From Falsihalocynthiibacter arcticus (lineage in GTDB: Bacteria > Pseudomonadota > Alphaproteobacteria > Rhodobacterales > Rhodobacteraceae): a stretch of 64,000 nt of DNA. Of this stretch, positions 1 through 64,000 are shown piece by piece. Position 1 is the first letter of the stretch; every line of letters starts with the position of its first letter. The notes beneath the pieces were generated by a model. It saw nothing but the letters and a program-made list of their open reading frames with translations, did not search any database and was not told where the DNA came from. The DNA lies in the NCBI RefSeq assembly GCF_000812665.2, contig NZ_CP014327.1, positions 620,001-684,000 on the forward strand. Reading direction: 5' to 3'. The position numbers and the translations under genes are program-made.

Positions 1-105
1 GCCCAAAAGGATCTCATCTGGGTTGTAATGACGGAAGGCAAACGGGTTTGTGCTGTCGGGGCCTTCGTATTTAATTTTATCTACGGGGAAAAAACCTGTG
101 CTCAT
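1..105 (-). CDS. xylA: Xylose isomerase, N-terminal part (runs off window)
   Basis: Reverse-strand reading from the ATG at 105 gives a 35-residue start with the order [26 protein letters not shown], the conserved N-terminus of class II D-xylose isomerase (xylose to xylulose, cytoplasmic, divalent-metal dependent). The remainder lies outside the window. Its ATG overlaps the TGA of the xylulokinase gene by four bases (ATGA), so the two are translationally coupled in the order xylB-xylA. The family match is by recognition of the motif; the catalytic residues are not visible in this fragment. Confidence 0.85.
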
Positions 106-1556
106 TTTTTAATCGCCTTTATAGCTGGATAGAGTGCGCGATATTCTTCGTAGGCCTCTGAATAGGCGTCGGAAAATTCACTGCGCGGGGATACGGTTTT
201 GGCCACTTTAGGGCCGGTCATTACATCTTTGGGATCAGCGCCAGTGACGCCGACAATCGCGAGACGGGCCGCGCCAAGTGCGGCACCAAAATCGCCTGCT
301 TCGGGAAGGTCGATAGGCATATCAAGCAGGGTTGCCAACATCTCGACCCAATATTCCGACGCCGCGCCACCACCAATCGCCAGCACCCGTTTCAAGTCGG
401 TGCCCGTTGATTTCAACGCTTCAAGGTTGTCGCGAAGGGCAAATCCAACGCCCTCCATAACCGCCTGCGTGAGTTCCGCGTGGCCGGTACCAACATCCAT
501 CCCAATAAGGGACGCGCGGATTCTGCTGTCGTTATGGGGTGTGCGTTCGCCAGAAAGATACGGCAAGAACCGTATGTCGCTCGGGCCGGAGATTGTGGGT
601 CCCAAAAGGCCAGACAATTCCGCGGGCGTTGGACCAAGGTTTTTGGACAACCAGTTCATGCAATCCGTAGCTGCGAGGATGACCCCCATTTGGTACCAAG
701 TATTTGGAATAGCGTGGCAAAATGTATGCACGGCGCTTTCGGGTTTCGGGGAAAAGCATTCCTTCGCGGCAAGAATAACGCCAGAGGTTCCCAGCGAAAC
801 AAAGCCGTCGCCTTCGGAAAAGCACCCAACACCACAGGCCGCCACAGCATTGTCACCGCCGCCGCCAACAACCGTTACAGGGCCTTCTATGCCCCAATCG
901 CTTGCGAGAGAAGAACGCAACATACCTGCAGCTTCACTTCCTTCCACAAGGTCGGGCATCTGGTCCCGCCGCATGCCGGATTTTTCAAGAAGTTCCGCCG
1001 ACCATGCGCGTTTTCCAACGTCCAGCCAACTTGTACCCGCAGCGTCCGACATATCGCCGAAATATTCGCCCGTGAGCCAATAGCGCAGATAGTCCTTCGG
1101 AAGGAGTACCTTGTGAATTTGGGCGAAAATCTCGGGCTCGTGCTTTGCAACCCACGCCACTTTTGGCGCCGTAAAGCCAGGGAACACAATATTCCCCGAA
1201 AGTGCACGGAACCCATCGGTTCCGTCCATTTTGGCGGCCTCTTGAGCACTTCGCGTGTCATTCCACAGCATGCAGGGGCGCAAAACGTCGCCGTTTTTGT
1301 CCACCAGTGTCGCGCCATGCATGTGGCCCGAAATTCCAATGCCTCTAATTGCTGTGACAGCCGCCGGATTTGCCGCACGCAATGCATTGAGCGTTTTCTG
1401 ACAGGCCGCAATCCAAGCCGCAGGGTCCTGTTCGCTCCACCCAGAATGTGGATGCGACACCTCATAGTGCGCCTCCTCTGAGCCGAGGATTTCCCCACCC
1501 TCGGAAACCAAAATCGTCCGAAGCCCGGACGTGCCGAGGTCAAACCCAAGATACAT
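102..1556 (-). CDS. xylB: Xylulokinase
   Basis: A 484-residue FGGY-family sugar kinase, the usual length for XylB, which phosphorylates D-xylulose to xylulose 5-phosphate for the pentose phosphate pathway. Visible features are the N-terminal phosphate-binding start [12 protein letters not shown], the substrate-loop stretch [13 protein letters not shown], the FGGY-type segment [14 protein letters not shown] and the ATP-binding stretch [12 protein letters not shown] near the C-terminus. The ATG at 1556 is preferred over an upstream in-frame start at 1583 because GGGAGGA lies just upstream of it. It is the first gene of a minus-strand xylBA operon, and a likely promoter with a palindrome lies upstream. 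Confidence 0.93.
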
Positions 1557-1599
1557 GACATTCCTCCCACAAGCGCGACCCAACCGAGTCGGCCCTTTA

Positions 1600-1643
1600 T
1601 TTTAATGATTAAAATATATTCACATCTAGACGGGCTTTGTCAA
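1600..1643 (-). promoter_or_regulatory. Probable xylBA promoter with AT-rich palindrome
   Basis: On the minus strand a perfect TTGACA (1638-1643) is followed after 19 bases by TATATT (1613-1618, five of six consensus positions), or less well by AATATA after 17. Overlapping the downstream side is the 15-bp palindrome TTTTAATGATTAAAA (1600-1614), placed where a repressor would block initiation. The elements are seen in the sequence; the regulator is not known, and the nearby IclR-type protein is one candidate. Confidence 0.5.
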
Positions 1644-1686
1644 CGGGCAGCACGCTTTCCAAGGGCAAAATTTGAGTAGAAAAAAC

Positions 1687-1723
1687 AATAAAGGGCCCGC
1701 TGTTTTCCAGCGGGCCCTTTATT
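1687..1723 (-). terminator. Rho-independent terminator after the ABC ATPase gene
   Basis: A perfect 16-bp stem (1687-1702 with 1708-1723) encloses the loop TTTTC; the core is AGGGCCCGCTG/CAGCGGGCCCT with AATA/TATT flanks. It lies just past the stop of the ATPase gene and before the xylBA promoter, so it separates the two minus-strand units. The A/T flanks on both sides would let it work in either direction. Confidence 0.85.
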
Positions 1724-1742
1724 CACTTAGCTTTTGTTACAG

Positions 1743-2801
1743 TTAACGAAAGCGCAATTCCGTTTGCGCATCAAAGAACATTGCGCTCGTTTCATCAATT
1801 TTCAAACCCACGGTCGCGCCAGAACGAGCGGGCTCCTCCTCGTGAGATTCGACAATGAGGCGACTACCATCCTTGGCCGTAAGGTACACATACGACACGC
1901 CGCCCAGGGATTCGGTAATATCTACGGTGTGTGTGTCCCCTGCAGGATCGACCACAATATGGTTGGGACGCACGCCGACAATCACTGCAGCTTCGGCCGC
2001 TGGGAGCGCAACCGATGTGGACACGGTTAATCCAATGCCTGGAACAAAAACACCGTCACCCGAAACCGTGCCATCAAAGAAGTTCATCGCAGGACTGCCA
2101 ATAAATCCGGCCACAAATTTATTATCTGGGTCGCGATACAACTCTAGCGGCGCCCCAACCTGTTCGATCCGCCCAGCGCGCAGCACAACAATTTTATCGG
2201 CAAGCGTCATCGCTTCTACCTGATCGTGCGTCACATAGATCATGGTCGCGCCGATTTCCTTGTGCAAACGCGCGATTTCAACCCGCATTTCCACCCGAAG
2301 CTCTGCGTCCAGATTTGAGAGCGGTTCGTCAAAGAGGAAAACTTCAGGTCCCCGAACAATTGCGCGGCCAATCGCAACCCGTTGACGCTGCCCACCGGAA
2401 AGCGCCTTTGGTTTGCGACCAAGGTAGTCGTCGAGTTTGAGAATTTTTGAGGCCGCCGAGACTTTTTCTTTAATCTCCGCCTTTGGGTGGCCAGTCATCT
2501 TAAGCCCAAAACCCATATTTTCTTCGACAGTCATATGCGGGTAAAGTGCGTATGTCTGGAAAACCATCGCGACACCCCGCTCGGCGGGGTCTCGATTTGT
2601 AACATCCTGCGCGCCGATACTAATTGCGCCACTTGTGGTTTCTTCCAAACCCGCAACCATGCGCAACAACGTGGATTTCCCACAACCAGACGGCCCAACA
2701 AATACACAGAATTCGCCATCTTCAATTTGAAGGTCAACGCCGTGGACCACCTGAACATCGCCATACCGTTTGATAATATCTTTAAGGATTACGCCTGACA
2801 T
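1743..2801 (-). CDS. Sugar ABC transporter ATP-binding protein (MalK/UgpC type)
   Basis: A 352-residue ATPase of the carbohydrate-uptake class 1 ABC family. Seen in order: Walker A GPSGCGKST (about residues 38-46), signature LSGGQRQRVAIGRA, Walker B VFLFDEPLSNLD, the H-loop VTHDQVEAM, and a C-terminal TOBE-type region of about 110 residues typical of MalK/UgpC/MsmK. It should energise the binding protein and permeases encoded divergently from 3751. Its start overlaps the end of the IclR gene by 13 bases, so regulator and ATPase share a transcript while the rest of the transporter is on the other strand. ATPases of this type are often shared between several sugar importers. Confidence 0.9.
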   Translation of the reverse strand: MSGVILKDIIKRYGDVQVVHGVDLQIEDGEFCVFVGPSGCGKSTLLRMVAGLEETTSGAISIGAQDVTNRDPAERGVAMVFQTYALYPHMTVEENMGFGLKMTGHPKAEIKEKVSAASKILKLDDYLGRKPKALSGGQRQRVAIGRAIVRGPEVFLFDEPLSNLDAELRVEMRVEIARLHKEIGATMIYVTHDQVEAMTLADKIVVLRAGRIEQVGAPLELYRDPDNKFVAGFIGSPAMNFFDGTVSGDGVFVPGIGLTVSTSVALPAAEAAVIVGVRPNHIVVDPAGDTHTVDITESLGGVSYVYLTAKDGSRLIVESHEEEPARSGATVGLKIDETSAMFFDAQTELRFR

Positions 2802-3613
2802 TTAGAATATCCTGTTTTTTGAGTTTGAGTTTTTTGATCAGGGAAGTGCCAGTTCCGCATGACCTCTTGAATTTGCTTCGTGGTTTCCTGCATTTTCGGT
2901 ACGAGTTTTTCGAGTTCGGAAAGGCTACTACGGTGTGTAGAACTGGTTATGGACAGGCCGCCAAGCACGCGCCCACCTTCAGTAAGAATGGGAAGTGCGA
3001 CGCAGATAATGTTTGGTTCGTGCTCCTCGTCATCAAACGCGTAGCCTCGTTGCCGAATGACTACGAGATCTTCACGCAAAGCAGCGTCGTCGCATCGGGT
3101 CTTTGGAGTGAAACGGTGGTAAGATTGTTGAAGGAGCAGCGCTGCGAGGTCTTTCTCCGGAAGGAACGCCAACATAGCCTTGCCAACGCCCGTGCAGTAG
3201 GCGGGGCCCACTTTCCCTGCCATCGAGTACATTTGGATCGGGTCGCGTGCATTGCGTTTGTCCACATAAAGCACCTGCGCATGGTCGAGTTGGGCAAGGT
3301 GAACAGTTTCACCGACCGACCGCGAAAGTGCGTCTATAAAGGGGCGCGCCAATGGTGCGAGCGAACTTTGGGACCAAGCGGCATGTGCGAGCCCCAAAAG
3401 CCGCACCCCTAACGCATAGGTTTGTGCTTCCGGATCAAACGAAAGCATCCTTTGGCTCGTGAGGGTTTGGATGAGTCGGTAGAGAGTCGCCTTAGGGTAG
3501 GGGCTGGCGTTCAGCAATTCCGAAAATCGTATGGGCCGCTCAAAATGCGCAACCATATCAAGCACTTCCAGCGCTTTCCCAACGGTTCCGTCCCCGCTTC
3601 CGTGTCCTGCCAT
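2789..3613 (-). CDS. IclR-family transcriptional regulator
   Basis: 274 residues, the normal IclR length. The N-terminus carries a winged helix (VGKALEVLDMVAHFERPIRFSELLN, then YPKATLYRLIQTL as recognition helix), and the C-terminal two-thirds is the IclR effector domain with GETVHLAQLD, YCTGVGKAMLAFLP and GLSITSS. Proteins of this family usually repress or activate an adjacent catabolic operon in response to a sugar or acid metabolite. It is transcribed away from the sugar-binding-protein operon, and an inverted repeat lies in the shared intergenic region. The effector is unknown; galactose, galactonate or a 2-keto-3-deoxy acid would fit the neighbours. Confidence 0.9.
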   Translation of the reverse strand: MAGHGSGDGTVGKALEVLDMVAHFERPIRFSELLNASPYPKATLYRLIQTLTSQRMLSFDPEAQTYALGVRLLGLAHAAWSQSSLAPLARPFIDALSRSVGETVHLAQLDHAQVLYVDKRNARDPIQMYSMAGKVGPAYCTGVGKAMLAFLPEKDLAALLLQQSYHRFTPKTRCDDAALREDLVVIRQRGYAFDDEEHEPNIICVALPILTEGGRVLGGLSITSSTHRSSLSELEKLVPKMQETTKQIQEVMRNWHFPDQKTQTQKTGYSKCQA

Positions 3614-3694
3614 TCGTTCTTCCTCCCGAGTTTCCCCAAGGCTCTACCTTAAGAAACTGTTGACAACCCTACCTGATTCGCCTCATGGTTTCAA

Positions 3695-3717
3695 TATGTG
3701 GAATTGAGTTTCACATA
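3695..3717. promoter_or_regulatory. Inverted-repeat operator between IclR gene and sugar operon
   Basis: TATGTGGAA (3695-3703) and TTTCACATA (3709-3717) form a near-perfect inverted repeat (one mismatch) around TTGAG, and a third half-like AGTGGAA follows at once. A TTGACA at 3660-3665 upstream could be a -35 element, but no convincing -10 was found at the right spacing. Size and place fit an IclR-type operator; binding by the neighbouring regulator is inference. Confidence 0.5.
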
Positions 3718-3750
3718 GTGGAACAAATATACGAACTTTGGGAGGACACA

Positions 3751-4998
3751 ATGAGTTCTATTATTAAAGCGACCCTCGCGGCGCTCCTTACGTCTGCAGC
3801 CTTTGCAGGCACTGCGTCGGCGGAACTAACCGGCGACCTGAGAATTTTCTTGGACACATCCAACCCTGCGCCCCGCGCAACGATGGAAGGCATGATTGCC
3901 GATTTCCAAGCTTTGAATCCAGACCTCACGATCGAAACAACGATTATCGATCGCGAAGCCTATAAAACACAAATTCGCAATTTCTTAACGGCTGACGCAC
4001 CTGACGTTGCAACGTGGTATGCGGGCAACCGGATGTTGCCCTACGTAAACGCGGGCCTTTTTGACGACGTTTCCGACCTTTGGGGCGATGAAATGTCCGC
4101 CGATCTTGCGTCGACAAAACCGTCGATGACAATCGAAGGCAAGCAATACGGCGTTCCCTACACATACTACCAATGGGGCGTTTACTATCGCAAAGACATC
4201 TTCGACAAATTCGGCCTTTCCGAGCCTAAAACATGGGAAGAAGAATTGGCAAACTGTCAGGTTCTCCTCGACAACGGCATCAAGTGCTACACAATCGGCA
4301 CAAAATACCTTTGGACCGCGGGCGGCTGGTTTGACTATCTCTCGCTGCGGACCCACGGTTATGAATTCCACATGGACCTCACCGCCGGAAAAATCAGCTG
4401 GGAAGATGATCGCGTAAAAGAGATCTTCGCTCACTGGCGCGAATTGATCGACATGGGTGCCTTCGTTGATAACCACACATCCTACAGCTGGCAAGAAGCC
4501 CTGCCCTTCATGGTCAAAGGCGAAGCTGCCTCCTACCTAATGGGTAACTTTGCGGTTGCACAATTGCGCGAAGCTGGCCTGACGGACGATCAGTTGGACT
4601 TCTATCAGTTCCCATTGATCACAGAGGGCGTTCCAATGGCGGAAGATGCGCCAACCGACACGTTCCACATCCCGTCGCAAGCCAAAAACAAAGAAAACGC
4701 GCGTGCGTTCCTTCAATATGTTGCTTCTGCTGACGTGCAAACAGCGATCAATGCTGGGGACAAATTGGGCCAACTTCCTGTGAACAAAAACAGCTCGGTT
4801 GACGACGACAAATTCCTTCAAGAAGGCTTTGTCGTTCTCTCCAACTCGGCTGGTCTTGCGCAGTTCTTTGACCGCGACGCACCTGCGGAAATGGCCAAAG
4901 CAGGGATGGAAGGTTTCCAAGAATTCATGGTGAAGCCTGATAATCTTGACGAAATTCTTGCCCGTCTCGAGAAAACACGCGGCCAAGTTTACGAATAA
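3751..4998 (+). CDS. Sugar ABC transporter periplasmic binding protein
   Basis: A 415-residue extracellular solute-binding protein of the carbohydrate family 1 type. A Sec signal peptide ends with TASA (residues about 1-24), followed by a mature protein with the typical TSNPAPRATMEGMIADFQALNPDL start and YGVPYTYYQWGVYYRKDIFD hinge-region motif. The ATG at 3751 was chosen because GGAGG lies at 3741-3745 and the signal peptide begins there; an in-frame upstream extension would spoil it. First gene of the plus-strand galactoside operon, so an oligosaccharide such as melibiose, raffinose or lactose is a plausible ligand (inference from the two glycosidases downstream). Confidence 0.92.
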   Translation: MSSIIKATLAALLTSAAFAGTASAELTGDLRIFLDTSNPAPRATMEGMIADFQALNPDLTIETTIIDREAYKTQIRNFLTADAPDVATWYAGNRMLPYVNAGLFDDVSDLWGDEMSADLASTKPSMTIEGKQYGVPYTYYQWGVYYRKDIFDKFGLSEPKTWEEELANCQVLLDNGIKCYTIGTKYLWTAGGWFDYLSLRTHGYEFHMDLTAGKISWEDDRVKEIFAHWRELIDMGAFVDNHTSYSWQEALPFMVKGEAASYLMGNFAVAQLREAGLTDDQLDFYQFPLITEGVPMAEDAPTDTFHIPSQAKNKENARAFLQYVASADVQTAINAGDKLGQLPVNKNSSVDDDKFLQEGFVVLSNSAGLAQFFDRDAPAEMAKAGMEGFQEFMVKPDNLDEILARLEKTRGQVYE

Positions 4999-5008
4999 GA
5001 TATTGTGG

Positions 5009-5037
5009 AAGGGGCGGGCCGCATGCGCTCGCCCCTT
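5009..5037 (+). promoter_or_regulatory. Intercistronic hairpin after binding-protein gene
   Basis: AAGGGGCG (5009-5016) pairs with CGCCCCTT (5030-5037) across a 13-base loop, followed by a short T/C tract. It sits between the binding-protein stop and the first permease start. Such hairpins commonly stabilise the upstream message or partly terminate, giving more binding protein than permease. Confidence 0.6.
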
Positions 5038-5073
5038 TTCCCCTTTCCCCTCCTTGGAAAACGAAAGCACATC

Positions 5074-6000
5074 ATGACGGATTCAGCTCTCGCAGATGTT
5101 GCCGCACTAGGCCCAAAAAAACCTTGGTGGCGCAGAAATCAACAAAAAGTCACCCCTTGGCTTTTCCTCGCTCCAGGCATTCTCTTTTTTCTCGTTTATG
5201 TGATTGTTCCGATTTTCCAATCATTCCAGATTTCCTTTCTGGATTGGGACGGCTTGGGCCAGAAAGAATTTATCGGCTTGGGCAACTACGTCGAGCTGAT
5301 GGACGATGAGGCCTTTTACACGTCCCTTAAAAACAACATCATCTGGTTGACGCTCTATCTTCTGGCAGTTCCAGCGGGCTTGTTTATCGCTCTTTTCCTA
5401 AACCAAACCGTCACCGGAATTCGTCTGTATAAATCGCTTTTCTTCTTTCCTTTCGTGATCTCGCAAGTCGTTGTGGGTTTAGTTTTTAGCTGGTTCTATG
5501 ACCCGACCTTTGGCTTGATGAACGAATTTATTGGCCTCTTTGGCCTTGGCCCCATTGCGGTTCTTGGCGACGAACGCTTTGTGACTTACGGGATTATTGC
5601 CGCGGGTCTTTGGCCCCAGACAGCCTATTGTATGATCCTCTATCTGACCGGCCTCAATGCGGTTGACCCAGAACAAATCGAAGCGGCCCGTTTGGACGGC
5701 GCCAAGGGAATCAAGATGCTGTGGTATGTGGTGCTGCCACAACTGCGCCCCGCGACGTTTATTGCCTTTGTGGTGACGATCATTGGTGCGCTGCGCAGTT
5801 TTGACCTGATTTCGATCATGACCCAAGGTGGTCCATGGGGCTCCTCTCGCGTGTTGTCGTTCTATATGTATGAAAAATCGCTGTCGGAATATGGCTTTAG
5901 AATGGGATACGGCGCCGCGATTGCTGTGATCTTGTTCCTGATCATGATGGTGTTCATTACGATCTTCCTTGTAAAAATGTACCGCGACGAGAAAGGGTAA
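5074..6000 (+). CDS. Sugar ABC transporter permease (MalF/UgpA type)
   Basis: 308 residues with about six membrane segments, beginning after a cytoplasmic stretch of roughly 25 residues (WLFLAPGILFFLVYVIVPIF is the first segment). The cytoplasmic EAA-type loop EAARLDGAKGIKMLWYVVLPQL lies about two-thirds along and couples to the ATPase. The ATG at 5074 gives the normal family N-terminus; the longer in-frame frame starting at 5005 would run through the intercistronic hairpin. It is followed four bases later by the second permease. Confidence 0.9.
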   Translation: MTDSALADVAALGPKKPWWRRNQQKVTPWLFLAPGILFFLVYVIVPIFQSFQISFLDWDGLGQKEFIGLGNYVELMDDEAFYTSLKNNIIWLTLYLLAVPAGLFIALFLNQTVTGIRLYKSLFFFPFVISQVVVGLVFSWFYDPTFGLMNEFIGLFGLGPIAVLGDERFVTYGIIAAGLWPQTAYCMILYLTGLNAVDPEQIEAARLDGAKGIKMLWYVVLPQLRPATFIAFVVTIIGALRSFDLISIMTQGGPWGSSRVLSFYMYEKSLSEYGFRMGYGAAIAVILFLIMMVFITIFLVKMYRDEKG

Positions 6001-6004
6001 ACCC

Positions 6005-6853
6005 ATGTTCCCCACCCCCATTGATAAAACCTCGCGGGCTTGGCAGCTCACCTACCAAACTATGCTCCCTTTGGCCCTCATCATGTGGCTTCTGCCCTTG
6101 ATTGCGGTTGCCATTTTCTCGGTCAAACCCGCCGCCGATTTCGCAAGCGGCAATTATTGGGGCATGCCCAGTAGCTTTGACTTTCTCGCCAACTACACCC
6201 GCGTGTTCGCCGAAAGCCCAATGCCGCGCTATATTCTCAACTCGTTCTTCATCACAGTTCCAACTGTGATCGGCGCAGTTGCCTTGTCTTGCATGACGGG
6301 TTTTGCCCTCGGCGTGTATAAATTCAAAGGCAATATTTGGATCTTTTTCCTCTTTGTCGCCGGGAATTTTGTGCCATTCCAAATCTTGATGGTTCCAGTG
6401 CGTGACATGACCATTAGCTTGGGTCTTTATGACACCAAAACGGGTCTTGTGATGTTTCACATCGCGTTTCAAACTGGGTTTTGCACCCTCTTTATGCGCA
6501 ATTTCATCAAGGCCCTGCCGCATGAATTGATTGAAGCTGCCCGCGTAGAGGGCGTCGCGGAATGGCGCATTTTCTGGTACGTTGTGCTGCCCCTCATGAA
6601 GCCCGCAATCGCGGCGCTTTCGGTGTTGATTTTCACCTTCATCTGGAACGATTTTTTCTGGGCAGTCGTCTTGACCCAAGGCCCCGATTCACAGCCCGTG
6701 ACGGCAGGCATCACAAGCTTCAACGCGCAATTCGGGACCGCCTATCACATGCTCTCCGCAGGCTCGATCATCGCGGCGCTTCCACCAGTTGCAATGTTCT
6801 TCTTGATGCAGAAACACTTCATCGCGGGTCTAACCTTGGGTGCCGTAAAATGA
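6005..6853 (+). CDS. Sugar ABC transporter permease (MalG/UgpE type)
   Basis: 282 residues, six predicted membrane segments, with the coupling loop EAARVEGVAEWRIFWYVVLP and the C-terminal ending IAGLTLGAVK typical of MalG/UgpE partners. It forms the heteromeric channel with the product of the preceding gene. Its TGA overlaps the ATG of the alpha-galactosidase gene (ATGA at 6850-6853), tying transport to hydrolysis. Confidence 0.9.
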   Translation: MFPTPIDKTSRAWQLTYQTMLPLALIMWLLPLIAVAIFSVKPAADFASGNYWGMPSSFDFLANYTRVFAESPMPRYILNSFFITVPTVIGAVALSCMTGFALGVYKFKGNIWIFFLFVAGNFVPFQILMVPVRDMTISLGLYDTKTGLVMFHIAFQTGFCTLFMRNFIKALPHELIEAARVEGVAEWRIFWYVVLPLMKPAIAALSVLIFTFIWNDFFWAVVLTQGPDSQPVTAGITSFNAQFGTAYHMLSAGSIIAALPPVAMFFLMQKHFIAGLTLGAVK

Positions 6854-8949
6854 CTTCGACTTGGCGGCTGGATTCACCGACCCAAACTTTGGTTTTGGCC
6901 TCTGAGGGCCAACTGCCAAGTGTTATATACTGGGGGGCACTTCTCCCCAGTTCTGAAGACCTCTCAGCGCTTTATGCCATGAGTAAATTGGACGTCACAG
7001 GCGGGATGCTCGATACGGTTCCCCCTTTGACGATCTGCCCCGTTGCGGGAGACAGTTTCCCCGGCCACGCAGGGCTTTCCTTGCGCGACGCTCAAGGCAA
7101 ACGCCTGTTGCTGGACTTTGCGCAGGTTGACGTCTCCCAAGTTGCTTCCCTCCTAAAAATCAATGCCCGCGACGCGATCTCTGGCGTCACATATACCGCC
7201 AGTTTTGCAGCAGATAGCGGAACGGGGGTTATTACCGCGCGGGCCGCTATCGCCTCTGAACACCCCGTAATCATTGAGCATTTTAGCGCGCCAGTTCTTC
7301 CCGCGCCCCAACAAGCCAATGAGATGATCGACTTCGCTGGCAAGTGGATTGGCGAATTTCAAGCGGTCACAACCCCATGGCAAGCAGGCATTCGGGCGCG
7401 CAATACGCCAACAGGCCGAAGCGGCCACGAGCAATTTCCGGGGCTTTACCTGCCCGAAACGGGTGCTAAAAACACGCACGGATCGGTCTACGCCCTGCAC
7501 TATGGCTGGGCCGGTGGCAACTGTATGATTGCCGAGGAACTGCCGGATGGCCGCCGCCAAGTTCAGTTCGGACCTGCCACCGGATCTATAACCACTGCCG
7601 TCACATCCTTTGAAACCGCGCCCCTCTATTTGGCATATTCAAACGCTGGCATGAACGGCTGCGCGATTTCTTTTCAGCGCCATGTGCGCGATCGGATTAT
7701 CACATGGCCCCGCCGCAATCGCCCCGTACATTACAACTGTTGGGAAGCGATTTATTTTGACCATGATCTCGCCACCCTTTCCGAAATTGCCACCCGCGCC
7801 GCTGCCCTTGGGGCCGAGCGTTTCGTGTTGGACGATGGTTGGTTTGGCAAGCGGGATGACGACACTTCTTCGCTGGGTGACTGGGTTTTGGATCGGCGCA
7901 AATGGCCTGATGGCCTGACGCCCCTCATCACGCATGTGAAATCGTTGGGCATGGGTTTTGGCCTTTGGTTTGAGCCAGAAATGGTCAATCCAGACAGCGA
8001 CCTCTATCGTTCCCATCCGGAATGGGCCCTTGGTCGCGCGGAACAGATTTTGGGACGCCAGCAAATGGTGCTCGATATGGCGCGTGCCGATGTGCGCGGC
8101 TATCTCTATGATTTGATCGCCGATGTTCTAGTGCACCACGAAATTGAATACATAAAATGGGATCACAACCGCGTTTTGCCCGCCAATGATGTCGCCCAAA
8201 CTGAAGGTGTCTATGCTCTCATGGATCGACTTCGCGCCAACTTCCCCGATGTTGAAATCGAGAGTTGCTCGTCTGGTGGCGGACGTATGGACTATGGTAT
8301 TTTGGAACGCACGCAGCGTGTTTGGCTGTCCGATAGCAACGACGCAATTGAGCGCCAGCACATTCAACATAACGCCGCACTTTTCCTACCTGCAAGCGTA
8401 ACGGGCAGCCACGTTGGCCCCCGTCATTGCCACACATCTGGACGCACGCTGAATATGAGTCTGCGCGCGTGGACCGCCGCCCAACGCCATCTCGGCTTTG
8501 AAATGGACCCCCGTGAATTGAGCGATGCCGAGACCGAGACCCTGACGACAGTTACTCACTGGTGGAAATCCAATCGCGACTGGATGCTCGAAGGTGATAT
8601 TCATCGCCTAGATGCGCCCGATCCCGAAATCACTGCCGAAATACAAATCGCCCGCGATGGGCAGGATTTTGTATGCTTCATTGCCAAAACCGCGAATTTC
8701 AAACAGGTCTTGCCGCGCCCCATTCGCCTTACAGGGTTAGTGCCAAATGCCACTTATGAGGTGTCCCTCATTAACGCCGCAGACCCGAGCTCTGCTTCGC
8801 CACCTTCACGCGGGGATTGCGCCCTAAACGCGGGAGATGTCACCCTTTCAGGCGCCGCATTGATGCAATTGGGGTTGACCCTCCCCTGTAGTTTCCCCGA
8901 AACAATTTTCGTGGTTCAAGGCAAATGCCTCGACCTCATTAAACTATAA
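6850..8949 (+). CDS. Alpha-galactosidase, glycoside hydrolase family 36
   Basis: 699 residues, the common bacterial GH36 length. An N-terminal beta-sandwich region (about 1-290) precedes the TIM barrel with FVLDDGWFGKRDDD, GLWFEPEMVNPDSDL, the nucleophile motif KWDHNR (Asp438), CSSGGGRMDYG and the acid/base region WLSDSNDAIER (Asp495). The family hydrolyses terminal alpha-1,6-galactosides such as melibiose and raffinose. No signal peptide is seen, so it acts in the cytoplasm on imported sugar. The start at 6850 overlaps the permease stop; a longer in-frame extension into the permease gene is a shadow. Confidence 0.93.
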   Translation: MTSTWRLDSPTQTLVLASEGQLPSVIYWGALLPSSEDLSALYAMSKLDVTGGMLDTVPPLTICPVAGDSFPGHAGLSLRDAQGKRLLLDFAQVDVSQVASLLKINARDAISGVTYTASFAADSGTGVITARAAIASEHPVIIEHFSAPVLPAPQQANEMIDFAGKWIGEFQAVTTPWQAGIRARNTPTGRSGHEQFPGLYLPETGAKNTHGSVYALHYGWAGGNCMIAEELPDGRRQVQFGPATGSITTAVTSFETAPLYLAYSNAGMNGCAISFQRHVRDRIITWPRRNRPVHYNCWEAIYFDHDLATLSEIATRAAALGAERFVLDDGWFGKRDDDTSSLGDWVLDRRKWPDGLTPLITHVKSLGMGFGLWFEPEMVNPDSDLYRSHPEWALGRAEQILGRQQMVLDMARADVRGYLYDLIADVLVHHEIEYIKWDHNRVLPANDVAQTEGVYALMDRLRANFPDVEIESCSSGGGRMDYGILERTQRVWLSDSNDAIERQHIQHNAALFLPASVTGSHVGPRHCHTSGRTLNMSLRAWTAAQRHLGFEMDPRELSDAETETLTTVTHWWKSNRDWMLEGDIHRLDAPDPEITAEIQIARDGQDFVCFIAKTANFKQVLPRPIRLTGLVPNATYEVSLINAADPSSASPPSRGDCALNAGDVTLSGAALMQLGLTLPCSFPETIFVVQGKCLDLIKL

Positions 8950-8977
8950 ATTATAAATTATACGATTGGACCCGACC

Positions 8978-9748
8978 ATGAGCGACACAGCAATTTATCC
9001 CGACCTAAAGGGCCAATCCGTTTTCATCACCGGAGGCGGTTCAGGTATTGGCGCGTCACTGACCGAAGGTTTTCTGCGCCAAGGTGCCCAAGTCGCATTT
9101 GTTCAACGCTCTGATTCCACCGCATTTTGTGACGAAATGGAAAAGGAAACGGGATCACGCCCCCTTTTCATTCCATGTGATGTTTCGGATATTCCAGCCC
9201 TCAAAGGTGCACTCGATACAGCCTCAAAAGCGCATGGACCCGTAACCGTTTTGGTCAACAACGCGGCCAACGACCAGCGCCACGAAACCCTCGAAGTGAC
9301 CGAAGAATTTTGGGATTGGTCACAGGCCATCAACCTCAAATCCTATTTCTTCGCGTGCCAAGCAGCCTTTGAAGGCATGCGGGATGCGGGCGGCGGCAGC
9401 ATTATCAATTTCACCTCCATTTCCTACATGATGGGCGGCGCAGGCTACCCCGCATATACCACCGCCAACTCAGGCATCAATGGTCTGACCCGCAGCCTTG
9501 CACGCGAGTTTGGCCCTGACAAAGTGCGGGTAAATGCCCTCGCTCCGGGATGGGTTCTAACACAAAAACAGATCGACATGTGGGTCACGCCAGAGGGCTT
9601 GGCTGGGCACCTCGACAAACAGTGCCTCAACGCATCCCTTGCCCCCGAAGACATCGTGGGGGGCGTCCTGTTCCTCGCCTCGAAATCAAGCAAGATGATG
9701 ACAGGGCAAGCCCTCGTCATTGACGGCGGCGTTGTGGTGACAGGATAA
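8978..9748 (+). CDS. SDR-family sugar dehydrogenase (probable galactose dehydrogenase) lacking the catalytic Lys
   Basis: 256 residues with the classical short-chain dehydrogenase fold: TGGGSGIG cofactor loop (residues 18-25), NNAA (94-97), Ser147 and Tyr160. The active-site pattern should be YxxxK, but the sequence reads YTTAN: the codon for residue 164 is AAC (Asn), so the catalytic lysine is missing. By position between the alpha-galactosidase and DgoK it should oxidise D-galactose to galactono-lactone in the DeLey-Doudoroff pathway, and its N-terminus resembles rhizobial sugar dehydrogenases. The ATG at 8978 is used; an in-frame TTG lies at 8966. Its stop overlaps the next start by one base. 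Activity is uncertain because of the substitution. Confidence 0.8.
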   Translation: MSDTAIYPDLKGQSVFITGGGSGIGASLTEGFLRQGAQVAFVQRSDSTAFCDEMEKETGSRPLFIPCDVSDIPALKGALDTASKAHGPVTVLVNNAANDQRHETLEVTEEFWDWSQAINLKSYFFACQAAFEGMRDAGGGSIINFTSISYMMGGAGYPAYTTANSGINGLTRSLAREFGPDKVRVNALAPGWVLTQKQIDMWVTPEGLAGHLDKQCLNASLAPEDIVGGVLFLASKSSKMMTGQALVIDGGVVVTG

Positions 9749-10659
9749 TGGCGCGCGCGATTAGGCCAGATTGGATTGCAGTTGATTGGGGCACGTCCAA
9801 TCTACGGGCTTGGGCCATGTCACACACGGGTGACATTCTTGCTGAAGCGAGTTCCGACCAAGGCATGGGTAAGCTCACCCAAGACGCGTTTGAACCCGCC
9901 CTGTTGTCATTGGTTGAGCCTTGGTTGTCTGACAAAACGCCCGTGGTCGCATGCGGAATGGTCGGCTCACGACAGGGGTGGCAAGAAGCCCGTTATCGCA
10001 CCGTGCCTTGTACACCCTGCAGCGGGGATACCACCCGTGTAGACACTCACGACCCGCGCCTTTCGGTCCATCTTATTGCGGGTTTAAAACAAGACAAACC
10101 CGCCGACGTTATGCGCGGCGAAGAATCCCAAATTGCGGGGCTTCTGGCCTTGAACCCCATCTTTGATGGCGTTGTTTGTCTTCCGGGAACCCATACCAAA
10201 TGGGCGCGGATCAGTGCGGGCGAAGTCGTGAGTTTTCAAACCTTCATGACGGGCGAACTTTTTGCGTGTTTGTCCGATTATTCCGTCTTGCGCCATTCTG
10301 TTACTACGGAAGATTGGGACGATGCAGCCTTTTCGCAAGCGATTGACGACGCGCTATCCAAACCCGAAAGCATGGCCGCGCGCCTGTTTTCTCTGCGCGC
10401 AGAATCCCTTCTTAACGACCTCCCTGCGGCCTCCGCACGTGCGCGCCTCTCGGGCTTGCTACTTGGTGCAGAACTTGCCGCAGCACGACCCTATTGGCTG
10501 GGTCAAGACATTGCGATTATTGGCGCAAAGGGCCTGACAAACCTTTACGCAACCGCCCTGCGCCAACTGGGGTGTGCTCCCACGATTCCCGAGGCCGAGA
10601 ACCTTACGCTCGCGGGCCTTGCAACGACCTATCTTTCTCTTAAGGAGACTTCCAAATGA
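9748..10659 (+). CDS. dgoK: 2-dehydro-3-deoxygalactonokinase
   Basis: 303 residues matching DgoK length. Recognisable elements: the N-terminal phosphate loop VDWGTSNLRAW, the substrate-side MVGSRQGW, the GEESQIAG stretch, and the CLPGTHTKWARI motif characteristic of the family. It phosphorylates 2-keto-3-deoxygalactonate to the 6-phosphate using ATP. The start overlaps the SDR stop (TAATG) and its TGA overlaps the DgoA start (ATGA), giving tight coupling with the enzyme before and after it in the pathway. Confidence 0.9.
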   Translation: MARAIRPDWIAVDWGTSNLRAWAMSHTGDILAEASSDQGMGKLTQDAFEPALLSLVEPWLSDKTPVVACGMVGSRQGWQEARYRTVPCTPCSGDTTRVDTHDPRLSVHLIAGLKQDKPADVMRGEESQIAGLLALNPIFDGVVCLPGTHTKWARISAGEVVSFQTFMTGELFACLSDYSVLRHSVTTEDWDDAAFSQAIDDALSKPESMAARLFSLRAESLLNDLPAASARARLSGLLLGAELAAARPYWLGQDIAIIGAKGLTNLYATALRQLGCAPTIPEAENLTLAGLATTYLSLKETSK

Positions 10660-11273
10660 GCCGCCCCCTGATCGCCATTATTCGTGGCGTTACCCCCGCC
10701 GAAGCCCTCGATGTCTCTGCCGCCCTTCTTGAGGCAGGCATCGACCGCATTGAAGTGCCGATGAACTCACCGGATGCGTTGGTGAGTATTGCATCAATGG
10801 TCAAAACCTATGGCGACCGCGCGTTAATTGGCGCAGGGACCGTATTGACCCCCGAGGTCGTACGCGCGGTGGCAGACCTAGGTGGCAAGCTTATTGTCTC
10901 ACCGAATGCAAATGTTGAGGTGATCAAAGAAACCAAACGTCTGGGCCTCCAGAGTTTTCCCGGCGTACTAACCCCAACCGAATGTTTTTCCGCCATCCAC
11001 GCCGGTGCCGACGGCATTAAAATTTTCCCATCCTTTCTCCTCGGCGTCGAGGGCCTCAAGGCAATCTGTGCCGTCCTTCCTCCCGAGGTTCCCGTGTTCA
11101 TGGTCGGCGGGGTTGGCCCCGCGAATTTCGCCGAACTTCTCCAAGCGGGGGCCTCCGGTTTTGGCATTGGAACGGGTCTTTACAAACCTGGGTTCACAGC
11201 CGACGATGTGCATAAACGCGCCGTAGAAATGGTCACCGCCTATGACAAAATCACGCAGGAGACACACACATGA
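10656..11273 (+). CDS. dgoA: 2-dehydro-3-deoxy-6-phosphogalactonate aldolase
   Basis: 205 residues, a class I KDPG/KDPGal aldolase trimer subunit. The Schiff-base lysine is in GIKIFPS (Lys122) and the general acid/base glutamate in RIEVPMNSP (Glu33); FPGVLTPTE is the phosphate/carboxylate-binding stretch. It splits KDPGal into pyruvate and glyceraldehyde 3-phosphate. The MNSP rather than LRTP after the glutamate is the version seen in galactonate-type aldolases. Translationally coupled on both sides by ATGA overlaps. Confidence 0.9.
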   Translation: MSRPLIAIIRGVTPAEALDVSAALLEAGIDRIEVPMNSPDALVSIASMVKTYGDRALIGAGTVLTPEVVRAVADLGGKLIVSPNANVEVIKETKRLGLQSFPGVLTPTECFSAIHAGADGIKIFPSFLLGVEGLKAICAVLPPEVPVFMVGGVGPANFAELLQAGASGFGIGTGLYKPGFTADDVHKRAVEMVTAYDKITQETHT

Positions 11274-12142
11274 CCCAAGCCACGCTCTTTGATTCCCGCA
11301 CCTGTATCCTTGGGGAAGGCCCCCTGTGGCACCCCCTTCGCAAGCAATATTATTGGTTCGATATCATGGGGAAAAAGCTCCTAACTTTGGGCGCGGATGG
11401 CCCTAAGGAATGGAGCTTTGACGAACATGTATCGGCAGCAGGTTGGGTCTCTGAAAACGAGCTTTTGATCGCCAGTCAAACGGCACTATTCTTGTTCGAT
11501 TTGAACTCAGGCAAAACCGTTCGCAAGCTTTGTCACCTTGAAGCCGACGACGCCATCACCCGTTCAAATGATGGCCGCGCAGACACCTATGGCGGCTTTT
11601 GGATCGGGACAATGGGCATCAATGCGGAGACGAACGCAGGCGCAATTTATCGCTATTACAAGGGCGAACTTCGCCGTCTCTATTCTGATATTTCGATCAG
11701 CAATTCGATCTGTTTCTCGCCTGAAGGGGCCTATGCCTACTATAGTGACACGGCCGAAAAAGCCATTCGACGCCAGAAGCTTAACCCAAAGGACGGGTGG
11801 CCAACGGGCTCCAGCGAACTTTGGCTCGACCTCTCGAAAGAGGGCATCAACCCCGATGGATCCGTGATCGACATGCGGGGTTATTTGTGGAACGCACAGT
11901 GGGGCCTAAACCGCATTGCGTGCTACAACCCCGACGGTGTTTTGCTCGAAACCGTTGCCTGTCCAGAAGCGAGCCAAACATCTTGCCCCGCCTTTGGTGG
12001 CGAAGGTTTAACCGACCTCCTCATCACAACTGCGCGTGTTGGATTGAGTGCTGAAATCTTAGAAAAAGAGCCAATGGCAGGCGCTACTTTCCTTGCCAAA
12101 GACGTCGCCAAAGGCCAACAAGAGAACCAAGTCATCCTATGA
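11270..12142 (+). CDS. SMP-30/gluconolactonase-family sugar lactonase
   Basis: 290 residues of the six-bladed beta-propeller SMP-30/gluconolaconase/LRE family. Metal-binding signatures are GEGPLWHP (Glu near residue 16), TRSNDGRAD (Asn), SNSICFSPEG (Asn) and GINPDGSVIDMRGYLWNAQWG (Asp). It should open the galactono-lactone made by the dehydrogenase to galactonate, filling the lactonase step of the operon. It also resembles L-arabinonolactonases, so the substrate rests on context. ATGA overlaps join it to dgoA and to the beta-galactosidase gene. Confidence 0.88.
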   Translation: MTQATLFDSRTCILGEGPLWHPLRKQYYWFDIMGKKLLTLGADGPKEWSFDEHVSAAGWVSENELLIASQTALFLFDLNSGKTVRKLCHLEADDAITRSNDGRADTYGGFWIGTMGINAETNAGAIYRYYKGELRRLYSDISISNSICFSPEGAYAYYSDTAEKAIRRQKLNPKDGWPTGSSELWLDLSKEGINPDGSVIDMRGYLWNAQWGLNRIACYNPDGVLLETVACPEASQTSCPAFGGEGLTDLLITTARVGLSAEILEKEPMAGATFLAKDVAKGQQENQVIL

Positions 12143-14040
12143 AAAGAACCCTCGGCGTTTGCTATTATCCGGAACATTGGCCCGAAGAAGAATGGGCCGA
12201 CAATGCACGGCGCATGGTCGAAACAGGCCTCACATGGGTGCGCATCGGCGAATTCGCGTGGCAGCGCATGGAACCCGCGTCTGGGCGGCTGGAACTCGAA
12301 TGGCTCGACCGCGCAATTGATGTTTTGGGCGCAGCGGGTCTGAAGGTCATTCTCGGGACTCCCACCGCGACACCACCGCGTTGGATGCTCAACAAACATC
12401 CCGATATGAATATCGTGACACCCGATGGCGTTCGACGCAAATTCGGGTCACGCCGCAATTATTGTTTTAGCCACTTGGGCTACCGGCAAGAATGCGCGCG
12501 GATCACCCGTATTTTGGCTGAACGCTATGGCAAAAACCCTCATATTGCCGCGTGGCAAACCGATAATGAGTATGGCTGCCACGACACGACCCTTTCCTAC
12601 TCCACCCATGCACGAGACGGCTTTCGCGATTGGCTCGCGCAGAAGTATCAGTCCACCGATGCGTTAAACCGCGCTTGGGGTAATGTCTTCTGGTCCTTGG
12701 ATTATAACACATTCGACCAAATCGAACTTCCAAACTTAACAGTCACCGACCCAAGTCCAGCCCACGTCATGGCATTCCGGCGGTATTCTTCTGACCAAGT
12801 TGTCGCTTTCAACCGCGTTCAAACCGAGATTTTACGCGCCCACACTGATGCACCGCTGATCCACAATTACATGGGGCGCATCACCGAATTTGATCATTAT
12901 ACCGTTGGCGAAGACCTCGATATTGCCAGCTGGGATAGCTATCCCCTCGGCTTCTTGTCCGACCGACTCGAAGGCACGCCCGAGCACAAAGCTCGCTATT
13001 TGCGCCAAGGCGACCCCGACATGCAGGCCTTCCATCACGATCTTTACCGCTCCGTTGGCAGAGGCCGCTGGTGGATCATGGAGCAACAGCCCGGCCCCGT
13101 GAATTGGGCGCCTTATAACCCTGCTCCCCTCCCCGGAATGGAGCGCCTTTGGGCGTGGGAAGCTTTCGCCCATGGCGCGGAAACCGTCTGTTTTTTCCGC
13201 TGGCGTCAGCCCGCTTTTGCGCAGGAACAAATGCATACGGCGCTCCTTCGGCCTGATGGAGTTGACGCGCCAGCCCTCGCTGAAGTTTTGCAAGTATCCA
13301 AAGAAATTTCGACCATTCCAAATGCCGGAACCGCGACCGCGCGCGTCGCATTGATTTTTGACTACACGTCGGCATGGGCATGGGACGTGCAGCCACAAGG
13401 CGCGGATTTCGACTACTTCCGCCTTTGTATGTCGCACTACCGCGCCCTACGCCGAGCGGGATTATCCGTCGATATTCTACCGGCCGACACCCAGAATTTG
13501 AACCAATACAAATTGGTTCTTGCTCCAGGCCTCATGGTCATTCCGCCCTCCTTGATGGCCGCACTTACTACGTTCCAAGGGACGGCACTCATTGGTCCTC
13601 GCAGCAATGTCAAAACAGACGAGATGTCGATTTCTGTTCCGCTTGGACCAAACCTGCCGAACCTCGATAGCAAGGTCGTGAACACCGAAAGCATCCCGCC
13701 CAATTGCGCAATTGCGTTGCAAAACGGTGGCACCATCCGCCACTGGTTTGAACACCTTGAAGGGGAAGCGCCCATTCGCTGGAGCACCGCCGATGGCCGC
13801 CCTGCCATCGTTTCAAACGGTAATCTCAACTATTTAGCGGGATGGTTCGACGACGAAACCCTATTCAAATTGATCGCTGAAACCTGTGTTGATCTAGAGA
13901 TGGAAGTGACGGACCTTCCGGACGGATTGCGCATTCGGGATACGCAAACGCACCGTTTCTATGTCAACTATGCCCCTGAAGATCTCGAACACGAAGGCTT
14001 AAAAGTCCCTGCCGCTGGGGTGGTTTGGAAAGCGTTTTAA
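12139..14040 (+). CDS. Beta-galactosidase, glycoside hydrolase family 42
   Basis: 633 residues, close to the usual GH42 length of about 650-690. The N-terminus LGVCYYPEHWPEEEW is diagnostic. The acid/base glutamate is in AAWQTDNEYG (Glu144) and the nucleophile in WWIMEQQPGPVNW (Glu315), followed by the trimerisation domain (ATARVALIFDYTSAWAWD) and a small C-terminal beta domain. No signal peptide, so it acts on imported beta-galactosides. Last gene of the operon; the convergent permease gene ends 25 bases further on with no obvious terminator between. Confidence 0.92.
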   Translation: MKRTLGVCYYPEHWPEEEWADNARRMVETGLTWVRIGEFAWQRMEPASGRLELEWLDRAIDVLGAAGLKVILGTPTATPPRWMLNKHPDMNIVTPDGVRRKFGSRRNYCFSHLGYRQECARITRILAERYGKNPHIAAWQTDNEYGCHDTTLSYSTHARDGFRDWLAQKYQSTDALNRAWGNVFWSLDYNTFDQIELPNLTVTDPSPAHVMAFRRYSSDQVVAFNRVQTEILRAHTDAPLIHNYMGRITEFDHYTVGEDLDIASWDSYPLGFLSDRLEGTPEHKARYLRQGDPDMQAFHHDLYRSVGRGRWWIMEQQPGPVNWAPYNPAPLPGMERLWAWEAFAHGAETVCFFRWRQPAFAQEQMHTALLRPDGVDAPALAEVLQVSKEISTIPNAGTATARVALIFDYTSAWAWDVQPQGADFDYFRLCMSHYRALRRAGLSVDILPADTQNLNQYKLVLAPGLMVIPPSLMAALTTFQGTALIGPRSNVKTDEMSISVPLGPNLPNLDSKVVNTESIPPNCAIALQNGGTIRHWFEHLEGEAPIRWSTADGRPAIVSNGNLNYLAGWFDDETLFKLIAETCVDLEMEVTDLPDGLRIRDTQTHRFYVNYAPEDLEHEGLKVPAAGVVWKAF

Positions 14041-14065
14041 GCACCGGCCGCGCACCCAAATCCAA

Positions 14066-16596
14066 TTACTCGCGTGCGCGAAGGATTGGCGCAGGCCGTG
14101 TAGCCAAGGGACGCCACGCAAATATCAGACCGGCAATTGTTGTAATAGCAGCCCCACCGACGATGATCGTGATGGCGGACATCCAGTTAAATCGAAACGA
14201 GTTTTCCATAACGAAAACCATAACCGCCCACCCCGCGATGGCCCCTGCTAGTGTCGCCACAACGCCCGCCGCGGCTCCCAAAAGAGCACTTCGCAAAGCA
14301 AAGCTCGCGAGGATTGTGCCACGTGTCGCGCCAAGCGTTTTCAGGACCGCGGCTTCAAAAACACGCGCACGTTCCCCCGCTGCCGCCGCACCAATCAGCA
14401 CGATGAATCCTGTTAGCAACGTTGCTGCCGCCCCAAAGGACGTGGCCGCAGCAATGGCCCCCAACGCTTCCGTCACGCGCGCAATTGCATCGCGAACGCG
14501 GATCGCAGACACATTTGGATACGCCCGCGAAACATCCCGCACAAAGGCCGCTTCGGCCTCTTCTTGGGCATAAACCGTTGCGATATGGCTGTGAGGCGCG
14601 CCTTCAAGGGCTGACGGGTTGAAAATCATCACGAAATTCATACTCGCGTCCGAGAAATCCACTGACCGAAAGCTGGTAATTTCGGCCGTTAGATCGCGGC
14701 CCAAAATATTGACGGTCAACCGGTCCCCAAGCTTGAGGCCCATCTCGGCGGCCTCTTCGGCCCCAAAGCTCATAACCGGTGGGCCTGAATAATCTTCGGG
14801 CCACCAGTCGCCATTGGTGAGCGTGGTATTTTCAGGAGGTAGCGCCGCATAGGTCACACCCCGATCCCCCCGCAAAACCCAATGGTCCCCCGCAACATCT
14901 CGCGCGGGGTGGTCATTAATCTGCGTGATAACACCCCGAAGCATCGGCGCGGATTGAACACGATCTACACCTTCATCCGTTGCGGCACGTTCCTCAAAGC
15001 CTGCAAGTTGATCCGGCTGAATATCGACGAAAAAATAGCTCGGAGCCACGTCGGGTAAATCTTGGGAAATCGCCGCCCGCAGGTTTGAATCTATCTGTCC
15101 GACGGCGGCCAAAACCGAAAGACCTAAGCCAAGCGAAAGGACGACGGACCGTGCTTCCCCCCAGGTGCGGCGATGGACGACAGCGCCATTCTCACAGCTG
15201 TATTTCCGCGCGCGAAAATGCCCATTTTGCGCGCAATTATGCGCAAACCACCTGCCATCAGGGTCAAGAGGGCTAGCGCGCCTAGTACGCCAACAAACGC
15301 CCAAAGTGTCAGGCGAGGAACGCCAGAGAAAGATGCCGCCGTAAACACGAGGAGTGCCAAGAGAAGGCCCGTGACAACGATGTATCGGGGCCGTAGCCAT
15401 CCGCTTTCTCCACCCGAGATTGAGCGAAAAAGCGCGGCGGCGCGTATATTTTCGGTTTTGGCGAGGGGCCAAAGTGTAAAGAGCAGAGCCGTTAAAGCGC
15501 CATAGATTGCAGCTTCGATCATTGGTGCCGCATGAAACGAAATATCAATCGGGAACGGGAACCGTGCCGCGAGTAACGGCGCAATTGCGAACGGAAGAAC
15601 CGCCCCCAAAATAAGCCCTAAGCCAATTCCAAAGAGTGTCAGCACGCCAATTTGAATAAAGTAGGCAGCAAAAATCGTCCGCCCTTCGGCCCCTAAAGTT
15701 TTCAGAATCGCGATTACTTCGGTTTTGGCTTCAAGATACGTACGGACAGCGGCCGAAATCCCAACCCCGCCAACTGCCAATCCCGCAAGTCCTACGAGCA
15801 CCAAAAACGCGCCGATCCGTTCCACAAACCGAGATATTCCCGGGGCACCGTTTCGCATATCTCGCCACCGAACACCCTTATCGGCGAACTGTTCAATCGC
15901 CACAGTCTTGAGCCCTTCCAGATCGGTGTTTTCCGAAAGGCGCAGACGGTATTTGGATTCAAAGAGCGTACCCGGCTCAAGAAGTCCGGATTGGGCCAAA
16001 TCGTTTCGAAGCACCATGGTGCGTGGCCCAAGACCAAAGCCTGATCCTGCAGCATCAGGTTCTCGCAGCAAGGAAGCGGTCAATCGAAACTCTTGTGTTC
16101 CTAGGGTAAATTTGTCACCAATTTGCAAGTCAAGCCGCGCAATCAGAACCGGATCCATCACCGCACCGGGGACGCCATCAATGGCTGCGAAAGCGGAGGC
16201 AAGATCAGGTGCGCCGTCCAAAACAATGTCGCCGATGAGCGGGTATTGCGCATCTACCGCCTTGAGTTGCGTCAGCGCACGCTCTTCTTGCGATCCCGTT
16301 TTTTGGGTGACGGCCATCGAACGGAAATCCGCGACTTCCGATATTTCGGTTGCAACATTGGCCATCCACGCACGTTCGTCTTCGTCGGCAAAACGATAGG
16401 TGAACTTCAGTTCGGCATCCCCGCCCAAGATGACACCGCCCTCATCTGCAAGCCCTTGTTCAAGCCCCGACCGAACGGATCCGACCGCCGCAATCGCGGC
16501 GACTCCCAGAGCCAAGCACATGACGAAAACGCGAAACCCCGAGAGACCGCCACGCAACTCGCGGCGGGCAATACGAGCGGCCATGCGAAGACTCAT
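14066..16596 (-). pseudogene. YbbP-type FtsX-domain ABC permease, interrupted by a one-base frameshift
   Basis: Two overlapping minus-strand frames, 15124-16596 (N-terminal half) and 14066 to about 15170 (C-terminal half), together make one permease of about 843 residues with an early membrane helix (FRVFVMCLALGVAAIAAV) and two FtsX-type four-helix blocks. The join falls at a six-C run on the plus strand (15157-15162). Adding one base there restores a continuous reading through AAPGGEARSVVLSLGLG. This is the E. coli ybbA-ybbP-tesA arrangement: the ATPase gene overlaps its start by ATGA and tesA is divergent. The complex is thought to move a lipophilic substrate across the inner membrane; its role here is not known. 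The frameshift may be a sequencing error. Confidence 0.85.
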
Positions 16597-17282
16597 TCGG
16601 CGGCCTCTCGCTGCACATCCAATTCGCCATCCACAAGCCGAATAACGCGATCACATTGCGCCGCGAGACCGTTTGAATGTGTGACCAAAACTAAGGTCGC
16701 CCCGTGGCGCTCCCTTAGCCCCATGAGTAAATCGAGGACCGCCGCACCATTCGCGCCATCCAGATTCCCTGTTGGCTCATCCGCGAGCAAGATGTCGGGC
16801 CGTGGCGCCGCCGCGCGAGCCAAAGCAACCCGTTGTTGCTCGCCACCAGACATCTGAGACGGGTAGTGCCCCGCCCGCGCGCCCAGCCCCACGGCCTCGA
16901 GTTCCGCGCGCGCGCGATCAAACGCATCTGCATCCCCTGCAAGCTCAAGAGGGGTCGCAACATTTTCCAATGCAGTCATTGTGGGAATGAGGTGGAAAGA
17001 TTGGAACACAACTCCCATATGTTTTCTACGAAAGCGCGCCAACGCGTCTTCATTCATCGCTGACAAATCTTGACCCAATGCCAAAACCTGCCCCGAATTC
17101 GCCCGTTCAAGCCCGCCCATGACCATCAAAAGAGAAGACTTTCCCGACCCCGAAGGCCCGATCAGCGCCAATGTTTCTGCGCGGGTGACATCAAGGGAAA
17201 TTCCCTTCAATATATCAATAACGCCCGCGTTGCCCGCAAGCGAGAGCGTCACATCTGTTAGCGAAAGGACCGTGTCAGACAT
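16593..17282 (-). CDS. ybbA: LolD/YbbA-type ABC transporter ATP-binding protein
   Basis: 229 residues with Walker A GPSGSGKSS, signature MSGGEQQRVALARA, Walker B ILLADEPTGNLD and the H-loop LVTHS, the MacB/LolD class of ATPases that pair with FtsX-like permeases. It should partner the frameshifted permease just downstream (ATGA overlap). The ATG complement at 17280-17282 has GAGGAA nine bases upstream and is preferred to a longer in-frame start at 17342. Its start codon shares bases with the divergent tesA start. Confidence 0.9.
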   Translation of the reverse strand: MSDTVLSLTDVTLSLAGNAGVIDILKGISLDVTRAETLALIGPSGSGKSSLLMVMGGLERANSGQVLALGQDLSAMNEDALARFRRKHMGVVFQSFHLIPTMTALENVATPLELAGDADAFDRARAELEAVGLGARAGHYPSQMSGGEQQRVALARAAAPRPDILLADEPTGNLDGANGAAVLDLLMGLRERHGATLVLVTHSNGLAAQCDRVIRLVDGELDVQREAAE

Positions 17283-17979
17283 GTTCAATATTCCTCGCCT
17301 TAGGGTAGCTTTTTTATATGGGCCTTTTCTGTCGGGGTACAAGCTTCTGATTCCAGTGATTTTAGCGACAAATCTAATGAGTGCACGCGTTCAGGCCGAA
17401 ACTGTCGTCATTGCGGCGCTTGGGGATAGTTTAACGCAGGGCTACGGCCTCCCTCAGGAGGACGGCTTGGTCGCACAACTCCAAGGCTGGCTTGATGAAA
17501 ATAACCACGATATTCGTCTTATCAATGCGGGGGTTTCGGGCGACACCACTGCGGGGGGACGGTCGCGCATCGAATGGACTCTCACGCCTGACGTCGACGC
17601 CGTGATCGTTGAGTTGGGCGGGAACGATATGATGCGCGGGATTGCTCCGAGCGACAGCCGTAAAAACCTTACTGAAATCCTTGAAATTCTGCAAAGTCGC
17701 GACCTCCCTGTTTTGCTGGTTGGTTTGCCCAGCGCGAATAATTTCGGACCCGAGTTCAAGGCGGAATTTGATGATATGTTTCCAGCCCTCTCGACGGACT
17801 TTGAGACGCTGCTTTATCCCGATTTCTTCACCAGTTTTCGCACAAAACTCAACGACACGTCTGCTTTGACAACCTACATGCAGGATGATGCGATTCATCC
17901 GAATGCTAAGGGAGTCGCGGCTATTGTGGAAGATTTCGGACCGTTGGTCGTGGAGCTTGCCCAACAGACACAAGAATAG
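17281..17979 (+). CDS. tesA: Acyl-CoA thioesterase I / lysophospholipase L1, GDSL family
   Basis: 232 residues. A basic then hydrophobic signal-peptide-like N-terminus ends near residue 39 (RVQA). Mature motifs: LGDSLTQGYG with nucleophile Ser50, NAGVSGDTT (oxyanion Gly), ELGGNDMMRG (Asn115) and DDAIHPNAKG with Asp203 and His206 completing the triad. The family is a broad periplasmic esterase/thioesterase/lysophospholipase. The divergent ybbA neighbour matches the conserved gammaproteobacterial order. The assigned ATG (17281) overlaps the ybbA start codon on the other strand; a later in-frame start would cut into the signal peptide. Confidence 0.9.
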   Translation: MFNIPRLRVAFLYGPFLSGYKLLIPVILATNLMSARVQAETVVIAALGDSLTQGYGLPQEDGLVAQLQGWLDENNHDIRLINAGVSGDTTAGGRSRIEWTLTPDVDAVIVELGGNDMMRGIAPSDSRKNLTEILEILQSRDLPVLLVGLPSANNFGPEFKAEFDDMFPALSTDFETLLYPDFFTSFRTKLNDTSALTTYMQDDAIHPNAKGVAAIVEDFGPLVVELAQQTQE

Positions 17980-18045
17980 TTTCTGGTTTGTCCTGCGTCG
18001 CGAACCCTATAGTACGCTTGGACAACCCCATCAAAGGATCGGCAA

Positions 18046-19326
18046 TTGCTCTCTCTATACCTCCTGTTCGCGCGTTTTAACGCCCCGCTATGGCGGCTCA
18101 TTTTGCGTCGACGTCTTGCCCAAGGCAAAGAAGATCCGAACCGGTTTCAGGAAAAACTAGGGCTTGGCTTAACGCCGCGCCCCAAGGGCGAAGTCATTTG
18201 GCTTCACGGAGTGAGTGTGGGCGAGAGTCTTTCGCTTCTGACCCTGTTAGCGGAACTGGGCAAAGCTATCCCTAAGGCGCATTTCGTCCTTACAACAAAC
18301 ACCCGCACGTCCTCTGACACCCTTGCGCGCATGGGGCTGCCCTCGCGGGTCATTCATCAGTTTCAACCCTGCGACAATGCTCCTGCGGTTCAACGTTTTC
18401 TTACTCACTGGCAACCAAGTGTGGCAGTATTTTCCGAGCTGGATATGTGGCCGTGCCTTTTGACAGAAACCCACAAAATGCAAATACCTATGCTGCTGAT
18501 CAATGCGCGCATGAGCGAAAGGTCCGTCCACAGAAGGAGGTTTTTGAAGGGGGTGTATCGCAAAATGGTACAGCTGTTTGATAGAATATTAACTCAAGAA
18601 GACGTTTCACGCGATAATTTCATCGCCATGGGCGCGGGGGCAAAAACCACCCAAACGACCGGCCCGTTGAAAATCGCTTCTGCCCCCTTGCCCGATCTTC
18701 CAGAGGAGCGTGCCGCGCTTGAACTCGCGATTGGAGCCCGACCACATTGGCTCGCCGCATCAACGCATCCTTCTGAGGAGGAGCGTGTCCTGAAGGCGCA
18801 TCTGATCGCGCTCAAAACGTTGCCAGATCTGCTCCTCATAATTGCGCCACGTCATCCCAAATTTGCAAACGAAACGCTCTCTATGGCACGGCCCCTCTTT
18901 ACGGGCATCGCACAGCGCAGCAAAAAAAACGCCATTCAAACCAGCACACAACTCTATCTCGCGGACACATTGGGGGAACTTGGCCTATTTTTCCGCCTCG
19001 CGCACACGGCCTTTATCGGGCACAGCCTTGTGTCACAGGACGGCCCTTTGCCGGGTAAAAACCCCTACGAAGCCCTCGCACTCGACACTTTGGTGATGCA
19101 TGGTCCTGTCTATTCCGACTTCACCTATATTTATGACAGCTTGAAAGATGCAGGCGCGACCCATCAAATTTCAGCCCCTGAGGACCTTGCCCAAGCCGTG
19201 CTCGAAGCCCAAGACCCGCAGTGGCGCACGCCATATGTAACAGCCGGAACGGCCGTGATGGACTTGGGGCAAGACGCGCTGAAAAAACCACTTGAGGCCA
19301 TTCTGAAGGCCCGAACCAGAAGCTAA
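18046..19326 (+). CDS. waaA: 3-deoxy-D-manno-octulosonic acid (Kdo) transferase
   Basis: 426 residues, normal WaaA/KdtA size. A membrane-anchor-like N-terminus is followed by the Kdo-transferase stretch EVIWLHGVSVGE, TTNTRTSSDTLARM, VFSELDMWPCLL and INARMSERS; the C-terminal GT-B half contains APRHPKFA and the conserved GHSLVSQDGPLPGKNPYEALAL. It adds Kdo to the lipid A precursor at the inner membrane. The start is a TTG at 18046 with AAAGGA eight to thirteen bases upstream; no ATG fits the family N-terminus. Confidence 0.93.
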   Translation: MLSLYLLFARFNAPLWRLILRRRLAQGKEDPNRFQEKLGLGLTPRPKGEVIWLHGVSVGESLSLLTLLAELGKAIPKAHFVLTTNTRTSSDTLARMGLPSRVIHQFQPCDNAPAVQRFLTHWQPSVAVFSELDMWPCLLTETHKMQIPMLLINARMSERSVHRRRFLKGVYRKMVQLFDRILTQEDVSRDNFIAMGAGAKTTQTTGPLKIASAPLPDLPEERAALELAIGARPHWLAASTHPSEEERVLKAHLIALKTLPDLLLIIAPRHPKFANETLSMARPLFTGIAQRSKKNAIQTSTQLYLADTLGELGLFFRLAHTAFIGHSLVSQDGPLPGKNPYEALALDTLVMHGPVYSDFTYIYDSLKDAGATHQISAPEDLAQAVLEAQDPQWRTPYVTAGTAVMDLGQDALKKPLEAILKARTRS

Positions 19327-19366
19327 GCGCCCTTTACGCACCCCCGGAAACCTGAGATACAGTACT

Positions 19367-20065
19367 ATGAACAGCGCGTATAGGACGATAGCTCGTAACT
19401 CACTTTTGTTATCGAGCATTCCCACCGACTTGGCAGATGATATCTTGAGTGACGCGAATGCGCGTTCCTTTAGCCATGGGCAGATGATTTTTTCCCACGG
19501 CGATATCGCAACCAGTATCTTCATCGTGATTGAAGGATGGGTGAAGCTTTTCCGTGTCACGCCAAATGGCGCAGAGGCGGTGATGGGCGTTTTCACGCAG
19601 GGACGAAGCTTTGGCGAAGCGGTGGCCTTTAAGGGCGACACATATCCCGTGAGCGCGGAAGCTGTTACGGATGCAAAAGTCATCCAAGTGAGCGCAAGCA
19701 AATTGCTTGATCTCATGCAGGCTCGCCCCGAAGTCTGTACCGCTGTGCTCGCGTCAACATTCGCCCATTTACATGGCCTTGTCTCACAGATTGAGCAACT
19801 CAAGGCGCAAACTGGCGCCCAACGGGTTGCGGAGTTTTTGATGTCGCTAGCTGATTGCGAACACGGAAAATGTTCGGTTACTCTGCCCTATGACAAAGCC
19901 CTGATTGCGGGTCGTTTAGGGATGAAACCCGAGAGCCTCTCGCGCGCTTTCGCAAAGCTGCGCTCTGTTGGTGTTACCGTCAATCGCAACTCAGCGGATA
20001 TCGAAAATCTGGAAGACTTGGCGGATTATGCCGAGGGCGATCCGGCCGAAGCTTGGTCAAAATAA
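19367..20065 (+). CDS. Crp/Fnr-family transcriptional regulator
   Basis: 232 residues. An N-terminal cyclic-nucleotide-binding beta roll (FSHGQMIFSHGDIATSIFIVIEGWVKLFR, GEAVAFKGDTYPVSAEA) and dimerisation helix (about 110-140) precede a C-terminal winged helix with recognition stretch IAGRLGMKPESLSRAFAKLRSVGV. No N-terminal cysteine cluster is present, so it is not an oxygen-sensing Fnr; the ligand is unknown, and members of this group include NO-responsive Dnr-like proteins. It follows waaA by 40 bases but a shared function is not implied. Confidence 0.88.
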   Translation: MNSAYRTIARNSLLLSSIPTDLADDILSDANARSFSHGQMIFSHGDIATSIFIVIEGWVKLFRVTPNGAEAVMGVFTQGRSFGEAVAFKGDTYPVSAEAVTDAKVIQVSASKLLDLMQARPEVCTAVLASTFAHLHGLVSQIEQLKAQTGAQRVAEFLMSLADCEHGKCSVTLPYDKALIAGRLGMKPESLSRAFAKLRSVGVTVNRNSADIENLEDLADYAEGDPAEAWSK

Positions 20066-20075
20066 CAGCGATCAA

Positions 20076-20105
20076 TGAGGGCAAGGAGCCTTGGCCCCCT
20101 GCCCG
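20076..20105. terminator. Possible shared terminator between convergent genes
   Basis: A GC-rich imperfect hairpin (GGGCAAGG with CCCCCTGCCC-type arms) lies between the Crp/Fnr gene and the convergent binding-protein gene. There is no strong T tract on either side, so this is a weak call made mainly from position. Confidence 0.35.
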
Positions 20106-20111
20106 TCAAAT

Positions 20112-21248
20112 TTACATTTTGCAGTCTGCTGCATAAGCATCCGAATGGTTGGTCAGGCCCGTTGCCACTATTTTATTTGTGAAAACGTCACCTTCTTGAA
20201 TGACCTCACGTACATAGATGTTCTGAATGGGGTGATGATTTGGCCCAAAAGAAAAATCGCCGCGAACGGAATCAAAATCTGCCGCTTCGAGAGCCGCTTG
20301 GAAAGCATCCGCGTCGTTGACGTCCGCTGTGGCCGCCGCAGAAATCAGGAGGTTCGCGGTATCAAACCCTTGGCTCGCATAGAGGGATGGAAGGCGACCA
20401 TACTCGGCTTGGAAGCTTTCAACGAATGCAATATTTGCTGCATTATCAATATCTTTGCTCCACTGAGAGGTGTTTTTCACACCCAGCGCAGCCGCACCAA
20501 CTGCTTGCAAAATTCCCTGATCGAAGGAAAATGCAGGACCAACGAGGGGTAAGTCCACACCACTATCTGCGTATTGTTTGAGGAAAGAAATCCCCATACC
20601 GCCCGGCAAGAAGAAATACACGTTTTCAGCGCCAGACGCCCGAATTTGCGCGATCTCGGCGGCATAATCCGTTTGGCCAAGCTTGGTATAGATTTCGCCC
20701 TTCACCTCGCCCTTGTAGAACCGTTTATAGCCTGTGAGCGCGTCTTGTCCTGCGGGGTAATTCGGCGCAAGAATGAAGCTGCTGCCATATCCAGCGTCCG
20801 TTGCGTAGGCGCCTGCGGCTTCATGTAGGTTGTCATTTTGCCATGCGACGTTGAAGTATTTAGCGTTGCATCCTTTGCCTGCAAGCGCGGATGGCCCAGC
20901 ATTTGGGGAGAGATAGAATTTGCCCTGTGCTGTCGCAGAAGGCACAACAGCCATCGCAAGATTGGACCAGATAATCCCCGTGAGGACATCGACCTTCTCG
21001 GATTGGATCATCTTGTCAGCGAGTTGCACGGCAACGTCAGGCTTTTGCTGATCATCCTCAATCACAACGTCAAAATCCACACCCGCTTGCTTCACCGCGA
21101 GCATAAATCCGTCCCGCACATCAATACCAAGCCCGGCGCCGCCACCCGAAAGAGTGGTTATCATTCCGACTTTCAGTGGTTCCGCGATTGACGCCGTTGC
21201 CAAGGCCGCAGTTCCCAATGCAAGCGCGCATGTTTTCAGAAATCCCAT
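20112..21248 (-). CDS. LivK-type periplasmic binding protein (branched-chain amino acid ABC family)
   Basis: 378 residues with a Sec signal peptide (LKTCALALGTAALATASIAE) and the periplasmic-binding-protein type I fold: MITTLSGGGAGLGIDVRDGFMLAVKQAG, DDQQKPDVAVQLADKMIQ, NYPAGQDALTGYKRFYKGEV. Such proteins capture amino acids, amides, urea or aromatic acids for Liv-type importers, but no permease or ATPase gene is adjacent, so it is an orphan here. The paired RAM-domain gene 19 bases upstream on the same strand suggests amino-acid-responsive expression. Confidence 0.88.
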   Translation of the reverse strand: MGFLKTCALALGTAALATASIAEPLKVGMITTLSGGGAGLGIDVRDGFMLAVKQAGVDFDVVIEDDQQKPDVAVQLADKMIQSEKVDVLTGIIWSNLAMAVVPSATAQGKFYLSPNAGPSALAGKGCNAKYFNVAWQNDNLHEAAGAYATDAGYGSSFILAPNYPAGQDALTGYKRFYKGEVKGEIYTKLGQTDYAAEIAQIRASGAENVYFFLPGGMGISFLKQYADSGVDLPLVGPAFSFDQGILQAVGAAALGVKNTSQWSKDIDNAANIAFVESFQAEYGRLPSLYASQGFDTANLLISAAATADVNDADAFQAALEAADFDSVRGDFSFGPNHHPIQNIYVREVIQEGDVFTNKIVATGLTNHSDAYAADCKM

Positions 21249-21267
21249 TCTAATCTCCCTGTTTTAT

Positions 21268-21504
21268 CTAAAATGCTTTAAATGTCAGCGTGGTGAGCGA
21301 GCGCTCAATACCTTCAATCGTGAGCAAATTATCATTGATAAATTTGCCGACGTCCTGCCCCTCGGGAATATAGACCTTCATCAGGAGGTCAAAGTCTCCA
21401 CTGGTCGAATAGAGTTCCGAATGGATTTCACGCAGGGTGATTTCATCGGCCACCTTATAGGTCGTGCCGGGCTTGCAGCGAATTTGGATGAAAACACAGG
21501 TCAT
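21268..21504 (-). CDS. Stand-alone Lrp/AsnC ligand-binding (RAM) domain protein
   Basis: 78 residues consisting only of the RAM domain of Lrp/AsnC regulators: FIQIRCKPGTTYKVADEI, then the STSGDFDLLMKVYIPEG strand-turn that contacts effector, and a last helix IEGIERSLTTLTF. The DNA-binding helix-turn-helix is absent. Stand-alone RAM proteins are known and can bind amino acids and form mixed oligomers with full-length Lrp. Position directly upstream of the binding-protein gene suggests the two form an operon and share a ligand (inference). Confidence 0.82.
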   Translation of the reverse strand: MTCVFIQIRCKPGTTYKVADEITLREIHSELYSTSGDFDLLMKVYIPEGQDVGKFINDNLLTIEGIERSLTTLTFKAF

Positions 21505-21702
21505 TTGAGCGTCCCTTTTCGTATAAATTCTAACGGTTGGGATACTCTATGCCGAGGGACGCGGTTATTGCCAGCCCTCAGCGCAATTTCGCGCGAAATT
21601 CTGAATGCCGAGCTTACAAATGCAAAACGCAGAACCAAAATGGCCCTGCGTTTCAATTCTTTTATTATGAAAGGGATATCCCAATCACACAAAGTTAAGT
21701 GC

Positions 21703-22344
21703 TTATTCTTCGCCTGCTTCGCCTTCGGCTTCTTCAGCCCCAGCTTCGTCAGCTTCATCATCCGCGGAACGAAGGCTCGACGGTGCTGCAAGGTTCGCAA
21801 TAACGAAATCACGATCGATTGTTGGTTTTGCACCTTTTGGAAGCTTGATGCTCGAGATTGTGATTGTGTCACCAACTTCGAGACCGGTCAGATCAACTGT
21901 CAGGCTCTCAGGAATGTCGCTCGCAGTAACTGCAAGTTCAACTTCTGGACGTACAACAGTCAATGTGCCGCCTTTTTTCAAGCCAGGGCATTCTTCATGG
22001 TTGATAAAATCAACGTGGATGAAGAGTGACACAACACTTGAACGCTTAAGGCGCATAAGGTCGAGGTGTGTTGGCAAGTCTCTTATAACATCGCGCTGAA
22101 CGTTCCGGCAGATAACGCGAACGTCGTCTTGGCCTTCAACTTTCAGGTTGAACAATGTTGAAAGGAAACGGCCCGCTTTGAGGCGCTTCAAAAGTACATT
22201 GAACGGAATGCTAATCGCTTGGGGCTCTGCGCCGCCACCGTAAACAATACCTGGTACAAGTCCTTCACGGCGTGCTTGACGAGCGGCCCCCTTGCCTGTC
22301 CCCGTACGCGCTGTGACTTCTAGGTCTGGAATTTTGCCAGCCAT
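21703..22344 (-). CDS. rplY: 50S ribosomal protein bL25 (general stress protein Ctc form)
   Basis: 213 residues: the N-terminal 5S-rRNA-binding L25 domain ([47 protein letters not shown]) followed by the Ctc beta domain and an acidic, disordered tail rich in Glu and Asp (last 25 residues). The ATG at 22344 follows AGGAGAA at a good distance; an upstream extension is out of family. In many relatives pth and ychF follow closely; here ychF is about 3.6 kb away and pth is not seen. Confidence 0.93.
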
Positions 22345-22499
22345 AGTAATTCTCCTAAGTTTAGAGGGCCTTCCTCCAAGGGTGTAAGGCCCGATGAAGT
22401 CGCGCGTATATGGGAGAATCCCTACTATGTGAAGAGGAATATAGGATTCACTCAACTTTGCGGCTTGCTTTGGGAAAAAACCCATGCGACGCCTGCGCG

Positions 22500-23648
22500 A
22501 TGCTGTTAAAAAAATCCCTCCTTTTGTCACGCCACACTGCTCCCGCCTTTATGGCTGAGGGTTTTATTTGGGGCGTCTTCGCTGCCTATGCACCTGATAT
22601 TAAGGCGCAAATTGGGGCAAGTGATGCTGTTTTCGGTTGGGTTCTTTTATGTGGTGCCGTTGGTGCCGTTACGGCTATGTGGCTGGCGCCCATTTTTGAT
22701 CGGCTGGCAGGGCGCTATGGCATGGCAATCGGTGCTGTCCTACTTGCGCTAGCTTTTCAGTTTCCGATTCTTGTACATGGACCGATACTATTTGGGGCGT
22801 TGATGTTCTTTGTGGGTGCGTTTTCGGGCCTTCTTGACGTCGTGATGAACGCGCGGCTTTCGTTGATTGAAAGCCGCGAGCGCACGTCCTTGATGAATCT
22901 CAACCATGCCCTTTTTTCCTTCGCATACGCAGCATCCGCCATATCGGCGGGGCTTTTTCGAGATAGCGAAACTTCAATCAATATCGTGGCATTTGGGTTC
23001 TTAATCCTGATCTCAATATCCGCGCTTGGAATGATTCAACCACGTGTTTTAGCTCCCGTGCAAACATCTCAATCTGGCACAAAATCTGCGCTTGGTGTTG
23101 CCGTTTTTTGGGGCGGGCTTATTGTATTCGCCGCGTTCCTTTCAGAAAATTCCGTTGAGGGATGGTCCGCGCTCCACATCGAACGCACACTTGGCGGTGG
23201 CGCCGCCGAGGGCGCTTTTGGTCCCGCCATGCTGGGCCTCACCATGGGGTTTGGCCGCTTTGGTGGGCAAATTATCGTCTCGCGTATATCCGAGGCGCGC
23301 GTTGTTTTAATTGCGTCTCTTCTCGCAGCAGTCGGAGCGGTAATTGCCGCCGTCGCGCCCTCGCCAATCTGGGCCTATGTCGGATTTGGTTTACTTGGCC
23401 TAGGTGTATCAGTCATTGCGCCAATGGTCTTCGCTCTTGTTGGAAGACGCGTTCCCGACGAAATCCGCTCGCAAGCAATTTCTCGGGTTGCGGTCATTGG
23501 CTATCTTGGATTTTTCGTCGGACCGCCAATTGTTGGCTTCCTTGCAGGGGTTGTAGGTCTGCGTGCGTCGTTTATCTTTGTGGCGCTCGTCCTTCTCGCC
23601 ATCCCGCTTTTGCTCAACTTGCTCCGGCGGGATGCGCGGATCGATTAA
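22500..23648 (+). CDS. Major facilitator superfamily transporter
   Basis: 382 residues with about twelve membrane segments in two halves of six. The loop between helices 2 and 3 reads [11 protein letters not shown], a version of the MFS signature. It resembles YbjJ-like inner-membrane MFS proteins of unknown substrate (start [19 protein letters not shown]). The ATG at 22500 places the first helix normally; no strong ribosome-binding site is visible. Its stop codon abuts the stop codon of the convergent lldD gene with no base between. Confidence 0.8.
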
Positions 23649-24812
23649 TTACTGCCAGTCGCCTTCGAAATTCTTGGGGATCAACAAAATATCGCGCCCA
23701 ACTTTTTCGATGTCACGGTGCCCACAGAGCGCCATGGTGTAATCCAACTCCTTATGGATCACTTCCAACGCTTTGGTGACACCCTCTTCGCCCATGGCAC
23801 CTAAGCCGTGGATATATGCACGGCCAATATAGGTGCCCTTTGCCCCCATCGCCATTGCCTTAAGAACGTCTTGGCCGCTGCGAATTCCGCTATCAATGTG
23901 CACTTCGATTTTGTCACCAACAGCATCAATGATGGCGGGCAACGAGCGAATGGACGACAGCGCACCGTCAAGTTGCCGCCCCCCGTGGTTGGACACAATG
24001 ATGGCATCCGCGCCAACTTCAAGCGCTTTGATCGCGTCCTCTGCGTCCAGAATCCCTTTCAGGATGAGCTTGCCGCCCCATTCGTCCTTCAGGCGTTTAA
24101 TTTGATTCCAATCCATGCGCGGATCAAATTGCGAATCCGCCCATTTTGAAAGGGACGCAATGTTTTCAACACCCTTGGCGTGGCCCACGATATTACGGAA
24201 TGTGTGGCGCTTGGTGCCCAACATGCCCATGCCCCACTTCCAGCGCTGAGCCAAATCGAAAATGGCTTTTGGCGTTGGTTTCGGAGGGACACTCAGCCCG
24301 TTCTTTAAATCCTTGTGGCGCTGCCCCAAAAGCTGAAGATCCAGCGTCAAGACCATGGCCGAACATTTCGCCGCCTTAGCACGCGCAATCAGGCCAGACG
24401 TAAATTCCTCGTCCCGCATCACATAAAGCTGGAACCAAAAAGGCGCTGTTGTGTTTTCAGCAATATCCTCAATCGAACAAATGGCCATCGTGGACAAAGT
24501 GAAGGGCACGCCGAATTTTTCTGCCGCCTTTGCTGCTTTGATTTCACCATCCGCACATTGCATCCCCGTCGACCCAACAGGCGCGAGCGCAACGGGCATC
24601 GAAACCTCTTGGCCGATCATTTTGGTTTTGGTGCTGCGACCTTCCATGTTCACGGCAACCCGTTGGCGCAGGCGAATTTGCGCGAAATCCGTGGTGTTTT
24701 CACGGAAGGTTTGCTCGGTCCAACTGCCACTCTCGCAATAATCATAGAACATTTTGGGAGTGCGTTTTTTGTGGAGGTCCTTGAGGTCTTGGATATTGGT
24801 GATAACGGCCAT
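23649..24812 (-). CDS. lldD: FMN-dependent alpha-hydroxy acid dehydrogenase (L-lactate dehydrogenase type)
   Basis: 387 residues of the FMN-dependent alpha-hydroxy acid oxidase/dehydrogenase family: N-terminal PKMFYDYCESGSWTEQTFREN, the FMN-site run MPVALAPVGSTGM, LYVMRDEEF, TLDLQLLGQRHKDLKNG, the catalytic base histidine with its arginine in SNHGGRQLDGA, and phosphate-binding HIDSGIRSGQDVLKAMAMGA. It oxidises L-lactate or a related 2-hydroxy acid to the keto acid. The ATG at 24812 is the family start. Whether electrons go to the respiratory chain or to O2 cannot be told from sequence alone. Confidence 0.87.
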   Translation of the reverse strand: MAVITNIQDLKDLHKKRTPKMFYDYCESGSWTEQTFRENTTDFAQIRLRQRVAVNMEGRSTKTKMIGQEVSMPVALAPVGSTGMQCADGEIKAAKAAEKFGVPFTLSTMAICSIEDIAENTTAPFWFQLYVMRDEEFTSGLIARAKAAKCSAMVLTLDLQLLGQRHKDLKNGLSVPPKPTPKAIFDLAQRWKWGMGMLGTKRHTFRNIVGHAKGVENIASLSKWADSQFDPRMDWNQIKRLKDEWGGKLILKGILDAEDAIKALEVGADAIIVSNHGGRQLDGALSSIRSLPAIIDAVGDKIEVHIDSGIRSGQDVLKAMAMGAKGTYIGRAYIHGLGAMGEEGVTKALEVIHKELDYTMALCGHRDIEKVGRDILLIPKNFEGDWQ

Positions 24813-24917
24813 TTTAGGTTGCTTTCCTCTATTTTGGTAACAACATCTTACCAATACCGCCCATATAGGGCATTTCTCTGGGCAAGACCAGAATTTTTTC
24901 AGACGGAACTATGAAAT

Positions 24918-24943
24918 GAAAACGCCCCGCACGGTGGCGAGGC
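24918..24943 (-). terminator. Rho-independent terminator after trpA
   Basis: On the minus strand GCCTCG pairs with CGGGGC (one G-U pair) and is followed by GTTTTC. It lies 30 bases past the trpA stop and before lldD, so it would end the trpA transcript. Confidence 0.55.
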
Positions 24944-24974
24944 TCAATCCATAAGGGTATATAAAACTGGGCCC

Positions 24975-25766
24975 CTAGCCGCGATGTGCGCCCTCGGCCA
25001 AACTCGCAACAAAGCTCAAAACATCCGCCACAGACTTACTCGCGCCAATTTGCGCGACAATTGCCGAACCAACCACACAGCCATCCGCTGTCCGCGCAAT
25101 ATTCTCCGCTTTTTCTGGCGTGTTAATGCCGAAGCCAACAATCACTGGAAGGTCGGTTTGGGATTTGATCCGCGCCACTTCTGGCCCAACATCGCCCACT
25201 TCGGCTTCGGCAGCGCCCGTCGTTCCGTTGACCGAAACGTAATAGACAAACCCCGATGTGTTTTGCAGAACCTTGGGCAAGCGTTTGTCGTCCGTCGTGG
25301 GCGTCGCCAGACGAATGAAGTTCATCCCAGCGGCTTGAGCGGGAATGCACAGCTCGACATCTTCTTCGGGCGGTAAATCCACCACGATCATGCCATCGAT
25401 TCCCGCAGCCTTTGCATCAACGAGGAATTTTGCGACCCCGCGACTGTAAATCGGGTTGTAATAGCCCATCAAAACGATTGGCGTGGTATCGTCGCCCTTG
25501 CGAAACTCCGTCGCCAGATCAAGTGTGCGTTGAAGGGTCATCCCTCCCGCAAGCGCGCGTTGGCCCGCCAATTGAATCGTTACCCCATCCGCCATCGGAT
25601 CGGTAAACGGCAAACCAAGCTCGATGATATCCACCCCAGCACCCGGCAAACCTTTCACGATTTCAAGGGATTCCGCATAGTTCGGATCGCCCGCCATCAC
25701 ATATGTCACAAAGGCCTTTTTGCCCGCAGCCTTGAGTTCAGCAAATTTATCGTCGATCCGTGTCAT
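24975..25766 (-). CDS. trpA: Tryptophan synthase alpha chain
   Basis: 263 residues, standard TrpA length. Family motifs: [19 protein letters not shown] (catalytic Glu is the E of [17 protein letters not shown]; catalytic Asp in [13 protein letters not shown]), [14 protein letters not shown], and the phosphate site [20 protein letters not shown]. It cleaves indole-3-glycerol phosphate to indole and glyceraldehyde 3-phosphate in complex with TrpB, which is not in the window. The ATG at 25766 has GGGAA six bases upstream; earlier in-frame starts lack this. Confidence 0.95.
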
Positions 25767-25919
25767 AGCCATTCCCGATGTCATACTTATATCCAGCCCT
25801 AAGATAGGGCACATTCACGCTATGGTTTGCGGGAAAATCAGCCAGAAATCAATGCCCCGCTTGACCTCGGCCCCACATGGCCCCTACATGCGCCCCAACA
25901 TTAGCCAATGGAGTGTGTA

Positions 25920-27017
25920 ATGGGTTTCAAAATGGGTATCGTCGGAATGCCAAACGTGGGCAAATCCACCTTGTTTAACGCGCTGACAAAAACAGCCGCC
26001 GCGCAGGCCGCGAACTTCCCGTTCTGCACGATTGAGCCAAACGTTGGCGAAGTCGCAGTGCCTGACGCACGCCTTGATAAATTGGCCGCCATTGCAGGTT
26101 CAAAACAAATCATCCCAACACGCATGACCTTCGTTGACATTGCTGGCCTCGTAAAAGGCGCGTCCAAAGGCGAAGGTCTTGGCAACCAGTTCCTCGCCAA
26201 CATCCGCGAATGTGATGCCATTGCGCATGTGTTGCGGTGCTTTGAGGACGACGACATCACCCACGTCGACGGCCGCGTAAATCCTGTCGAAGACGCAGAA
26301 ACCATCGAGACCGAATTGATGTTGGCCGATATGGAAAGCATCGAGAAGCGCCTTCAAGGCCTGCAACGCAAAACGCGCAGCGGCGACAAAGACGCCATTC
26401 AACAAGAACGCTTGCTAAAAGCTGCCCTTGCCGCTCTTGAAGCGGGCAACCCTGCTCGTACCATTAGTGTCGACGAGGACGACGCGCGGGCGTGGTCCCT
26501 CCTTCAACTGCTCACATCCAAACCAATCCTGTATGTATGCAACGTGGAAGAATCCGCGGCTGCTGAGGGGAACGACTTTTCCAAACGCGTCGAGGAAATG
26601 GCTGCGGACCAGGGCGCCGCAACGGTGGTTATCTCTGCCGCGATTGAAGAGGAAATCAGCCAACTCGAAGCCGACGAAGCCGAAATGTTCCTTACAGAAA
26701 TGGGCCTAGAAGAAGCGGGCCTCGATCGCCTGATCCGGGCTGGCTACGCACTCCTCCACCTTAACACCTATTTCACCGTAGGCCCCAAAGAAGCCCGCGC
26801 ATGGACATTTCCCGCCGGAGCCACAGCCCCAAAAGCCGCCGGAGTTATTCACGGCGACTTCGAGAAAGGGTTCATTCGCGCGGAAACCATCGCATTTGAC
26901 GACTTTGTCGCGAACAATGGCGAATCTGGAGCGAAAGAAGCTGGAAAAATGCGCTCAGAGGGCAAGGCCTACCTCGTGAAAGACGGCGACGTCATGCATT
27001 TCCTCTTCAACACTTAA
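25920..27017 (+). CDS. ychF: Redox-regulated ATPase YchF (Obg-family)
   Basis: 365 residues, the usual YchF/OLA1 length. G1 is GMPNVGKST, followed by the YchF-specific [12 protein letters not shown] switch region, G3 [20 protein letters not shown], a coiled-coil insertion ([15 protein letters not shown]...), YVCNVEE in place of the NKxD guanine motif (explaining ATP preference), and a C-terminal TGS domain ending [12 protein letters not shown]. It associates with ribosomes and stress response. GGAG at 25911-25914 supports the ATG at 25920. Confidence 0.95.
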
Positions 27018-27022
27018 ACAAT

Positions 27023-27089
27023 TGCCTTGGTCTATGGAGAGGTCTTCTTGCACTAGTCACGCCAGATGACCTCTCCATAGACCAAGGCA
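27023..27089. repeat. Long perfect inverted repeat after ychF
   Basis: A 22-bp left arm (27023-27044, starting TGCCTTGGTCTATGG) is matched perfectly by its complement at 27068-27089, with a 23-base loop. It begins six bases after the ychF stop codon. There is no T tract, so it may act as an RNA-stabilising 3' hairpin or factor-assisted terminator. A similar object follows the aldehyde dehydrogenase gene at 60898-60950, with unrelated sequence. Confidence 0.8.
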
Positions 27090-27596
27090 TCTAAAAAGTC
27101 ACGAGTTGATCAAGCGAGCAACACCCAAACAACGACGCTCGCATCCCCTCCTCCCTGCGGCACAATGCAATCACCGGGTGTTCCGAAGTGTAAAAGCCCT
27201 ATTTAGTCCCTATTGACCGCTACGCTGAAGGTCCCATTTAAAGCGGTCACAGAAGTTTCAGATACGGATTTGATTTACCCAATTGAAGCACTCTATTGGA
27301 AAACGAGACACAAAGACTTTCTCGAAAATAACCCATTAAGCAACTAAAACAGATCAGAAGAATTAGAAGCAAGAAGCCCTGATTTTAGTTTAAGGTGTTT
27401 ACCCATGGCCCGCTTAAGCTCCCTTGCTTCAGAGCAGAGTTTTTTGAACTCGGGCTCGCAAAAACTCGCACAATTTTTTTATTGTAGAAATAGGGCAAAA
27501 TGGGGAAAATCAACAAAAACAGGAACTTGGCTTCTTTATATTTTTTTTCGAAAAAAGGCTTGTATCTCTAGGGAGTTACGGGCTAAACCGCTCCTC
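27090..27596. other. Intergenic region upstream of tRNA-Ser, no gene seen
   Basis: About 500 bases of AT-rich sequence with several A/T homopolymer runs. A short plus-strand open frame here runs into the tRNA and is not credible. The region must contain the tRNA-Ser promoter, but no clear -35/-10 pair could be assigned. Confidence 0.5.
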
Positions 27597-27686
27597 GGAG
27601 ACGTGGCCGAGTGGTCGAAGGCGCTCCCCTGCTAAGGGAGTAACGGGGTGACTCGTTCGAGGGTTCGAATCCCTTCGTCTCCGCCA
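27597..27686 (+). tRNA. tRNA-Ser (anticodon GCT)
   Basis: The acceptor GGAGACG (27597-27603) pairs with CGTCTCC (27676-27682), followed by the discriminator G and an encoded CCA. The D-arm TGGCCGAGTGG, the anticodon stem-loop CCCCTGCTAAGGGG-like with GCT, a long class II variable arm and the T-loop GGTTCGAATCC are all visible. It reads AGC/AGT serine codons. Its 3' end is the integration site of the downstream island. Confidence 0.97.
27669..27686 (+). other. attL core of the genomic island
   Basis: The 18 bases ATCCCTTCGTCTCCGCCA form the T-arm/acceptor end of tRNA-Ser and recur identically at 39901-39918. Integration at a tRNA 3' end that keeps the tRNA intact is the classic behaviour of tyrosine-integrase islands; the intact tRNA is on this side. 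Confidence 0.9.
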
Positions 27687-28278
27687 CTACCTTTTGAAGT
27701 GGCATTACGTATAAGTTTCAATAACTTAAACTCACCCAAAGACTTCTTCCCACACACGATTACCACACACGCACACCACACACTCACTCAATTTTGGTGT
27801 ACGTGGCTTTGAATCAGAGGTGAGAGCCCCGATCAGACTAGCTTTAGCCAATCAAATGGCTAATTTTCAGTCTTTGTTTTGATTTGGTGGCCCTTTACCG
27901 ACGGATATTACACAGCCACTCAAGGGCACTAATGTCTGCATGGGAAAGCCCCCTGAGAGTGGCCCTGTGTCCCACAGAGAGCAATTTGTGGAAATGATTA
28001 ACCCATCCCTCAATACTGGCCTGAAGGCTTGCAGTGAATTGCCTTTGCTGACTGGCAGTGACAAAAGCTACCCAGCATCTCTCAGGGGATCGACTATGCT
28101 AAGCCATCATTTCCATACCAACATGTTTTTCGGTGGATCGACCCCAAATAAAGCACGAAAGAAAAACCTTCCTCTATACCTCTATACCTCTCAATTAAAG
28201 ATTTTCCCTAGCTCATACTTATTTGCTGTATTTACAAAGGATACCCCCTATCTAGTTAATAGTACTAAGGATTTGCCT
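27687..28278. other. Left end of island, no convincing gene
   Basis: Contains the left arm-type repeat and a short tandem CCTCTATA repeat near 28171-28190. A 126-codon plus-strand frame (27940-28320) overlaps the end of the next gene convergently and has no ribosome-binding site or recognisable motif, so it is not called. Confidence 0.5.
27750..27770 (+). repeat. Left arm-type direct repeat (probable integrase site)
   Basis: A 21-bp element made of CCACACACG, then ATT, then ACCACACAC begins 63 bases inside the left att core. It matches the copy at 39819-39839 at 20 of 21 positions in the same orientation. In the circular form the two would flank the core about 62 bases on each side, as expected for lambda-type arm sites. 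Confidence 0.7.
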
Positions 28279-29685
28279 CTAAAAATCCTCCAAAACATTA
28301 AAGTCAGAATCACAATATAAGCTGTAAAGTTGCTGACCGTGCTGCTGAAGCGCTCTGCCGGAGAGATCATCTGGTCGCTTAGCAAGATCGCTGCAAACCT
28401 GCCCCTCTTCATTCAAAAATGAGATATCTAAGTCAGGTACAAAGCTTAAATTTGTCTCAAGTGATCTCTGCAATGCACATACTGCAAGTACTGCATCCTT
28501 CTGCCTAACGATTAGGGCGTCGTGCATTGGGTATGCTGGAATGCCTTGACCAACCAGATCCAGTATTGCGTCAACAAAGACCTCGGATTCAGCAAACATG
28601 GCACACTTGCCGCTACCTTCTAAACGTCTCATTGTCGGGAATGCTTTGAGAATTTGCGCGATAAGGTCGCCACAAGTTACTTTCTTACTTAACCCATACT
28701 CTTCGCGGATCGAGATTGTCCGTCCGTCAGCCTTCCTGCCTTTTGGGAAAGACGTAATGGCACCACCTGTTGAGACGAATGACGCGACCAAAAACTTGGC
28801 CAATTCCCTCATTTTCGCTTTGCGTTCTTCTCCAACAGCTTTCTTCACAAACTTGATCCGTTGGTATGGATCAGATCCAAGTGACTCCGTCCCTCCAAAC
28901 ATGCCATGACAAATGTTTGGGTAACTTGCCTTCAGATCGATCTCGCAAACAGCTTCTCCTCCGATAGTCATCGCAAGTCGTTGGACTTCTTTGTTGGTTT
29001 GCCAGCTTCCATAAAGCCTGCCCCCAGATTGCAAATTCCCGTTGTTAAAAATCCGCTTAACTGGACCAAACTGAGAGCCGTCAGGACTAATCATCGGAAG
29101 TTTTTTGTTGAGCCTGTTGATTCTTCGTACCTCCGCTGTCAGTTCGTTAATCTGAGGTTCAAACTGGGCTCTGGGAAGTCGTTTCCCTCCGCGTTTCATA
29201 CCACCACTGGCAACTTTAATGCTTCTCACTTCGACCAATGGACCGATCCAATGGAGCTTAAATTTAAGTGATGACAGGGGAATGTGCTTCGTCAGGGAAT
29301 AGATGCTTGCCAGCCCGTCACGCTTTGACGACTTCTGAACCAGCCTTATAAACCCCTTTTCCAGAAGTGCCTCCCTTACGGTCCTAACCACGTTATTTGA
29401 GTAAGGTCCGTCAACAAATTTATCATTCGCGCTGGGCCAAGCGAACAGTCCCGTTTTAGAATCCTGTGCAGCAACCAGAACGTCAGATAGGCAACGGATT
29501 ATCTTTTTCTGTGCATCTGGAGTAGCTCGGGTCAGACAAAGCGTTTCAACTAGGGCCAACACAAACCAGAATGTTGCATCGCCGTCAGGTTCAAAATTAG
29601 TGTGAACAATAGAGTCGGCTTTGTAGAGCTCTCCGAAGTTGTTAGATGTGATTGTTTTAGCGTCAATAAAGCCTGCACCGTCCAT
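28279..29685 (-). CDS. Uncharacterised protein with DNA-polymerase-palm-like motifs
   Basis: 468 residues with no family name I can give. The N-terminal third (about 85-135) looks like a winged helix (VVRTVREALLEKGFIRLV, ASIYSLTKH). The C-terminal half has, in order, GGRLYGSWQ (222-229), EIDLKASYPNI (248-258) resembling polymerase motif A with Asp250, GSDPYQ (270-275), a Lys/Arg-rich helix ERKAKMRELAKF (287-298), and PMHDALIV (386-393) resembling motif C of family A polymerases (His388-Asp389). This arrangement suggests a nucleotidyl-transferase palm used for island replication or repair. The start follows GAAAGGAGAAAG closely. Function is inference; it could be a degenerate or non-polymerase relative. 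Confidence 0.7.
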   Translation of the reverse strand: MDGAGFIDAKTITSNNFGELYKADSIVHTNFEPDGDATFWFVLALVETLCLTRATPDAQKKIIRCLSDVLVAAQDSKTGLFAWPSANDKFVDGPYSNNVVRTVREALLEKGFIRLVQKSSKRDGLASIYSLTKHIPLSSLKFKLHWIGPLVEVRSIKVASGGMKRGGKRLPRAQFEPQINELTAEVRRINRLNKKLPMISPDGSQFGPVKRIFNNGNLQSGGRLYGSWQTNKEVQRLAMTIGGEAVCEIDLKASYPNICHGMFGGTESLGSDPYQRIKFVKKAVGEERKAKMRELAKFLVASFVSTGGAITSFPKGRKADGRTISIREEYGLSKKVTCGDLIAQILKAFPTMRRLEGSGKCAMFAESEVFVDAILDLVGQGIPAYPMHDALIVRQKDAVLAVCALQRSLETNLSFVPDLDISFLNEEGQVCSDLAKRPDDLSGRALQQHGQQLYSLYCDSDFNVLEDF

Positions 29686-30046
29686 AGGTACTTTCTCCTT
29701 TCTAAATTGTTGGGAACACAGAAAACCCCGCTTGGGGTTAAGCCCGAAATCGGGATCTTCTCTGTATGATTAGGGTAGTGTCAAAGTGACGGTTGTAGCG
29801 GCCACGGACCTGCTAGTTTCGTCACCACGTCATGTAGAGATTAGTGTGATGTTTAAATTGCTCTGAACTTGAGCCAGAGAAAGCGTCTGGTCATGAAACG
29901 CTACGATGCTAGATGTCCGCTTTGAGAGGCTGAACTACGGCATTCCAAGCACCAGTTGAGCGGCAAATTTTTGGCCAAACGTTGTTATGTAATAGGCGTA
30001 GCTAGAGATATTTCTGGCCCTCTCCCGAAATCAATAGATCACGGTA
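29686..30046. other. Intergenic region between polymerase-like and recombinase genes
   Basis: No gene seen. It holds the leader of the polymerase-like gene with two adjacent hairpins near 29724-29754. The rest shows no clear signal. Confidence 0.5.
29724..29754 (-). promoter_or_regulatory. Two tandem hairpins in the leader of the polymerase-like gene
   Basis: On the minus strand CCCGA/TCGGG with a 2-base loop (29743-29754) is followed by AACCCC/GGGGTT with a 4-base loop (29724-29739) and then TTCTGT. The second is terminator-like and lies about 40 bases before the start codon, so it may stop read-through from the recombinase gene or attenuate the downstream gene. Confidence 0.5.
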
Positions 30047-30592
30047 TTAGCCCTTTAATGCCCTATAGATTGACCGCTCCGAGACGCCCAGCGCTTTAGC
30101 TACATCCCGCTTACTCACTCCTTCAGCTACCATTTGGCGTATCTCAGGTGTTTGCTGACGTGCTGTCGGCTTTCGGCCCTTGTACTTCCCCTCCCGCTTA
30201 GCCTTGACAATGCCTTCTCTCTGACGTTCCAGCATCATTTCCCGCTCAAACTGAGCTACTGACCCCAGTACGTTCAGCATTAACTTGCCAGTCGCATTTG
30301 AAGTATCCAAGCCAAGATCAACGATCCTCAGCTCAACTCCTGTGGCCTCTAGCTGCTCAACAATTTCCCCAAGATTGCGAACGGAACGGGCCAACCTGTC
30401 AAGCTTGGTGACAACCAATGTATCCCCTTGCCTAGCGTACTCCATAGCGGCTTTTAGCGCCTCTCTGGTGGCCACAGAGCTAACCTGCTCCTCATAGAGC
30501 CTCTCACAGCCAAGGGCCTTCAGTGACTCTCTCTGAGCCTCTATTCCTGCCTTCTGTTCAAGCGTAGATGTTCGTGCATATCCGATAAGCAT
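30047..30592 (-). CDS. Serine recombinase (resolvase/DNA invertase family)
   Basis: 181 residues from the ATG at 30592, which has AAGGAG upstream; an in-frame ATG at 30616 would add eight residues. The N-terminal catalytic domain starts IGYARTSTLEQ with the nucleophilic Ser, followed by the LDRLARSVRNLGEIVEQL and FEREMMLERQREGI motifs. A short C-terminal Hin-type helix-turn-helix ends VSKRDVAKALGVSERSIYRALKG. Such small enzymes resolve dimers or invert segments. No paired crossover site was recognised, so whether it acts on the island is unknown. Confidence 0.93.
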   Translation of the reverse strand: MLIGYARTSTLEQKAGIEAQRESLKALGCERLYEEQVSSVATREALKAAMEYARQGDTLVVTKLDRLARSVRNLGEIVEQLEATGVELRIVDLGLDTSNATGKLMLNVLGSVAQFEREMMLERQREGIVKAKREGKYKGRKPTARQQTPEIRQMVAEGVSKRDVAKALGVSERSIYRALKG

Positions 30593-31065
30593 TTTGCTTT
30601 TCTCCTTGTCTGCCATTGATGTCTAAGATGTTGCGACGGAGTGTCTGCCAAAAGACAAAACCCACTCCATAGTCATGCTATAGCGTCACGGAGAAAGACT
30701 GACATAAGGGCAAGGCCTATTGGCAGCAAAACTACAAGCAGGAAGCAAAGTGTGGCCAGAGAAAGTTGCTTTAAAAACACAGCACGACGCCAACTTATCC
30801 CGTAAAATTACCGTCAGATGATTTGGCTACTTCTAGATCAGATACTGCTTGTTGAAGCTCAACGAAGCTGAAGCCAGAGTGCCAAGCATCTATTGTTTCA
30901 TTTTCCAGAGGGGGGTGGGGGTTGCTGTAAAGCAGTTTCAAAAAATGGGGGTTTTAGTGTTGTTATTCTTGTTACTATAAATCTGATGAGTATCAAGCAA
31001 AAGAAAATTCCTCTGCCCCATTAGTTGCAATCCTGAAATTTGGCCGAAGTTTGCAACCTAAAGTT
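30593..31065. other. Island intergenic region without a called gene
   Basis: Contains G-rich runs near 30911-30953 and a short minus-strand open frame of about 45 codons without ribosome-binding site. Nothing here could be supported as a gene. Confidence 0.45.
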
Positions 31066-31212
31066 TCACTTAGCTCCCTGACTCTGGTAGATTTCTTTGC
31101 TTTTGAGCTTCATCGACATGATAGCTGCTACGGCTTTCTCCCTACGTGACACGGATTTATTGCCTCGCATGCAATTAACGCTAGATTCTTTAGTTCTGTT
31201 GATGGGTTTCAT
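31066..31212 (-). CDS. Small basic protein, 48 residues
   Basis: An ATG at 31212 is preceded by an excellent GGAGGAAG ribosome-binding site at six bases. The reading continues for 48 codons to TGA at 31066-31068. The product is rich in Lys, Arg and Ser, begins MKPINRTKES and contains one probable helix (SRREKAVAAIMSMKLKSKE). No family is recognised. The strong translation signal inside a gene-poor island is the main evidence; it could be a DNA-binding accessory factor such as an excisionase-like protein, but this is a guess. Confidence 0.45.
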   Translation of the reverse strand: MKPINRTKESSVNCMRGNKSVSRREKAVAAIMSMKLKSKEIYQSQGAK

Positions 31213-31971
31213 TAAACTTCCTCCAAATGGTTAATATTTTGGAGATAGACTTCCATTGCCAACTTACTGTTCGTTCAAGGCTCGGTCCTTTGGATCGATC
31301 CACGACAGAACACTCCTCCATTACATAAGGGTTTGGGCAATTGTTGGTTCCTAATCTCCTTGTAAGGCCGTTTGCCGCAACAGAAAAAAGAGAACAATAT
31401 GTGAACTAGAGAACGATCAACGCTCGGGCCATTTTCTAATGGTTATTTTGCATATAGCTTTCTGCAAGATTTCGGTCTTGTTTTTCTTGGAGAGCCAACT
31501 AATTATTTTAGGGAACAGCTCAATTCTTTCAACTGGCTTTATATTCCACCTTTTATATGGCGACGGATATAAAACGCAGTTACAGATTTTTAAGAGTACT
31601 TCCGCTTTCGGCCCAAACCTGCCGTTCGCCCGCCTCGGTCATGCTGCGGTGCAGCCCGTCATTGCGGACTTTCGCCGCAACCGCAAAATCAGTTGATAGA
31701 CGAATTCACAGTTCGCGGGACTAAGCGGCCTCTCAACTTTTCTTCAGTGAGGTCCACTTCCGGCACAAAGTAGTTATTCAAAAAAGGCCTTTAGAGAGCG
31801 GCTTTCTGCGGCTAGCGGACCTTCGGCAGATGTTGGCAAGGGTCCGCTTGGCGAGCATTTCCGCTATCCACTCGCGTGTGTCTGAGCAGTTTCGAAATGC
31901 ACGATCTGAGGCGGGATACCGTGCACCAGTCATCAACCAGCGCACGGTCACTTCGTTAGTCCGAGCCGCTT
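31213..31971. other. Gene-free stretch with decayed sequence
   Basis: Apart from the integrase fragment described separately, the stretch shows only short open frames. One of 85 codons (31439-31696) runs antisense across that fragment and is rejected. The segment near 31600-31850 has alternating CCGC/GCGG-rich patches like other non-coding remnants in this island. Confidence 0.5.
31415..31492 (-). pseudogene. Decayed C-terminal fragment of a tyrosine integrase
   Basis: About 78 bases align, in the same orientation, with the 3' end of the island integrase gene (38547-38623), roughly three quarters identical by eye. The minus-strand reading SKKNKTEILQKAICKIT matches the integrase tail SKGNRIEVLQKAIRKIT at 12 of 17 residues. 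The rest of that gene copy is gone. It marks an old element boundary inside the present island. Confidence 0.65.
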
Positions 31972-33470
31972 CTACTCAACTAATGCGATCTCACCGGGCC
32001 GCCAGGTCTTGTTGATCCAGGGCTCCAGCGGGCCGTACATCCGCAGGATCGTGAACCAGCTCTTACTCGGGACGGTCTGAAGCCAGTTTCCCTCCTTGCC
32101 CTCGGGTGCCTCGGGCGCGAAGTACACGTCATAAGACCCGTCGGCGTTCTTGGTCATGCCCTTGGTCTGGCTGCCGATGGTCGGGAATTTCTGCCCGGTT
32201 TGAAGCAAGGAGCGCGTCTGTGTGTCGTATAGCGTGACAGCCCAGAAATTGTTGACGGGCACATTTGGCGGCAGGCTCAGCTTGTACGTCTTGGACCCAT
32301 CAAGTGGCTTCTTATTGGCATCGAGATAGGCAAGGGCATAGTCGGACCCCTGACCTACAGTCGTGGCCGCCATCGCCTGCGTTACACCGGTCGCATTGAA
32401 GTAAAACAAAACTCGTGCATCAAGACCCATCGCGCCGTTGGCCTCGAAGGTCGTGTTTTTGTTCGCGTAGGCGGTAGTCCAGACGCTGTTCGTATCGGGA
32501 TAAATGAACACGCCATCGATACGTGGCTGGTAGGTGATGGCCCGTGCCGTCGCGTTTCCGATTGTTGCTGCCTCGCTCAACAGCTTCTTCATTCGCGCAT
32601 CGGGGTTGAAGGGCTGACCCTTTACAATGCCAATTGCGGCCAAAAGGCCCCGTGACTCCGGGCCGATTGCGTCGATCGGCTCTTCCTGAACCACGGCGTT
32701 GAGGCCTTCGAAAAAGCTGAAATCATTTGGTGCAATCGTATTGTAGCTCTTGCCGGAGAAGTTGACAAACTCAGTTTCAGGGGGTTTTCAGCTTGCGCCA
32801 GCGGATACACTTTGAGGTTGGACTTGATATTCTCGACCGCGGGTTCAAGCCCCTTCGCGACAGAGCCACGAAGAAAAACCAGATTGCTATATGTATCAGA
32901 TTTGACAACGAAATACCCCTCGGGCACGTCACCTTGGTGATCCGGGGGCAGGAGCAGATATTTTCCGCCTTTGCCTTTGTCGGGCCCGATCGCACCAAGG
33001 TTTTCGACGAACCTGAACCAAGCATCATCGACAAATCCCAACATACCCGGCGGAAGTTCCAAGACAAGCGGGCCTTCCTTCTTCAGGTCGACATAGCCAA
33101 GAGAATAAAGCGTCGAGGTGTTGCCTGTCAGGTACAAGGACTCCGGCTGCAGCAACTGCTCGGTGATTGTAAATTTGTTCGAACTGTCTGCACCGATGCT
33201 GGCATTGCCGGTCCGCATCGCATGAATTGATGCTGCTCCCTGATTGTCGAGGAAAACCTGCAGTGCACGCGACCGATCGAGATTGTCATAGAGTGCATTG
33301 ATAGTAGCGTCGGTAGGGACTCCGTCAAAGAACTCGAGCGAACCGATCGTTGTCTCAATCTTGTCAGGTATGGAGATTGCGTCGAGTTCTTCTTGGGAAA
33401 CCTGCGATACAGCCGGTGTTGACAATAGGACCGAAAGACAGATTCCAAGTGCAGTGGTGGGGCGGATCAT
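31972..33470 (-). pseudogene. DUF1254-family exported protein with a one-base frameshift
   Basis: Two frames, 33470 down to about 32780 and about 32790 down to 31972, join into one protein of about 499 residues. A signal peptide (LGICLSVLLSTPAVS) leads into a DUF1254 domain (NRD-like dealings of VYPLAQAENP) and a C-terminal DUF1214 domain (PPNVPVNNFWAVTLYDTQTRSLL, ILRMYGPLEPWINKTWRPGEIAL). The break is at a five-base G run on the plus strand (32780-32784); one more base restores NPPETEFVNFSGKSYNTIAPNDFSFF. DUF1254/1214 proteins are periplasmic and of unknown biochemical role. AGGAGA precedes the ATG. It may be intact in reality if the homopolymer was miscounted. Confidence 0.82.
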
Positions 33471-33584
33471 TAAATTTCTCCTGTTTCTTATTCGAACAAC
33501 TAACGTTTCGCGGCAACACTAGGCACTCACCAAACTCGAGCAAGGCAAAAGTTGTTTTCACTTGGGCTCCCCACAGCGGTGGGT

Positions 33585-33625
33585 GCGAACATCTTGATTG
33601 GCAAAAATCAAATCAGGATGTTCGC
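33585..33625. repeat. Inverted repeat between the two DUF1254 genes
   Basis: GCGAACATCTTGATT (33585-33599) and AATCAGGATGTTCGC (33611-33625) form a 15-bp stem with one mismatch and an 11-base loop. It lies just past the stop of the upstream DUF1254 gene, so it may act as a transcription terminator for that gene. Confidence 0.6.
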
Positions 33626-33675
33626 TACGCAAGTGTTGGATGTCTCACTTGCGGACAACGAGGCCTTTTCTCTGC

Positions 33676-34698
33676 CTATTTTGCTTTTGGTGTTGGCGGC
33701 CCGGGGAAAGTCCAGGTTCCGTCCTGAATTGATTGTTCGGGTTCATACATACGAACAGCATAGTTCCATCCATCCATGATCGGTAGGCAGTTTTCTACCC
33801 CAGCGCCGCAGCCGCCAAAACGAATGGTAAAGGACCCGTTGCTGTCAGGTTTAGCGGTCAGGTTGTTCAGGCTGTAGGCCTTGAGGCCATTTTCCTGGAA
33901 ATAGCCCTTGGCGTTATAAAGGCTGATTGACCAGAATCCCTTGACCGGCACATCCTTGACGGTGAGTTCGTACTCGCCGACAGGCAAATCTGGCTGCACG
34001 TTCACATAAACTGCGTCCTTGTCCGGCAAGCCGCCCCAAGCCGAGGCTGTTCCGATCATAAAGTGAACCGGATTGACCTCTTCTTTCGAGCCGAAGGTGT
34101 CGATGTAGCGTCCGAGCCCCTTGGCTAGGTCGAGAATTGGCTCAAGCGTCGCCTTGTAACTCGTCTGGTCGTAATCGGGCATGGAAAAAGCGGAATCGGA
34201 CCCGGCGGTTATCTCGATCTTATCCTGAAGCGCGTGGGCTTCGGCGAGATCGGCCTTATCCTCTGGGTTTGCCAGTGTCCGTATGACGAGCCCGACAACG
34301 GGGGTATCGAACTTGTCGACGGTTAGTTTATGAGCGCCGCCGCCGTAGAACACCTCGTTGACGTAGCCATCGTTATTGATGACCATCATCGACATGTAAC
34401 GCTTGCCGGTGTCGGGCAATGTGACGGTCGCGCCTTTGGAGATATCGACCACTCCGAGACTATAAAGCGTGTCACGGTTCATCCGGATGACGTTCTGCTT
34501 GTCGACCGGTGTCGGCGTCCGATTGTGGTGCAGCGTGTTGATACTGCCGGACATCTTGATGATGCCCTCAAATTCCATGTCGGTTTGAGCGCGATCAAAG
34601 TTGTCTACGTTTACCGTGATTGCGTCAGCCGATGCCATCAGTGGCAATGATACGGAAGCAACAGCGGCTGCCAGATAAAGAAGTCTGAGATGCTTCAT
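33676..34698 (-). CDS. DUF1254/DUF1214 domain exported protein
   Basis: 340 residues with a cleavable signal peptide (LYLAAAVASVSLPLMASADA). The N-terminal DUF1254 domain includes NRTPTPVDKQNVIRMNRDTLYSLGVVDI, and the C-terminal DUF1214 domain includes PVKGFWSISLYNAKGYF and a last block DGWNYAVRMYEPEQSIQDGTW. It is a shorter, intact relative of the adjacent frameshifted gene. A Cys pair (GGCGAGVENCLP) could form a disulfide. The family is widespread, periplasmic, and without a settled function. Confidence 0.88.
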   Translation of the reverse strand: MKHLRLLYLAAAVASVSLPLMASADAITVNVDNFDRAQTDMEFEGIIKMSGSINTLHHNRTPTPVDKQNVIRMNRDTLYSLGVVDISKGATVTLPDTGKRYMSMMVINNDGYVNEVFYGGGAHKLTVDKFDTPVVGLVIRTLANPEDKADLAEAHALQDKIEITAGSDSAFSMPDYDQTSYKATLEPILDLAKGLGRYIDTFGSKEEVNPVHFMIGTASAWGGLPDKDAVYVNVQPDLPVGEYELTVKDVPVKGFWSISLYNAKGYFQENGLKAYSLNNLTAKPDSNGSFTIRFGGCGAGVENCLPIMDGWNYAVRMYEPEQSIQDGTWTFPGPPTPKAK

Positions 34699-35092
34699 CG
34701 TCTTAGTAATCCTTTGTTCAGATAGAGAAATTGTATTGCAATTTACGGAGTGAGACCGGTGAGCATCTATCGTGAGGCTTCGGTACCAACTTCACGATAG
34801 GTCTTATTGATCCAATGCTCAAGTAGACCAAACATCCGCAGAATTGGTGAACAGCCCCACCAATGTACGAACTCAAGTGAGTTGTCTGCTTGGGCTCGTT
34901 ACTGCCGTTGGCCGCATCGCCGCAATCCTGCTAAACAGGCTTGATTTGATCGACAGGCCCGGCCCAAACCGGACCTAGCCACATCACGAAGCTAATGGCA
35001 GGTTTGAGCCCATTTTACCGAAATGTTGCAATGCCACAGATGACTAATTTCTTATATATGATCGTGAGTAGTTAGGAGACAGGTTTTTACGC
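34699..35092. other. Intergenic region with a decayed DUF1254 gene tail
   Basis: The minus-strand reading at 34767-34853 gives SPILRMFGLLEHWINKTYREVG, clearly related to the end of the DUF1254 protein at 31972-33470 (ILRMYGPLEPWINKTWRPGE). Nothing else of that copy remains. The last 80 bases include a dispersed repeat (GTTTGAGCCCATTTTACCG near 35002) seen again near 35861. Confidence 0.65.
34767..34853 (-). pseudogene. C-terminal remnant of a third DUF1254/DUF1214 gene
   Basis: About 28 codons end in TAG at 34767-34769 and read LRMFGLLEHWINKTYRE, matching the C-terminus of the neighbouring family members in order and spacing. No start or upstream body is present. It shows that the family was once present in at least three copies on this island. 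Confidence 0.7.
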
Positions 35093-35575
35093 CTATTCTG
35101 CAGAGGCTGCACCTGAAACATATTTTGCGCTAAATGATTTTTCACCGAGACGCTCAATTAGGCTAAGTTGAAGCTCAAGCCAGCTTTTGTGACCCTCTTC
35201 ATCAAGTACAATCTGTTCGAAGAGGGTCCGAGAACCAATGTCACCTACTTTCATCGCATGTTGGGCAGCAAGGGTGTAAAATTGAATTGCTTCTTCCTCG
35301 TCGGCCAAATCAGATTTGAACATATCCACAAGGGATTCGGCTTGAACAGGTTTCTTATAAAAGTCTAAATCAGGCTTTCCGTTGAAGAACATAATTCTTG
35401 CAATATACAAGTCAGAGTGTCCCAACTCTTCTTGCATTTCCACCCGCATCTGGGCTGCAAGTTTATCTAAGCCCCAATCATCAAGAACATGGGAATGTAG
35501 CTGATACTGGTGAGCGGCTGTCAATTCCATATGCAGTGCTTTTTGTAGGTAATTCATTGTTTCGCTGTCGGACAT
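35093..35575 (-). CDS. bfr: Bacterioferritin-like ferroxidase
   Basis: 160 residues of the ferritin-like four-helix type. The di-iron ferroxidase ligands are all present: Glu17, Glu50, His53, Glu93 or Glu94, Glu126 or Glu127 and His129 (motifs MELTAAHQY, EELGHSDLY, DLADEEEAIQFY, LDEEGHKSW). The methionine that binds inter-subunit haem in E. coli Bfr (Met52) corresponds here to Leu51, so haem binding is doubtful. The protein would store iron and detoxify peroxide in the cytoplasm. GGAG precedes the ATG. It is an island-borne copy. Confidence 0.88.
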   Translation of the reverse strand: MSDSETMNYLQKALHMELTAAHQYQLHSHVLDDWGLDKLAAQMRVEMQEELGHSDLYIARIMFFNGKPDLDFYKKPVQAESLVDMFKSDLADEEEAIQFYTLAAQHAMKVGDIGSRTLFEQIVLDEEGHKSWLELQLSLIERLGEKSFSAKYVSGAASAE

Positions 35576-36001
35576 TTTTCAACTCCACTTTCAAAGACCA
35601 AACGCTTTCGTTAGTAGGAACATGATCCAAGCAAATGCACATTGATCTGCATCAAACCTCGCCGGAAGCCGCCGTAGAAATGGCAGCGATCAAATTCTGA
35701 AAACTACTCATAGCAGACAATGGCGCATTACGCAGCGAACGGCTCCTTTCCGCCCTTATGGTAGAAATAGGCGTGATGCAGCAATTTGACCAACTCACTC
35801 GCCCATCAATGACGTGAACGGCTCTTTGCTGACCTTGGTGTCCGTCGCAGCGAATGACTGGTTCGAGCCCAATTTACCGGATGCTACACGCTGCACGAAT
35901 GTCGGCTACCATGGTTAAGCGCTTTACGTTATTGAAAATCTGTCGAGCGTATTCCAGACTATGGGGTGAGCTTAACCCATCTTTTATCAAGGAAAAAATT
36001 G
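35576..36001. other. Intergenic region, no gene seen
   Basis: Only remnants are visible, including GTTCGAGCCCAATTTACCG near 35861 that matches a segment near 35002. The MFS gene promoter must lie at its right end but no clear boxes were found. Confidence 0.45.
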
Positions 36002-37219
36002 ATGAGCCGTGTTGAACGTCTTTCTCTCTATGTCGCGTTGACCGCACTGACTGCTTTCGCGATCGATGGCGTGCTACCGGCAATGCTTATGATAGAAAGT
36101 GCTTTTGACGCAGAATCGTCGTTCTCAGGCGCGCAAATTATTACAGCCTTTGTCTTAGGTATGGCCGTCGGAGAATTAGTAATTGGCCCAATTAGTGATG
36201 CCTTGGGGCGCCGCTCTGCCGTGATTGCAGGGCTTGTAGTGTTCATTATTGGCACAATGGTCGCCGCCACGGCAGAAAACTTTGCGGCGGTAATCGCGGG
36301 GAGGTTGCTTCAGGGTATAGGCGTCGCCGGGCCGAAAATCGGGACACGTGCGATGATCCGGGACCGATATGAAGGCGCTGAAATGGCCAAAATCATGTCG
36401 GTTATTTTCACCTTGCTCATCCTTGTGCCGATGATTGCACCTGCGTTGGGTGCGCTGATCGCTGCGGTCGCTGGATGGCGGGGTGTGTTCTGGTCGTATC
36501 TAACATTGGCGGTAGGGTTGGGCGCATGGCTGTGGCTTCGGCATCCCGAGACGCTGCCTGACGAGAAGCGCGTCCCCCTAAATCCACGTAAGCTGTGGCA
36601 AAATATCCGGAAGATTCTGGTTCGCAACGACGTGATACCGATTGTCATAGCAACCGGTTTCGTCTTCGGTGCACAGCTTACCTATTTTGCTGTGGCTGCA
36701 AACCTTTTTGGCGTGGTTTATGGTGTCTCAGCAATGATGCCCGTGTTTTTTGCACTTCTGGCAACGGGAACAGCATTCGCTCTTATGATGAACGTTTGGC
36801 TGGTTGGGCGCACGGGCATGGAGGCTCCGATTTTCGCAGGCCTATTGGTGTTGGGACTGTCGGGCGCAGGGCTTTTGATTGCCGCCGTACTTTACGCGGG
36901 TCATCCCCCGCTGGCCATTCTGCTTGGCTTAACTTGGTTTGGCTTCTTTGCTCTCGGTCTTTTGTTTGGCAACCTCAATGCGTTTGCGATGCGCCCGCTT
37001 GGTGACTTGGCGGGGCTGGGGGCGTCCATCATTGCATCAGGGTCTAGTCTGGTGGCTTTTGCCTTTGCATCAGCTATAGAAACGGCCTTTGTCGCTCCGG
37101 TTTGGGCCCTCGCGTGGGCGTTTACCCTTGCCGCACCACTGTCGACGTTCTTCATCTTACTCGCAATACCGGCTGGGTCTAGAAAGCAGTTTTTTCAAAC
37201 TATCCGCAGTTGGATGTGA
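36002..37219 (+). CDS. MFS multidrug exporter, Bcr/CflA type
   Basis: 405 residues, about twelve membrane helices. Typical Bcr/CflA features: first helix LSLYVALTALTAFAIDGVLPAM with the acidic residue in helix 1, the loop motif GPISDALGRRSAVIAG, GRLLQGIGVAGPKIGTRAMIRD (motif C-like), and LVPMIAPALGALI. Such proteins expel drugs or small metabolites by proton antiport. The ATG at 36002 follows AAGGAAAAA; an in-frame GTG further upstream is less likely. Substrate unknown. Confidence 0.87.
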   Translation: MSRVERLSLYVALTALTAFAIDGVLPAMLMIESAFDAESSFSGAQIITAFVLGMAVGELVIGPISDALGRRSAVIAGLVVFIIGTMVAATAENFAAVIAGRLLQGIGVAGPKIGTRAMIRDRYEGAEMAKIMSVIFTLLILVPMIAPALGALIAAVAGWRGVFWSYLTLAVGLGAWLWLRHPETLPDEKRVPLNPRKLWQNIRKILVRNDVIPIVIATGFVFGAQLTYFAVAANLFGVVYGVSAMMPVFFALLATGTAFALMMNVWLVGRTGMEAPIFAGLLVLGLSGAGLLIAAVLYAGHPPLAILLGLTWFGFFALGLLFGNLNAFAMRPLGDLAGLGASIIASGSSLVAFAFASAIETAFVAPVWALAWAFTLAAPLSTFFILLAIPAGSRKQFFQTIRSWM

Positions 37220-37385
37220 TCCATTGGACATTTCCAGACACGTTCAGAAACAATGCCTGTATTGATCAAAGCGGTCGTTCACACATCGACAGCAAACGGC
37301 AGCGAAAGTCGGCAAAGAGCCCATACTGACAAATGCCGCGGTGAGGTCGAACGACGGCTATGGGGCAAAGAGGCCTTCGAGAGTG

Positions 37386-37763
37386 TCACGATCCTCCCGT
37401 TAAATCCTCGGCGAGCATGAGAGCGTTACCATCTGGATCATAAAAGGTTGCAGTCTTGACCATGCCTTCCACCACGTCTGTCTCACCGTCAAACTTCACT
37501 TTAGCTTGCTCTAACTTCTGCCGAGCAGCGTCCAGATCGGCGATCCCAAAAACAGGAACACAGTTTCCAGGTGTAGGCTTGGTATGCTCGCCAAGGCCAA
37601 TTGTTACGCCAACGGTGTTCGTTTGGAGCTCTGACCAGCCTGCTTCGTCTGCATGATAGATCGTCTCAAACCCCAGCATACTTTTATACCACTTCGCGCT
37701 TGCGTGGCGGTCTTTAACGGAAAACGCGATATTGATTGTTTTATCCAACGTAATAAGTGCCAT
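37386..37763 (-). CDS. VOC-superfamily (glyoxalase/bleomycin-resistance-like) protein
   Basis: 125 residues forming one vicinal-oxygen-chelate unit of two beta-alpha-beta-beta-beta repeats: NIAFSVKDRHASAKWYKSMLGFE and FYDPDGNALMLAEDL. The start has AAGGAAA just upstream. Members bind metal and act as glyoxalases, dioxygenases or drug-sequestering proteins; the first-strand His ligand is replaced here by Asn (NIAFSV), so metal binding is uncertain. It is divergent from an HxlR-like regulator across only 39 bases, suggesting co-regulation. Confidence 0.82.
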   Translation of the reverse strand: MALITLDKTINIAFSVKDRHASAKWYKSMLGFETIYHADEAGWSELQTNTVGVTIGLGEHTKPTPGNCVPVFGIADLDAARQKLEQAKVKFDGETDVVEGMVKTATFYDPDGNALMLAEDLTGGS

Positions 37764-37802
37764 GAGCTTTCCTTTTGATCCAAAATGCAGTAACTATACT
37801 TT

Positions 37803-38351
37803 ATGGACATAATTTCGTTTGTCAACATTACTTCGAGGGCTTGGGCTTTGCCAATATTATCAAGCCTATACGTCGGTGTGGCAGGGCGTCAGGCGCCGTT
37901 GCTGGCAGCCACTGGCGCGAGCAGAACTGCATTCGCCCAAAGCATGGACCATCTCATCGAGCATGGATTACTGGAAAGAAATCCCGGTTATGGCCACCCG
38001 CTGCGACCAGAGTTTCGTCTTACGCAGCTTGGAAAAGAAGCGGCCGCAATTGCAGATAAAATTCATCGCGTATCTTCTGAAGATGATCAGAGCTTGCTTC
38101 GCAAGTCATGGACTTTGCCGGTGTTAACATCACTTCAAACACCGAGCCACTTCAACGACATCAAGCGAAACTTACACACGATCACTGATCGCGCTTTGTC
38201 ACTGTCATTGAAATCTATGGAGAGTAGAGATTGGGTTCATCGTAGTGTTGACGAATCCGCTCGCCCGCCAAGATCAATTTACAGTGCTATAAATACTGGT
38301 GGAATGATTAGTAAGATCACTGGGTCGAAAATCAGCTTCATCCAACAATGA
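37803..38351 (+). CDS. HxlR-like transcriptional regulator with two winged-helix units
   Basis: 182 residues. The first half (WALPILSSLYVGVAGRQAPLLAATGASRTAFAQSMDHLIEHGLLER) and second half (SWTLPVLTSLQTPSHFNDIKRNLHTITDRALSLSLKSMESRDWVHR) are both winged-helix units; the second is typical HxlR. The tandem arrangement is less common. It probably controls the divergent VOC gene and itself from the 39-base intergenic region. No ribosome-binding site is evident before the ATG. Confidence 0.75.
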   Translation: MDIISFVNITSRAWALPILSSLYVGVAGRQAPLLAATGASRTAFAQSMDHLIEHGLLERNPGYGHPLRPEFRLTQLGKEAAAIADKIHRVSSEDDQSLLRKSWTLPVLTSLQTPSHFNDIKRNLHTITDRALSLSLKSMESRDWVHRSVDESARPPRSIYSAINTGGMISKITGSKISFIQQ

Positions 38352-38529
38352 TAAGAATATCGGCAAAGCAGCCTTTTGCGCATGTGCAGCGAAGGGTAGA
38401 AAAGTCCGCATAGCAGGCCTAAATGTAGAGCGCAGCGAATGTCCGTTCTCCGCCGAAATCGTGAACTTTGAAGGCGGACGTAGCCAACAAGAAAAGGATT
38501 GTACGAGAAAATTGCAAACTCGAAAACAG

Positions 38530-39816
38530 CTAAGAAACCAATAGCAGATCAATGCTCGGATCAATTTCTAGCGTTATTTTGCGGATAGCTTTTTGTAGGA
38601 CTTCGATCCTGTTTCCCTTAGAGTACAATCCATAGGTAAGGGTCTTTTTCTCGTGACCTACGATGTCAGCGGTAACGTTCTCTGGTACACCTGCGTTTTC
38701 AAGCTCCGTGGTGAAGGTCTTGCGAAGACTGTGGAACACAAGCCTTTGGTCAAATCCCAACGCCGACTTAAGCCGTCCAAACCTTTTACCGATAGCATTA
38801 GAACGGTCATCGTATTTATTGAATGACAATCCCGAAATCAAATAGCCATCTGAACTATTGGAGCAGAGATGACGGATCATAGGTGCAAGCCTTGGGTGAA
38901 TTGGAACACTCCTTAACCCAGCCTGTGTCTTGGCATCTTTGACTATAAAAAATTCGACTTCAACATCCGATACTTTGAGGCTGCAAAGCTCCTCAATTCT
39001 GCATCCCGTCCAAATCCCCAACCAGATTAGCTGGGCAAGTTGACAATCTTTTTTGTCCAAGGCTCCAAGCAACAATTTTGGCAAATCTGAAGAAGAAAAA
39101 GCTTGTCGTCTCTCACTTTTTGCCGACTTTGACTTTGTGAGCTTCTTGGGGCCGACCCTATCAAAAACAGTTTCCCTGTCGTGGATGTGGCCTAAGATAT
39201 GTAGGTAATCCCAATACCCACGAGTATGAGAAATAATCCGCCTGACTGTAGGGGGCTTTAATTGATCTCTAATTTGCAAATCGTGCGCCCAATTCAAAAG
39301 TGACTGGCGGTTAACTTGATCAGTGAATTTGAACCTAGTCGCAAAGCGAGTTGCATCGGAGCGCTTCATATCTCGTGTTTTTTCTTGAACTTCCTGCGAC
39401 GCAAGCCAAGCCTCAATATCACGGTCCAGAGGATATGTTTCTCCGTACGCTATCTTTGACATCACCATTGCGGTTGGGTTTTTTTTTAACGCTATGGCTT
39501 GAAGGTCGTCGTCAATAATTGACTGTATGGTAAACTTTTCGTTCTCTGAGTGCTGGGCATTACATATACCGTCACGCCACACTAACGCTTTAGCGACATA
39601 ATCAGACTCTACAAACCCTCCGTCACCCCTTGCTGCAGAGATTAGATCTTTCCAGTCGGCAACCACGCGAAGCACACGGGTCTCAGCCACTGACAGGCTT
39701 TCGGTCTCGAGACTCTGAACAAAACGAGGGCTGCCGCCAAACTTTTGACGAACGTCTTTGGGTATTTCTAGAACCGCATACCAGCGACGCCGACGTTTTT
39801 GAAGGTATTTTGCCAT
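38530..39816 (-). CDS. Tyrosine integrase of the island
   Basis: 428 residues. N-terminal DUF6538-like arm-binding region (YLQKRRRRWYAVLEIPKDVRQKF), core-binding domain in the middle, and a C-terminal catalytic domain with Arg in TGCRIEELCSL, the HSLRKTF box (His and Arg), the second His in DIVGHEKKTLTYGLYSKG and Tyr in TYGLYSKG. The ATG at 39816 is used; a GTG at 39822 is also in frame. The gene's 5' end lies 85 bases from the right att core and its leader overlaps the right arm-type repeat, so Int may repress its own synthesis. It is most likely the enzyme that moved the island. Confidence 0.92.
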   Translation of the reverse strand: MAKYLQKRRRRWYAVLEIPKDVRQKFGGSPRFVQSLETESLSVAETRVLRVVADWKDLISAARGDGGFVESDYVAKALVWRDGICNAQHSENEKFTIQSIIDDDLQAIALKKNPTAMVMSKIAYGETYPLDRDIEAWLASQEVQEKTRDMKRSDATRFATRFKFTDQVNRQSLLNWAHDLQIRDQLKPPTVRRIISHTRGYWDYLHILGHIHDRETVFDRVGPKKLTKSKSAKSERRQAFSSSDLPKLLLGALDKKDCQLAQLIWLGIWTGCRIEELCSLKVSDVEVEFFIVKDAKTQAGLRSVPIHPRLAPMIRHLCSNSSDGYLISGLSFNKYDDRSNAIGKRFGRLKSALGFDQRLVFHSLRKTFTTELENAGVPENVTADIVGHEKKTLTYGLYSKGNRIEVLQKAIRKITLEIDPSIDLLLVS

Positions 39817-39818
39817 TT

Positions 39819-39839
39819 CCACACACGTTTACCACACAC
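39819..39839 (+). repeat. Right arm-type direct repeat overlapping the integrase leader
   Basis: CCACACACG, TTT, ACCACACAC: 20 of 21 positions equal to the element at 27750-27770, same orientation, ending 61 bases before the right att core. It lies immediately upstream of the integrase ATG, in the position of the ribosome-binding site. Confidence 0.7.
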
Positions 39840-39900
39840 ATGACGGAGAATTATCCCTTAAAATCAGTGAGTTCAATAGGTTAAATGCGAATGGCGACTC

Positions 39901-39918
39901 ATCCCTTCGTCTCCGCCA
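39901..39918 (+). other. attR core of the genomic island
   Basis: ATCCCTTCGTCTCCGCCA repeats the last 18 bases of tRNA-Ser including CCA, without any other tRNA part. The identity stops on both sides, which defines the crossover region. Confidence 0.9.
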
Positions 39919-40007
39919 GAAACCTCCCTTTGATTTTCAGATAACTATATGAAAACAAAGGGATTTCTGTATTTTCACACGCACCTAAATCTATTTGGAG
40001 TGCCATT

Positions 40008-40039
40008 TGCTGCACTTTTTGCTGCACAATGTGCTGCAC
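40008..40039 (+). repeat. Three phased TGCTGCAC repeats before second integrase
   Basis: TGCTGCAC occurs at 40008-40015, 40020-40027 and 40032-40039, exactly 12 bases apart, 42 bases before the integrase ATG. The regular spacing suggests a bound protein array such as integrase arm sites or an operator. Confidence 0.65.
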
Positions 40040-40080
40040 AAATCCTTGTAGAAACGGGGCGGCCCTGCTAGTCACGTGCA

Positions 40081-41349
40081 ATGAAGCTGATCCTGCGCAA
40101 CACCACCTATTATATCCGAAAACGCGTTCCGCAGCGCTTCTCGTCCGTGGAGCCTCGCCAAACAGTCTGGGTGAGCTTGCACACAGATTCAGAAAAAATT
40201 GCCGCGACAAAGGCTTCGGCCGCGTGGGCGGAGATGATCGAAGCTTGGGAAGCAAGGCTAGCGGGGCATTCGGAGGATGCCGAGCGGCGATTTGAGGCCG
40301 CGCGTGAACTCGCCCAAGCCCGAGGCTTTCGGTATCTTCCTGCCAAACAAGTATCTGCCTTGCCGAACGAGGCGCTGCTTGAGCGTGTGGAGGCGATCCG
40401 CAGTGTGAATGGGAAGCCCGACAAACTTGACGCTGGCGCGTTCCTCGGAGGCGCCTCAGAGCCTCGCCTGACCGTGCAGCGCGCCCTTGATCTGTATTGG
40501 TCGCTGACCAAAGATAAGACTTTCGGAAAATCAGATGACCAGCTCCGACGCTGGCGCAACCCGCGCCTTAAAGCTGTGCGAAATTTCATCGACGTTGTAG
40601 GTGACAAAGTAATTCCCGAGATTACCGGTGACGATATGCTCGATTTCCGCCAATGGTGGATAGATCGGATCGAGGCCGAGGGTCTTACGCCGAATTCCGC
40701 CAACAAAGATTTAATCCACCTATCGGATATTCTGAAAACCGTAAACCGGATGAAGCGGTTGGGCTTGGTGCTTCCTCTGAGTGATTTGTTGTTGCAAGAG
40801 GGTGAGAAACGCCAACGTCCACCATTTTCCAGCGACTGGATAACGGGGCGGCTCTTGAAGGCAGGAGCCTTGGATGGACTTAACAAAGAGGCACGTTGTA
40901 TCTTACTTGGGATGGTGAATACCGGCTACCGCCCAAGTGAAGGTGCTGGGCTCGGACCAGCACAAATTCGGCTAGATACCACGGTTCCGCACGTCTCGAT
41001 TGAACCCAATGGGCGGCAGCTCAAAAGCGCCTATTCGCGCCGCATTATTCCGCTGGCGGGCGTGAGTCTTGAGGCTTTTCGTGAATGCCCTGAGGGGTTC
41101 CCACGGTATGCGGACAATCCTTCGCTTTCAGCTACAGTAAATAAGTTCCTCCGCGAAAATAGGCTTTTAGAAACACCCGGTCATAGCCTTTACAGCTTGC
41201 GGCACGCATTCGAGGACCGAATGCTGGCGGCAGGCGTGGATGATAGGATTCGCCGCGATCTTTTCGGGCACAGACTTGACCGTGAACGCTATGGGCGTGG
41301 GGCGAGTCTCGAGCAACTACACCAAATTGTTCAAAGCATAGCATTCTGA
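40081..41349 (+). CDS. Second DUF6538-type tyrosine integrase
   Basis: 422 residues. N-terminal DUF6538 segment (LRNTTYYIRKRVPQRFSSVEPRQTVWVSL), core-binding domain (AVRNFIDVVGDKVIPEITGDDMLDFRQWW) and catalytic domain with Arg in NTGYRPSEGAGLG, HSLYSLRHAFEDR, the second His in FGHRLDRERYG and the Tyr of RYGRG. It is a full-length, apparently intact enzyme reading away from the attR of the first island. It probably belongs to a second element in tandem at the same site, or is a relic; no third copy of the att core was noticed in the window. Confidence 0.9.
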   Translation: MKLILRNTTYYIRKRVPQRFSSVEPRQTVWVSLHTDSEKIAATKASAAWAEMIEAWEARLAGHSEDAERRFEAARELAQARGFRYLPAKQVSALPNEALLERVEAIRSVNGKPDKLDAGAFLGGASEPRLTVQRALDLYWSLTKDKTFGKSDDQLRRWRNPRLKAVRNFIDVVGDKVIPEITGDDMLDFRQWWIDRIEAEGLTPNSANKDLIHLSDILKTVNRMKRLGLVLPLSDLLLQEGEKRQRPPFSSDWITGRLLKAGALDGLNKEARCILLGMVNTGYRPSEGAGLGPAQIRLDTTVPHVSIEPNGRQLKSAYSRRIIPLAGVSLEAFRECPEGFPRYADNPSLSATVNKFLRENRLLETPGHSLYSLRHAFEDRMLAAGVDDRIRRDLFGHRLDRERYGRGASLEQLHQIVQSIAF

Positions 41350-41522
41350 GTGGCAAGTACCGCGCGAGCATAAGCCACAGCATCTCCCTTATCTTTCACC
41401 TCGGCAGCCGCGAGTTCGGCTTCCAGCCGTTTAAATATCGGCAGGTAAACGACGTCATCCACCACGAGCTTTGCAACTGTGGCATGGGCAGTGCGTAATC
41501 TCTGTAACTCGCTTTTGGCCAT
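41331..41522 (-). CDS. Small hypothetical protein, 63 residues
   Basis: The frame runs from an ATG at 41522 to a stop inside the 3' end of the integrase gene (19-base convergent overlap). The product is helical and charged (SELQRLRTAHATVAKLV, FKRLEAELAAAEVKDKGDAVAYARAVL), like small alphaproteobacterial proteins of unknown role. The ribosome-binding site is weak. It is kept as plausible rather than certain. Confidence 0.45.
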   Translation of the reverse strand: MAKSELQRLRTAHATVAKLVVDDVVYLPIFKRLEAELAAAEVKDKGDAVAYARAVLATQNAML

Positions 41523-41623
41523 GACGTTTTTGGGGTTTCTATCTGCGATTTGGCTTTGCCGACAGGCAAGCCTTCTTGGCCCGGCGAACCAGTTGTGGGA
41601 ATGTAAACTTTGGTGGTTAGAGT

Positions 41624-42262
41624 TTAGGTACGGTCTATGATCTCAAGGAGCGCGATGCCTTTGATCGAACATTTGCGCTTGATACCCGTCGCCCTCCTCG
41701 TGAGGTCTTGCGGGAGGTCAGTCGTAGGATCGATCACAAAAAATCTGTCAGCGATGAACTCATCACCATGTTTGTCGTTTAAAACCACGCAGGCGTTCAA
41801 ATCAGTAAAGTCGATGTCGAGCTGAACGCATTCAGGCTTGAGGGCCCTTTCTTTGATCAGGTTGCACATTGCCAAGAGGTAGTCGATCAAGGTGACCTCA
41901 CCTTCTTGGTTTTTATTTGGCGCGATCATAGCTTCCATTGCTTTATGATGCTCCTCCTCCATAGACGCCTCTATGTCTGTGGTGTCCCAGCCGTCTAGGT
42001 CGTCAGGTGGGGGAGCCATATTTACCTTTCCGCGCGCGGAGAGCCACCTAAGAACCTCTTCGTTGGCCTTTGTGATTTTGTCTGTAACCATGCACGCGAG
42101 CAGAAAGGTCAAGGCCTCCCGTCTGTCCATGTCGGGTAAATTGCGCCCTTTTCCCTTTGCCCGCAGACCGGCTTCTGCAAGCACGCGGTCTATTCTGCGT
42201 GCAGCATCAAAGGGAAAATCGAATTTCTCCGAAAGGATGGGGATCAGTGAATGAGCGTGCAA
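41624..42262 (-). CDS. Hypothetical accessory protein, 212 residues
   Basis: Read from a TTG at 42262 with GGAG upstream; a longer frame to 42361 exists but its extra N-terminus is low-complexity and lacks a start signal. The N-terminal part (FDAARRIDRVLAEAGLRAKGKGRNLPDMDRREALTFLLACMV) looks like a helical bundle of the kind found in phage or plasmid regulators. An acidic linker (PPPDDLDGWDTTDIEASMEEEHH) follows, then a beta-rich C-terminus (CVQLDIDFTDLNACVVLNDKHG, FFVIDPT). No family is recognised. It is divergent from the small recombinase gene. Confidence 0.55.
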   Translation of the reverse strand: MHAHSLIPILSEKFDFPFDAARRIDRVLAEAGLRAKGKGRNLPDMDRREALTFLLACMVTDKITKANEEVLRWLSARGKVNMAPPPDDLDGWDTTDIEASMEEEHHKAMEAMIAPNKNQEGEVTLIDYLLAMCNLIKERALKPECVQLDIDFTDLNACVVLNDKHGDEFIADRFFVIDPTTDLPQDLTRRATGIKRKCSIKGIALLEIIDRT

Positions 42263-42357
42263 AACGAATACTCCATGTGAGGTTATTGAATGTATATAGT
42301 TGACTGACAGTTTTGCAAAGCAAAAAGTGCACAGCAAAATATGGAATGCTGAATTGC

Positions 42358-42377
42358 ACACTTGAACACTTGAACAC
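42358..42377. promoter_or_regulatory. Tandem ACACTTGA repeat in divergent promoter region
   Basis: ACACTTGA occurs twice head to tail (42358-42365, 42366-42373) followed by a partial third unit ACAC. It sits between the divergent 212-residue hypothetical gene and the recombinase gene, so it could be an operator or recombinase-binding site. Confidence 0.4.
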
Positions 42378-42488
42378 GGCCCGAGCGCTATTTAAAATCC
42401 AGGTTTCAACATCTTTTCCAGGCCATTTGCTCCAAAACGCACTTTGTGTTAATATATTGAATACATTCATTTAAAATCTGGAAAAGCC

Positions 42489-43070
42489 ATGCGAAAGCAA
42501 CCTGCCAAGATTCTGGGGAAGGCGGAGCTATGCCGTCTTCTCAAAGCTGTCGAAGACACGCGGCAGCCCACTCGAAACCGAACGATAATACTTCTCAGCT
42601 TTCACGCGGGCCTTCGTGCCTGTGAAATTTCAGGCCTAACGTGGCCAATGGTCCTTAGCCCCTCAGGCAAGCTGGTCGAATCCATGGAACTCGGAATGGG
42701 CATCACGAAGGGTGGGAAAACGCGCTCCATTCCAACCTCAATCGCGTTACGCGCCTCTCTGCGATGCCTGCACCGAGAAGATGCACGCCCTAAAAGCGGA
42801 CCTGTCATTTGTTCAGAGCGTGGAGGTCCGATGACGCCACGCTCTGTGGTGAACTGGTTTCGCCAGATCTATGATGACCTAGATATGCCCGGGTGCTCTT
42901 CACACTCAGGCCGACGTACCTTCATTACAACGGCAGCGCGATTACTGCCAAAAATCAACGGATCCCTGCGAGATATTCAAGAATTGGCTGGGCACAGATC
43001 GCTCAGCACGACCGAACGCTACATTCAAGGCGACCGCATGATCCAGCGGCAACTGGTCAACCTAATCTAA
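42489..43070 (+). CDS. Small tyrosine recombinase (FimB/XerD-like, catalytic domain only)
   Basis: 193 residues, about the size of FimB/FimE. All catalytic positions are visible: Arg43 in FHAGLRACEISGL, Lys77 in KGGKTRSIP, His139 and Arg142 in SSHSGRRTF, His169 in LAGHRSLSTTERYI and nucleophile Tyr178. There is no N-terminal core-binding domain. Enzymes of this size invert promoters or act on element ends. It is followed closely by DUF3768 and a putative cysteine peptidase gene on the same strand, suggesting an operon. Confidence 0.88.
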   Translation: MRKQPAKILGKAELCRLLKAVEDTRQPTRNRTIILLSFHAGLRACEISGLTWPMVLSPSGKLVESMELGMGITKGGKTRSIPTSIALRASLRCLHREDARPKSGPVICSERGGPMTPRSVVNWFRQIYDDLDMPGCSSHSGRRTFITTAARLLPKINGSLRDIQELAGHRSLSTTERYIQGDRMIQRQLVNLI

Positions 43071-43108
43071 CCCCCTCCAAACACAGTTTTACTGAAAGGA
43101 ACGAAGCC

Positions 43109-43462
43109 ATGACCGGCATCGAACACATGACTCATGTCCAACGCACAAGCCTCATCCGCGAGCAGAACGACCAATTCCGAAAGGACTTCAAAGGGGGACA
43201 CCTTTTGCTAAGCATTGGCGTCGCGGAAATGGCCAAAGGAGCTGAAGCAAGCCTGCTTCACACGCTAGCGGAATTCAATGACTTCAGCGAAGGCAACGAC
43301 CCGTATGGCGAGCACGACTTTGGGTGTTTAACGTGGGGAGGCGAAGCGATCTTCTGGAAAATAGACTATTACGATTTAGATATGCGCAACGGTTCTCCCG
43401 ATCCTGCGGACTTGGATGTCACGGCCCGAGCGCTGACCATTATGTTGCCGTGCGAATACTGA
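43109..43462 (+). CDS. DUF3768 family protein
   Basis: 117 residues matching the DUF3768 pattern found on alphaproteobacterial plasmids and islands: IREQNDQFRKDFKGGHLLLSIGVAEM, FNDFSEGNDPYGEHDFG, IFWKIDYYDLDM and the ending RALTIMLPCEY. AAAGGA precedes the ATG at 43109. The family has no known activity. Seven bases separate it from the next start, so the two are probably co-translated. Confidence 0.85.
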   Translation: MTGIEHMTHVQRTSLIREQNDQFRKDFKGGHLLLSIGVAEMAKGAEASLLHTLAEFNDFSEGNDPYGEHDFGCLTWGGEAIFWKIDYYDLDMRNGSPDPADLDVTARALTIMLPCEY

Positions 43463-43468
43463 GGCGCA

Positions 43469-44038
43469 ATGATGGTACAGAAACTCCATACAGGCGCTGC
43501 ATTGATCGAGCCCTATCAGCAAGGGGATTTGGATTCACTTTGTGGTCTCTATGCGATCATTAATGCTCTCCGAGTATTGCACGCGCCAAACCATCACCTA
43601 ACAAAAAGAACCTGCATGACCCTTTTCACGAATGGTATTGACGCATTGGCCGCCGATTCCAGCCGGAAAGATGCGGTTTACAACGGCATGAAAATTGCGA
43701 GGCAAAGAAGATTAGCGAAGGTTCTGCTCAGCAGTTCTTCGCTAAGGGGAAGACCTAGGGCAACCCTAAAGCCAGCCCTGTCGCATATTACCAAAGTCGA
43801 AGAATTAGATCAGATCTTACGTGAGCGGATCGCAGGACGTGAGGTCCTCCTCGCATTGTTTGACGGGCGAATATCCCACCATAGCGTAATCGTTGGTTGC
43901 TCCCCGACCCGGATATATCTTTTCGACAGTGACGGCATGCAGTTTGTGTTGAAGAGAAACTTGCGCTTCACAGGTCACAGGTCGGGGGCTTTGATATTGC
44001 GAAGTGTGGTGCCGATGGGGATAAGCCGGAATATTTGA
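43469..44038 (+). CDS. Putative papain-like (C39-like) cysteine peptidase
   Basis: 189 residues with no name I recognise. Near the N-terminus QQGDLDSLCGLYAIINAL places Cys25 at the start of a helix with a preceding Gln/Asp, as in papain-fold and C39 peptidases. His138 in RISHHSVIVG and Asp153 in YLFDSDG follow in the Cys-His-Asp order and spacing expected. The family usually cleaves peptides or isopeptides. GAGG lies just before the ATG and the stop of DUF3768 is seven bases upstream. Function is inferred from the triad only; it could be an inactive or non-peptidase relative. Confidence 0.62.
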   Translation: MMVQKLHTGAALIEPYQQGDLDSLCGLYAIINALRVLHAPNHHLTKRTCMTLFTNGIDALAADSSRKDAVYNGMKIARQRRLAKVLLSSSSLRGRPRATLKPALSHITKVEELDQILRERIAGREVLLALFDGRISHHSVIVGCSPTRIYLFDSDGMQFVLKRNLRFTGHRSGALILRSVVPMGISRNI

Positions 44039-44220
44039 GGTTCAACCTGCCACTCTCCATCGACTGCACCGTAGTCTCAAGTTGACGTTGTTCCTGCAAT
44101 TAAGATCGTAGGCTCTGTTGGAAAGATTTTTGGATGGTCCATTACTTGGATGGTCCATTTACAAAAGTTTAGCCACGATTTCCCAAAGACTTGGCTTATG
44201 CTTGGAAGAGAATTTGGATA
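44039..44220. repeat. Short direct repeats and possible IS end
   Basis: TTGGATGGTCCATT occurs twice, at 44130-44143 and 44146-44159. Just before it, GGCTCTGTTGGAAAG (from about 44111) resembles the inverted-repeat end of IS6-family elements, but no second end or transposase was seen. No gene. Confidence 0.35.
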
Positions 44221-44517
44221 CTAGCGTTTCTCCCAGCCAAACTTGTTTTTTCCCTTCCTGCTTTTTGCTGCCGCTTTGCGCGCTTTCTTGCTGCGCCTGG
44301 ACATACTCCATGGCAAAAGATCGGCTTCACGGACTGCCTCGTTCATTTTCATTTGCTCCATTTCAAACGCTATAACGGCTTCGTTCGTGTGCACTATTTT
44401 TCGGTCAACTACTTCGTAGGCTGGTCCATCAACCTCACGTCGCATCTCCTCCAATCGGTTTAAGCTTATATCCAAACGATCAGAAACTTCTTCAGGTGTT
44501 AAGTAATTATCTTTCAT
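44221..44517 (-). CDS. MerR/excisionase-like helix-turn-helix protein
   Basis: 98 residues from the ATG at 44517. The N-terminus NYLTPEEVSDRLDISLNRLEEMRREVDGPAYEVVDRKIVHT is a winged-helix excisionase/AlpA-type DNA-binding fold. The C-terminus is strongly basic (MSRRSKKARKAAAKSRKGKNKFG), suited to DNA contact. Such proteins regulate integrase genes or assist excision of islands. It lies within the second accessory block, which would suit that role (inference). Confidence 0.65.
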   Translation of the reverse strand: MKDNYLTPEEVSDRLDISLNRLEEMRREVDGPAYEVVDRKIVHTNEAVIAFEMEQMKMNEAVREADLLPWSMSRRSKKARKAAAKSRKGKNKFGWEKR

Positions 44518-44644
44518 CAATTTTCTCCGCAAGTTACACAAGATTAAAGGATCGGCAAAAACATTTTACCAATTTAGTCAAAGGTTTAGTGGTTAGTGTG
44601 TTTAGAAAAGTTGCATACAGATGACGCTGCTAAAGGTCTCGTGT

Positions 44645-44677
44645 TTCATCAAGCTGCAAGAAGTGATGCTTGATGAA
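44645..44677. repeat. Inverted repeat past the truncated gene
   Basis: TTCATCAAGC (44645-44654) pairs perfectly with GCTTGATGAA (44668-44677) around a 13-base loop. It lies about 55 bases beyond the stop codon of the truncated DUF927-like gene and may be its former terminator; the following T content is low. Confidence 0.45.
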
Positions 44678-44730
44678 GCTACTGTTTAGACAGCGATCAC
44701 CAGACCTAGGGCATGGTCACAAGTTGAGAC

Positions 44731-45225
44731 TCACATCAATTGTTCTTTACACAGAGTGATGCAGTACATGCGCCCTTTCTGCCCGAGCGACTTAGGTGGG
44801 CGTGAAGCGAGCTTGCCCGTTTCGCCCTGTAAAACGTGCTGATCGCGCAGGTTGTTCAGGAACCTTTTGGGGTACGCTCCAAGAAGCCGATTCAGCGGTG
44901 CAATATGAAAATAGTATTTTCCACCGCCATACTCGTCCGGAACGCAGAATCCGAGAGGGTCATTGTTTTTTTTCGTTGGGGGTTTTCCCTCTCGACTGCA
45001 GATGATGATGTTATCCTCGTTTTCAGAGATCAATGCCGATATACGGTCAATGTTTGGATCACGCCGCGAAGTTGAACCCGCCAGAATAGACAAACAATTT
45101 TGACGCCATGTGCATTTTTGCAAGGGCAAAATGTTCCACTCCTTCGCCAGCCTACCTGCGGCATAGACAAGGGCACAACTCCGAACCAATCTATTATATT
45201 TCCTATCCTTCTTGGGGACTCCTCC
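44731..45225 (-). pseudogene. DUF927-like gene, 5' part lost to IS21 insertion
   Basis: The minus-strand frame is open from the IS21 edge at 45225 to the stop at 44731. The stretch KDRKYNRLVRSCALVYAAGRLAKEWNILPLQK resembles the C-terminal region of DUF927 primase/helicase-like proteins of mobile elements (AAG.LA...GI.P). A C-terminal winged-helix-like tail (RFLNNLRDQHVLQGETGKLASRPPKSLGQKGRMYCITL) follows. No remaining N-terminal part of the gene is found beyond the IS element. The family call is from motif resemblance only; that it is truncated by the insertion is clear. Confidence 0.6.
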
Positions 45226-45331
45226 TGTAAAACGCGGAGCAATAATGGGCCACAGAAGCGGCTGCGTATCGCAGTTGTAGCGGAGTAAAAATCCGCCAGT
45301 TTGTGTCCTTCGTTTATTCGGAGGGCGGGAG

Positions 45332-46828
45332 ATGTATTCTGTGGATATTTATAATCGTGTGCGCCGTGCTTGTTTGAAGGACGGGATGTCTACTCGAGAA
45401 GCGGCGCGTTATTTCAACAAGGATCGCAAAACGATAGCCAAGATGTTGCGGCATGAGCTCCCTCCTGGTTATCGGCGTTCAGAAGCCCCGCGTCGCCCAA
45501 CGCTTGATGATTATGTTGGTGTCATCGATAATATACTGCGTACAGATAAGGCCCTGATCAAAAAGCAGCGCCACACCGCCAAGCGTATTTTTGAGCGTTT
45601 GAGGGATGAACACGGGTACGCGGGAAGCTTGACGACAGTGACCTATTACGTTCGCGAACAAAAGCGACGCACTAAAGAGGTGTTTGTACCGTTGTCGCAT
45701 CGGCCAGGCCACGCGCAGGTTGATTTTGGTGAGACACTTGGCGTGATTGGTGGCGTGGAATGCAAGATCCATTTTTTTGTAATGAGCTTACCGCATTCTG
45801 ATGCGGTGTTCGTTAAGGGATACCCTGCCGAGACGACGGAAGCATTCTGCGACGGCCATGTGTCCGCCTTTGCGTTCTTTGATGGTATTCCGCAGTCCAT
45901 TCTCTACGACAACACCAAGATCGCCGTTGCGCGGATACTCGGGGACAGAACGCGTATTCGCACACGTCGGTTCACTGAGCTGCAATCCCATTACCTGTTC
46001 GATGACAAGTTCGGGCGACCAGCGCGAGGAAACGATAAAGGCAACGTTGAGGGCATGGTTGGATATACGCGTCGCAACTTCATGGTCCCTGCGCCGCGTT
46101 GTGACAGCTTTGATGATTTGAACGCCCATCTGGAAGCGAAGTGTTTAGCACGTCAGGACGATACTTTGCGCGGCCACACCCAAACCATAGGTCAACGTTT
46201 GGTATCCGATTTTGATGCGCTGATGGGGTTGCCCGTGGCGGAATATGAAGCCTGCGACCATGTCAACACACGGGCCACTTCGATCTCGATGGTGCGCTAT
46301 CGCAGCAATGACTACTCGGTGCCGGTGGCTTATGCACACCACGATGTTCATGTGCGTGGGTTTGTACATGAGGTTATCATCGGCTGCGGTAACGAGATCG
46401 TTGCACGGCACAAACGATCCTACCTATCCGCGGATATGATCTTTGACCCGCTCCACTTCCTGCCCTTGATTGAGCAGAAGGTGGGGGCTTTGGATCAGGC
46501 AGCCCCTTTGCAGGGCTGGAATCTACCGGATGCCTTCGCCACCCTGCACCGACTGCTCGAAGCCAGAATGGGCAAACCGGGCAAGCGAGAATACGTTCAA
46601 GTTCTGCGCCTTTTGGAAACATTCGAGATGGACGTTGTGCAAGGCGCAATCCAGCATGCCATTGATCTGGGCGCTATTGGCTATGATGCCGTAAAACACC
46701 TTGTGCTATGCCGTATTGAGAAGCGGCCACCGCGATTGGATTTGGACTTCTACCCGTATTTGCCTAAGGCCAATGTCGGCACGACACGCCCATCCAGTTA
46801 CATGAGCCTGCTGGGAGCCACGGCATGA
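45332..46828 (+). CDS. istA: IS21-family transposase IstA
   Basis: 498 residues, full length. N-terminal helix-turn-helix (MSTREAARYFNKDRKTIAKMLRHELPPGY), then the DDE catalytic core with Asp131 in HAQVDFGE, Asp193 in LYDNTKIA and Glu240 in GNDKGNVEGMVGYTRRN, and a C-terminal Mu-transposase-type beta barrel (SMVRYRSNDYSVPV). It carries out cut-and-paste or copy-and-paste transposition with the IstB helper. GGAGGGCGGGAG precedes the ATG; its stop overlaps istB by four bases. Confidence 0.95.
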   Translation: MYSVDIYNRVRRACLKDGMSTREAARYFNKDRKTIAKMLRHELPPGYRRSEAPRRPTLDDYVGVIDNILRTDKALIKKQRHTAKRIFERLRDEHGYAGSLTTVTYYVREQKRRTKEVFVPLSHRPGHAQVDFGETLGVIGGVECKIHFFVMSLPHSDAVFVKGYPAETTEAFCDGHVSAFAFFDGIPQSILYDNTKIAVARILGDRTRIRTRRFTELQSHYLFDDKFGRPARGNDKGNVEGMVGYTRRNFMVPAPRCDSFDDLNAHLEAKCLARQDDTLRGHTQTIGQRLVSDFDALMGLPVAEYEACDHVNTRATSISMVRYRSNDYSVPVAYAHHDVHVRGFVHEVIIGCGNEIVARHKRSYLSADMIFDPLHFLPLIEQKVGALDQAAPLQGWNLPDAFATLHRLLEARMGKPGKREYVQVLRLLETFEMDVVQGAIQHAIDLGAIGYDAVKHLVLCRIEKRPPRLDLDFYPYLPKANVGTTRPSSYMSLLGATA

Positions 46829-47577
46829 CAGATGCTCCCCAAATCCTTCTGCACCACCACCTCAAGAAGTTGCGCTTGCCAACGTTCCAAGGAGAGTACG
46901 CAAAACAAGCCCAAATCTGTGCTGCTGAGAATAAGGACCACATCCAATATCTGGCGCGTCTGTGCGAGATGGAGTTAATTGACCGCGAACGGCGGATGAT
47001 CGAAAGGCGGATCAAAGCGGCGAAGTTCCCCAGCACCAAAAGCCTGGATAGTTTTGACTTCAAGATCATGCCCAGCTTGAACAAGCCACTGACGATGGAC
47101 TTGGCTCGATGTGACTACGTGGATCGCAGAGAAAACATTATTGCCCTCGGCCCATCGGGAACGGGCAAGACCCACATAGCTTTAGGACTTGGATTAGCCG
47201 CGTGCCAAAGAGGGTTGAAAGTACGGTTCACGACGGCGGCAGCCTTGGTTCATGATCTGATAGAAGCCCAAGATGAGCTCCGATTGCAGCGCATGCAAAA
47301 GCAACTGACGAGCCAGAATCTGTTGATCATTGATGAATTAGGCTTCGTTCCTCTGAGTAAATCCGGCGCAGAATTGCTCTTTGAGGTGATCTCGCAGTGC
47401 TACGAACGTGGTTCCATCATCATAACCTCAAACCTGCCCTTTGATGAATGGACCGAAGTCTTTGGCTCAGAGCGGCTCACGGGAGCCTTGCTGGATCGTT
47501 TGACACATCACGTCCACATCCTTGAGATGAACGGCGAAAGCTATAGGCTCAAACACAGTCGTAAGAACCGCCAGTAG
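46825..47577 (+). CDS. istB: IS21-family helper ATPase IstB
   Basis: 250 residues of the AAA+ DnaC/IstB family: N-terminal helical region, Walker A GPSGTGKTH, Walker B LLIIDELGF, sensor-1-like IITSNLPFDEW and the DRLTHH arginine-finger segment. It selects the target site and activates IstA. The frame is complete, so this IS copy is probably active. Confidence 0.95.
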   Translation: MTDAPQILLHHHLKKLRLPTFQGEYAKQAQICAAENKDHIQYLARLCEMELIDRERRMIERRIKAAKFPSTKSLDSFDFKIMPSLNKPLTMDLARCDYVDRRENIIALGPSGTGKTHIALGLGLAACQRGLKVRFTTAAALVHDLIEAQDELRLQRMQKQLTSQNLLIIDELGFVPLSKSGAELLFEVISQCYERGSIIITSNLPFDEWTEVFGSERLTGALLDRLTHHVHILEMNGESYRLKHSRKNRQ

Positions 47578-47601
47578 TCAAAACACATCAAGATCAGAAC
47601 A

Positions 47602-47670
47602 ATGTTGGCCCATGGGCCAACATGCGCTTTGGCACGCGTTAGCTATTTGGGGGCACGCGCACCAAAGCGC
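47602..47670. repeat. Palindromes in the IS21 right-end region
   Basis: A perfect 22-bp palindrome (47602-47623, half-site ATGTTGGCCCA) is directly followed by a second inverted repeat with arms GCGCTTTGG (47624-47632) and CCAAAGCGC (47662-47670). Both lie between the istB stop and the right terminal repeats. Confidence 0.75.
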
Positions 47671-47764
47671 AGAACATCCGAGAACTCAGTGGACCAATTT
47701 TACGCCGCGATCTGGTCCCTTTTTACTCTGCGATTGACAACCGTCATCTTTTGGTTATGCGCCC

Positions 47765-47880
47765 TGGTAATCCCCCATTTTTAATGGGGTCCAGCCGTAG
47801 AATTCACGCGGCCATTTTCAGTTTCATAGCGGGTGTTATGCCGCCAATGCCCATGTTGGGTCTGCGTCACCTCTGGCAGC
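47765..47880 (-). mobile_element. Remnant of a second IS, transposase C-terminus and end
   Basis: Read on the minus strand, the last codons give NMGIGGITPAMKLKMAA and stop at 47804, a C-terminus like those of IS3-type rve transposases (GG.TP..KL.MA). It is followed by a terminal-repeat-like end with ATTAAAAATGGGGGATTACC. Only the tail is left. The family call is tentative. Confidence 0.45.
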
Positions 47881-47974
47881 TGCCTTCACTTCGTTCTGAA
47901 TGTTGCAGCTATCAAGCGAAGAGAAAGTATCTATATTTAACGCAGTACTGGAGCGGTTTAGCAATGGATGACTA

Positions 47975-48233
47975 TGAAGGATGGCCCAACCTGATGGCAA
48001 CGCATGCCTCAGCATCTTGGCTATCGCCTTACGGCCTTGTTGAAATAACGCGCAGCTTCTCGAGCAGACATACCGTCCTTCAGACAAGCACGAAGCACAC
48101 GACTATAAATATCCACGGTATAATCTCCCGCCCTCCGAATTAACGAAGGGCACAAACTGGCGGAATTTTATTCCGCTACAACTGCACCATCTGGCAGCCG
48201 TTTCTTTGGCCCATTATTGCTCCGCGTTTTACA
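47975..48233 (-). mobile_element. Inverted, decayed copy of an IS21-family left end
   Basis: Read on the minus strand from 48233, the sequence starts TGTAAAACGCGGAGCAATAA and continues through the inner repeat, GGAGGGCGGGAGAT and the first ~45 codons of an istA relative (DIYSRVLRACLKDGMSAREAARYFN, AKMLRHALPSG). These match the intact IS21 copy at 45226 at most positions but in opposite orientation, with a frameshift and truncation. The two copies flank about 240 bases of other debris. Confidence 0.8.
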
Positions 48234-48243
48234 GATTATTCTA

Positions 48244-49638
48244 TTAGCGTAAAGGTCCCCCAAGTCCGGTAGAATTAAGTGCTTGCTCTATTCGGTTTAT
48301 CTGAAGCATCAATTTATACGCTACGGCTTCATTCCCCTTGCCGAACTCCGCTAAACAACCTTCAATCTCAGCTATTGCCAAACGAATTTTCTCAAACTCA
48401 CCCGATCTTTGCAATTCCGCCAACGTCGCAACCGTAACTCCGCCAATACCAGTGGGCACACGAATGCCGCCTTGTTTAAATCCTCCCGGAAGTTCTCCCA
48501 CGGTATTAATAACTGTCTTTGTGCGGATTACCGCGAGTATTTGATCGACAGCTTGTTTTGCCCCAGCAACCCGCGTGGGGTGATCAGTATCTGCAGCAGC
48601 GTGTGGAAGTAGGCAAAGTTGTTTTCCGAAAGCCTCAAGCAATGGCAGATAGGGCGCCATCGGTCCGGAAATGGCCCCGTTTCCCTCGTCCACAAAGACA
48701 TCTGCATCAATGATAGCGTGTGCGATCCGACCGCTTTCCATAGCGTTAGCCAAGGCGATGGTATTAACGAGCTCCCCACGATCAAAGTTAATCAAAACTG
48801 AGCCGTGTGCCATGGCGGACAACACGCGATCTGCGATGATGCCAGTATTGGCGGGGATGCCACGATGTTCATCTATCGGGCCAAGACCTAAGTGGACGGA
48901 AAGAGCAATAGCATCGCGGGCGGCTGCTTCCAACGTTTCAGCATAGAAAAATCCTTCGGACTCTATCCATTCGCGGTGCCGGCCACGCGCAAAGACACTG
49001 ACATCCATATGAAATGCACGTCCAAGCTTGGCAACTTCGCGCCCAATATTTCCATAGCCAATCACGGCCAGTTTTTGCCCTTCTAGTTTTTTCGTCGGAA
49101 AATCACGAAGATTACGCCCTGTATCAAAGCGCCCGTCCGCAACTTGTGTGTGAAGCTCATTAAATGGCAAATTGGGTAGGGCCATCATCAATGCTTTCCA
49201 GACCATTTGCGCCGTGGCACGGCTGTTAATCCCAGGCGTGTTCATAAGCGGTGCGACGCCGCCTTGACCGTTTGGCCCGCCCCAACTGCTCGACCCCATG
49301 TTGCCTGTTCCTGCGCCAATTCGAACGCCACCCAATGCAAAATTACAATCGGCAGGGATGAAAGTCGCCGCAGTAATTAAGGCGTCGTATACATCCCCTC
49401 CGGCCAGTGCGAGAAGCTCGGCTTCGGTCGAAACATCTGGACAGTAGTAAAAGATTACGCGTGCTGGATTTGGGAGACCATTTTTCGGATCGGCGACGTG
49501 CCCAAATTCAAAACTGCACCCTTCCTGCGCCTCGATGTATGTTCTGGCTTGCGTTGGGTCGGCCGTTCCATCGGGACCGAAAGATAGGCCAATTAGATCG
49601 GCGATGAGTACGCGGGTGGGTCGGTATTTGTCGGTCAT
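48244..49638 (-). CDS. D-isomer-specific 2-hydroxyacid dehydrogenase family protein
   Basis: 464 residues, longer than the usual 310-350. The nucleotide-binding domain starts LAVIGYGNIGREVAKLGRAFHMDV; the substrate-site region has LINFDRGELVNTIALANAM and DADVFVDEG, with LLPHAAADTDHPTR supplying the active-site His. In this family's catalytic Arg motif the usual NxARG reads NFDRG. The C-terminal extension (last ~90 residues) is extra and helical. It reduces a 2-keto acid with NAD(P)H; in this locus glyoxylate, hydroxypyruvate or an aldolase product is possible. Last gene of the minus-strand catabolic array, adjoining the IS scars. Confidence 0.82.
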   Translation of the reverse strand: MTDKYRPTRVLIADLIGLSFGPDGTADPTQARTYIEAQEGCSFEFGHVADPKNGLPNPARVIFYYCPDVSTEAELLALAGGDVYDALITAATFIPADCNFALGGVRIGAGTGNMGSSSWGGPNGQGGVAPLMNTPGINSRATAQMVWKALMMALPNLPFNELHTQVADGRFDTGRNLRDFPTKKLEGQKLAVIGYGNIGREVAKLGRAFHMDVSVFARGRHREWIESEGFFYAETLEAAARDAIALSVHLGLGPIDEHRGIPANTGIIADRVLSAMAHGSVLINFDRGELVNTIALANAMESGRIAHAIIDADVFVDEGNGAISGPMAPYLPLLEAFGKQLCLLPHAAADTDHPTRVAGAKQAVDQILAVIRTKTVINTVGELPGGFKQGGIRVPTGIGGVTVATLAELQRSGEFEKIRLAIAEIEGCLAEFGKGNEAVAYKLMLQINRIEQALNSTGLGGPLR

Positions 49639-49671
49639 GGGTATCGTGATCCGTTTTTAAGAAAAATTAGG

Positions 49672-50964
49672 TCAAAGCCCCAAAAGGCCAAATCGACCCA
49701 GCCGAAATGGCTTTAGGTCAATACGAGGCGCTGCCCCGGTTGCGATGTCAGCGACAAGCTGTCCAGTGACAGCTCCTCCAATAAGGCCTTGATGGCCGTG
49801 CCCAAAAGCATAGATCACTCCTGGGTGGCGTCGGGCAGTATCGATGACTGGTATAGAATCCGGTGTTCCCGGGCGGTGCCCCATCCAACGCGTAACAGTA
49901 CTTTGTTCAAAACGCTTAAACATACCTTGGGCTTGCCGTACAAGTATATCAGCCCGCTTCAAATTTGGTGGAGCCTTGAGGCCCGCAAACTCGACAGTTC
50001 CAGCAAGGCGCAGCCCAGCTTCCATAGGGGACGCTACGAATTTTCGGTCGGCAGAAATGGTTTGAATGCGCAAACCAGTGTCGGCCTCAGGCAGCATTAC
50101 GTGATAGCCGCGCTCGGTCTCGAAAGGGAGCCGGTCGCCAAGCTGTCGGGCCAACTCCGCCGACCACGCTCCAGCCGCAAGAACGATGCGTTCCGCGTGA
50201 TATTCGCCCGAAGGAACGGCAACGCCAGATACTTTTCCACCCTCAAACAAAAAACCACGCACAGGTTCACGATGGAACCGCGCGCCTTTTCGCACCGCGA
50301 GTTCCGCAAGTTTCTCAACCAGACGGCCAGGGTTCTGGCATTGCCCTTGATCTGCAAGATAAATTGCGCTTTTGAAACGGTCACTTAAGGCAGGTTCAAG
50401 GTCTTGAATTTCGTTTGCATTCAAGATTTCCACTTTGACCCCGTGATCACGGCGCAAACCAAGACCATAAGCACTGCCTTCAGGGCCATTCTCATGTTCA
50501 AAAACGAAAAGCTGACCACGTTTTTGCAGAAGGTCGCTACATCCCGCTTCGGTCATTAAAGGCTCATAAGCCTCATAACTGAATTGGTGTAGCGCGTGCA
50601 TTGCCGCGGAAATTTCTTCGACCCGCGACTTGCGTCCCGCCAAAACGAAACGGATCAACCAAGGCAATGCGTGCGGTAAATGGGCGAGGCGGATAAAAAG
50701 CGGCCCTTCGGGATCGAGCAACCATTGCGGCACATTGCGCAACATGCCCGGCATAGCATTGGGAAGACATGAACCCGGACAAATTCCACCCGCGTTGCCA
50801 TAAGAACACTGATCGGGCGATCCTGGCAAGGCTGGGTCAAACACGTCGACCTCAAATCCCTTATCCAAAAGCGCATTGGCGCTGCAAACGCCGATGATCC
50901 CCGCTCCTATCACAATCGCCTTACGTGGCACTTGCCCAGCCTTCATGTCCATACCTTTGCTCAT
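49672..50964 (-). CDS. FAD-dependent D-amino-acid/hydroxyproline dehydrogenase (DadA-like)
   Basis: 430 residues from the ATG at 50964 (AGGGA upstream). N-terminal dinucleotide fold AIVIGAGIIGVCSANALLDKGFEVDVFD, the DAO-family stretch YGNAGGICPGSCLPNAMPGM, substrate-domain AERIVLAAGAWSAELARQLG and the C-terminal FAD contact IYAFGHGHQGLIGGAVTG. Members oxidise D-amino acids or cis-4-hydroxy-D-proline to the imine with electrons to the respiratory chain. With the epimerase gene in the same array, cis-4-hydroxy-D-proline is a reasonable substrate (inference). Confidence 0.85.
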   Translation of the reverse strand: MSKGMDMKAGQVPRKAIVIGAGIIGVCSANALLDKGFEVDVFDPALPGSPDQCSYGNAGGICPGSCLPNAMPGMLRNVPQWLLDPEGPLFIRLAHLPHALPWLIRFVLAGRKSRVEEISAAMHALHQFSYEAYEPLMTEAGCSDLLQKRGQLFVFEHENGPEGSAYGLGLRRDHGVKVEILNANEIQDLEPALSDRFKSAIYLADQGQCQNPGRLVEKLAELAVRKGARFHREPVRGFLFEGGKVSGVAVPSGEYHAERIVLAAGAWSAELARQLGDRLPFETERGYHVMLPEADTGLRIQTISADRKFVASPMEAGLRLAGTVEFAGLKAPPNLKRADILVRQAQGMFKRFEQSTVTRWMGHRPGTPDSIPVIDTARRHPGVIYAFGHGHQGLIGGAVTGQLVADIATGAAPRIDLKPFRLGRFGLLGL

Positions 50965-51006
50965 ATTGCTTCCCTTATTGGGCCGCCTCACGGATTTATT
51001 GCGTGG

Positions 51007-51786
51007 TTAGCTAGATTTTCCTGCACGAAATGCTGGAAGCGCATTTGCATAGGCCACCTGCAGCATCCGGAAATCCGATTGGAACGCTTGGAATTTATAG
51101 CCCATGTCGCGCATTTTTTGGCCATATTCGACGGACCCTACATGAATGCCGGGAATGACCCCATGGGCCTCGCAACGTTCGGCGATCAGTTGAATCGCAT
51201 CTATGACATCATCCCACTTCGGATCAAAACCCGGCGTATGCCCCATCGATACAGCAAGATCGGACGGGCCGACAAAAATGGCGTTTAAGCCTGGCGTGGA
51301 AAGAATTGCGTCTAGGTTCGCAAGGCCATCCTTGTGTTCAATCATGGCCATAGTGATAATCGTGTCATTGGCGTTAGCAAAGTAGTCAGAGCCCCCATAC
51401 AGGCCTGCGCGGATCGGCCCAACCGAACGACCGCCCAGAGGGAAATAGCGACAAGCTTCCACGAAAGCTTTGCATTCATCGGCAGTGTTCACCATCGGGC
51501 ATATTACGCCATACGCCCCAGCATCTAAAACGCGCCCGATGATCGCGGGATCATTCCACGGTACACGCACAAACGGAGTTCTATCAGTCGTCGATATCGC
51601 TTGGAGCATCGACAGCGTGTCGGCGTAATCTGCGCAACCATGCTGCATGTCGATTGTGATTGCATCAAAATCCTGCTGTGCCATCATTTCCGCAGACAAA
51701 GAGGAGGGGATTGCAAGCCAGCCAGTAAGAACTTCGCCACCAGCGGCCCAGATCGTTTTTGTTTTGTTTTCGCGCACTTTATTCAC
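51007..51786 (-). CDS. HpcH/HpaI-family class II pyruvate aldolase
   Basis: 259 residues from a GTG at 51786; a second in-frame GTG at 51777 has AAAAGG better placed and may be the true start. Motifs: GWLAIPSS, AITIDMQHG (His), CPMVNTADE, FPLGGRSVGPIR, MIEHKDGLANLDAIL with metal ligand Glu and VGPSDLAVSMG with the metal ligand Asp. The family cleaves 4-hydroxy-2-keto acids to pyruvate plus an aldehyde. 4-Hydroxy-2-oxoglutarate would give pyruvate and glyoxylate, fitting a hydroxyproline-type locus, but other substrates are equally possible. Confidence 0.87.
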   Translation of the reverse strand: MNKVRENKTKTIWAAGGEVLTGWLAIPSSLSAEMMAQQDFDAITIDMQHGCADYADTLSMLQAISTTDRTPFVRVPWNDPAIIGRVLDAGAYGVICPMVNTADECKAFVEACRYFPLGGRSVGPIRAGLYGGSDYFANANDTIITMAMIEHKDGLANLDAILSTPGLNAIFVGPSDLAVSMGHTPGFDPKWDDVIDAIQLIAERCEAHGVIPGIHVGSVEYGQKMRDMGYKFQAFQSDFRMLQVAYANALPAFRAGKSS

Positions 51787-51800
51787 CTTTTTAGTAAGAG

Positions 51801-53497
51801 TCAGGAAGGGGTAGAAAGAATGATATCAGCAACCTTTTCGGCCATTGCTATCGTAGTAATGTTGGTATTTGCCGCGATGACTGAAGGCATGGCCGAAGCA
51901 TCCACAACCCGCAGACCTTCGACGCCACGCACGCGGCATTCTGGGTCAAGGACAGCCATGGGATCGTTGTCGGCCCCAATTTTGCAGCTACAAGACACAT
52001 GCCAACCAGACCAAACAGCCTCACGTGCCCAATCTACTATAGAATCTCTGTTCTGGATCATGGCGTGCATGCGATCCTGTGTGCCGAACTTTAGCTTCAA
52101 CAAGGTATCTCGGAAGAATGGCACATAGTCGAACATCAACGCGGCGGAGCCCGTTTTGATATAGTTGGAAGGTTTGCGCACAGACAGTGACCGTGCCTCT
52201 TCGGTGTAGCCCGAAAGGAACCATGTATTCACATGAGAACGCACACGCGTGTCTTCCATGATCCGGTAAAGGCGTTCGAAGCCGTCCACCAGACGCATAA
52301 GATCACGTTCATCCCCCCGAGATTGAGATCAACACATGGTTCGTCTCGCCAATCGGCAGAGTTGAGCGTCACACGGCCCTGAGAGTAACTTTTATTGACA
52401 CAGACGTTCAGCGCGCCCATCGCTTTTCCCAGCGGATGCCATCCCGCGCGGTTCACTGGCATCATCAACATGTCGGATGGGGTGCACCCCTCATACCCAG
52501 AAGAATAACGGGCACCGAGGAAAATGTGCCTGCGCTGACCTGCCTTTAATCGCGCCGATTTTTTGAAATGCGCGCCAACTGCAATATGGGGGTGATCCAT
52601 GAGGTTTTCACCTACCCCAGGAAGATCAGCCACCACCTTGATCCCATGGCGCTTCAATTCGTTCGCAGGGCCAATCCCTGCCCGCATCAAAATGGCCGGA
52701 GTATGCAGGGCTCCCGCGCAAACAATGACCTCTTTGGCATGCCAAACTTTTGAGGGGCCATCACTTGAATGCGCCCTTACACCAGTGATGCGATTACCAT
52801 CAAGTTCCAGCGCTTCTACCTGAGTTTCCGCAAAAATATGCAAATTATTGCGCGCCCGTACTTCCTTTGTAAGATAACCGATAGCGGTTGAAACGCGTCG
52901 GTCATTTTCATTGGACAACGGCAGTGGAAAACTCCCATCCGAAAAAGAAGCATTGTAATCCGCTTGATAGGGCAACTCGTCAGAAATCACATCCATCACC
53001 GACTTGGTGAAGCCCGCCCAGTCTTCTGGAAATACGCGACGGATCGGGATCGGGCCCGTGTCGTTATGGAGATCACCCTTAAAGTCGAGGTCGCGTTCTA
53101 GCTTCTTGAGATAGGGCAGCATGCCATCCCAACCCCATCCGGTAGCGCCATTCGCCTCCCATTCATCATAATCAGCGGGAAGACCGCGCACCGCAAACTG
53201 CCCGTTTATGGATGATCCACCGCCCATAACTTTAGCTTGCTCCAATCGGGTTGGAGGAACTTGGGCGCTGTTTGATCGCGGGTTCTTTGCGAAGACGCGT
53301 AAAGTTGACCAGTGGTATTTCGGGTCGAAATAAGACAGCCCTGGATAACTGTCGGCGATTACTTCGGGAACATCGTCCGGCGGCGTATCAGGACCAGCCT
53401 CGATAAGTGCGACCTGTTTGGACAGGTCGGCAGACAAGCGACCGGCCAACGTAGCCCCGGCCGATCCTCCGCCCACAATAACAAAATCGAATTTCAT
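51801..53497 (-). pseudogene. GMC-family oxidoreductase with a one-base frameshift
   Basis: Two frames, 53497 down to about 52315 and 52310 down to 51801, make one GMC flavoenzyme (choline/alcohol dehydrogenase type) of about 565 residues. N-terminal FDFVIVGGGSAGATLAGRL, the signature KVMGGGSSINGQFAVRG, ICAGALHTP-like VIVCAGALHTPAILMRAGIG, and C-terminal WHVSCSCKIG...GVEGLRVVDASAMPSVIAANTN. The active-site His lies in WHVS. The break is at a six-C run on the plus strand (52313-52318); one extra base gives VDLNLGGDERDLMRLVDG. It would oxidise an alcohol whose aldehyde the next-encoded dehydrogenase could take. It may be intact if the run was miscounted. Confidence 0.85.
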
Positions 53498-53507
53498 CAA
53501 ATCACCC

Positions 53508-54986
53508 TCAGTGATAATTGATCCACACCGCTTTTTCGCGGGTGAATGCCTCAAAACCAGCGCGGCCCATGTCCTTACCAAAACCGGACCCTTTAAAGCC
53601 GCCTGCCGTATAGGTAAACTCTGGATCGCGACCATGTTGGTTCACAAAGACCATGCCAGCCTCAACTTGATCCACGACATGCATAGCCTCGCGCATGTCG
53701 GTTGTATGAACCGAAGCTGCTAGGCCATAGACAGGGTGTTGAGCTTGAGTGATTGCGTCTTCAAGGTCGGCAAAGCGGGAAATGCTTACGACTGGGCCAA
53801 AAAACTCATCGGTGAACCCGATGTTTTCGCGTGACACGTTGGTAAATATGGTCGGCGCATAAAAGTTGCCTTCGTTCACTGCTTCTAGACGTGCGCCACC
53901 CGCCAAGAGTTCAGCACCTTGTTTGATGGTCTCCTGCACCATGCCATCGATGCGATTTAGTTGCTTGGCCGAGATTATCGGCGCAAAGGTGGTGTTCGCA
54001 TCCCATGTCGGTCCGGGTTTGATCTTTTTCGTGCGCGCAATCACCTTTTCTGTCAATTCGTCGGCAATACAATCCTCAATCAAAAGCCGCGACGGCAAAG
54101 TACAAACCTGCCCTGCATTAACCATAAAAGAATCTGCGACGCGGGTTGCGATCATATCCAGATCCCCTGCATTTCGTGTAATCACCTGTGGACTTTTTCC
54201 TCCTAGCTCAAGGATCACTGGTTTGATCCCTGAAAGGGCTGCTAGCGACATGATCGCTGCACCGGTTTGAGTGGAACCAGTAAACGAAATGATCTGAATA
54301 TCAGGATGCGATACAATTGCTGCTCCCGTGGTGTGTCCATATCCATTTACAACGTTGAACAGACCTGCTGGCAGACCCGCCTCGGAAGCAAGCTGCGCCG
54401 TTGCCAAAAGCGAATGGGGCGTAAGTTCGGAGGTTTTCATCACGACCGCATTACCTGCGGCCAAGGCTGCTCCGAATTTCCATGCCGCTGTAATCAATGG
54501 AAAGTTCCAAGGGACAATGGCCCCCACGATGCCATAAGGCTCGCGTTTAGTGAAACTTAACGTATCCGCCTTAGTTGCGGTCACAGTGCCTTCGAGCTTG
54601 TCGCAATATTCAGCGAAATACCGCACGACACCGGCTGTGCGCACAACGTCCCCCGTGATCGTACCCGAGACCAAACGCGCAGACCCCATGGCTTCAAGAC
54701 GCCCAAGATATTCGGCATTCTCTTCGATTTTGTCGGCGAACTTGAAAAGGACACGCGCTCTATCCCTTGGGGCCATTGTGGCCCATTTGCTTTTAGAGAG
54801 TGCCGCTTTTGCCGCTGCAACAGACATCTCCACGGAGTCCGCGCCGCCATCACTCAAAACACCCATCAGCTTCTCATCGGATGGGCGCAGTACGGTAATT
54901 TCCTCGCCGGGAAGTTCAACATACTTGCCACCAATATGGTGACCGGAGGGAACTTGGACTGTATCGGGATCGAAGCTAAGGGTCAT
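53508..54986 (-). CDS. NAD(P)-dependent aldehyde dehydrogenase
   Basis: 492 residues with catalytic Cys in NAGQVCTLPSR and general-base Glu in ILELGGKSPQVI; VPWNFPLITAAWKFGAALAAG and GSTQTGAAI are the cofactor and oxyanion regions. GAGGAAAAA precedes the ATG. It is ten bases upstream of the GMC oxidoreductase start on the same strand, so the two probably act in sequence on an alcohol-aldehyde-acid route. The substrate cannot be read from the sequence. Confidence 0.92.
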   Translation of the reverse strand: MTLSFDPDTVQVPSGHHIGGKYVELPGEEITVLRPSDEKLMGVLSDGGADSVEMSVAAAKAALSKSKWATMAPRDRARVLFKFADKIEENAEYLGRLEAMGSARLVSGTITGDVVRTAGVVRYFAEYCDKLEGTVTATKADTLSFTKREPYGIVGAIVPWNFPLITAAWKFGAALAAGNAVVMKTSELTPHSLLATAQLASEAGLPAGLFNVVNGYGHTTGAAIVSHPDIQIISFTGSTQTGAAIMSLAALSGIKPVILELGGKSPQVITRNAGDLDMIATRVADSFMVNAGQVCTLPSRLLIEDCIADELTEKVIARTKKIKPGPTWDANTTFAPIISAKQLNRIDGMVQETIKQGAELLAGGARLEAVNEGNFYAPTIFTNVSRENIGFTDEFFGPVVSISRFADLEDAITQAQHPVYGLAASVHTTDMREAMHVVDQVEAGMVFVNQHGRDPEFTYTAGGFKGSGFGKDMGRAGFEAFTREKAVWINYH

Positions 54987-55161
54987 GATTTTTCCTCATC
55001 ATTTTGGCCTCATTTCAAGGCACAGATATTGGATCACTGACACGCGTGTATCAGCGGATTATTGTGTCAACCGATGCGGTATCGGCCAATTGCGTAGACA
55101 GCATTTTGTGAGCTAGTCCATTACCCACAGCTCTTTGGCTGGGCGTGCCGGAGCAAAATTT

Positions 55162-56010
55162 TCAAGCGCTACCTTCTAGAAACGGGCGTAGAAGTGCAGC
55201 AGATTCATGGAAACGCCCAACAAAACTTTTGAGGCGGTCGTGCGTTGGATGTAAAAGTACTTCGCGTGGAGGGCCATCTTCGGCGATGCATCCCTGATCA
55301 AGAAAAATGACGCGATCCGCAATTTCAAACGCAAAGCCCAATTCATGGGTTACGATCACCATGGTCATGCCAGAATTTGCCAATGCGGTCATCGCCTTCA
55401 TCACCTCACCCACCAGCTCTGGGTCCAATGCAGAAGTTGGTTCATCAAACAACATCACTTCGGGGTGCATGGCCGACGCGCGCGCGATAGCCACACGCTG
55501 TTGCTGGCCGCCTGAAAGCTGCCTTGGGTATTTGCTTTCATGCCCTTCAAGGCCCATTTGCGCCAATAGGGAAAGCGCCTCTTTGCGTGTGTCATCGCGA
55601 TTAGCTTTTTTCACTGTAACTGGCCCCTCCATGACATTCTCGAGAGCAGTCATGTGTGGGAAAAGGTTAAACTGTTGAAAAACCATTCCAGTTTGCGAAC
55701 GAATTCGATTAACCGTGCTCGGCGAAACCAAATTCACACCTGGCCCAGTTGCGGAAGAAGCGCCGCCACTTGAGCCAGAGTCAAAAATATGCTCGCCGCA
55801 AATTTTGATCCGACCACTGGACGGTTTGTTGAGCAAATTAATACAGCGCAGCAAAGAGGTTTTACCCGATCCCGACGCACCTACAAGCACGACAACCTCC
55901 CCTTTTTGGACTTCAAAATCGATCCCTTTTAGCACCGCTTTGGTACCGAAGTGAAGATGCAGTCCCTCGATTTTCAAGAGCGCTTCGGATTGTGAATGTG
56001 AACCGTTCAT
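55162..56010 (-). CDS. Amino-acid ABC transporter ATP-binding protein (GlnQ/HisP type)
   Basis: 282 residues, some 30 longer than GlnQ because of a Ser/Gly-rich insertion ([20 protein letters not shown]) after the first beta sheet. Walker [11 protein letters not shown]-loop [13 protein letters not shown], signature [14 protein letters not shown], Walker [15 protein letters not shown] and the H-loop IVTHELGFA are intact. Its ATG overlaps the permease stop (ATGA), placing it in the importer operon with 56007-57604. Confidence 0.92.
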
Positions 56011-56663
56011 TTCACGGCCTCCGAGATTTTCTCAAGCCTGCGTGACAGCAAAGTCAGCGGCACGAGTATGATAAGGAACATGATGCCGACGAAAGTGTAG
56101 ACCTCCATTGGTCGATAGGTGAAGGAACTAATATAGCCAGCTTGATACAGAAGATCGGGAACAGTAATCATGGACATGAGCGTCGTATTCTTGATCTGAA
56201 TGATGGATTGTCCTGCCAATGGCGGGATCATGCGCCGGAAGGCCTGTGGAAGGATCACACGGCGCATCCGTTGACTGTATGTCATGCCAAGGGCGGTGGT
56301 TGCATCCGTCTGGCCGACATCAATGGATTGAACGCCTGCACGCAGAATTTCGGCGTAAAAGGCACCAGCATAAAGACTAAGACCAGCAAAACCTGCCCAG
56401 AACTTTGTAATAGATAGACCCGCAAAAATTGGTAAGGCATAGTAAATCCATAGCAGGATTACGAGCAGCGGGATGTTGCGAAAAATCTCAACGTAAATCC
56501 GTCCTAGTGCTGCAAGGGTCTTGGAACCAGTCAGTTGCATCAGCCCGACAGCGAGGCCTATGGCAAGCCCAGCAGAAATCGAGATGGCCGAGTAGAAAAG
56601 CGTGACCAGCAAGCCGTTCCAAAAGAGCATCCAGTTCTGGGTAATAACAGAAAAATCAAACAT
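56007..56663 (-). CDS. Amino-acid ABC transporter permease (HEQRO type)
   Basis: 218 residues from the ATG at 56663, which has GGAG upstream; an in-frame ATG five codons earlier is possible. Five or so membrane segments and the coupling motif [20 protein letters not shown] and [29 protein letters not shown] are typical of the His/Glu/Gln/Arg/opine permeases, which often work as homodimers. It acts with the ATPase and binding protein encoded on each side. Confidence 0.92.
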
Positions 56664-56767
56664 GCGGGTCTCCGGCATAGACGTGTGTCATCCATGCATT
56701 TTGTTCTTGTTTGAAACCAGCTGACTTAAGATCACAAAGCCAGCTGGAGGAAGGGTAAAAGATCAGT

Positions 56768-57604
56768 TTAGAAGCTGAAACTTGAAGGCAGGATCGATAG
56801 ATCGATACCGCGATCTTCCCAAGACTTTTGAAGACGTCCTTGTGCCAAGCCAAGCGAACGCTGCTGTTGAACCCAGTTGGTTAAGAAGTTGATGTAGCCA
56901 GCATTTCCTGGCTTACGCGCCACAGCTAGGGTCGCAGGGTTGAGCAACATTGGTTCAGGAACAGACACATCCCCCAATGCAAGGTTTGAAATTTGAAGCG
57001 CATCAAAGACCGCGAGGAGGATACCATCTGCACGTTGCGCCTGAAGCTCCATGATCGCAAGATTGCGATCTTCAACGACGGTAATATTTGCTTTTGGTAG
57101 TAAAGCTTCAGCGACAACCTGCATCGTTGAGCCCTTTTGAACCACGATGGTTTTTTCGGGTGTATTCAGCTCAGCCCAAGTCGCAACAGGCGCCCCATCT
57201 GGAGTCAAAACTGCCCACGCATCGGTGAAAAGTGGTTCCCAAAGGTAATCGACAACCAATCCGCGACTTGGATTTGGGTTCACACCGATCGCAATGTCGA
57301 TTTTATTGGACTGAAAGTCTGCGGCAAGATTGCCCCAAGTCGTTTCGACGGTTTCCAACTCCACACCAAGCGCATCCGCAATATCTTGAAGGAAATCGAC
57401 GTAAAAGCCGCTCCATTCTCCAGTCGCCGGATCCTTAATATACCCAGGTTCTTCGCCGATCATCACGGGGATTTTCAGCTCTCCCGAAGAACGGATCTCC
57501 TCGATAACCGCGGAAGGGTTATCTTGAGCAATACCGGCTTGCGCCATTCCAAAAATTCCAACGCCCAAAATCGAGGCGCGGAGGATATTTACAATTTTGA
57601 ACAT
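56768..57604 (-). CDS. Amino-acid ABC transporter periplasmic binding protein
   Basis: 278 residues with a signal peptide (ASILGVGIFGMAQAGIAQ). The SBP family 3 pattern is clear: GELKIPVMIGEEPGYIKDPATGEWSGFYVDFLQDIADALGVELE and KIDIAIGVNPNPSRG. The ligand is probably a proline-, hydroxyproline- or other amino-acid-like compound, judged from the racemase gene next to it. It starts the importer genes of the minus-strand array. Confidence 0.9.
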   Translation of the reverse strand: MFKIVNILRASILGVGIFGMAQAGIAQDNPSAVIEEIRSSGELKIPVMIGEEPGYIKDPATGEWSGFYVDFLQDIADALGVELETVETTWGNLAADFQSNKIDIAIGVNPNPSRGLVVDYLWEPLFTDAWAVLTPDGAPVATWAELNTPEKTIVVQKGSTMQVVAEALLPKANITVVEDRNLAIMELQAQRADGILLAVFDALQISNLALGDVSVPEPMLLNPATLAVARKPGNAGYINFLTNWVQQQRSLGLAQGRLQKSWEDRGIDLSILPSSFSF

Positions 57605-57653
57605 GATTGTTAGTCTCCATCTGCTACTTTGTTTATGATTAGTCAGTGGCTTA

Positions 57654-58646
57654 TTACTGACTTAGGAAACCTCGAGTGAGGGGATCGCCTTTCTCGAGGA
57701 AAAGTATGCCCTGGGAGGTGATGTAAGCATCTCCCAGGATCACTATATTATAGCCGACACGACCCTCTTCAGTGGCCTTGTGATCAAGGCTGGCTATAAA
57801 TTCGACGCCGAAAATATTCTCAGCATAATAGTTTTGGTTTTCTTCCAATTGCCCACGGATCAAGAGCTGTGCCATCCGCGCGCTCGTTCCTGTCCCGCAC
57901 GGGGAGCGGTCAAATTTGTTGGGTGCAAGAACAAGCATATGGCGCGCACGATCATTTGCTTCTTCCTGATAAAAGAGAACAGAGGGCGCGGGATCATCGG
58001 CAAACATCGGCATAGTCTGGGTAATCTTTGATATGGCCTCTTTGATGCGCCACCCGATACCCAATGCAATCGAAGCCGATTTTGCCTCCAGAGAAATCCC
58101 AAGCGCTGTTGCGTCCACCATTGCATACCACATTCCCCCATAGAGAATGTCGCAAGTCACTGCTCCGACGCCTTCAACCTCAACCGTTAAATCGGCAAGC
58201 CCCATATATGCGGCAACATTACACAATGCGACACGTTCCAAACGTCCATCAGGCGACCAAACCAAAGCTACAGTCACCACACCTGCGGGAGTTTCCAACG
58301 TAAAACTATTGCCGATTTCGGGCGAGATCTCTCCAGTATGCGCGAGCGTTTTTGCATACCCAATCGTGCCGTGCCCACACATGCCCAAGTAGACATACGA
58401 AGACACAAAGATTGCTCCGAAGTCGGCAATTTTTGATTCAACCGGCACGAGTCCGACCATCGCCGCATGACCACGCGGCTCGTGCAAAAGGGCGGATCTT
58501 AGGTGGTCAAAACGCGCTTCCAAATCAAAACGTTTCTCCAAGACTGTGTCGCCTCGCAATGTCGGAACGCCACTTAAAATCACGCGGGTCGGATGGCCGG
58601 CCGTATGTGAATCGATATAGGAAAAAGCGCCTTCGAATTCCGTCAT
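57654..58646 (-). CDS. Proline racemase family enzyme, probable 4-hydroxyproline 2-epimerase
   Basis: 330 residues. Both active-site cysteines are present, Cys90 in MCGHGTIG and Cys250 in RSPCGTGTSA, which marks a racemase or epimerase and not the dehydratase subgroup, where the first Cys is Thr or Ser. IDSHTAGHPTRVI at the start and GDTVLEKRF are family features. It would convert trans-4-hydroxy-L-proline to cis-4-hydroxy-D-proline for the DadA-like enzyme. The ATG at 58646 has AAAGG upstream, and the GntR stop is two bases before it. Confidence 0.87.
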   Translation of the reverse strand: MTEFEGAFSYIDSHTAGHPTRVILSGVPTLRGDTVLEKRFDLEARFDHLRSALLHEPRGHAAMVGLVPVESKIADFGAIFVSSYVYLGMCGHGTIGYAKTLAHTGEISPEIGNSFTLETPAGVVTVALVWSPDGRLERVALCNVAAYMGLADLTVEVEGVGAVTCDILYGGMWYAMVDATALGISLEAKSASIALGIGWRIKEAISKITQTMPMFADDPAPSVLFYQEEANDRARHMLVLAPNKFDRSPCGTGTSARMAQLLIRGQLEENQNYYAENIFGVEFIASLDHKATEEGRVGYNIVILGDAYITSQGILFLEKGDPLTRGFLSQ

Positions 58647-58648
58647 GA

Positions 58649-59329
58649 TCAACCTTTTCCGAAGTGCTGCTCGATCGTGGCGCGTGATGACTGCCAGATC
58701 GTCGTAATTAGGTTTTCCGAGAGGGTTTTCGCATCTTCAGCCCGTCCATCTTCAATTGCCGCGAAAATGGCTCCAGTATCATCAAGAGACAACCGCACCA
58801 AATCACTCGCATTTTTATAAAGGTACAGACGGTAGCGCAGCGCCTGTTTTTCCAGACCTGAAATAAGGCGCCGCAAGGTCGTATCATCTGCCAACTTGTA
58901 AATTAATTCCGAACCGCGCACATCCATAGCGAAAAACGCGTCAGCATCTCGGGCTTCATGTGCGGTACGCATACCGTCAAAAACTTCTTTAAGTTGCTTT
59001 TTTCGGTCATTGAGTGGCGACCTCGCAGCAGCCTCAGACGCCAGCGCCTCAAGGGCCGCTCGACAGCGATAAACCTCATCAAAGTCGCGCAAAGACATTC
59101 TGGAAACCCAAATTCCCTTGCGGGCTTGCCGCATTACAAGGCCATCGCGCTCAAGGGCGCGCAACGCATCACGCACCGGAGACCGACTTACGCCATATCG
59201 CAACGCGATCTCCTCCTCTGTCAATCGCATAGCCGGCGCAAGCTCAAGCGTAACTATTGCCCGTTCAAGAACGGTGGTGAGGTTGTCGACAATGCCGGCA
59301 GAAAGGTTTTGAAAATTTGCATCCATCAT
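58649..59329 (-). CDS. GntR-family regulator with FCD domain
   Basis: 226 residues: an N-terminal winged helix (LTEEEIALRYGVSRSPVRDALRALERDGLVMRQARKGIWVS) and an all-helical FCD effector domain (FDEVYRCRAALEALASEAAA, AFFAMDVRGSELIYKLA). FCD regulators respond to organic acids or amino acids. It heads the minus-strand racemase/importer genes and is divergent from an aldehyde dehydrogenase gene, with a TGTATACA palindrome between, so it probably controls both directions. Confidence 0.92.
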   Translation of the reverse strand: MMDANFQNLSAGIVDNLTTVLERAIVTLELAPAMRLTEEEIALRYGVSRSPVRDALRALERDGLVMRQARKGIWVSRMSLRDFDEVYRCRAALEALASEAAARSPLNDRKKQLKEVFDGMRTAHEARDADAFFAMDVRGSELIYKLADDTTLRRLISGLEKQALRYRLYLYKNASDLVRLSLDDTGAIFAAIEDGRAEDAKTLSENLITTIWQSSRATIEQHFGKG

Positions 59330-59339
59330 GTAGACACCA

Positions 59340-59360
59340 TACTGTACTCTGTATACAATG
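59340..59360. promoter_or_regulatory. Probable GntR/FCD operator
   Basis: The perfect palindrome TGTATACA (59350-59357) lies 20 bases from the GntR start, with an additional half-like CTGTA just to its left. The size and the TGTA half-site are as seen in FadR-subfamily operators. Binding is inference. Confidence 0.5.
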
Positions 59361-59456
59361 CAAGAGCCTTAAAAAAGTTTGTGTAAAAAAGGCGTGCTCG
59401 AAACAAGCAACATCGGCGCCGAAAACTAATACGAACAATCCCAACTGGAGACTGAA

Positions 59457-60887
59457 ATGTATCAAGAAAAACTAGAACTTCTCATCGACGGGACATGGCG
59501 CCAAGGTAGTGAAGGAGTTTCTGAGCCGTTAATTAATCCTGCTACCGAAGAAACCCTATCTCACGTACCGCACGCCTCAACTTCCGACCTAGATCAAGCG
59601 CTTTCCGCAGCGGCCAAGGGTTTTAAAGTATGGAAAAAAAAGACCGCCGCCGAGCGGTATGCGGTGCTCTATAAAGCGGCCGAGCTAATTGAGGCCCGTA
59701 AAGACAGTATCGCGGAAGTGCTTTCCCTCGAAAACGGCAAGCCTGTAGCAGAGGCCGCCGGAGAAATCATGTTCTCTGCGGAGGCTCTGCGCTTCTACGC
59801 CGAAGAAGGTAAACGCGCCTACGGAAGAATAATCCCCTCGCGGACCCCTGGCGTTCGTCAAATTGTGATGAAAGAGCCAATCGGGCCCGTTCTGGCATTC
59901 ACAGCATGGAACTTCCCAGCATCAAATGTGATTCGCAAACTTGGCGGCGCGTTAGCAGCGGGTTGCTCTATCATCATCAAACCCGCAGAGGAAACGCCAG
60001 GAACCGCCGTTGCTTTTGGCCGTTGCTTACAAGACGCAGGTCTTCCAGATGGCGTACTCAACATAGTTTTCGGTGACCCTGCAGTCATTTCGTCCCATTT
60101 GATTGCCTCGCCAATCCCAAAAGCTGTCACACTTACAGGCTCCACCGCCGTTGGGAAGCTCTTGCAGAAACAAGCCGCCGATACCCTTAAGCGCTGCCTT
60201 ATGGAACTCGGCGGCCACGCTCCCGTGATCGTGCATAAAGATGCCGATCTGGAAAAGACGCTAGACATGATTGTCATGTTTAAATTCCGCAACGCAGGAC
60301 AAGTTTGCACATCACCAACCCGTTTCTATGTTCACGAGTCACTCTATGAAAAGGCCATCGCGGGTTTCGTGGAGCGGGTCAAAAAAATCAAAATTGGCCA
60401 AGGCAATGAAGAGGGCACCCAAATGGGGCCGATGATCGCGGAACGTCGGCTTGGCCTGATGGATGAACTGGTGCAAGATGCAGTACTCAACGGCGCGAAA
60501 ATCGTTACAGGCGGTGAGCGCCTGGATCGAAAAGGCTATTTCTATGCCCCTACCGTTCTGCGCGACGTGCCGGACACCGCACGCATAATGTCAGAAGAGC
60601 CTTTTGGTCCCATTGCCCCGTTCACTTCTTTCTCCGATTTCGAAACCCTTATGGAGCGTGCCAACTCAACCGTTTACGGCCTCGCTTCCTTTGTCTTCAC
60701 ACAAGACGGCGCCCTAGCACGGAAAACAGAAGAAGCTCTAGAGGCAGGTATGGTTGGCGTAAATTTCATGGGCATTTCTACCCCTGAAACTCCATTTGGC
60801 GGCGTTAACCAATCAGGCGACGGCTCGGAAAGCGGTATCGAAGGCCTCGAAGAGTATATGCGTGTAAAATTTATTGCCGAGCTTTAA
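59457..60887 (+). CDS. NAD(P)-dependent aldehyde dehydrogenase (succinate/ketoglutarate-semialdehyde type)
   Basis: 476 residues. Catalytic Cys in NAGQVCTSPTR and Glu in CLMELGGHAPVIV; TAWNFPASNVIRKLGGALAAGCSIIIKPAEETP and LTGSTAVGKLLQ form the cofactor site. The sequence pattern is close to GabD-like semialdehyde dehydrogenases, and alpha-ketoglutarate semialdehyde would be the expected substrate in a hydroxyproline pathway. GGAG precedes the ATG. It is transcribed away from the GntR gene and ends at a long inverted repeat. Confidence 0.9.
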   Translation: MYQEKLELLIDGTWRQGSEGVSEPLINPATEETLSHVPHASTSDLDQALSAAAKGFKVWKKKTAAERYAVLYKAAELIEARKDSIAEVLSLENGKPVAEAAGEIMFSAEALRFYAEEGKRAYGRIIPSRTPGVRQIVMKEPIGPVLAFTAWNFPASNVIRKLGGALAAGCSIIIKPAEETPGTAVAFGRCLQDAGLPDGVLNIVFGDPAVISSHLIASPIPKAVTLTGSTAVGKLLQKQAADTLKRCLMELGGHAPVIVHKDADLEKTLDMIVMFKFRNAGQVCTSPTRFYVHESLYEKAIAGFVERVKKIKIGQGNEEGTQMGPMIAERRLGLMDELVQDAVLNGAKIVTGGERLDRKGYFYAPTVLRDVPDTARIMSEEPFGPIAPFTSFSDFETLMERANSTVYGLASFVFTQDGALARKTEEALEAGMVGVNFMGISTPETPFGGVNQSGDGSESGIEGLEEYMRVKFIAEL

Positions 60888-60897
60888 CCCATTGCGA

Positions 60898-60950
60898 ACA
60901 GCACTCGCTATGCGTCGGCCCATTATTGGCCAACGCATAGCGAGTGCTGT
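60898..60950. terminator. Large hairpin between convergent genes
   Basis: An 18-bp perfect stem (60898-60915 with 60933-60950, arm ACAGCACTCGCTATGCGT) is extended by four more pairs after one mismatch, leaving a 7-base loop. It starts ten bases past the aldehyde dehydrogenase stop and probably serves as a terminator, though no T tract follows. Confidence 0.6.
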
Positions 60951-61035
60951 GAACTCAGGTTAGGTTGCGACATTTTTTCTACCTCAGTTTTCTTAGCTCC
61001 TCGGTAGAGGCTTCGGTCGGGGTGCGCCATCCCCC

Positions 61036-61545
61036 CTAGCTACTGCATTTGAGCAGTACAGGTGTTTTCACCTTCAACTCTTCGAAAGACTCGAGCTGGT
61101 TGGCTAAAACTTGAAAAACCAATCTGGCGTCCAGCTCAGGATCATTCACATGGCCAGCCTGAAGCTGTCCATCCCTATAATGCTTGACCAAGTGGTGGTA
61201 AGGGTTCCGCGGGAAGGCTAGTGGATTTAACCAGAGCGTGTCGATTGGGGCCTGCATAATCTTCGCTAGCCGAGGCCGGAGCGCAACAAGATGCGCTAAG
61301 TCGTGCTGTAGAAAATTATGGCCGACCGGGTGTGCAAAACCGTCAATTTCTTTCTCAAGACGATCGAGCCCTCTCTCAAGCTGCCCGTCCTTGGAGATCG
61401 CCACGACTTGCCCATCATGCCGAACAGCTGCAAACGCAAACACCTGCGCTGTCTTCGGATTTACTTCTAAATCAATCGACAGGCACTGCTCCAAAAGATC
61501 GCAGCCCTTACCTGATAGTCCGGAAGTGATGTGTAATTCATTCAT
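61036..61545 (-). pseudogene. Truncated N-terminal exonuclease domain of a RecQ-like helicase
   Basis: 169 residues that resemble only the beginning of a much larger helicase: SIDLEVNPKTAQVFAFAAVRHDG (3'-5' exonuclease start with the acidic pair), GHNFLQHDLAHLVALRP (second acidic residue region) and DTLWLNPLAFPRNPYHHLVKHYRDGQL. The stop TAG comes where the full proteins continue for over a thousand residues. The remaining helicase is not in the window, so this is a leftover of a deletion. The family call is by motif recognition. Confidence 0.6.
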
Positions 61546-61683
61546 TTGGAACGAAGAAATACAATTCTCGCTATTTGCGCAATCGGAATATCAGGCGACC
61601 TTAGAATACCGACGATGTCAATGTTGGCAGCAGGCGCATTTAGTTTTTCTACTAGCAGATTAGTAACCCATTTTTTGACGATA

Positions 61684-61884
61684 CTAAGAAGTATCCCAGC
61701 ACGCAGTTCTTGACTGGCTAAAGCTTTGGACTTGGAGTTCCTCTACTGTTAATGCACCGAGTTCATCGAGCACATCACAGACCATTACCTTTGCGCCTTT
61801 TTGGGCTAGAAGACGGGCCTCTGCCAATCCTTGGCCACGGACTGAACCGGTGACGATCGCTGATTTTCCTGTGAAGTCGTTCAT
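61684..61884 (-). pseudogene. Truncated SDR dehydrogenase (N-terminal 50 residues)
   Basis: 66 codons; the first ~50 are a normal SDR start (GKSAIVTGSVRGQGLAEARLLAQKGAKVMVCDVLDE with the TGxxxGxG loop). After this the sequence loses the family pattern and stops. It lies 13 bases downstream of the intact SDR gene, so it was probably the second gene of that operon before a deletion joined it to the helicase fragment side. Confidence 0.7.
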
Positions 61885-61897
61885 AAGTTATTCCTGT

Positions 61898-62647
61898 TTA
61901 ATATGTGGCGCGGCCGCCAGAGAGATCATGCACTGCGCCTGTGGAAAAACGGCAGCCAGTGGACACAAGCCAAGCGGCTAATTCCGCCACATCTTCTACT
62001 CTGCCAGCGTGACCCAGCGGAATTTTGGCAAGATTTTGCGCTACCGTTTCAGGCTTCATTTGTAATAGAAGATTGGTCTTGATTAGCGCTGGTGCAATTG
62101 CGTGTACACGTATTTGAGTACTAGCCAATTCGCGGCCAAGTGATTTGGTCATGGCGATAATTCCTGCCTTCGCCACGGAATACGCGGCCATGCCTGGGTT
62201 ACCTTCTTTGCCCGCGATTGAAGCCAGTGATATGATATGACCACGTCGTTGCGGTTCCATATGCATCAAGGCCGCTTTGGTGCAGTAAAATGCTCCGTTT
62301 AGATTGACATCCAGTGTCTTATGCCAATTATTAAGATCATATTCTTTGATGGAGTTTACTGGCCCGGTAATCCCTGCGCTGTTGATTAGGATATCAATAG
62401 CGTTTGCGTCATGAGCTGTGGCCTTCATGGCTGCCATCACGGCATCAGGGTTGGTTATGTCAACAAACTGATGCGTTGCTTGCGCGGAAAGGGGGTAGCT
62501 GCTTGGTGCAGGGGCCATATCCCAGATATCTACGCTAGCGCCACAAGAGAGCAAGCGTTTGGCAATAGCTAAGCCAATTTCGCCCGAGCCCCCGGTTACC
62601 ACCGCATGACGGCCGTTTAGGTCATAGGTATTCGCGAGATGTGACAT
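61898..62647 (-). CDS. SDR-family oxidoreductase
   Basis: 249 residues from the ATG at 62647, which has GGGGGAAGAG upstream. Cofactor loop TGGSGEIG, NSAG, catalytic Ser in SLASIAG and YSVAK active-site Tyr-Lys all present; NPGMAAYSVAKAGIIAMTKSLGREL is typical of the FabG/sorbitol-type group. It is divergent from a TRAP binding-protein gene, so it probably oxidises or reduces the compound that the TRAP system imports. Confidence 0.9.
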   Translation of the reverse strand: MSHLANTYDLNGRHAVVTGGSGEIGLAIAKRLLSCGASVDIWDMAPAPSSYPLSAQATHQFVDITNPDAVMAAMKATAHDANAIDILINSAGITGPVNSIKEYDLNNWHKTLDVNLNGAFYCTKAALMHMEPQRRGHIISLASIAGKEGNPGMAAYSVAKAGIIAMTKSLGRELASTQIRVHAIAPALIKTNLLLQMKPETVAQNLAKIPLGHAGRVEDVAELAAWLVSTGCRFSTGAVHDLSGGRATY

Positions 62648-63041
62648 CTCTTCCCCCTTTTCTAAATGATTCACTGCGGTAGTCATTCAGAAATATCGGG
62701 AAGATTTACGTATGTCAAATATATCATAATTTGATATTATGGATAAAATTTTTGACTGAAGAGTGACGAGCCATCCCTCGAATCGTCATGCCTACAACTC
62801 GACCTTCTACGGAAAAATTCCTCTGAATGCGGGAATTTTATGTTATTACTTACAAACTTTTCGACACATCTCTATCATGAGACGGCCTCACTCCACCACA
62901 CCATGCCGCACCACACCATGCCGCAACGCAGAGAAATTTCGACAAAATATTGTATTTGACTTTTATCAAATAGCGATATTTAAATTGCGTTACTGGTGTC
63001 AATTATCTAACGGCGGCAGCTATATATCTGGGAGGAATTTC
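62648..63041. promoter_or_regulatory. Divergent promoter region with two palindromes
   Basis: ATATCA-TAATT-TGATAT (62721-62737) and ATTTGA-CTTTTA-TCAAAT (62954-62971) are inverted repeats with related TTTGA/TCAAA halves, one near each divergent gene. The second contains a TTGACT that may serve as a -35 element. Between them is a 15-bp tandem repeat. No gene is seen. The layout suggests one regulator acting on both promoters. Confidence 0.5.
62894..62923. repeat. Perfect 15-bp tandem duplication
   Basis: The unit CACCACACCATGCCG occurs twice without a gap (62894-62908, 62909-62923) in the region upstream of the TRAP gene. It could be a recent slippage product or a duplicated binding site. Confidence 0.75.
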
Positions 63042-64000
63042 ATGAAGAACTACATACAAAAAGCCCGCCATCATGCGGTGTTTGGCTTATCAGCTTCAGT
63101 CGTAGCATCTGTTACGGTCGTTGGGGCCGCCAATGCGGAAACAATAAAGTTTAGCTACCCTGTTTCACAAGAAAGCCCTATGGGTCGAACCGTTGATTAT
63201 TTTGGTGAACTGATTGCTGAAAAAACCGACGGATCGGTCGACTTACGAGGGTTCCCTTCTGCTCAACTTGGCAATGAAATCCAGTCAATTTCGTCGGTGC
63301 AGGGTGGTATAGTGGAGATGGCAGTAACAACAACTGCCGGTTTGGCTTCGGTTGTTCCTGAATTCAACATGTTCAATTTGCCTTTCATGTTTGACAGCTA
63401 TGAGCAGCTGGATGCCGTCAGCCGTGGACCTACTGCTGAGAAAATCCTTGCTAAGCTGGAACCGTCGCAGATGGTAGGTCTGTGCTATTGGGATTACGGG
63501 TTTCGCAATATCACTAATAACAAGCGCCCTGTAACCAAATTGGAAGATGTAAATGGTCTGCGCGTGCGGACTATCCAGAATAGTGTCTATCTTGATTCCC
63601 TTAGCGCGCTCGGGATTAATCCGACCCCGTTGCCCTTTCCCGAGACTTTCACTGCGCTGGAAACTGGTGCGATTGATGGTAACGAAATTGCTAACGACGT
63701 AACACGCTCGGCATCTTTCTTTGAGGTGCAGGACTATCTGACCGAAACGCAGCATTTCACTACGCTATCGGTTGTTTATGCAAGCAAGGGTTTCTGGGAC
63801 AAGCTTGATGGAGGCGAGCAAAGCGCCATCCGCGCCGCGTGTGCTGAGGCGTCGGTGTTTAACCGCGATATCATTAATGCCGGCGGCGCAGAGACATTGA
63901 GCGTCTTAGAAGAGAACGGCATGCAAATTGATCGGATTTCGGCGGATGATCTACAAGAGTTCCGCGATGCGGTTCAGCCAGTAGTGGACCAGGTTAGTTC
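63042..64000 (+). CDS. TRAP transporter periplasmic binding protein, DctP family (runs off window)
   Basis: The frame is open from the ATG at 63042 to the window end, 319 complete codons. GGGAGGAA lies six bases upstream. A signal peptide ends near residue 36 (ASVTVVGAANA), then ETIKFSYPVSQESPMGRTVDYFGELIAEKTDGSVDLRGFP and FPSAQLGNEIQSISSVQGGIVEMAV. The conserved ligand-carboxylate Arg region is RVRTIQNSVYLDSLSALGINPTPLPFPETFTALETGAIDG. It captures an organic acid in the periplasm for TRAP import; the DctQ and DctM genes would be expected just beyond the window. Confidence 0.92.
   Translation, partial: MKNYIQKARHHAVFGLSASVVASVTVVGAANAETIKFSYPVSQESPMGRTVDYFGELIAEKTDGSVDLRGFPSAQLGNEIQSISSVQGGIVEMAVTTTAGLASVVPEFNMFNLPFMFDSYEQLDAVSRGPTAEKILAKLEPSQMVGLCYWDYGFRNITNNKRPVTKLEDVNGLRVRTIQNSVYLDSLSALGINPTPLPFPETFTALETGAIDGNEIANDVTRSASFFEVQDYLTETQHFTTLSVVYASKGFWDKLDGGEQSAIRAACAEASVFNRDIINAGGAETLSVLEENGMQIDRISADDLQEFRDAVQPVVDQVS

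Follow-up and report, generated by a model that had tools for sequence, protein, structure and literature searches.

A TV-Pol-type family A polymerase on a tRNA-Ser island of Falsihalocynthiibacter arcticus and its probable role in island replication

A 12.2-kb island inserted at a tRNA-Ser gene of Falsihalocynthiibacter arcticus encodes a 468-aa protein that is probably the replication enzyme of the island, a polymerase of the TV-Pol type with a winged-helix-like N-terminal domain. The polymerase fold, the conserved catalytic residues, the core and arm-type repeats, the integrase and the resolvase were all obtained computationally; from these, we infer that the polymerase primes and replicates the island. 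The window referred to throughout is the whole stretch of 64,000 nucleotides that was analysed.

The polymerase gene and its invariant residues

The initial annotation had placed a protein at 28279-29685 and read a polymerase-like motif order from it. The frame was borne out as one of 468 codons on the minus strand, with an ATG start and an AAGGAG ribosome-binding site 9 bases upstream. It encodes, in the order given, the segments GRLYGSWQ (R223), EIDLKASYPNI (D250), SDPYQ (D272), the Lys/Arg helix (R293xxxK297) and MHDALIV (D389). The gene and its parts are listed below.

28279..29685, minus strand: TV-Pol-type family A polymerase, 468 aa, ATG start (predicted from sequence and model)
29182..29685, minus strand: N-terminal domain, residues 1-168, winged-helix-like topology (model pLDDT 82.7; weak fold matches)
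28396..29172, minus strand: polymerase core, residues 172-430 (VIA-align Z up to 13.5; most rows cover about 145-430)
29017..29019, minus strand: R223, hairpin arginine (GRLYG), 51/51
28936..28938, minus strand: D250, predicted motif A catalytic aspartate, 51/51, aligned to the motif A Asp of Pol I
28921..28923, minus strand: Y255, aligned with the motif A Glu of Pol I
28795..28809, minus strand: R293xxxK297, fingers motif, 51/51
28519..28524, minus strand: H388-D389, motif C, 50/50, aligned to HDE of Pol I

Through homology searches, 52 distinct family sequences were collected, for which the informative test was the pattern of positions that never vary. R211, R223, R236, D250, R293 and K297 were invariant in all 51 sequences reaching the position, and H388 and D389 in all 50 that did so. 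The fingers residue D272 was an aspartate in 51 of the 52, with a serine in the truncated L046. Three truncated sequences do not reach the position of one of the catalytic aspartates, D250 or D389. The position equivalent to Y255 varied across 51 sequences (His in 32, Gln in 6, Tyr in 5). The motif A glutamate of Pol I is a steric gate, and in the family B motif DxxSLYPSI, which the motif A segment DLKASYPNI resembles, the tyrosine gates sugars.

Predicted fold

An AlphaFold2 model built from 35 sequences (pLDDT 88.2, pTM 0.83) placed strands at residues 244-251, 385-387 and 390-394, forming a palm with the two aspartates, and its secondary structure included one long helix, residues 178-195, ahead of the hairpin. 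In the fold search that had been called for, Foldseek ranked family A DNA polymerases first (Taq, Bst, the apicoplast polymerase and Pol theta), with Taq Pol I as the best match (E = 3.1e-5), TM-scores of about 0.3 and a large rmsd. When Foldseek's own top 1000 were re-examined with VIA-align, the best 50 rows (Z 13.5-12.0) were all family A DNA polymerases or mitochondrial RNA polymerases, led by yeast mitochondrial RNA polymerase (Z 13.5, 226 residues, 3.4 A) and the apicoplast polymerase (Z 13.1, 239 residues, 4.0 A), with Bst, Taq and Pol nu at Z 12.8. Predicted phage proteins of 400-450 aa matched over 435-478 columns, with E down to 1.5e-19 and TM-scores of 0.45-0.60; among the 11 best of these, one was named DNA polymerase and the rest were uncharacterised or unnamed.

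Profile comparisons pointed in the same direction. Against PDB sequences, the top match of the family profile was DNA polymerase nu, at a weak E = 0.061, while mitochondrial RNA polymerase scored E = 1.8 and an unrelated protein E = 1.6; the Pol nu and mitochondrial RNA polymerase matches were nevertheless in register on motif A/fingers and motif C. A profile-profile comparison with a Pol I alignment (the host and seven relatives) gave E = 8.8e-5 and a probability of 60%, and aligned D250 and D389 with the Pol I catalytic aspartates and Y255 with the motif A glutamate. A single-protein search against PDB sequences returned two matches (E 0.18 and 0.36), which were not credible and were set aside.

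The earlier reading of a family A palm with D250 and D389 as putative catalytic residues was thus upheld, as the predicted fold contains a palm and the relatives keep both aspartates wherever their sequences reach them. By sequence and model, membership of family A, within the Pol I / T7 RNA polymerase superfamily, is well supported. A plain Pol I was dropped as a reading, given the lack of a Pfam DNA_pol_A match, the 16% identity and the failure to find an exonuclease domain.

The same annotation had proposed a winged helix ahead of the palm. Residues 1-168, modelled alone, followed the order helix, helix, strand, helix, strand, strand, which agrees with that proposal, although the fold search backed it only weakly (best E = 0.07, Z at most 6.0). 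The matches included Rep-DNA complex, initiator and DnaD entries, the regulators CodY, Fur and MarR, and some ribosomal and cullin chains; most of these are winged helices. They support the modelled winged-helix topology and do not speak for any particular function.

The tRNA-Ser island

The gene had been described as lying alone with a recombinase, but the island extends to 39918 and also carries an integrase and cargo genes. Bounded at 27687-39918, it begins at the 3′ end of the tRNA-Ser gene, and its G+C content is 49.0% versus 53.6% to its left in the window. The polymerase gene is indeed the largest on the island so bounded, at 468 aa versus 430 and 417 aa for the next two products. The features of the island are as follows.

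27597..27686, plus strand: tRNA-Ser(gct), insertion target
27669..27686, plus strand: attL core, 3′ end of the tRNA gene, ATCCCTTCGTCTCCGCCA
39901..39918, plus strand: attR core, exact 18-bp copy of the tRNA 3′ end
27750..27770, plus strand: left arm-type repeat, CCACACACGATTACCACACAC, CACACAC units at 27751, 27764 and 27777 (13-bp spacing)
39819..39839, plus strand: right arm-type repeat, CCACACACGTTTACCACACAC, CACACAC units at 39820 and 39833 (13-bp spacing)
30047..30616, minus strand: small serine recombinase of the gamma-delta resolvase type, 189 aa (PF00239, E = 4.6e-40; HTH_7)
31972..33470, minus strand: cargo, DUF1254/DUF1214 gene split over two frames
33676..34698, minus strand: cargo, intact DUF1254-DUF1214 protein
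35093..35575, minus strand: cargo, ferritin-like protein (PF00210)
35966..37219, plus strand: cargo, MFS transporter (PF07690)
37803..38351, plus strand: cargo, HxlR-like regulator (PF01638)
38530..39822, minus strand: tyrosine integrase of the island, 430 aa (PF00589, E = 4.6e-17; DUF6538), 78 bp from attR

With up to one mismatch allowed, the 18-bp core has just two copies in the genome (4.38 Mb), and its reversed control was absent. Just inside both ends lies a 21-bp repeat whose two copies differ by one base, which arose in none of 100 shuffles; five of the seven plus-strand CACACAC units of the window belong to it, three on the left and two on the right. Short spaced repeats just inside the core copies are the layout of integrase arm sites. 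The repeat was spotted on reading the island ends and tested afterwards, since a search with a 12-base seed, in which the longest direct repeat within 27400-44500 was 21 nt, had missed it. Because the exact tRNA-end copy, the integrase and the shared 21-bp repeats occur together, the polymerase gene can be assigned to a bounded integrative island.

Among island ORFs of at least 130 aa, Pfam identified neither a helicase nor an SSB. On the strand of the polymerase, the only ORF downstream is one of 65 aa (27867-28064) with no match. No clear origin stood out beside the polymerase gene, and direct repeats of about 200 nt, as in the Brucella element, were absent from 26900-33500. Two further observations concern the interior of the island. 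Between 31972 and 33470, DUF1254 and DUF1214 are encoded in two separate, overlapping frames, and this copy looks frameshifted relative to the intact gene that follows. A stretch of about 100 bases at 31605-31711 recurs at two other places in the genome, one match being only 60 bases long, and one of the recurrences adjoins a tyrosine integrase.

Just past attR, a second integrase (40081-41349) is followed by a further integrase-like gene (42489-43070), within 39919-43070 of the window. In a congener, an island also occupies the same ychF-tRNA-Ser site; its first integrase shares 37% identity with the 40081 integrase, and no TV-Pol was found in that genome. The window therefore probably holds two tandem islands at a hot spot, the first of which the congener lacks.

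Relatives in genomes, phages and other islands

As a single query, the polymerase went unmatched in Pfam, NCBIfam and PADLOC even with E allowed to reach 10, and its single PHROGs match was phrog_4756 (PHROG_4756), whose function is unassigned there (E = 1.6e-20, residues 172-402). PF00476 (DNA_pol_A) matched none of 20 family members at E up to 1, and PF00940 (RNA_pol) matched two of the 20, with a best E of 0.2. A single-protein search of viral contigs yielded four stretches that fitted a pattern, none of which was a relative.

Counting the genome itself, relatives occurred in 17 of the 198 genomes sampled in the same taxonomic family and, with profile A1, in 19 of 289 genomes of the class. 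Genome contigs contributed 15 loci (alignment A2), mostly from Rhodobacterales going by record title, among them the closest relative, 39% identical, in a Rhodobacter MAG; viral contigs contributed 36 loci (alignment A3, a sub-group of relatives that excludes the window protein). Relatives were also present on two plasmids and in 63 phage records, 60 of them Vibrio phages, including ICP1 with its ORF100. Alignment A1 comprised 16 of 24 non-self places and three further loci, leaving out L011, L014, L015, L019 and L022-L025 as short, contig-end or extra copies, several of which have the same motifs. Alignment A6 comprised 34 of 51 loci, the remaining 17 being fragments or set aside as redundant.

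ORF100 of the lytic phage ICP1 is annotated as hypothetical (L028:5008-6675) and carries the invariant polymerase residues of the TV-Pol-type family. By tblastn it matched at E 8e-5 to 9e-5 in ICP1 records, over residues 211-398 only; its E = 5e-94 against profile A1 arises by construction, as it is a member of A1. The F. arcticus genome itself holds a second, truncated TV-Pol (G000:C1:3805819-3806364; L127:3835-4371), a 178-aa carboxy half with motifs A to C; among the resolvases found on that contig, the closest to it lies at a distance of 320 kb.

The linkage to a resolvase recurs among the relatives. At a tblastn threshold of E up to 1e-6, resolvase homologues lay within about 1 kb of the polymerase ORF at L008 (69% identical), L098, L002/L047 (one place), L004/L048, L043 and L055, and farther away at L027 and L058; L042 has a more distant resolvase homologue (PF00239). 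A PF00239 match occurred within 4 kb in 9 of 35 polymerase places from 25 genomes, whereas resolvase counts and rounded genome sizes would predict 0.31. Of the 35 genomes in which a match had been obtained, 25 entered this survey, and two fragments beside listed places (in G314 and G301) were omitted; in the remaining 26 places, some of them cut by a contig end, no resolvase lay within 4 kb. Read by eye, an integrase was present within 4 kb in at least 9 of the 35.

Six of the 17 loci scanned for tRNAs have a tRNA together with a TV-Pol, or seven counting the window. In four of these seven (the window, L042, L128 and L129), the polymerase gene lies between the tRNA end and a second copy of it, 17 to 61 bp long. 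The closest relative, L042, has a tRNA-Gly, an integrase, a resolvase and the polymerase inside 6.2 kb, while L128:3438-12663 and L129:879-8778 are tRNA-Cys islands that combine a TV-Pol and a tRNA-adjacent integrase with genes for type I restriction-modification or a DNA methylase. The profile search for relatives on other islands thus found the closest relative and two others in the same type of island. L043, L044 and L027 each have a tRNA close to the polymerase, but no copy of the tRNA end was found there, and in L043 and L044 the stretch stops shortly past the polymerase. The search was likewise negative at L126 and with the second tRNA of L042.

Two other leads were discarded. A co-operonic partner gene was not supported, as the ORFs upstream in L044, L050 and L052 have no real mutual similarity, and the IS21 genes by the Thioclava copy do not support transposition, since they look like an insertion cutting the gene (326 aa left).

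Comparison with TV-Pol and other known polymerases

The TV-Pols, or transposon/virus polymerases, were described in 2008 by Iyer, Abhiman and Aravind (PMC2579912). They are defined by an arginine that is absolutely conserved on a beta-hairpin, an RRM-like palm bearing two catalytic aspartates, fingers that pair a conserved Asp with RxxxK, and a thumb built of two antiparallel helices (PMC2579912). Their reported neighbours are a resolvase, a lambda-type integrase or a transposase, their hosts include roseobacters, and they were proposed to replicate mobile elements, the resolvase-linked ones during transposition (PMC2579912). The island protein has the hairpin arginine (R223, 51/51), the palm with two aspartates, the fingers Asp with RxxxK and a recombinase-bearing mobile element around it; it shares with the TV-Pols the minimal family A core in which no nuclease domain was found, the gamma-delta resolvase or lambda-type integrase neighbours and the roseobacter hosts. 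The view that it belonged to no recognised family and would be new therefore had to be given up, and CCPol, a related polymerase of mobile elements, has already been assayed (PMC7581432); the data fit a new member of TV-Pol and not a new kind of polymerase. The N-terminal domain, however, models as winged-helix-like, with helices and strands, whereas PMC2579912 predicts an all-helical domain for the resolvase-linked subset. Furthermore, D5-linked TV-Pols have a helicase, while Pfam found none on this island, and the defined tRNA att ends seen here are undescribed in the main text of PMC2579912.

A direct comparison was made with a named TV-Pol carrier, the Microcystis phage Ma-LMM01. Of its 199 ORFs with a length of 100 aa or more, the same one, next to a transposase, scored best with both profiles, though weakly (E = 0.0096 and 0.024); this ORF would be the TV-Pol of PMC2579912. 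A search of the Ma-LMM01 genome with profile A1 gave no match.

In PMC11348598, the PolA enzymes of small viruses are given the name TV-Pol. Together with its partner MP, CCPol synthesises DNA primers de novo (PMC7581432), and related PolA-SSB pairs are widespread in Bacillota (PMC10061031). The CCPol-MP and PolA-SSB systems of SCC-type islands share with the present protein a family A polymerase on a mobile island with a serine recombinase near (PMC7581432, PMC10061031), although primer synthesis was shown for CCPol-MP (PMC7581432) and is predicted here. CCPol differs in being close to Pol I (PMC7581432, PMC10061031); the partial exonuclease domain that it retains, its OB-fold partner and its adjacent helicase were not found here. 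The PolA-SSB gene order of polymerase, OB-fold protein and helicase is absent, and a resolvase precedes the polymerase instead.

PHROG_4756, with ICP1 ORF100, resembles the island protein by profile and tblastn but is a phage gene of unassigned function. Bacterial DNA polymerase I has the polymerase fold and motifs A and C in common with it, yet the two are 16% identical over 166 aligned columns, the exonuclease domain was not found here, and the motif A Glu is replaced by Tyr.

Proposed role and alternative explanations

In the mechanism that we propose, the integrase would excise the island as a circle, the N-terminal domain would bind an island sequence, the polymerase would prime and extend DNA on the circle with host factors, and the resolvase would resolve multimers of the copied circle. 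Since the element has an integrase already, its small resolvase is most easily accounted for by multi-copy circles, and host proteins would be needed because Pfam revealed neither a helicase nor an SSB on the island. A replication or repair polymerase for an excised island and a defence enzyme had both been thought conceivable; replication has become the best-supported role, at the level of inference, while the defence reading gained no match in PADLOC.

The resolvase beside the gene also suits replicative transposition as modelled in 2008, in which polymerase and resolvase would copy the element while it transposes (PMC2579912). The island ends, however, are a duplicated tRNA 3′ end next to a tyrosine integrase, which indicates site-specific integration, and tRNA-end repeats enclose the gene in three relatives too, so that we consider transposition unlikely. 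We judge it similarly improbable that the enzyme fills gaps or repairs DNA at integration and excision, or in the host, with the island not being replicated: its standalone form and the lack of an island helicase or SSB by Pfam agree with such a role, but family members also occur in phage genomes, and the assayed relative is a primase-polymerase (PMC7581432).

An anti-phage enzyme at an integration hot spot would account for the tRNA site, which holds a different island in the congener, and for the restriction-modification genes of the related islands L128 and L129. With no PADLOC match and with relatives in phages such as ICP1, this is very unlikely. A decaying remnant, intact in frame and without a present role, is brought to mind by the 178-aa TV-Pol remnant elsewhere in the genome and the frameshifted cargo gene nearby, yet the polymerase is full length, with a ribosome-binding site, all catalytic residues and a high-confidence fold, and we give this reading hardly any credence.

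Replication of the excised island by its own TV-Pol may also be taken further, to a bolder and doubtful version. One protein could be the origin binder, primase and replicase of small tRNA-inserted alphaproteobacterial islands, its winged helix reading the origin, its palm priming unaided by an OB-fold partner or an island-encoded helicase, and its motif A Tyr acting as the sugar gate. If true, family A would thereby have a self-contained equivalent of piPolB, the primer-independent polymerase of mobile elements.

For the family as a whole, a group of phage and island proteins that is missing from Pfam, NCBIfam and PADLOC and unassigned in PHROGs now has a predicted function. In the portions of the literature available to us, no description of a tRNA-bounded TV-Pol island was found under TV-Pol or variant names. 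The physical ends of such an island are now defined by the tRNA core repeats and arm-type repeats, together with its integrase and resolvase. With these ends in hand, the 2008 proposal of TV-Pol replication becomes directly testable, as the circle, its copy number and its priming can be measured.
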